DNA of 23,180 nucleotides from a virus: positions 1-23,180 of the IMG/VR virus record IMGVR_UViG_3300012920_000280. The stretch is one strand, 5' to 3'. Under the pieces are notes generated by a model, which was given only the letters and a program-made list of their open reading frames with translations, did no database searches and was not told the origin of the DNA. The translations under genes were made by a program, and so were the position numbers. Within the stretch, counting starts at the first letter, position 1. The number at the start of each line of letters is the position of its first letter. Below are positions 1-23,180 of this stretch, piece by piece.

Positions 1-1
1 T

Positions 2-634
2 ACGTTAGGTAATATCATCACCACAACCTCATCATCTACTCGTAGAGTTCTTAACTCTCAGTTAGATGATATGAAGGAACAAAGAAACAGAGTATCCATT
101 AAGATGGAAACTGTAACCGATTCGATTACTAAATTAGAATTACAGATTTTAGATTTAGAATCTAACAACGAAGTGGCGGCAGAAATCGGACCACTTAGAT
201 ATATGGCGAAGATTACTGGTAAACCAATGGATGTAATTGTAAATTGGTTCACACTAATGATTGTATTTGTGTTTGACCCAATGGCTATTGCAATGGTAAT
301 TGCTTTAAACAAATATGTTGGTAGGAGAGAAGAAGAAGTAGAACCTACCCCACCACCTATTGTAAAAAAAGAAAAACCATTAGATAAAGATGCATGGGAA
401 GAAGCTGAAAAACGAATGGATATAATCGGACAGAATGGTAATGATGGCGAACATTATTTCGATACCGAAGAAGCAATTAAAAAGAATGAAGAAATATTAG
501 CTACCAAAAAAGTAGAAAAGAAAAAAGAAAACCCAAAACCGATATACAATAGATTATCAAAACCATATTCAGATGGAGTTGCTGTAAATCAGAACACTCA
601 ATCTAAAGATGAGGATGATATAAAAACTTATTAA
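2..634 (+). CDS. Phage membrane protein with coiled coil, 5' end cut by window edge
   Basis: The frame is open from position 2 with no stop, so the true start lies upstream; the ATG at 71 is only the first internal Met. The visible 210 residues show a helical, charged stretch likely to form a coiled coil (about residues 24-60), then one strong hydrophobic segment (about 77-101, containing NWFTLMIVFVFDP) that should span the membrane, then a long Lys/Glu-rich soluble tail rich in Pro near residues 115-125. No enzyme motif is visible. Coiled coil plus a late transmembrane helix is seen in phage membrane-associated proteins of unknown role; I do not recognise a named family. It is followed by a 69-bp gap with a promoter candidate, so it probably ends an upstream transcription unit. 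The protein coding call is firm; function is unknown. Confidence 0.8.
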   Translation, partial: TLGNIITTTSSSTRRVLNSQLDDMKEQRNRVSIKMETVTDSITKLELQILDLESNNEVAAEIGPLRYMAKITGKPMDVIVNWFTLMIVFVFDPMAIAMVIALNKYVGRREEEVEPTPPPIVKKEKPLDKDAWEEAEKRMDIIGQNGNDGEHYFDTEEAIKKNEEILATKKVEKKKENPKPIYNRLSKPYSDGVAVNQNTQSKDEDDIKTY

Positions 635-638
635 AAGA

Positions 639-670
639 TTTGGTATTGTTAAATTTATTTTGTATATTTA
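639..670 (+). promoter_or_regulatory. Candidate promoter upstream of clpP-groES
   Basis: The 69-bp gap contains TTTG at 639-642, 20 bases, then TATATTTA at 663-670, which resembles the Bacteroidota promoter pattern (TTTG near -33, TAnnTTTG near -7) except for the last base. The box ends 33 bases before the clpP ATG. A 7-bp inverted repeat, TGTTAAA at 647-653 and TTTAACA at 677-683, brackets the box and could be an operator. Almost the same box at the same distance precedes the gene at 19407. AT-rich sequence makes chance matches likely, so this is a lead only. Confidence 0.35.
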
Positions 671-703
671 CATAAGTTTAACATAAAAATAGTTACAAAG
701 CGT

Positions 704-1348
704 ATGAGCGATTTATATAATGAAGGAAGAACATCGACTAGTGGTGGTGATATACAACCAAACTACGATGTTAAAAAACCATCTGAAAGAGAAAAATACT
801 TTCAGGAGTTTAGGGAGTTTGATTACGGAATAGATATTGAATCAAACATTATTTTAGTACAAGATGAAATATCACAAGGAATGGTATTTGATACAATCTC
901 AAAAGTTAGGTTACTTAGAAAAATAAATAAAGATTTAAAATCTGTAACTATCTTATTAAACTCACCAGGTGGTGATGTAGTAGAAACATTGGCACTGATA
1001 GATTACATTAGAACTTTAAAGGATAACGAAGGAATCAGTACAAACATTGTATGTAGAGGTTCTGCGATGAGTGCCGCGGCATTATTACTATCTTGTGGAA
1101 CTGGTCTTAGAGCAGCATCAAAACATTCTAAGGTTATGGTTCACCAATTATCAACAATGAATTTTGGTAAGTTAGAAGATGTAAAATCTAACGCTAAGTT
1201 TGCAGAACAATTAGAAGATGATTGTAATACACTTATGGCGGAAGTTACAAAAAAAGATAAAGAGTTTTGGAAAGAAAATCAAAGAACCGATTATTTCTTA
1301 TCGGCACAAGAAGCATTAGAATTAGGAATCATAGATAAAATTATATAA
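704..1348 (+). CDS. clpP: ClpP-like serine protease (family S14)
   Basis: The 214-residue protein matches ClpP along most of its length. Visible landmarks are NSPGGDV (86-92), the oxyanion-hole strand; GSAMSAAA (119-126) with the nucleophile Ser123; VMVHQ (144-148) with catalytic His147; and RTDYFLSAQEAL (194-205) with catalytic Asp196, followed by the typical LGIIDKII end. The triad is therefore complete. The first 40 residues are a polar extension not typical of the core. ClpP forms a barrel-shaped peptidase that normally needs a Clp ATPase for unfolding; none is in this window, so it may use a host unfoldase. In phages ClpP-like proteins serve either as prohead proteases or as auxiliary proteases; the groES gene starting 3 bp downstream suggests a protein-quality or capsid-maturation role. 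No Shine-Dalgarno sequence is seen before the ATG. Confidence 0.9.
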   Translation: MSDLYNEGRTSTSGGDIQPNYDVKKPSEREKYFQEFREFDYGIDIESNIILVQDEISQGMVFDTISKVRLLRKINKDLKSVTILLNSPGGDVVETLALIDYIRTLKDNEGISTNIVCRGSAMSAAALLLSCGTGLRAASKHSKVMVHQLSTMNFGKLEDVKSNAKFAEQLEDDCNTLMAEVTKKDKEFWKENQRTDYFLSAQEALELGIIDKII

Positions 1349-1351
1349 GTT

Positions 1352-1648
1352 ATGGAATACAATTATAGACCTTTAGGGGATAGAGTAGTAGTAGAGATAC
1401 TCAAAAGACACGATGAAAAAACAAAAGGTGGTTTATACAAACCATCAGGTTCAGATACCACAATGATGGGTAAAGTAGTTGCAGTTGGTGAAGGATTATA
1501 CACTCAAAGTGGTGTATCAATACCAATGAGCACTAAGGTTGGGGATATAGTTCTATTAGATGGAACTGGATTCAAACATAAGAATGGTGGTAAAACGTAT
1601 AACATTTATAGAGAGAGTGAGTTCTTATCTATATTAGATGAGGTGTAA
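1352..1648 (+). CDS. groES: GroES-like co-chaperonin (Cpn10)
   Basis: At 98 residues this is the usual Cpn10 length. The N-terminal YRPLGDRVVVE (5-15) is the hallmark first strand; residues about 21-36 (KTKGGLYKPSGS) are the mobile loop that docks to GroEL; GKVVAVGEG (40-48) and KVGDIVLLD (62-70) are the remaining barrel strands. The loop hydrophobic triplet is LYK rather than the IVL of E. coli GroES, so its docking chemistry may differ. No groEL is present, so it should work with the host GroEL, as T4 gp31 does when folding the major capsid protein. It starts 3 bp after the clpP stop and both are probably one transcript. The start context ATAAGTTATG is shared with the genes at 4853 and 23077. 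Confidence 0.93.
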   Translation: MEYNYRPLGDRVVVEILKRHDEKTKGGLYKPSGSDTTMMGKVVAVGEGLYTQSGVSIPMSTKVGDIVLLDGTGFKHKNGGKTYNIYRESEFLSILDEV

Positions 1649-1730
1649 GTGTCTGATACTCAATCAGTTACACTATCACTATCATCACAACACATTGATA
1701 ATCAATTAGTTAACAAATAAAAAATAAATT
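1649..1730 (+). other. Intergenic gap with a possible 23-codon reading frame in frame with groES
   Basis: The 82-bp gap between groES and the HD gene has no clear promoter box. Directly after the groES TAA, a GTG at 1649 opens a 23-codon frame ending in TAA at 1718-1720 (starts SDTQSV, ends QLVNK). It is in the same frame as groES, so stop readthrough would add 23 residues to GroES. There is no Shine-Dalgarno sequence and the reading is too short to judge; the stretch may just be untranslated leader of the next gene. The last bases before the next ATG are A-rich. Confidence 0.15.
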
Positions 1731-2495
1731 ATGGTACACATTTTAGATGAAAATAAAATCAAAGAGAACTATGAGAAGTTCAGAAAATTAATCAATCAAA
1801 CTTTTGAAGGTGAGAGATTAGAAAAATTAAATAAGATGTATGATGAATTGGAAGATAGAATTATTCTAACTCCAGCATCATCTACAGAACATTTCCACAA
1901 TGCATTCGCAGGTGGATACATTGACCACATTCTTAGGGTTACATATAATGCCGTTAAGATTTATGATTTGTATAAAGAGTTAGGGATGCCTTTAGGGTTT
2001 GAAAAAGATACTCTAATCTTTACAGCACTTCATCATGATTTGGGTAAGGTAGGTAATCACGAAGAGAATTGGTACATCCCAAATGATTCACAATGGCATA
2101 TTGAGAATCAAGGAAAGATTTATAAGACAAGTTCCAAAATGCATTGGATGAATCTTAACGATAGAACTATGTGGTTGTTAAATCACTATGGTATCAAACT
2201 TACTGAAGAAGAATATATCGGAATTAAATTAACCGATGGTTTGTATGATGAAAACAATAAAGAGTATTATATTACTTACAACAAAGATAATGTAATTAAA
2301 ACTCAGTTACCTTTCGTAATGCATCAGGCCGATTTATGTGCCGCTAACTTTGAAAGAGATAGAGTTATTAACTCTGATAAAAAAGTTCAAACTAAAAATG
2401 TAGGTGGTAGACCTACAAAAAAAGCTAAATTAGAAAACGTAAAAATGCCAGAGAAATTAGATTTCAAATCTATCTTTGGTGATGTAGAGAACTAA
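1731..2495 (+). CDS. HD-domain metal-dependent phosphohydrolase
   Basis: The 254-residue protein carries the spaced His/Asp ligands of the HD superfamily: His66 in GYIDHILRV, the His102-Asp103 pair in ALHHDLGKVGN (99-109), a further His152 in LLNHYG, and Asp201 in MHQADLCAANFE. These normally bind one or two divalent metals and hydrolyse phosphate esters of nucleotides or nucleic acids. The substrate cannot be read from sequence; a dNTP or nucleotide hydrolase that adjusts host pools during infection is a reasonable inference. Between the HD pair and the final Asp there is an unusually aromatic-rich insert (about 110-185). The C-terminal 45 residues are Lys-rich and polar. No Shine-Dalgarno sequence is seen; the ATG is preceded by an A-rich stretch. 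The gene ends 1 bp before the next start. Confidence 0.8.
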   Translation: MVHILDENKIKENYEKFRKLINQTFEGERLEKLNKMYDELEDRIILTPASSTEHFHNAFAGGYIDHILRVTYNAVKIYDLYKELGMPLGFEKDTLIFTALHHDLGKVGNHEENWYIPNDSQWHIENQGKIYKTSSKMHWMNLNDRTMWLLNHYGIKLTEEEYIGIKLTDGLYDENNKEYYITYNKDNVIKTQLPFVMHQADLCAANFERDRVINSDKKVQTKNVGGRPTKKAKLENVKMPEKLDFKSIFGDVEN

Positions 2496-2496
2496 T

Positions 2497-2775
2497 ATGG
2501 AATATACACAATTAATTTTATCATTAGTAATTATTTTTATCTTACTTTATATAGTATGGAATTTACTTCGTAAGGTAGAAAAATTAGAAGATGGTATAGA
2601 AGAATCTGATAAAGTAATAGAATCAGTAGCGACCTCTGTTGATAGAGCATTAGCTCGAATGAGAGAAGTAGATAGACTGGGTTCATTTGAATCAGATGAC
2701 GAGAGCGGATTTGTGTTTGAAGAAATACAATCTGCATTAGATAAGTTAAACAATGAAATAAACCCTAATGCCTAG
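2497..2775 (+). CDS. Small membrane-anchored protein with coiled coil
   Basis: The 92-residue product begins with a clear transmembrane helix (about 5-23, LILSLVIIFILLYIVWNLL) followed by charged helical sequence likely to form a coiled coil (about 26-58). The C-terminal part holds a compact conserved-looking block, VDRLGSFESDDESGFVFEEI (58-77), which resembles a block seen in small uncharacterised proteins of T4-like phages (recollection, not searched). The predicted topology is one N-terminal anchor with the rest in the cytoplasm, since the flank after the helix is basic (RK). It is not a convincing holin or spanin: one segment only and no lipobox. Its 3' end overlaps the start of the sigma-factor gene by 8 bp, showing translational coupling. 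Function unknown. Confidence 0.8.
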   Translation: MEYTQLILSLVIIFILLYIVWNLLRKVEKLEDGIEESDKVIESVATSVDRALARMREVDRLGSFESDDESGFVFEEIQSALDKLNNEINPNA

Positions 2776-3490
2776 AAAAAGAAGAAAGAGAAGTAAAAGA
2801 TATTTTACTAAAATCACAGAGATTGCTATAAACGCTTATAACAATTGTGATGATATTAAACTAAAGAACAAAATCTATAACAGATTCATTCATTATCCGT
2901 TTGATAAGTTATCGGAAAATGTAATTCACACATACAAAACATATTACTTTGATGTACCATATGAAGATGTAAAGGCAAGTGTAGTTGCGTTTCTGAATGA
3001 AAAGATTCATAAGTTCAATGGTGAAAATGGTAGAGCCTTCTCTTACTTTACAGTAGTTGCAAGAAACTATTTATTCAATGAGAATAATGCAAACTATGCT
3101 AGGATGAAATCAAAAGAGAAAGTATCAGCTATTGATACATCTCGTAATATCGTAAATGAGATTGTAGACCAAAGTAATAAAGAAGCTAAATCTGATTTTA
3201 TAGACCATTACACAAAATATATAGATTATCATTTATATGAATTGTTTTTAAAAGATAGGGATAGAGCTATCGCTGATTCAATAAACGAATTATTTAAGAA
3301 CAGATTAGATTTATATTCTTACAATAAGAAGGCACTCTACATACTTATTAGAGAAAGAACAGGTGTACACACTCAATACATAACTAAAGTAGTTGGTAAA
3401 CTAAAAGGTATTTATGTGGAACTATATACTGAGTATAATAAAAGTGGATACCTTTCTATAAATTATAAATTAAGGGACGGTAATGGATAA
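2768..3490 (+). CDS. gp55: Late sigma factor, T4 gp55-like (sigma-70 region 2)
   Basis: The 240-residue basic protein contains a sigma-70 region 2-like block at about 62-115: YEDVKASVVAFLNEKIHKF, then NGENGRAFSYFTVVARNYLF, corresponding to the helix that binds the core RNA polymerase beta-prime coiled coil and the -10 recognition helix with its aromatic residues. This is how T4 gp55 looks, and gp55 is 185 residues. Residues about 187-222 (KALYILIRERTGVHTQYITK followed by a basic helix) look like a helix-turn-helix, as in sigma region 4, which T4 gp55 lacks. It would replace the host sigma on RNA polymerase and direct late transcription of virion genes. The N-terminus MPRKRRKRSKR is strongly basic. 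It overlaps both neighbours by 8 bp. Region-2 assignment is fairly secure; the region-4-like part is inference. Confidence 0.7.
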   Translation: MPRKRRKRSKRYFTKITEIAINAYNNCDDIKLKNKIYNRFIHYPFDKLSENVIHTYKTYYFDVPYEDVKASVVAFLNEKIHKFNGENGRAFSYFTVVARNYLFNENNANYARMKSKEKVSAIDTSRNIVNEIVDQSNKEAKSDFIDHYTKYIDYHLYELFLKDRDRAIADSINELFKNRLDLYSYNKKALYILIRERTGVHTQYITKVVGKLKGIYVELYTEYNKSGYLSINYKLRDGNG

Positions 3491-3851
3491 GGATACTGAA
3501 TTATTTAAAGGAAAAACATTCTCTGATATTATGTCAGATGTTTACCACAACTCTAAAAAGAAGGATAGACAACTAAAACTTCTTATTGCACAATTAGAAC
3601 CATTGGTAAAGAACTTACAAGATGCTACTGTAATAGTTCCTTTAATAAAAGAGTATATGGAAGTTGCTGTAAAAAACGATGACCAGATTGTTAAGTTAGC
3701 GGCAATCATACAAAGAATGATGAAAGATGCTAACTCAGGTGAAGATGGTGGTTTTGGACTAACTGATGATGAAAAGAAACAGTTAATGGAAAACGCTGAA
3801 AAGATAGATAAAGAAATAGAAGCACTTGATAAGATTGAAGGAGATGAATAA
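3483..3851 (+). CDS. Small helical phage protein, function unknown
   Basis: The 122-residue acidic product is almost entirely predicted helix: residues 10-80 form amphipathic helices, then a Gly-rich break (SGEDGGFGLTDD, about 85-96), then a Lys/Glu coiled-coil-like end. No catalytic motif, membrane segment or metal site is visible. A good Shine-Dalgarno-like stretch (AAGGGA, 3472-3477) precedes the ATG, which lies inside the end of the sigma-factor gene (8-bp overlap). The stop overlaps the next ATG as TAATG. The coupling to the sigma factor would fit a late-transcription cofactor such as T4 gp33, while the coupling to the spike gene would fit a baseplate assembly factor; nothing in the sequence decides between these. 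Confidence 0.75.
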   Translation: MDKDTELFKGKTFSDIMSDVYHNSKKKDRQLKLLIAQLEPLVKNLQDATVIVPLIKEYMEVAVKNDDQIVKLAAIIQRMMKDANSGEDGGFGLTDDEKKQLMENAEKIDKEIEALDKIEGDE

Positions 3852-4843
3852 TGAGTCGATTTAGAATCGGTATTGTTAGCAGTCTAAATTTAAAAGATGA
3901 TGATGTTAACGAACTATATAGTATTCAAGTTTATACTCAAGAAGCAGGTGGACGTACTGAAACGTGTTACCCCATTGATACGAATGTTAAACGGATTCCA
4001 CTAATAGGTGAATCAGTATTAGTGTTTACAGGTTTAGGTCCAGAAGCTTCTGGTGGTAGTAGTGACCCTAAACTATATTACATACCATCAATATCAGTAC
4101 AAAAGAATGTTCACAATAACGCACTACCGGGTGGTTCTGTTCCTAAAAAAGCAACTGGAACTGGTGGAGATTACGCTACTGCATCTGCAGGTACTACTAA
4201 TACTTCTGGTGGTAATACAAAACACGATTACGGAAAAGGATTTTCAGTAAGAGATGATGTGGCTTCATTACAACCATTCATTGGTGATTTATTAATAGAA
4301 GGTAGATTTGGCCACTCATTAAGATTCGGATACACACCATCGGGTGCTGAAACAACTAAACAACCAACTTGGAGTTCCTCAACTGATAACGACCCAATAA
4401 CAATATTATCTAATGGTAGAAATCGTGGGGGTTCTTACAATAAATTTATTATAGAAGATATTGATGATGACCTTTCATCAATCTATTTAACATCATCACA
4501 AAAGATTTCAATCAAAACATCTCAAACCAATTTAGGTGCGGGTGTAAAATCACAATCTGCATTTAGTGACCCAACCATAGTAATAACATCCGATAGAATA
4601 TTATTAAATTCAAAAGAAGATTATGTAATTCTATCAGGTAAGAAATCAGTTAATATTGCCACTCCGAAGTGGGCAGTTGATATGGATAAGATGTTTACTT
4701 TGATAGAAAAGTTAGCAAGTGAGTTGGCAGATTTAACATCAGCCAAAGCAACATACGCTACAGGTGTTGGACCAACGGGCCCTGCAACTAATGCTGGTAA
4801 AGTTGCAAAGATACTTAGTGATATAAAATCAATGGCTCAATAG
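3851..4843 (+). CDS. gp5-like baseplate central spike protein (no lysozyme domain)
   Basis: The 330-residue product has the order of a phage spike protein. Residues 1-85 look like an OB-fold N-terminal domain (strands ending in KRIPLIGESVLVF and LYYIPSI). Residues 95-135 form a Gly/Ala/Thr linker. Residues 140-270 resemble the beta-prism of marine T4-like spike proteins: GDLLIEGRFGHSLRFG, then NDPITILSNGR, then SSIYLTSSQKISI, SDRILLNSKEDYVILSGKKS. Residues 275-330 are helical. T4 gp5 carries a lysozyme domain between OB and beta-helix parts; here it is absent, so cell-wall digestion must come from elsewhere. A strong AAGGAG (3838-3843) lies 7 bp before the ATG. Position just ahead of gp25 and gp6 genes supports the baseplate role. 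Family recognition is from motif memory. Confidence 0.72.
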   Translation: MSRFRIGIVSSLNLKDDDVNELYSIQVYTQEAGGRTETCYPIDTNVKRIPLIGESVLVFTGLGPEASGGSSDPKLYYIPSISVQKNVHNNALPGGSVPKKATGTGGDYATASAGTTNTSGGNTKHDYGKGFSVRDDVASLQPFIGDLLIEGRFGHSLRFGYTPSGAETTKQPTWSSSTDNDPITILSNGRNRGGSYNKFIIEDIDDDLSSIYLTSSQKISIKTSQTNLGAGVKSQSAFSDPTIVITSDRILLNSKEDYVILSGKKSVNIATPKWAVDMDKMFTLIEKLASELADLTSAKATYATGVGPTGPATNAGKVAKILSDIKSMAQ

Positions 4844-4852
4844 GAATAAGTT

Positions 4853-5467
4853 ATGGCAGCATTATGGCCCAAATACATAACGGTTGTAGGTAGATTTTTG
4901 GATTCACCAACGGAAGGTAAAACTGAAAGACAAACTGCAGAAAAGTTAGCAAAAGAATACAAAACGGCAGTTAAGACCACTATGACAATTCCACCAGCTG
5001 GAGTAAATGGAATATCCGTATTACCAGATACACTTCCAATGGAAATAGCAATTGCAAGATGTTTATCTAATATTAAGGATTCAGGTGGTAAACCTAAATT
5101 ATTTCATTTTTCTCAATGGGCCGCTGAGGTATCTAAGTTTTGGTTAGCAACTCAGTTTAAAGCAATCGTACCAGACCCACTACATTTGGCAGCCGCTACT
5201 GGAATACCAGGTGTAACTTTACCAATAAAAAATGTTGTTCTAAATGGTGGAGTTATACCAGCATTACAAAGTGATTTATTAACAGCATTTACACATCCAC
5301 CATCACCAGTACCATATGGTATTCCAATGGCAACAAAATTAGCGAAAGCATTTACAACTCATCTAACAACAGTAGGGGGAACTCATACAATGGCAATGAC
5401 AGGTGGAACACCAGTTTCACCAATACCAATACCAGCGTTACCAATTCCTTGGCTTGGGTTAGTATAA
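4853..5467 (+). CDS. Baseplate-region protein with helical repeats, function unknown
   Basis: I do not recognise the 204-residue product. It contains three loosely similar helix-plus-proline units: residues about 24-50 (AEKLAKEYKTAVKTTM then TIPPAG), 84-120 (SQWAAEVSKFWLATQFKAI then VPDPL) and 158-190 (MATKLAKAFTTHLTTVGG then TGGTPVSP). The C-terminus is Pro-rich and hydrophobic (about 188-204, PVSPIPIPALPIPWLGLV). The sequence is poor in charge after residue 105. No catalytic or membrane motif is evident, though the hydrophobic tail is striking. AGGA at 4842-4845, inside the upstream stop, precedes the start by 7 bp. Its place between the spike and gp25 genes suggests a small baseplate or spike-associated structural protein. 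A PAAR spike-tip protein was considered but the sequence does not fit. Confidence 0.7.
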   Translation: MAALWPKYITVVGRFLDSPTEGKTERQTAEKLAKEYKTAVKTTMTIPPAGVNGISVLPDTLPMEIAIARCLSNIKDSGGKPKLFHFSQWAAEVSKFWLATQFKAIVPDPLHLAAATGIPGVTLPIKNVVLNGGVIPALQSDLLTAFTHPPSPVPYGIPMATKLAKAFTTHLTTVGGTHTMAMTGGTPVSPIPIPALPIPWLGLV

Positions 5468-5479
5468 AAATAAACATTT

Positions 5480-5497
5480 TAATATTTATATATAAAG
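5480..5497 (+). promoter_or_regulatory. AT-only promoter-like box and palindrome in the 39-bp gap
   Basis: The gap between the 204-aa and 153-aa genes (5468-5506) is entirely A/T apart from few bases. It contains AATATTTA at 5481-5488, a variant of the box seen at 663-670 and 19366-19373, and a perfect 12-bp palindrome TTTATATATAAA at 5485-5496 that overlaps it. The box ends 18 bp before the ATG at 5507, closer than in the other two gaps. No Shine-Dalgarno sequence is present. It may be an internal promoter for the gp25-gp6 cluster, but composition alone could produce it. Confidence 0.25.
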
Positions 5498-5506
5498 TAT
5501 ATCATT

Positions 5507-5968
5507 ATGAAGGCAAAAGATTTAGCACAATTATTAGAAGTAATCGTAAGAAAGGTAGTTAGAGAAGAACTAAAACCTATCTTATCTGAGGTTAAGAAAT
5601 CTCAAAAACCGATTATAAAAGAAACAAAATCAAAATCTAAAAGGGTTAATGACCCATTGGATATTGATATGAAAGCTATTTTAGCAATAGAAGAAAATAA
5701 AAAAGTATCTAAACCAAAAAAGTTTACAAACGATAGAGTATTAAATCAGTTACTAAATGAAACACATCAAAGTGGTGAGTGGAGAACTATGGATGGAAAA
5801 CCATTTACATCTAATCAAGCTCAAAACTTTATGGGTGGTGGAACAACCGAAGATATTGATGGTAGACCTGTTGATACATCTAATCCTGAAGTTGCTAATG
5901 TGATGGGTGCTATAACAAAAGATTATTCTCAATTGATGAAAGCGATTGATAAGAAAAAGGGAAGATAG
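5507..5968 (+). CDS. Basic helical phage protein upstream of gp25, function unknown
   Basis: The 153-residue product starts with an amphipathic helix (about 2-30, KAKDLAQLLEVIVRKVVREE) that could be a coiled coil or interaction helix. A Lys-rich disordered linker follows (30-72), then a segment with conserved-looking character, NQLLNETHQSGEWRTMDG (80-97), a Gly-rich turn (109-113), and a C-terminal helix ending in basic residues. No enzymatic or membrane motif is visible. The gene ends 4 bp before the gp25-like start. The context suggests a virion or assembly protein of the baseplate, but nothing in the sequence proves it. Confidence 0.72.
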   Translation: MKAKDLAQLLEVIVRKVVREELKPILSEVKKSQKPIIKETKSKSKRVNDPLDIDMKAILAIEENKKVSKPKKFTNDRVLNQLLNETHQSGEWRTMDGKPFTSNQAQNFMGGGTTEDIDGRPVDTSNPEVANVMGAITKDYSQLMKAIDKKKGR

Positions 5969-5972
5969 TTAA

Positions 5973-6413
5973 ATGGCTAAACAGAGAAAAGAATATTTCT
6001 ATAATCCGATAGATTTTGAAAAGGATATTGCCGTTGGGATAAAATTACCATTTGGTAAACCTAATGGATTATTTGCTCAAAGTTTTACAACTGAAGAACA
6101 GGCAATATCTAATTTAAAAAATTTATTATTGACTAGAAAGGGTGAACGATTGTTTCAACCAGAGTTCGGTTCTCAGATTTATGCACTTTTATTTGAACCT
6201 ATTACAGTTGATTTAAAACAAAAATTAGAAAAGGGTATATTAGATGATGTCAATTTCTGGTTACCTTACATAATTATTGATGAGGTAAATGTTTCACCTG
6301 ATGAGGATAGAAACTTCGTTGGTATCAGTTTAAACTTTAGAGTTACAGAACAAGGTGCTAATGAACAAATAATATTATATGTAGATTCCGCAGGAACTGC
6401 AACGATAGAATAG
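5973..6413 (+). CDS. gp25: Baseplate wedge protein, gp25-like (GPW/gp25 family)
   Basis: The 146-residue product fits the gp25/GPW family (T4 gp25 is 132 residues). The diagnostic core is LLLTRKGERLFQPEFGSQIY (51-70): Gly-Glu-Arg followed by Pro-Glu-Phe-Gly, then LLFEP and a helix leading to the IIIDEVNVSPDED strand region. In T4 and in contractile injection systems gp25 binds the gp6 dimer in the inner baseplate and nucleates the sheath through a handshake fold. The N-terminal 20 residues are specific to this protein. The gp6-like gene follows 6 bp downstream, the expected pair. The AGGA inside its stop region serves the next gene. Confidence 0.88.
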   Translation: MAKQRKEYFYNPIDFEKDIAVGIKLPFGKPNGLFAQSFTTEEQAISNLKNLLLTRKGERLFQPEFGSQIYALLFEPITVDLKQKLEKGILDDVNFWLPYIIIDEVNVSPDEDRNFVGISLNFRVTEQGANEQIILYVDSAGTATIE

Positions 6414-6419
6414 GAACGT

Positions 6420-8372
6420 ATGGCAAAGGCAAACAAAACAGATTTAGTCCAAAAGGATGTTAAACTCATTGGAAAGGATTTTGGAGAGTTAAGAAAAAAC
6501 TTAATTGATTTTTCTAAAACTTATTTCCCAAACACCTTTAATGATTTTAACGAATCATCACCAGGTATGATGTTTATTGAAATGGCATCTTATGTAGGTG
6601 ATGTATTATCCTTTTATACAGATACTCAATTAAGAGAATCTCTACTAACTAACGCAGAAGAAAAATCAAACCTTTTCAACTTAGCATCAGTATATGGTTA
6701 CAAACCAAAAAATGTTTGTCCAGCATCTGTAACATTAGATGTGTTTCAGTTAGTACCAGCTAAAGGTAGTGGTGATGATGTACGACCTGATTACGATTAC
6801 GCATTAAAAGTATCTAGTGGTATGGTGGTAGGTTCAGATTCAAATTCCAAAGTAGAATTCAGAACACAATTTGATTTAGATTTTTCTGTATCATCTTCAT
6901 TTAATCCAACTGAAGTTTCAGTATATCAAATTAATGAAAATAATAATGAGCCAATTTACTATCTTTTAAAGAAACAAATTAAAGCTTCAAGTGGTTCAGA
7001 AAGAGAACAAACATTTACATTTGATTCTCCAAAAATTTATGATAAAATAAAAATAACAGATGACCAAATTGTTAAAATAAAATCAATAAAAGATTCAGAT
7101 GATGATTTGTGGACTGAAGTTCCATTCTTAGCACAAGATACTGTATTTGAACAAATAGAAAATAACGAAGATAACTCTACAAAGTATCAACCTTATAGTG
7201 GTGATACACCATTCTTATTAGAATTAAAAAGAGTACCTAAACGATTTATAACTAGATTCGAATCAGAAACAGAATTAGTAGTACAGTTTGGAGCTGGTAT
7301 ATCTGCGAATGCTGATGAAGAAATTATTCCTAATCCTGATAATGTGGGTTCTGCTCTATATCAGAATACAAGTGATATTGACCAAACAATAGACCCATCA
7401 AACTTTTTATATACTAAAACATATGGTGTTGCACCATCTAACACAACACTAACCGTTAAGTATTTAGTTGGTAATGGTGTTGAAGATAATGTACCTGCCA
7501 AAGATTTAACATCTATTGTTAGTAGAATATTTGAAAATGATAACACTATAAATCTAAATCAGAATACTTTAAGATTTATTCAAAACTCATTGGCAGTTAC
7601 TAATCCTGAACCAGCAGTTGGTGGTAGAAGTAAAGAATCTGAAGATGAGATTCGTAACAATGCGATGGCTTATTTTGCGGCTCAAAACAGAACAGTTAGT
7701 AGAGAAGATTACATTATGAGATGTTATGCACTTCCATCACAATTTGGTTCTGTGGCAAAAGCATACTTAGTACAAGATTATCAAATAGAAACTCAATTGA
7801 ATCAAGATAAACCAGAAGTTGGTACAGCAGTTACAGAAAAACCAAATCCATTGGCACTTAATTTATATACTTTAGGGTATGATAAAAATAAGAAAGTAAC
7901 TCAATTAAATCCTGCTACTAAAAACAATTTAAAAAATTACCTTTCATATTACAGAATCTTAACTGATGCTGTTAATATTAAAGATGCATACATCGTAAAC
8001 ATTGCTATTAACTTTGATATTGTAGTTTTACCTGATTACAATTCCAACGAAGTTCTTCTAAAATGTGTTGCGGCTTTAAAAGATTATTTTAATATAGATA
8101 ATTGGAAAGTAAATCAACCAATAAACTTATCACAAATTTATGTTTTATTAGATAAAGTAGATGGAGTACAAACTGTACCAAGACCTAATTCTGATGGTGA
8201 GGGTGGTTTACAAATTAAAAATAAGTTTGATGGAACTTATTCACCAAACAAATATGATATTAAAAAGGCTAGTAGATTGGGTATTATATATCCACCTAAA
8301 GACCCTTCCATATTTGAAGTTAAGTATCCTAATGTAGATATAAGGGGTAAGGTTGTAACACAATCTTTCTAA
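6420..8372 (+). CDS. gp6: Baseplate wedge protein, gp6-like (gpJ superfamily)
   Basis: At 650 residues it is close to T4 gp6 (660). The N-terminal signature FNESSPGMMFIEMASYVGDV (43-62) followed by LSFYTDTQLRESLL is the typical gp6/gpJ start. The second conserved block lies at 401-453: GGRSKESEDEIRNNAM, then AQNRTVSREDYIMRCYALPS and QFGSVAKAYL, the gpJ-like domain. The C-terminal part (about 500-600) has helix-strand repeats consistent with the dimerisation domain. In the assembled particle gp6 forms the ring of the baseplate together with gp25 and gp53. The gene continues directly into an AAGGAG (8371-8376) that serves the next start. No interruption is seen. Confidence 0.92.
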   Translation: MAKANKTDLVQKDVKLIGKDFGELRKNLIDFSKTYFPNTFNDFNESSPGMMFIEMASYVGDVLSFYTDTQLRESLLTNAEEKSNLFNLASVYGYKPKNVCPASVTLDVFQLVPAKGSGDDVRPDYDYALKVSSGMVVGSDSNSKVEFRTQFDLDFSVSSSFNPTEVSVYQINENNNEPIYYLLKKQIKASSGSEREQTFTFDSPKIYDKIKITDDQIVKIKSIKDSDDDLWTEVPFLAQDTVFEQIENNEDNSTKYQPYSGDTPFLLELKRVPKRFITRFESETELVVQFGAGISANADEEIIPNPDNVGSALYQNTSDIDQTIDPSNFLYTKTYGVAPSNTTLTVKYLVGNGVEDNVPAKDLTSIVSRIFENDNTINLNQNTLRFIQNSLAVTNPEPAVGGRSKESEDEIRNNAMAYFAAQNRTVSREDYIMRCYALPSQFGSVAKAYLVQDYQIETQLNQDKPEVGTAVTEKPNPLALNLYTLGYDKNKKVTQLNPATKNNLKNYLSYYRILTDAVNIKDAYIVNIAINFDIVVLPDYNSNEVLLKCVAALKDYFNIDNWKVNQPINLSQIYVLLDKVDGVQTVPRPNSDGEGGLQIKNKFDGTYSPNKYDIKKASRLGIIYPPKDPSIFEVKYPNVDIRGKVVTQSF

Positions 8373-8381
8373 GGAGATAAT

Positions 8382-10412
8382 ATGATTTATAGAATATACG
8401 GACAAAAAGATACTACATTATACGAACAAAATCTTCGTAAAGACCAGAACGTCGGTAAGGATGAAATCCTCGAAGTTACTAAATTTTATGATGAGGATAC
8501 AAATGAGATATGGATTGGTAACAGTAGAATACTTTCTCAGTTTGATTTAACTGAAGTATCTGAATCAGTAGCAAGTGGTGATATTGGTAATAATATTAAA
8601 TACCAACTTAACTTAACTTCAGTACAAGAAAGTGAAGTACAAACAGAATACTCATTAGATGTATTTCCAGTATCTCAAAGTTGGGCAGAAGGTTCAGGTA
8701 AATATATAAACACACCTATAACAACGACTGGATGTAGTTGGACTAAGTTCGATGGTGTAAATACTTGGAACGTTAATTCAGCAAGTATATTTAATGGATT
8801 GACTCAATCAAATGTACCAACCGAAGGTATCTTATTAGCACAACAGTTTACATCAGGTACAGGTTCGGTGTTTTTAACAGAATCTATTAATGATATTGCA
8901 GGTAACTCACCATTTATGTTTGTTCAAAATGAACAATTAATTATTTCAGCATCTAACTTTTCAGGAACAACATTAGTATTTCCATTGTTCTTAGAAACAA
9001 GTAGAACGTATGGAGTACAGTTCCAAGTAGACCCAAATGATTTTACAGATGTACAATTTAGAATAGAAACTCCTGATGGTACAATACAAGGTGAGGAATC
9101 TTACGATAATATGGTAGGTTCTATTACAACAGCATCTACTCAATCATTTGATTTAACAACAACCTCTACAGGTGAACATAAATTAAGATTTACATTCTTT
9201 GATAACGATGGTTCTACATCATCAACTACTGGTAAGTTTGATGAAGTGTTTGTTACAGAAAAAGCAGGTAACACTTTGATATGGGAAACATTCTCAGTTA
9301 ATGAAGGTAAGTTTGTTCAAAGAAATGTTATTAAAAATTCAAATGGTGAAATACCATTTCAAGGTGTAAAGAATTCTAAACTAACATTACAAGCAGATAA
9401 TATTGGTGGAGCTGATGCTGAATACTCAAAGTATTTAGATAAGAATCTACAATACACCGTTACATCTGAATTAAACTTAGGAACATTTCCATCTTTTGGA
9501 TTTAACTTATATAATCCTAATGATTTAAAAATGAACTCTACTCAAGTAACTGGATTACAAAGTGAGTACACATCATCTTTAACTCAATCATTAGTATTTA
9601 CACCACCTCAATCAGGTGATTATAGATTCGCATATACATATTTTGCAAGTGGTTCGACTGGGGCGACTGGTTCGATTGATAATTTTAAAATAGTATATTC
9701 AGGTTCACTTCCTATAGTACAATCAACTGAAGCTTCATTCTTTAAAAATGAAGGTGGTGGTACTTGGTACACATCATCTTTGAGTAATACAAAAGTATCT
9801 CAAACGTTTACTAAATATACATCGGATTTAAATGTAGATGTAACTGATTATGTAAACGATTGGATAAGTGGTTCAAGACCTAACAATGGATTTATAATCA
9901 AACGACCTCTCACACAAGAGAGTGGTTCTGTTAGATACGGTTCATCTCAATTTTTCTCTAACGAAACACATACAATATATGTTCCTACATTAGAAGTTAA
10001 GTGGGATGATTCATCATTTGTAACAGGTTCATTATCTGCGTTAACAGCAGATGATATAATGATATATCCAAAAACATTATTATCAGAATACAAAGAAAGT
10101 TCAAGAGCCAGAATCAGAATCGTAGGTAGAGAAAGATACCCACAAAGAAGTTTTGCGGATTCTAATCCATTTACTACAATTAAATATCTCCCACAGAATA
10201 CTTATTATCAAGTAAGAGATGTTGAAACTAATTTAGTATTGATACCGTATGATACAACTTATACTAAAGTAAGTTGTGATTCGACTGGAAACTATTTTGA
10301 TTTTTGGTTCAATACTTTACAACCTGAAAGATTTTACCAATTTGAGTTCAGAGTTGATAGAGGTGGAAACAAACAATACTTCGATGGAAACGTATTTAAA
10401 GTGGTTAGATAA
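8382..10412 (+). CDS. Virion protein: DNRLRE/CBM96-like fold split by two jelly-roll-like modules
   Basis: The 676-residue product lies where T4 has gp7 and gp8. Residues 1-135 resemble the first half of a DNRLRE (CBM96) domain, including DVFPVSQSWAEGSGKY (93-108) and the aromatic CSWTKFDGVNTW (118-129). Residues about 478-541 resemble its second half: LNVDVTDYVNDWISGSRPNN, then GFIIKRPL and the VPTLEVKWDD end. Between them lie two similar beta-rich modules (about 187-293 and 335-440) sharing GE/DH/YKLRFTFF-type strands and a GSTxxTG turn, like carbohydrate-binding jelly rolls. Residues 560-676 are a further beta domain. A strong AAGGAG sits 5 bp before the ATG. A role as a peripheral baseplate or host-contact protein is inferred; no sequence match to T4 gp7 or gp8 is seen. 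Confidence 0.72.
   Translation: MIYRIYGQKDTTLYEQNLRKDQNVGKDEILEVTKFYDEDTNEIWIGNSRILSQFDLTEVSESVASGDIGNNIKYQLNLTSVQESEVQTEYSLDVFPVSQSWAEGSGKYINTPITTTGCSWTKFDGVNTWNVNSASIFNGLTQSNVPTEGILLAQQFTSGTGSVFLTESINDIAGNSPFMFVQNEQLIISASNFSGTTLVFPLFLETSRTYGVQFQVDPNDFTDVQFRIETPDGTIQGEESYDNMVGSITTASTQSFDLTTTSTGEHKLRFTFFDNDGSTSSTTGKFDEVFVTEKAGNTLIWETFSVNEGKFVQRNVIKNSNGEIPFQGVKNSKLTLQADNIGGADAEYSKYLDKNLQYTVTSELNLGTFPSFGFNLYNPNDLKMNSTQVTGLQSEYTSSLTQSLVFTPPQSGDYRFAYTYFASGSTGATGSIDNFKIVYSGSLPIVQSTEASFFKNEGGGTWYTSSLSNTKVSQTFTKYTSDLNVDVTDYVNDWISGSRPNNGFIIKRPLTQESGSVRYGSSQFFSNETHTIYVPTLEVKWDDSSFVTGSLSALTADDIMIYPKTLLSEYKESSRARIRIVGRERYPQRSFADSNPFTTIKYLPQNTYYQVRDVETNLVLIPYDTTYTKVSCDSTGNYFDFWFNTLQPERFYQFEFRVDRGGNKQYFDGNVFKVVR
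8940..9701 (+). repeat. Tandem jelly-roll-like modules inside the 676-aa protein
   Basis: Module 1 (8940-9260) and module 2 (9384-9701) align at protein level: GEHKLRFTFFDNDGST with GDYRFAYTYFASGSTG, and preceding strands TYGVQFQV with QYTVTSEL. Each ends in a DEVFV or DNFKIV strand. This points to an old internal duplication placed within a DNRLRE-like domain. Confidence 0.5.
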
Positions 10413-12340
10413 TGGCAGAAAAAAAATTAGATAAAGAAATAGATTTTAGAGAAGTAAGAAGAAATACTGCCAGTCAGATAATTTCTTATACACTTCCTAA
10501 AGTTGCTCCTGCAGGTTCACCATCCCAATATGGTAGAGTTCGTATTCCTGCAATCAATACTACGTTAAATAAAATAGAGTTTAATAGAGTACTTGATAAT
10601 GATATTGAACAATTTACAAAAACTATAAATGAGTTTAATATTGAAACAAAAAAATTAAATGAAGTATTTCTACCTGAAGAAGATATTGAAGGAACATTAG
10701 TAGAAGAACCATTAAACTTTAATGGGGAGCTAGTAAGAGTAGGTTCAGGACCATCCGCCATATTTTATATAGAAGATAATAAGTTTTACACATTTGCAGA
10801 AGGACATGGATACCTATGGCATATTATGGCTGAAAGGTTGGGTAAACCAATGGGATTCCGTATGAATGATGAGTACGATTATGCCGACCAATATGCATTA
10901 CAAAAACCAGACCCGAATGATTCTGATAATAAAATAAAATATGAAATTGATAGAGGGTGTAATCAGTATTCAGTATATAACGATGTATCATATTCAAGAA
11001 CCTCAGTTGCATATTTAGAAACAAACAAATATGCGGGTGAGTTAACTAAAGAAAAAATATTAGGTTTGGCAGCAGATTCAACATTATATGTTAAGTTTGT
11101 TAACAAAACAGATTCAAATAGATTTAAAAAAATCACAGTTACAGGACCAGATTCTACTCCGATAGAATTCAATAGACAAAAAGATAAACCTATAAGAGAA
11201 ACATTTACAACTGTTGATTCTAACTTAGATGTTGGGGTATATAAGAATCCGGGTGATGGAGATGGTGTTCTTTACAAATTTAGATTAAAGTTTAAAGGTG
11301 GTGAAGTAAAAATGATAAATCCAGTACCAGAAAGTGCAAACGCATGGAACGGAGAATCATTTAGAAAGTTTGTAATTCCAGCAAGTGAATTAAATGAAAA
11401 ACTTTGGAAAATTGAAATAGAAGAAGATGTCGCATTTTCTCCATTCTATGCACCAGGTACAACTACAGGAGAGAAAAGATGGTTAACATCACAAGGTGGT
11501 AAGATTGGACAAGGTGCTGAACTATATAGATGGACTGGTACTGAATGGGTAGAAGATACTAACAATACCGCCGTACCATACACAGTACTTGGACAAACTT
11601 ACAAATGGAATGGTAGTTTCTATGAAACATATATAGCTCCATTACCAGGTGAACCAGGTGGGCCACCACTACCACCAAACACTACGGCAGAAATAGATTA
11701 TCAAATGATGGATGGTAACTTAGAAGTACTTTATGGTGGTGACCCTCGTATGCGGGGTGGTGATAAGTTGGTAGATGATTTATGGGAAGCGGCACAAGAT
11801 ACACTTACTCAAGCCAATATTGCGGCTGGGTATCAACGAAAAGAACCGAAAACAAAATGGACTCAAAAAATCCAAAATAGAAGTTCAGGTGATGATGAAT
11901 CTAAATTATTAGATGTACTTACTCAAACTGCGGATGATTTAATACAAGGTGGTACTGGATATTTAGCTGGTAATATATTTGCAAGTGTTAATACAAACAC
12001 CAGAGCTACATCAGCTGATGTTAATGTTACATATGATGAATTGTTAGATAACTATAATTTACTTACTCAAAAAAATATGTTAATACAAACCAATGCAAAT
12101 GGTGGTAGACGTGATTTAGAACAAGCTTGGGAATTGGGAGATGGTTCATCTACTTTTGGTGGTGGTAGAGTTTCAGGTTCTGAAAAAAGAAAGAACAGAG
12201 ATAACAGAAGTCGTAAAGTTACTGTTTGGAAATCGTGTATTAAAAAACGTGCTAGTGGTAGAGAAGAAAAAGATTTATTAAGAGTGTTAGGTCATACGGC
12301 AAGAGCTATGATTCGAACTGGAAGTGGTAGGATACAATAA
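10412..12340 (+). CDS. Large baseplate/tail structural protein with duplicated C-terminal helix module
   Basis: I do not recognise the 642-residue product. Its start overlaps the previous stop as TAATG and its own stop overlaps the next ATG the same way, so it is translationally coupled. Residues 1-80 are polar and helical; residues 110-345 look like mixed alpha/beta with VRVGSGPSAIFYIEDNKFYT early on; residues 371-423 hold two RWTGTEW / KWNGSFYET motifs resembling small tail-fibre beta units and a Pro/Gly tract (PLPGEPGGPPLPP). The last 200 residues are helical with Gly-rich linkers and contain two aligned copies of a 34-residue module (483-516 and 606-639). The second copy and the C-terminus are strongly basic. 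Location between the gp6 pair and the 1814-aa protein suggests an outer baseplate component. Confidence 0.7.
   Translation: MAEKKLDKEIDFREVRRNTASQIISYTLPKVAPAGSPSQYGRVRIPAINTTLNKIEFNRVLDNDIEQFTKTINEFNIETKKLNEVFLPEEDIEGTLVEEPLNFNGELVRVGSGPSAIFYIEDNKFYTFAEGHGYLWHIMAERLGKPMGFRMNDEYDYADQYALQKPDPNDSDNKIKYEIDRGCNQYSVYNDVSYSRTSVAYLETNKYAGELTKEKILGLAADSTLYVKFVNKTDSNRFKKITVTGPDSTPIEFNRQKDKPIRETFTTVDSNLDVGVYKNPGDGDGVLYKFRLKFKGGEVKMINPVPESANAWNGESFRKFVIPASELNEKLWKIEIEEDVAFSPFYAPGTTTGEKRWLTSQGGKIGQGAELYRWTGTEWVEDTNNTAVPYTVLGQTYKWNGSFYETYIAPLPGEPGGPPLPPNTTAEIDYQMMDGNLEVLYGGDPRMRGGDKLVDDLWEAAQDTLTQANIAAGYQRKEPKTKWTQKIQNRSSGDDESKLLDVLTQTADDLIQGGTGYLAGNIFASVNTNTRATSADVNVTYDELLDNYNLLTQKNMLIQTNANGGRRDLEQAWELGDGSSTFGGGRVSGSEKRKNRDNRSRKVTVWKSCIKKRASGREEKDLLRVLGHTARAMIRTGSGRIQ
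11858..11959 (+). repeat. Helix module copy 1 (residues 483-516 of the 642-aa protein)
   Basis: First copy of a 34-residue unit with pattern W-x3-I-x2-R-x-S-G-x2-E-x2-LL-x-VL-x2-TA-x3-I-x4-G. It is acidic (GDDESK, ADD). It aligns without gaps to the copy at 12227-12328, offset 123 residues, with 14 of 34 positions identical by my reading. Confidence 0.7.
12227..12328 (+). repeat. Helix module copy 2 (residues 606-639 of the 642-aa protein)
   Basis: Second copy of the unit. Trp606, Ile610, Arg613, Ser615-Gly616, Leu622-Leu623, Val625-Leu626, Thr629-Ala630, Ile634 and Gly639 match copy 1. Acidic residues of copy 1 are replaced by Arg/Lys/His here, so the two copies have opposite charge while keeping the hydrophobic pattern. 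Confidence 0.7.
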
Positions 12341-15300
12341 TGGCTATGGATATATACGATAACGGAACAAATATACTTCTATCGAAATCACCGATAGATG
12401 AGCCAGATTTATACGCTTCAACTGATTTAGAACGTATAACGGAAGAACCTATTGCCCTAACTGAAGCCGAAATCAAAGGAGTTGAAAATAAAGATTTTGA
12501 AAGAAAATCTAAACAAGAGTTTCACATTTATTCAGGTGAAAATTTATTAGGTTCTAATTTTACTGAAATCAAATATGAAATAAATAATGATGCGGATAAT
12601 CTATATGATTACGATATTGTTTTAAAACCTGAAGATGATGTAAGAAAATCAAATATATCCAAAGGTAGTTTTTCGGTTGTTTATAACTTTTTAACTCAGA
12701 AAACAGATAAATTAAAATTAGAAAATATTTCAGCTGATGGTACAGAACTTCAGTTGATTATTGATGTAGAAAAAGGAATAGTAGATTCTAAAGAAGGATT
12801 GTTAGAGATATTTGATGATATTAATGCTGGTTCAAATGCTCAATATGTTTTAAATTTTGGTGATAATAATTTAGCCGCAATTACAAATATAGATTTTACT
12901 TTAAATGAAAGAGTTGGTTTTATAAATGATACGATACCATTTCCTACATCAACATTCCAAAATAAAAGAACAAGATTTTATCCTATATCAAATCAAGAAG
13001 GTTATTGGGCAGAAGTATTTATTGATGAAGAAGTAGTAGATTCGATACCAGCGGGTGCTACAATAATGGCAGATGTCGAAGATGCTGTACCAGAAACCAA
13101 TACAACACCATCAAATATTGTATTAGAAAATGAAGTTCCAAAACCACAAAGTACAGGTGAATCACCTGTAATGGTTTCTGCTCCTGCACCAGACCCAACT
13201 ACAAACCCATTACAAGTTCAAGCTCCATCTGAAACGAGAACGGAAGTACCATATACATTTAATTTTCAAGGGTTAACAGACCCAAAGAATGCTGAGTTAT
13301 TAAATCCAAATTCAAGACCAATACCTGAAACAACGGTAACAACAAGAACAACTACAGGTGAAAATGTTATTGTTAGTGGTAGGGATTTAGGATTAGCTCC
13401 AACACCAACAAGAGGCCAAAGTATTAGTACATCTGTTCAAAGTGGACAATCTAATCAATTGGCCCAATCAACAATGCCTACGACTGGTACATCAACATTT
13501 AAAGATAAGTTAGGTAGTAGATTATTGTTAGGTCAAAGTATTACAGTAAACCCAAGATACAGAACGACTGGTAGAGGTGCTAAGTTTAGTTTAGGATTCA
13601 ATGAAAATGATATATTAGAATATCAAATAGATAGAGATGTTACAGGTGAACCAGTTTATTACATATATGATAACGATGATGATACACTTGGGTTTATCTT
13701 ACGACCAGGTATAGATTATTTTAGATTACTAAATGGTAAACCTACTTTTAGTGAAGTACAATATTATAATCCTTTATTCAAAGATGAAAGTAATTTTAAA
13801 ACAATTACTGTAAAATTATACAAACCATTAAGGGGTGATTTACAAACAAAACCTGCCAGTATTGATAGGTTAGTAAGAAATTCTTATGTTGAAAAATTAT
13901 TAGTATATCCATTTACTAAAGTAAAAGTAAAAGAAAACTTCTCAGAACCTAACTTTAAAATTGATATGGGTACTTACGGAAAATCTGTAGGAACTGATTT
14001 AAAAAGTTGGAATGATTTATTAGATGCTAACTTAACCACATCACAACAAATTGTAGATAAGTACATTAGCTCATCTTTTACAGATAATATAAATGTGAAC
14101 TATTCAGACTTCTCTGAGTTTGTACATTACTCATCTGCTGTTGAAAGAGTAAATAACTTTAAATACAAAGTTGAATTAATTGAAAGTTTTGATAGTAGAA
14201 TTAAAACATTACAATCGGTAAGTGGTTCTGAAGCCTTAACAAACATATCTCAATCTATTACGAGAAAGAATAATGTTGTTAGTGGTATGGATGGATGGGA
14301 ACGTTGGATGTATAACGAACCATCTTCATCATTATATACACATTATAGTTCATCTGCGTTTACGTTTAAACCTTGGCCTAAGGTAAGTTCTCAGCCAGTT
14401 CAACTTATATCAGTAACCTCATCTGATAGTATAAATTATTATAACGGATTAATTGAATCGGCAAGTTATTTCGATTCTGTAAACGATGCTAGATTAACAA
14501 AATCATTACCAGCATCTATAGCTGAGGACCCGTTGAACTCAGATTACTTACTGTTCGTTGATATGATTGGACATCACTTTGATATTACATGGTCTTACAT
14601 TAAGAAACTAACCTCTATACATACTAGAGAAGAACATCCATTTGATGGTATGCCAAACGAACTTCTTTATGATGTTGCAAAATCATTAGGTTGGAAACTA
14701 TCACATGGACAAGATAGAGCTGAATTATGGAATTATGCTTTAGGTACAGATAAATTTGGTAATACTTTACAATCTGGTTCATTAGCATCTAAACCATTTG
14801 AACAATACACACATGAAGTATGGAGAAGAATTGTAAACAATATCCCATACCTTCTAAAAACAAAAGGTTCAGCGAGAGCAGTTAAAGCATTAATTTCTAC
14901 ATATGGTATTCCTCAAACATTCTTATCAATCAGAGAATATGGTGGGCCTGCGATAGAAGAAGAAAGACATATTTGGGAACATGAAAGATTTGTGTACCAT
15001 TTAAGATTTGATGGTGATAACTATATGCAAGTTCCTTTTGATAAGGTGAATGATATAGACCCAATAACTTATTTGAATAGAGACCCAAATCCTATTGATA
15101 CTATTGAATTACAAGTTCAACAAGACCACAATAGAGATACCGCTATCTTAAATAAAGATAGTAACTTTGCGGTAATATATGAATCTATATCAACTGCACA
15201 AACAAATAAAAAAGGTAACATTCACTTTTATTTAAGTGGTAGTAGTGGTTATAAATCAGCATCTATTAGTAATATAAATGTGTTTGATAAACAGATGGGT

Positions 15301-17784
15301 ACGTTAATAGTTCAACGACAAACATCTGTAGATGATATTACACAAGATAATGAGTACCGATTGATGTACCGTAGACACAGAAAAGATGAAATATCAGTTT
15401 CACATTCTGCAAGTATATTCATTACAGGTTCTACGGAATCATCATACAATGCCGCGTGGACTGGTAGTGGTACATTAAGTATTGGTAAAACTTTACCAAC
15501 AACAAACACACCATCTCTATGGGCAAATGCACAATATCTAAGTGGTTCAATACAAGAATTAAGATATTGGGCAAATCCATTAAAAGATATTGTTATTGAT
15601 GAACATACTTTATCAAGAGAATCTTATCATGGTAATGCTGAAACATCATCTTATTTTGATTTGAAGTTTAGATTCTTACCTGATTCAAGATTAAAGAATG
15701 TACAATCAACAGATTCACAACCATCACAACATCCTAACCAAAGAATATCAACCGTATTAAGTGGTGGGATATTATCAGCCTCATTATATAACTTTGAATC
15801 AGATGATTTAAGAGGTGTAACTGATGAGTACTATACAAAAGTACCATCTGCGGGAGCTAACAACATTATGAATAATAAAATTAGGGTAGAACCTAATAGG
15901 TTAAGAGGAATGTTAGATGTTGACCAAAGAAAAGAAAAATCTAAGTTTGATACTGCTCCAAACGATTCTAATCAATTGGGTGTTTATCTATCTGCAACAA
16001 AAATGTTTAATGAAGATATATACAACCATACAGGATACTTCGATATAGATGATTACATTGGAGACCCAGACCAGAGAGAAGGGTTTACAGAACAAAACGA
16101 ACAATTAGATTATTTAAGACGACAAGTATTCAAAAAGTACAGTTCTAAAAATTTAATAAATACTGTTATTGATATTCTTGCAAGATATGATTTCTCTGTA
16201 TTTGAACAGATTAGACAAACTGTTCCTGCTAGGGTTGATTACAACTCAGGTATTTTAATTGAACCACATATCTTAGAAAGACCAAAGGCCAAATCTAAAG
16301 TTAAGGTTACTAAAACAGAACCTATGTATCAGGTTACAATTGAGCCAATAGATAAAGACCCACAGATGTTTATTACTCCATTGGAAACTACAATGAGTGC
16401 AAGACCAAAAGTACAAGATTGGGAATACCCAACATATGAAACTGAAATAAGTGGTGGTGCTGCTCCTAACATTAGTATGGAGTATCCAACTTATAATACA
16501 ACAATTAGTGGTACTGCATCACCGAATGTACTTATGACGTATCCAACGTATGATAACTTTTCAAGTCCAACTATTCCTATGTTGACTGGAAGTTTTGAAG
16601 CCGCATATTTAACGTATAATACGAAGTTAGATTTAACTGCATCACAACAATTAGAAGGTGAGTATCCAACATATGATACTAAATTAGTTTTAACAGAATC
16701 ATTCTCTCAAACGGCAGAATACCCAACATATGATACAAAGTTAGATTTAACAGAATCGTTTAATCAAACGGCGGAATACCCAACGTACAATAGTAGTATT
16801 GTTATTGATGAACAATTTAGAAGTGCTTCTGCGGAAACGTTACAATATACACAATTACTAAATGTGTTTGAAACACCAAAAGATGTTACTGGATTGTATT
16901 ATTTATATAACGCAACTTTACCACAAATAACACAATCAATTGTAGTAACCAAAGAAGATTTAGAAAACAAAGGTTTGATTACTGCAAAATTACCATATCA
17001 GGCTTCAAGATATAAATTTGATATATTGATTCCATCTCAATCAGGTAATGTAGGATTTGGGGTTGGTTGGATTACAGGTTCGAATGGTAGTTGGAATTAC
17101 AATCCATTAGGTACAACTATAACTGATAAACGACCAGCAAAGTATGCGAGAAGTATAAATTATTTCTACAGTTCATCATTATCTGCTTCATTGGGATTAT
17201 CTTACTCATCCTCATTCTCACCAGCGAGAGTATCAACTGATGAGTTACCATTGGCAATAGATAATTTAAGATACTTAGGTTGTAAGATGACATCTGATTC
17301 TTTAACTACTAATTCACCAGATACACCTGATGGTAAACCTGTTATTGAAATATTTCAAGCAGACCCGAATGTACTTATTAATACATCTCAAACCGCAGAA
17401 GAAGGTAATTTAGATGTAGATACTCAAACAGGTATTGCTACTGTAAATATTGATGATTTAAAAATCTCTGAAGAAATAAGGTATCAAAGAGAATTAGAAT
17501 ATAAAGAAGAAGTTAAACAGTTCCGTAGAGAAATACAAAGATTAACTTCTATAGAAACGGCTAGAAGAAATGAATTTGATTTAAGATTACAAAACTCTGA
17601 AGATATAAGTAACAGAGAATCGGCAAGACAAGATGAGTTTGATATTGTAAATAATGCTGAGGTAGTTGAAAAAGAATTAAAACAAAAAGAAGTTGAAAAA
17701 GAAAGAGAGACGGAAAAAGAAGAAGTTAAGGGTGAAGATTTAGATGGATTTAAATTACCACCACAAAAAAGGAGAGGTAGATAA
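12340..17784 (+). CDS. Giant mosaic tail/baseplate protein with LamG-like domain and YPTY repeats
   Basis: The 1814-residue product is the largest in the window. Residues 40-150 form a beta-rich domain (EFHIYSGENLLGSN, then VVYNFL and SADGTELQL). Residues about 230-400 are a Pro/Thr/Ser linker. Residues 745-860 are helical and look conserved: HFDITWSYIKKLTSIHTREE, then LLYDVAKSLGW, then NNIPYLLKTKGSARAVKALI and STYGIP, a motif I associate with large structural proteins of marine T4-like phages. Residues 885-1085 look like a concanavalin/LamG-type sandwich (YHLRFDGDNYMQVPFD, ending in SGSIQELRYW). Residues 1362-1497 are seven YPTY repeats. Residues 1708-1800 are a charged coiled coil with a two-fold 21-residue repeat; the end is basic (PPQKRRGR). 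A role in peripheral baseplate or host contact is inferred. It is coupled by TAATG at both ends. Confidence 0.78.
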   Translation: MAMDIYDNGTNILLSKSPIDEPDLYASTDLERITEEPIALTEAEIKGVENKDFERKSKQEFHIYSGENLLGSNFTEIKYEINNDADNLYDYDIVLKPEDDVRKSNISKGSFSVVYNFLTQKTDKLKLENISADGTELQLIIDVEKGIVDSKEGLLEIFDDINAGSNAQYVLNFGDNNLAAITNIDFTLNERVGFINDTIPFPTSTFQNKRTRFYPISNQEGYWAEVFIDEEVVDSIPAGATIMADVEDAVPETNTTPSNIVLENEVPKPQSTGESPVMVSAPAPDPTTNPLQVQAPSETRTEVPYTFNFQGLTDPKNAELLNPNSRPIPETTVTTRTTTGENVIVSGRDLGLAPTPTRGQSISTSVQSGQSNQLAQSTMPTTGTSTFKDKLGSRLLLGQSITVNPRYRTTGRGAKFSLGFNENDILEYQIDRDVTGEPVYYIYDNDDDTLGFILRPGIDYFRLLNGKPTFSEVQYYNPLFKDESNFKTITVKLYKPLRGDLQTKPASIDRLVRNSYVEKLLVYPFTKVKVKENFSEPNFKIDMGTYGKSVGTDLKSWNDLLDANLTTSQQIVDKYISSSFTDNINVNYSDFSEFVHYSSAVERVNNFKYKVELIESFDSRIKTLQSVSGSEALTNISQSITRKNNVVSGMDGWERWMYNEPSSSLYTHYSSSAFTFKPWPKVSSQPVQLISVTSSDSINYYNGLIESASYFDSVNDARLTKSLPASIAEDPLNSDYLLFVDMIGHHFDITWSYIKKLTSIHTREEHPFDGMPNELLYDVAKSLGWKLSHGQDRAELWNYALGTDKFGNTLQSGSLASKPFEQYTHEVWRRIVNNIPYLLKTKGSARAVKALISTYGIPQTFLSIREYGGPAIEEERHIWEHERFVYHLRFDGDNYMQVPFDKVNDIDPITYLNRDPNPIDTIELQVQQDHNRDTAILNKDSNFAVIYESISTAQTNKKGNIHFYLSGSSGYKSASISNINVFDKQMGTLIVQRQTSVDDITQDNEYRLMYRRHRKDEISVSHSASIFITGSTESSYNAAWTGSGTLSIGKTLPTTNTPSLWANAQYLSGSIQELRYWANPLKDIVIDEHTLSRESYHGNAETSSYFDLKFRFLPDSRLKNVQSTDSQPSQHPNQRISTVLSGGILSASLYNFESDDLRGVTDEYYTKVPSAGANNIMNNKIRVEPNRLRGMLDVDQRKEKSKFDTAPNDSNQLGVYLSATKMFNEDIYNHTGYFDIDDYIGDPDQREGFTEQNEQLDYLRRQVFKKYSSKNLINTVIDILARYDFSVFEQIRQTVPARVDYNSGILIEPHILERPKAKSKVKVTKTEPMYQVTIEPIDKDPQMFITPLETTMSARPKVQDWEYPTYETEISGGAAPNISMEYPTYNTTISGTASPNVLMTYPTYDNFSSPTIPMLTGSFEAAYLTYNTKLDLTASQQLEGEYPTYDTKLVLTESFSQTAEYPTYDTKLDLTESFNQTAEYPTYNSSIVIDEQFRSASAETLQYTQLLNVFETPKDVTGLYYLYNATLPQITQSIVVTKEDLENKGLITAKLPYQASRYKFDILIPSQSGNVGFGVGWITGSNGSWNYNPLGTTITDKRPAKYARSINYFYSSSLSASLGLSYSSSFSPARVSTDELPLAIDNLRYLGCKMTSDSLTTNSPDTPDGKPVIEIFQADPNVLINTSQTAEEGNLDVDTQTGIATVNIDDLKISEEIRYQRELEYKEEVKQFRREIQRLTSIETARRNEFDLRLQNSEDISNRESARQDEFDIVNNAEVVEKELKQKEVEKERETEKEEVKGEDLDGFKLPPQKRRGR
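16423..16830 (+). repeat. Seven tandem ~19-residue YPTY repeats
   Basis: Within the 1814-aa protein, residues 1362-1497 consist of units beginning xYPTY: EYPTYETEIS, EYPTYNTTIS, TYPTYDNFSS, AYLTYNTKLD, EYPTYDTKLV, EYPTYDTKLD, EYPTYNSSIV. Six units are 19 residues and the third is 22. Units 5 and 6 are nearly identical, a sign of recent duplication. Alternating Thr and hydrophobic residues suggest a repeated beta-hairpin or beta-spiral shaft. Confidence 0.9.
17554..17643 (+). repeat. Two-fold 21-residue repeat in the C-terminal coiled coil
   Basis: ETARRNEFD (1739-1747) recurs as ESARQDEFD (1760-1768) in the 1814-aa protein. An offset of 21 residues equals three heptads, which fits a coiled coil. 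Confidence 0.6.
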
Positions 17785-19262
17785 TGTCAAAAACAGAAAA
17801 ACCAAGTAGAGGTAGAGAAGAAACTCCAAGAGGTAGAGGTAGAGGTAGAACTAGACCACAACCACCTGTACCACCACGTAATCCTGCTCCACCTAAAACG
17901 GAAGAAACTGTAGTGAATCCACCAGAGGTTTCACCTACACCACCACCGCCTCCACCAAAACCTAAGAGTAATCCTAAACCTGCGATTGGTGAAACATCAC
18001 CAAAACCATCAGGTAAAGGACAGGGTGAGACTGGTGTATCTAAGAACGCCCCTACAAAACCTACAGTATCAACGAGAGGTAGTGATGAATTACCAAAAGA
18101 TGATTTTGTTGATGATGTAAAGGTTAATGAGGTTATTCCACCTAAACCCACAAAAGGAGATGATGTAGTAGTAGATGATATTTCTGAAGTAACTAAAGAT
18201 TTATTAAAAGATTCTTTAAAAGATAATGATAAACCTCTTACACCTGAGAAACCAAAATCAGATGAAGATGAGATTGAAGATATTATTAAAACTATAGATA
18301 AAGAAGTAGATACACCTGCCAACGTAGGTGGTAGTGGTAAAGTTGATGATAGTGATACCAAATCTGAAGATGAACTTATTGATAAAATTACAAAACAGGA
18401 AGAAGAAGTAAATAAAGAAGTACCTGTTGATGTAGTAAAAGCATCTGAATTAGAAGATGAGGAAGAACGAATTCGTTTAGAACAAGAAGAACAAAAACGT
18501 AGAGAGTTAGAAAAAGAAAGAAAAGAAGCAAGAGAAGAAGCTGTAAAAGATGAACAACAAAGAAGAACATTGTTTGATAACGATATAGCTCAAAAACGTA
18601 AAGAATTCAGATTGTTAATGGATGAAAAATATCCTGAGTTTAGTAAATCTAATACACAAGGTAATAAAAAACCAAGTGAATCAGAATTAAGATTAAAAGA
18701 AGAACAACGAATTAAAGATAGAGAAGAAATAGGAAAAGAAAAACAAAAAATTAAATTAGATAAAAAACGTTTACAAAAAAGAAAAGTAGATAGATTAAAA
18801 AAAGAACGTACCAGAAAAACTGAAGAACAAAACTTTAAAGTTAACAGAATGAGAAAATCTGAAGTTCAAACTTTTTTTGAAGGTGATGTACTTTTAGAAC
18901 AAAAAGAAAAAACAGAACGTAATCCTGAAGTGAGAGGTGAAACTGAAGTTCAAATTAAACGTAGAGAAATCGCAAGATTTGAAAAACAGTTAGGTAGAAA
19001 GATAGTACCTCATAGAGATATAGTAGAAAGTGAAGAATCAGATTTTGATAGAAATGCTAATACTAACTCTAAAGAAGATATACTTATTAAAGTACCAAAA
19101 GATAATAAACCTCTAAAGGATTACAGAAAATTAAATAGGTTAGTAAATATAAGAAAAGGTTTAAATAAAAAGAAACCCAAAGATATTGATTTTATAAAGG
19201 CAAGAAAACCATCTCCTGAGTTAAATGATGTACCTTTGTTTAGAAGAAAACGTAGAAATTAA
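17784..19262 (+). CDS. Low-complexity, largely disordered phage protein
   Basis: I do not recognise the 492-residue product. It has four compositional zones: residues 1-95 are Arg/Gly- and Pro-rich (RGRGRGRTRPQPPVPP and a run of six prolines at 53-58); residues 100-225 are acidic with VDD/DDI motifs; residues 225-400 are a dense Glu/Lys/Arg helix likely to form a long coiled coil; residues 400-492 are basic, ending in PLFRRKRRN. No globular enzyme fold is evident. The start overlaps the preceding stop as TAATG, with AAGGAG at 17769-17774. The preceding protein ends in a similar charged coiled coil and RRGR, so this gene may be a continuation or scaffold partner of it. The plus-strand frame is preferred over the antisense frame because the overlap and Shine-Dalgarno fit. 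Confidence 0.75.
   Translation: MSKTEKPSRGREETPRGRGRGRTRPQPPVPPRNPAPPKTEETVVNPPEVSPTPPPPPPKPKSNPKPAIGETSPKPSGKGQGETGVSKNAPTKPTVSTRGSDELPKDDFVDDVKVNEVIPPKPTKGDDVVVDDISEVTKDLLKDSLKDNDKPLTPEKPKSDEDEIEDIIKTIDKEVDTPANVGGSGKVDDSDTKSEDELIDKITKQEEEVNKEVPVDVVKASELEDEEERIRLEQEEQKRRELEKERKEAREEAVKDEQQRRTLFDNDIAQKRKEFRLLMDEKYPEFSKSNTQGNKKPSESELRLKEEQRIKDREEIGKEKQKIKLDKKRLQKRKVDRLKKERTRKTEEQNFKVNRMRKSEVQTFFEGDVLLEQKEKTERNPEVRGETEVQIKRREIARFEKQLGRKIVPHRDIVESEESDFDRNANTNSKEDILIKVPKDNKPLKDYRKLNRLVNIRKGLNKKKPKDIDFIKARKPSPELNDVPLFRRKRRN
17831..17848 (+). repeat. Hexamer repeat (AGGTAG)x3
   Basis: Three perfect AGGTAG hexamers encode the RGRGRG tract of the 492-aa protein. Single related units lie at 17775-17780 (before the start codon) and near 17810. 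In-frame slippage would change the number of Arg-Gly pairs without a frameshift. Confidence 0.7.
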
Positions 19263-19290
19263 CTTTTTTAAATAAAATTTCATATTTATT
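19251..19290 (+). repeat. Direct repeat copy 1 spanning the end of the 492-aa gene
   Basis: CGTAGAAATTAACTT (19251-19265), 15 unrelated bases, then CATATTTATT (19281-19290). Copy 2 lies exactly 85 bp downstream. The first block includes the stop codon of the 492-aa gene. Confidence 0.6.
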
Positions 19291-19295
19291 TAAAA
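19266..19295 (+). terminator. AT-only hairpin immediately after the 492-aa gene
   Basis: TTTTAAATAAA (19266-19276) and TTTATTTAAAA (19285-19295) form a perfect 11-bp inverted repeat with an 8-base loop, starting 4 bp after the stop codon. It has no G-C pairs and no following T run, so it is a weak terminator candidate or an mRNA 3'-end stabiliser. Confidence 0.3.
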
Positions 19296-19298
19296 CCT

Positions 19299-19373
19299 TA
19301 TATTTATTAGTGTAAAGTTAAATTCGACATTGAATCGTAGGAATTAACTTAAAAATATTTTTTATCATATTTA
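19299..19373 (+). promoter_or_regulatory. Candidate promoter region for the 19407-23063 genes
   Basis: The 144-bp gap 19263-19406 has no gene. Boxes CATATTTA (19281-19288), TATATTTA (19299-19306) and CATATTTA (19366-19373) occur. The last ends 33 bp before the ATG at 19407, the same distance as the 663-670 box before clpP. AAAAAGG (19391-19397) is the ribosome-binding site, 9 bp from the ATG. Together with the two hairpins this reads as the end of one transcription unit and the start of another. Confidence 0.4.
19315..19363 (+). terminator. Hairpin followed by T-rich tract
   Basis: AAGTTAAATTC (19315-19325) pairs with GAATTAACTT (19341-19350) with one bulged A; the loop is 15 bases, within which CGA (19325-19327) could also pair with TCG (19335-19337). 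TATTTTTTA follows after five A's (19356-19364). It is a better intrinsic-terminator candidate than the upstream hairpin but is weak because the stem is AT-rich and the T tract is not adjacent. Confidence 0.3.
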
Positions 19374-19375
19374 TA
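19336..19375 (+). repeat. Direct repeat copy 2 in the intergenic gap
   Basis: CGTAGGAATTAACTT (19336-19350), 15 bases, CATATTTATA (19366-19375). It matches copy 1 at 14 of 15 and 9 of 10 positions with the same internal spacing, while the 15-base middle differs. Confidence 0.6.
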
Positions 19376-19406
19376 AGAGAACAAAAATACAAAAAGGTAA
19401 CAAATT

Positions 19407-20069
19407 ATGGGATATTTAGATAATTCATCAATAACGGTAGATGCTATCCTAACAAAGAAGGGTAGAGAGTTATTGGCAAAAGGTAGAGACTTTTTCGTAA
19501 TCAGTCAATTTGCATTAGCAGATGATGAAGTAGATTACGAATTGTGGAATGCGGCACATCCACTCGGTTCTGATTTTTACGGAATCATTATTGAAAATAT
19601 GCCGGTAGTAGAAGCAGTAACTGATGAGAGTTACTCTTTGAAATATAAGTTATTAACATTACCTAAAAATACAATTCGTATTCCTCAGATAATTCCGAAT
19701 CCAACGGCAATTACATTAGAGGAAGGTGGAAACCAACAGGTTGTAACAGTAACTACTAAGAATGGTGGTAACGAAACTTTAGGTTATACCGTAACATTAA
19801 TCAACTCAGATGCCGCAAGTATAGTTGGTGATGGAAATGGTATCGCTAATAATGCAGACCCAGTAGGGCCTAACGAAGATAAGAGAAGTGTAACAATTAG
19901 TACAAACTCTACATTCACCATTACTTCTAAAGTATTGGCTGATAATGTTGATATTTCTACGAGAGTAATTGTAGTAGGAAATGAAACAGGTGGTAGAGAA
20001 GAAATTACACTTTCAGTAACTAACAACCCAGATATAACAGTAGGTAATACTATTGATGGGACATTATAA
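19407..20069 (+). CDS. Phage virion protein with C-terminal Ig-like domain
   Basis: The 220-residue product begins MGYLDNSSITVDAILTKKGR, followed by ISQFALADDEVDYELWN (32-48) and YGIIIENMPVVEAVTDES (58-75). This N-terminal block is one I associate with conserved structural proteins of marine T4-like phages, from memory. Residues 98-208 form a beta-rich Ig-like domain (TLEEGGNQQVVTVTT, GYTVTLINSD, SVTISTNSTFTITSKV, EEITLSVTNN), of the kind phages add to virion surfaces for weak carbohydrate binding. It is first in the last operon, after the regulatory gap, with spacing of 24 bp to the next gene. Whether it belongs to the neck, tail or baseplate cannot be told. Confidence 0.75.
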   Translation: MGYLDNSSITVDAILTKKGRELLAKGRDFFVISQFALADDEVDYELWNAAHPLGSDFYGIIIENMPVVEAVTDESYSLKYKLLTLPKNTIRIPQIIPNPTAITLEEGGNQQVVTVTTKNGGNETLGYTVTLINSDAASIVGDGNGIANNADPVGPNEDKRSVTISTNSTFTITSKVLADNVDISTRVIVVGNETGGREEITLSVTNNPDITVGNTIDGTL

Positions 20070-20093
20070 TTAAGAATTTAAAAGGATAAAGAT

Positions 20094-21170
20094 ATGGCAA
20101 TTTTACCAGCAGGTTCGTTTAATACATCAAAAAGAGTATATACGGCATTCAAAGTAGGAGATGTTGTTGAAGGTGGTGTTGAAAGAGTGACTAGAGGTCT
20201 ATGGAGTGGAAACGTAGGTACATTAAGTGCATTCCATACTTCATCAGCACAATCAGCTACACAAAAACAATATTATTATGAGATTTTTAATGGAATCTCT
20301 ACAAACTCATTAAATGAGAGTCAGTTTTCTGTAGCTTACGGGCACAACGCAGGTAGTGGTTCATTAGGACAGAATGAAGATTCTCCATCAAACGCAATTT
20401 ATTCTCAGTACCAACAAATCCTACTTCCAGGTAATCAGAGAGTATTTAGTTTTAATAGTGTTGCATCACAACACATTTACGCAATCAATCTTAACAGAGC
20501 AAGATTGAAAGATAGATTAGACCCTGGTAACTTCCAAATTAATTTAGCAGAACTTAGTTCATCCGCTCAAAACCACGTTGCTACTGGTTCTAACATCGCA
20601 GTAACGAGTTCTATAGTTCACTCACTTATAGATGATTCTGCAGATACAGAACAATCAGCTGGACAAGTTGGTAGAGTATATAACTTAGTATCTGGTTCTA
20701 TTAATAGAGGTGTTTATTCACCAAAAACTTATTATGGTTCAGTATTTCCAGAACAAGGAGTTATTATACTTAACGCTGATACACTAAACAGTAAGTTAGC
20801 ATTTAACACCGTTACTGGTTCAAACGTAAATGGTGATAACGCATTTAAACTATTTACTTCTATTAGTGGAGCTGCAGTAATTAACTCATCTTTAGGATTC
20901 CAAGCAAGAAATGAAGAAAAAGTACAATCAACATTCTACTTCGTAAGAGCTAAGAATGGTGAGTATAATTTCTCTAACAATCCATCTTATGTAACGGGTT
21001 CAAATGGGGCATTCAAACAAGCATCATTTACTAACAATCCTAAAGCATATATTACAACAGTTGGATTATTCAACAGTTCACAAGAATTGTTGGCAGTAGC
21101 TAAGTTAAGTAAACCAATCCTTAAATCATTCTCTAACGAGGTGTTAGTTAAGGTTAAATTAGACTTTTAA
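20094..21170 (+). CDS. Virion structural protein with C-terminal module shared with the LamG protein
   Basis: The 358-residue product has Ser/Asn/Gln-rich, beta-type composition typical of tail or baseplate proteins. Residues 1-60 (FNTSKRVYTAFKVGDVVEGG) and the middle (YYYEIFNGISTNSLNESQFS, about 81-100) have no recognised domain. Residues 214-358 form a module that recurs in the next gene: GSVFPEQGVIILNAD, LGF, NFSNNPSYV, KAYITTVGLFN, ELLAVAKLSKPI, VLVKVKLDF. The domain ends exactly at the C-terminus. AAAGGA (20081-20086) lies 7 bp before the ATG. Gene spacing to the next start is 18 bp. A virion assembly or attachment role is inferred from the context. Confidence 0.78.
   Translation: MAILPAGSFNTSKRVYTAFKVGDVVEGGVERVTRGLWSGNVGTLSAFHTSSAQSATQKQYYYEIFNGISTNSLNESQFSVAYGHNAGSGSLGQNEDSPSNAIYSQYQQILLPGNQRVFSFNSVASQHIYAINLNRARLKDRLDPGNFQINLAELSSSAQNHVATGSNIAVTSSIVHSLIDDSADTEQSAGQVGRVYNLVSGSINRGVYSPKTYYGSVFPEQGVIILNADTLNSKLAFNTVTGSNVNGDNAFKLFTSISGAAVINSSLGFQARNEEKVQSTFYFVRAKNGEYNFSNNPSYVTGSNGAFKQASFTNNPKAYITTVGLFNSSQELLAVAKLSKPILKSFSNEVLVKVKLDF
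20733..21167 (+). repeat. Shared C-terminal module, copy in the 358-aa protein
   Basis: Residues 214-358 align with residues 455-587 of the next protein: GSVF..GVII with GEVF..GMII, LGF with LGF, FSNNPS with ISTNPS, YITTVGLFN with YFTTIGLYN, LLAVAKL with LLAIGKL, VKVKLD with VKVRLD. Confidence 0.8.
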
Positions 21171-21188
21171 GAACGACAATGATTTGTA

Positions 21189-23063
21189 ATGGCAGAAGCA
21201 CTAAAACCAATAAATGGCGGTGGACTACAGCTCTATCCGTTTAACGCTCACAAAAGGTGGACGGTAACGGATTTAGATTATAGAAGTGATTTATACCAAA
21301 CATCCATTATAAAGGGAATCTCTCCATTACATAACGAAAAAGTTCCACTATCTCAATCAGTTGATGGTGAAAATGTTGCTGATGATTCTCAATTAGATAA
21401 TACTCTTTCTAATTCTACTACTTACTTAGCTAAGAAGGAACAGAAAATTGTATGGTCAGGTCTAAACCAAATGTTTTTTAAACATAGACCTAACAATGAA
21501 AGAGATTTATTTACTTCTGCATCCATATTCTCTATTCCTCACAATAGATTGGGTGATGGTATAAAACCAGGAACAGTTATAATTCAAGATAAATCACAAG
21601 CTGATTTAGTAGAATACGTTAATATTATTGATAGAAAGATTGATGAGTTTCATGGATACCTAATTGATACTGATTTAAATACAGGTTCTTATGTTCCGTT
21701 TGGTGATTTGATGGGATATTGGGGATTTAACGATGAAGTAGTTCCACGTTCATCATCATTTGATAATAAGATAGAAGATAGAAGTGGTTATCAAAATCAT
21801 GCAGTTGGTAGAGAGTTAGCATACCAAAGAGGAATTAAAACATCTGGTACTGCATCAGTTCAATCGGGTACTAAAGTTGGATTAAATGGTGTAAACTCTT
21901 ATATTAAGATAGATGATAAAAAAAGATATTCACCTGTAAAAGGAAATGATTATTCACTATCTTTGTGGGTAGAGGCTCCAATATCACAATCTGATGTTAC
22001 ATCTGATTACAATTGGATTATAAACAAAAACGGAACTATTAATGAAGAATATACTGATTTAGGTGGTACTCCAAAACGTAGACAACGAAATATAGATTCA
22101 CCTATATTCCCATATGAGTTAAAAATATATAATCAAAACACATTTAGTGCTAGTGGAAAAATAGTAGCATCTCTATCTGATGGATTACGAAATGTAGAAG
22201 TTACATCATCCACACAAATCAACGATGGTAATCAACACCACATTTGTTTTAACAAAACAGGTTCTCTTTTAGAACTATGGGTAGATGGTACAAAAGAGGC
22301 CTCATCTTCTATAAAATTAAAAGGAGATGTTTGGAATGAACATGATATTCTATTAGGTTCAAAATACTTATCAGATTTAGAAAGATATGGATTTGCAATA
22401 AAACGAGATAGAAAAGAAATCACATCTTTTAACTCACTAACAGGTTCGTTGGATGAATTTAGATACTATAGAAAAGGATTAACATCAACACAAATTAAAG
22501 GATTATCATCTAACGACTGGAATACAGGTTCCGCATATCAAGAAGATATTGTTGGTGAAGTTTTCTACAATCATGGAATGATAATAGTTTCAGACCCTCG
22601 TCCAAAATACAAAAATGTATTAGTTGGTAACGGTAATTGGGATTATGATTCTGAAAGATTAGGATTTAAAACGAAGTGGAAATCAACAAAAAAATTATAT
22701 GAAACATCATTAATGTGTGAGGTTGGTGCTAGTGAATTTAATATTAGTACAAACCCATCATTAAGAAAAAATAATGACATCAGAGAACAGTTCTTAAAAC
22801 CATTTATAACTGGTTCTGATTTCTCTCCTTACTTTACAACAATTGGATTGTATAACAAACAAGGAGATTTACTTGCAATCGGTAAATTAGCATCTGCTAT
22901 TCAAAATAGAAATGATGTTGATATTACTGTTAAAGTAAGATTAGATTTGGATGGCCCTTTTGGTACTCCATTAACAGGTTCATTATTACCTGAATCTGAA
23001 AACAATATTAAGTTACAAAAAAGACCCGATGGTAAGTTTGTTTGGAACGCACAAGGGTTTTAA
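21189..23063 (+). CDS. LamG-domain virion protein, candidate receptor-binding protein
   Basis: The 624-residue product starts with a polar domain (GGGLQLYPFNAHKRWTVTDL, 11-30). Residues about 174-440 are a LamG/concanavalin-type jelly roll: LMGYWGFNDE (174-183), DRSGYQNHAVG (197-207), VGLNGVNSYIKI (230-241), YSLSLWV (255-261), HICFNKTGSLLELWVDGT (351-368), GSLDEFRYYRKGLTSTQI (419-436). This order is the classic LamG-3 pattern. Residues 455-587 are the module shared with the previous protein, and the last 35 residues are an extra tail. LamG folds bind glycans, so this is the best candidate here for host-surface contact, though a purely structural role is possible. The ATG at 21189 is used because an upstream ATG at 21179 is in another frame. 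Confidence 0.82.
   Translation: MAEALKPINGGGLQLYPFNAHKRWTVTDLDYRSDLYQTSIIKGISPLHNEKVPLSQSVDGENVADDSQLDNTLSNSTTYLAKKEQKIVWSGLNQMFFKHRPNNERDLFTSASIFSIPHNRLGDGIKPGTVIIQDKSQADLVEYVNIIDRKIDEFHGYLIDTDLNTGSYVPFGDLMGYWGFNDEVVPRSSSFDNKIEDRSGYQNHAVGRELAYQRGIKTSGTASVQSGTKVGLNGVNSYIKIDDKKRYSPVKGNDYSLSLWVEAPISQSDVTSDYNWIINKNGTINEEYTDLGGTPKRRQRNIDSPIFPYELKIYNQNTFSASGKIVASLSDGLRNVEVTSSTQINDGNQHHICFNKTGSLLELWVDGTKEASSSIKLKGDVWNEHDILLGSKYLSDLERYGFAIKRDRKEITSFNSLTGSLDEFRYYRKGLTSTQIKGLSSNDWNTGSAYQEDIVGEVFYNHGMIIVSDPRPKYKNVLVGNGNWDYDSERLGFKTKWKSTKKLYETSLMCEVGASEFNISTNPSLRKNNDIREQFLKPFITGSDFSPYFTTIGLYNKQGDLLAIGKLASAIQNRNDVDITVKVRLDLDGPFGTPLTGSLLPESENNIKLQKRPDGKFVWNAQGF
22551..22949 (+). repeat. Shared C-terminal module, copy in the LamG protein
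   Basis: Residues 455-587 of the 624-aa protein match the C-terminal module of the 358-aa protein at the positions listed there. Here it is followed by about 37 more residues, so the module is not fully terminal in this copy. Confidence 0.8.
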
Positions 23064-23076
23064 AAAGGTATAAGTT

Positions 23077-23180
23077 ATGAATAAAGGAAATTGGGCCCAC
23101 ATCCAAAAGATGAAGGGGCATAAAAGTGGGTTGGAATCTCGTATCGATGAACAACTCAAAGCAAAAGGTATTGATGGTGA
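23077..23180 (+). CDS. T7 endonuclease I-like Holliday junction resolvase, cut by window edge
   Basis: Thirty-four codons are visible: MNKGNWAHIQKMKGHKSGLE, then SRIDEQLKAKGID. The block KSGLE-xxx-xEQLKAKGI closely matches the start of T7 endonuclease I (RSGLEDKVSKQLESKGI), where the Glu of GLE is one of the metal-binding active-site residues. T7 endonuclease I cleaves four-way junctions and branched DNA before packaging and degrades host DNA. The remaining Asp, Glu and Lys active-site residues would lie beyond the window. AAAAAGG (23062-23068) precedes the ATG by 8 bp. The identification rests on one short motif but is quite specific. Confidence 0.65.
   Translation, partial: MNKGNWAHIQKMKGHKSGLESRIDEQLKAKGIDG

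Follow-up and report, generated by a model that had tools for sequence, protein, structure and literature searches.

The giant structural protein of an uncultured phage carries tandem units of about 19 residues whose number differs between related phages by approximately whole units, and the array, together with the domain that follows it, shows a local, replacement-like divergence. The reading that we favour, with a probability of about 0.55, is that the array is a length-variable spacer which presents an exchangeable, probably host-facing module in a baseplate-module protein. The conserved part of the protein would be anchored in the baseplate and the array would be extended in shape; contact with the host and an effect of array length upon infection would then be expected. 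If this is true, the phage has a simple genetic means of altering its host-facing reach, separately from its binding target, in a protein that is not annotated as an adhesin. Furthermore, the range of 1 to about 12 units found in nature allows an effect of length on infection to be tested, and an exchangeable module is marked in a protein family that has no name.

The array and the protein that carries it

The window (the whole stretch analysed) comprises positions 1 to 23,180 of the record IMGVR_UViG_3300012920_000280. Its relevant features are as follows.

5973-6413, gp25-like neighbour gene
6420-8372, gp6-like neighbour gene
12340..17784, + strand, giant structural protein P0001, 1814 aa, in a gp25/gp6-type baseplate gene module
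14980..15579, + strand, LamG-like (concanavalin-type) domain, about residues 881-1080 (AlphaFold and Foldseek; no Pfam match)
15922..16287, + strand, conserved pre-array block ending in DYNSGILIEPHILERPK, LERP codon at 16273 (alignments)
16318..16422, + strand, degenerate upstream unit-like stretch, an estimate from length; its MFITPLETTMS resembles FITPLNTSIS of L004
16423..16479, + strand, unit 1, EYPTYETEISGGAAPNISM
16480..16536, + strand, unit 2, EYPTYNTTISGTASPNVLM, 13/19 residues in common with unit 1
16537..16602, + strand, unit 3, 22 residues, beginning TYPTYDNFSSPTIPM; a matching unit with YPTYDNF is found in the long-array segments L001-L004, L032-L034 and L036
16603..16659, + strand, unit 4, AYLTYNTKLDLTASQQLEG, which opens a block whose units number 3, 4 or 5 among five parsed relatives
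16660..16716, + strand, unit 5, EYPTYDTKLVLTESFSQTA
16717..16773, + strand, unit 6, EYPTYDTKLDLTESFNQTA
16774..16830, + strand, unit 7, EYPTYNSSIVIDEQFRSAS, the last of the block beginning at unit 4
16831..16917, + strand, degenerate downstream unit-like stretch, an estimate from length and alignment
16918..17409, + strand, domain after the array; its first part diverges with the array and its last part, YLGCKMTSDSLTTNSPDTPDGKPVIE, is strongly conserved (alignments, divergence profiles)
17416..17784, + strand, charged, Lys/Glu-rich C-terminal tail (sequence)

The first-pass annotation had placed seven units of about 19 residues at 16423-16830, and these coordinates are exact. The unit starts are spaced by 19, 19, 22, 19, 19 and 19 residues, and self-similarity over a 210-residue stretch is maximal at a lag of 19, with a score that was reached by 0/2000 shuffles. 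Two nearly identical units had also been taken as a sign of recent copying; they are the neighbouring units 5 and 6, which agree in 17/19 residues and in 82% of their DNA. Since the remaining 20 unit pairs have a DNA identity of only 39-65%, only this one copying event looks recent. Tandem Repeats Finder detected a 57-nt period only at 16666-16784 (2.1 copies, units 5-6). With the weaker unit-like stretches on either side the array is longer than first described: by length it amounts to about 11 units, where those beyond the seven are an estimate from length.

The gene order is gp25-like, gp6-like, two ORFs and then the giant ORF. It is identical in Flavobacterium phage immuto, likewise with two ORFs in between, whereas in P2 and T4 the gpI/gp7 gene lies directly after the gp6/J gene. 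A homologous core was found with the immuto protein QQO92079.1 (hhalign 99.8% over about 290 residues), and Microcystis phage Mel-JY01 gave a tblastn match of 32% between residues 491 and 1327 and has a block related to the conserved pre-array block. By these comparisons P0001 shares its core region with an unnamed immuto/Mel-JY01 family of giant baseplate-module proteins; among six records found by tblastn, all 5 that are annotated read “hypothetical protein”. Membership of the P2 gpI/T4 gp7 class was not supported by sequence or profile, with no Pfam match and hhalign probabilities of 0.5% for P2 gpI and 0.1% for T4 gp7; these values, obtained with single-sequence templates and a shallow profile (Neff 1.65), are still compatible with a distant relation.

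Neither P0001 nor any of 15/15 aligned members matched Pfam at E 0.1, and this includes the BACON domain. PHROG gave only borderline hits to families without an assigned function (E 0.038 for phrog_30736 over units 4-6, 0.011 for the best other). Searches of phage records returned no near relative of the gene and, for the array, no match at E 10, in a set from which near records may be absent; a pattern scan of genome contigs gave 73 matches, 0 of them relatives. One PDB chain at E 0.71 (profile, residues 560-1690) was taken as chance. Among the literature matches listed there was no paper on P0001 or the array, which is weak evidence of absence as subscription papers are mostly outside the coverage.

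Two AlphaFold runs, one of residues 560-1690 from 15 sequences and one of residues 1262-1692 from 37, gave a mean pLDDT of 36 and 38 respectively; over the array it was below 50, and the models are unusable there. In the first model the LamG-like region is the largest part modelled with confidence, best at about residues 920-1080, and another such part, helical, lies at about residues 606-659. With the LamG part, Foldseek found the LamG domains of thrombospondin, agrin and neurexin (E 1e-4 to 1e-3), while the rest of the model is poor; Foldseek matches to viral spikes and toxins were disregarded, most of that model being poor. The model thus supports a LamG/concanavalin-like fold at about residues 881-1080. 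The fold of the LamG-like region proposed to precede the array is therefore matched, but the region does not adjoin the array, from which it is about 240 residues apart. The array had also been suggested to be beta-rich, with which the sequences are at most consistent: a period-two alternation of residues exceeds shuffles in four of eight arrays (the window, z 3.0; L001, 2.9; L024, 2.5; L158, 2.5), but is weak in the other four (L103, 1.8; L037, 1.5; L012, 0.8; L172, 0.4), and L172 scores instead for helical periodicity (z 2.5).

Variation in unit number among relatives

The relatives counted are IMG/VR contigs (L-numbers), not isolates. Over 36 distinct segments the array stretch varies between 74 and 276 residues, in increments of roughly one unit, with length classes of 74, 107, 124-130, 145-148, 240-242, 262, 266 and 276 residues; 21 of the 36 are about equal in length, so that much of the family keeps a stable array length. 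On the core tree of the 36 members, with unit number taken as rounded length, unit number must have changed at least 9 times, compared to an average of 13.6, and never fewer than 11, changes in 500 shuffles. The same variation is seen between close pairs. L037 and L041, which are 92-100% identical per 200-nt window over the 1.8 kb upstream of the array, are about one unit apart within it (81 gap columns, 63 of them in its first 200 nt), as are L043 and L050 (60 gap columns), with 96-100% identity upstream. It is clear from the segments and the close pairs that a constant repeat number is excluded, and the variation among strains predicted from the single sequence is borne out; a unit number that differs between close relatives, a feature of length-variable phage tail-protein repeats, is present here.

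Separately, L083 and L084 show a 12-residue in-frame length difference in the array stretch that is not repeat-based. An array is not general at this site, since 16 other relatives show no significant periodicity there (1% level; best 17/500 and 24/500 shuffles); both named cultured relatives, Mel-JY01 and immuto, are among these 16 without a detectable array.

In a distant clade the site is occupied by another unit, of 20 residues, in arrays that are similarly long and likewise change unit by unit. Within this clade L166 and L172 are 99.9% identical upstream of the array and 99.1% identical in the domain after it, and yet three in-frame gaps separate their arrays, two of 60 nt and one of 51 nt, the 51-nt gap being an 18-residue unit minus one codon. 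Because the unit of the other clade is different at the same place, it seems to be length rather than sequence that is kept.

Alternatively, the units could be binding sites for a host surface glycan or another virion protein, their number setting avidity or the count of partners rather than reach. We think this unlikely, although several observations are in its favour. Tyrosine and threonine positions are regular across the units; compared across six genomes, the last units of the block resemble one another (mean 0.48) more than they resemble the units beside them (0.17-0.33), and the first units score 0.44; and the inner units are alike inside the window, L001, L003 and L034 (0.49-0.63), but not in L004 (0.26) or L033 (0.33). 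Another LamG protein is also encoded nearby (21189-23063). Against this, the unrelated unit of the distant clade, with its similar length and unit-wise change, fits a role in length better than a specific ligand, and the family searches gave no Pfam, only marginal PHROG and no phage-record matches, a result with which binding is still compatible.

Divergence of the array and the domain after it

Close relatives in about six clusters agree far less in the array and the next domain than in the sequence leading up to them, and these parts look as though they had been swapped in. L009 and L024 are 100% identical over about 11 kb, after which identity falls to 96-98% and later to 81-84%. Of 16 informative close pairs, 9 dip by at least 8 points in the first 300 nt after LERP, and 7/14 do so in the next 300 nt, whereas in each of the nine windows before LERP at most 2/16 pairs dip. 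The other 7/16 pairs have no dip in the first 300 nt; about 4.2 kb upstream 8/14 pairs also dip, and the only differences between L005 and L024 lie in the LamG region and its flank. High identity is regained beyond the array in L011/L025 and L037/L041, while in L046/L059 and L056/L059 it stays low past the array, at 79-87% in the tail and downstream stretches; the L009 and L043 contigs end soon after the array, so that a return to full identity is not visible there.

In four pairs synonymous divergence is 0.03-0.09 in the core but reaches 0.26-0.44 in the array, and it is flat in the non-dipping control L032/L034 (0.168 to 0.163); the rise is as would be expected for imported sequence. The pN/pS of the array is 0.27-0.55 in seven pairs, which is higher than in the core but below 1, with no sign of diversifying selection.

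It could be argued that the array is a mutation-prone, tolerant linker, which drifts neutrally by slippage and whose divergence comes from frequent recombination between conserved flanks. Slippage is easy in tandem in-frame units, and the raised pN/pS, although below 1, the stable length in 21 of the 36 segments and the difference between L083 and L084 would all suit such a linker. The residue alternation in four of eight arrays and the conserved period speak against a free loop, however, and 17-20 residue periods recur with unrelated sequences; we regard this explanation as rather improbable.

Part of the variation might also be an artefact, since repeats are collapsed or joined, and strain variants mixed, at such sites in assembly from short reads. 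The relatives are contigs rather than isolates, and two of them, L009 and L038, stop inside the variable block or shortly past it, which is what assemblers produce where strains branch. The arrays are nevertheless reproduced in separate contigs (L166/L168, L172/L173, L012/L019, L005/L024), the differences preserve the reading frame, and identity is high again on the far side in L011/L025 and L037/L041; such an artefact is very improbable.

A proposed spacer with an exchangeable module, and related systems

In the favoured reading, a spacer presenting an exchangeable module, the conserved part, as far as the LERPK motif (about residue 1316), would sit in the baseplate, and the array would set the distance to the following domain one 17-20 residue unit at a time. 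The array and the first part of that domain would form the exchangeable distal module, probably facing the host. Unit number may shift by in-frame gain or loss of units, through unequal recombination or slippage between them, and homologous recombination at the conserved flanks may carry whole modules from one related phage to another. Host contact and the tuning of reach receive indirect support, since the array and the next domain differ between phages that are otherwise near-identical. A stronger version, which we hold only tentatively, is that the site is a dedicated length dial, at which arrays of 17-20 residue units have been built repeatedly from unrelated sequences, with unit number and tip changing independently and the phage thereby adjusting its reach to the depth of the host surface.

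In crAss-like phages, BACON tandem repeats in tail-associated proteins arise by sequential duplication, are proposed to bind the host and in some lineages have been horizontally transferred (PMC6949934). The likeness lies in tail-associated tandem repeats formed by duplication, but the BACON repeat is a whole Ig-like domain, whereas the unit here has 17-20 residues, no clear family match and a place inside a larger baseplate-module protein. Pelagiphage T7-like tail fibres from metaviromic islands similarly combine a conserved N-terminal part, dissimilar protein-specific repeats and a hypervariable C-terminal recognition region (PMC3909814); those are fibres of T7 type, another class, and the portion seen of that paper does not describe unit-number change between near-identical phages.

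In-frame duplications of varying number also occur in the tail fibre of EfV12-phi1, upstream of a predicted carbohydrate-binding domain, and were suggested by the authors to be a response to host resistance (PMC6365445); there the segment is 1.8 kb and the setting laboratory coevolution, as opposed to units of 51-60 nt in natural phages. Variants of the baseplate wedge protein GP075 of Pseudomonas phage K8, linked to extended host range, likewise carry short in-frame tandem duplications, of 7 residues in 1-3 extra copies (PMC9887876), but GP075 is gp6-like, with one duplicated peptide and, in what is accessible of that account, no standing array described. In T4, duplication of a small domain in the adhesion protein gp37 expands host range (Tetart et al. 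1996, by its title as cited in PMC9887876); gp37 is a long tail fibre adhesin, whereas the protein here belongs to the baseplate module.

The repeat array and the protein that carries it

The array lies within one very large open reading frame:
12340-17784, + strand: giant ORF with the repeat array, 1814 residues

On the 5' side of this ORF are genes for a ClpP-like protease, a GroES-like protein, a gp25-like protein and a gp6-like baseplate wedge protein. Flavobacterium phage immuto has an equal order of gp25, gp6, two ORFs and then a giant hypothetical protein, the core of which is homologous to that of the window's protein; a homologue is also present in Microcystis phage Mel-JY01. The giant protein has no Pfam matches, and a predicted LamG-like region in it is supported by a local model and a fold search. 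A sequence test did not place it in the P2 gpI / T4 gp7 class, and it is therefore labelled only a baseplate-module protein.

Several features of the surroundings were also seen. The protease (704-1348), which matches head maturation protease families too, adjoins the GroES-like co-chaperonin (1352-1648) 5' of the tail genes. Residues 201-420 of the giant protein (12940-13599) form a Pro/Thr/Ser-rich linker, whose length in relatives ranges from 0 to about 220 residues. Directly 3' of the giant ORF, 17784-19262 encodes a Lys/Glu/Pro-rich low-complexity protein with no family match at E 0.1, and the C-terminal tail of the giant protein is similarly charged.

The first-pass annotation had described seven YPTY units of about 19 residues at 16423-16830, and seven units are indeed found there, starting at 16423, 16480, 16537, 16603, 16660, 16717 and 16774 (spacings of 19, 19, 22, 19, 19 and 19 residues). 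Self-similarity peaks at lag 19, with none of 2000 shuffles as high. The near-identical pair it reported corresponds to units 5 and 6 (17/19 protein identity, 82% DNA identity); the remaining 20 unit pairs share 39-65% DNA identity, and the sole report of Tandem Repeats Finder is a 57-nt period at 16666-16784. Alignment reveals unit-like stretches in both flanks, so that the array is longer than had been described, at about 11 units as estimated from its length. Neighbouring units among 4-7 have identities of 0.47, 0.89 and 0.37, against 0.32-0.47 with the matching units of the relative L001, which hints at homogenisation inside the array; this pattern is absent in L004 (0.26) and L033 (0.33). 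For the proposal that the array is beta-rich, period-two alternation in some arrays is the sole hint; L172 scores for helical periodicity instead, and neither of two structure predictions modelled the array usably.

Unit number among relatives

Scans of IMG/VR contigs with the protein query, the array region and the following domain (16918-17409) gave 25, 75 and 71 loci respectively, many of them on shared contigs. Of 14 arrays tested, with best lags of 17-19, 11 were matched by none of 2000 shuffles, the others being L041 (8), L011 (24) and L064 (20); L172, L171 and L158 peaked at lags 20, 20 and 19 (0/1000 shuffles each). In 16 other relatives, including Mel-JY01 and immuto, no periodicity was significant at a 1% threshold (L146, with 17/500 shuffles, and L090, with 24/500, gave the lowest values). 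The array is therefore a trait of some clades and not of the whole family.

Unit number varies among relatives, as had been suspected. Length was measured from the conserved LERP motif before the array to a conserved tryptophan in 36 distinct segments, the window included, leaving out 18 further rows without an anchor. The segments run from 74 to 276 residues, in steps of about 19 residues or multiples: 74 (two), 107 (one), 124-130 (21), 145-148 (three), 240-242 (five), 262 (two), 266 (the window) and 276 (one). With unit number taken as rounded length, at least nine changes are needed on the core tree of the 36 members, fewer than in any of 500 shuffles (mean 13.6, minimum 11), and unit number is therefore partly inherited. 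Five of the relatives nearest to the window were parsed by eye: their block of units 4-7 has three units in L003, L004 and L034, four in L001, as in the window, and five in L033.

Close strains also differ by about whole units. In the 1.8 kb that precede the array, identity between L037 and L041 is 97-100% except for a single window at 92%; L037 has one extra 18-residue unit, and minor gaps bring the total to 81 gap columns, 63 of which fall within the first 200 nt. L043 and L050, 96-100% identical over the same distance, differ by 60 nt in the array. In a distant clade with a unit of its own, L166 and L172 show 99.9% identity upstream of the array, 99.1% in the domain after it and 98.9% further downstream, but their arrays are separated by three in-frame gaps (60, 60 and 51 nt, the shortest being an 18-residue unit minus one codon). 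L171 differs from L166 by 60 nt in the array, with 97.9% identity upstream. An assembly artefact would be an alternative source for part of this variation. A 12-residue in-frame difference, not a repeat unit, was seen in the array stretch between L083 and L084-L086; apart from it, L083 and L084 share 97-100% identity.

Divergence of the array and the following domain

L009 and L024 match at 100% over about 11 kb; identity then declines to 96-98% and, at the array, to 81-84%, shortly after which the L009 contig stops. Between L011 and L025, identity is 95-100% over the kilobase leading up to the array, falls to 72-90% within it and recovers to 94-100% for a kilobase or more beyond. Among 16 informative pairs out of 19 close pairs, identity falls by at least 8 points in 9/16 in the first 300 nt after LERP and in 7/14 in the next 300 nt; in the 2.7 kb before LERP (nine windows) a drop of this size occurs in at most 2/16 pairs per window. 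The nine dropping pairs belong to five clusters, or six with L064/L067, which drops in the next window. Neither window shows a drop in L005/L024, L032/L034, L032/L036, L034/L036, L045/L054 or L046/L056, and in L046/L059 and L056/L059 low identity persists past the array.

In four pairs, synonymous divergence is 0.03-0.09 in the core and climbs to 0.26-0.44 in the array, a sign of imported sequence and not of selection on single sites. The rise is smaller in three more pairs (0.13-0.20 to 0.33-0.36). For L166/L172 the values are 0.002 in the core and 0.13 in the array, and in the controls L032/L034 and L166/L171 there is almost no difference. In seven diverged pairs pN/pS is 0.27-0.55 in the array versus 0.05-0.18 in the core; a tolerant linker that is drifting is a rival account of the array.

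Another site of variation is found about 4.2 kb before LERP, where 8/14 informative pairs dip (4/13 in the next window). Mapped from relatives, it falls at approximately 12070-12670, the end of ORF 10412-12340 and the start of the giant ORF, gene boundaries differing among relatives. L005 and L024 are 100% identical in their overlap except at nt 2200-3000 of the giant ORF, which covers the LamG-like region with its flank and where each 200 nt differs by 1-16%; this stretch is a second exchangeable block of the gene. At nt ~1300-1700 of the L011 sequence, L011 has about 60% identity to L025 over 400 nt, in surroundings of 79-99%.

The array as a probable spacer

The repeats, the change in their number by about whole units, and the replacement-like divergence of array and following domain as a block are established. 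The array is read as a variable-length spacer joining a baseplate-bound core to an exchangeable, probably host-facing domain. The core would be anchored in the baseplate, the array would have an extended shape, the following domain would contact the host and array length would affect infection. In a distant clade, whose following domain is 34-35% identical, another unit, about 20 residues long, occupies the same position (e.g. FASASLPVIGDNLIEGKWQS); that the unit sequence differs while period and position are kept fits a role for the array's length. The rival here is that the units themselves bind something.

Repeats in tail proteins are already known, from crAss-like phages (PMC6949934), from EfV12-phi1, where their number changes in laboratory coevolution (PMC6365445), and from pelagiphage tail fibres, ahead of a hypervariable tip (PMC3909814); phage K8 has a short duplication, likewise of changing number, within a baseplate wedge protein (PMC9887876). 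The present array differs in its short unit, in the protein that holds it, in its natural series of one to about twelve units and in the occurrence of unrelated units at this site in a second clade. The module also encodes a second LamG protein (21189-23063; Laminin_G_3, E 2.6e-7), a candidate for a host-contact function.
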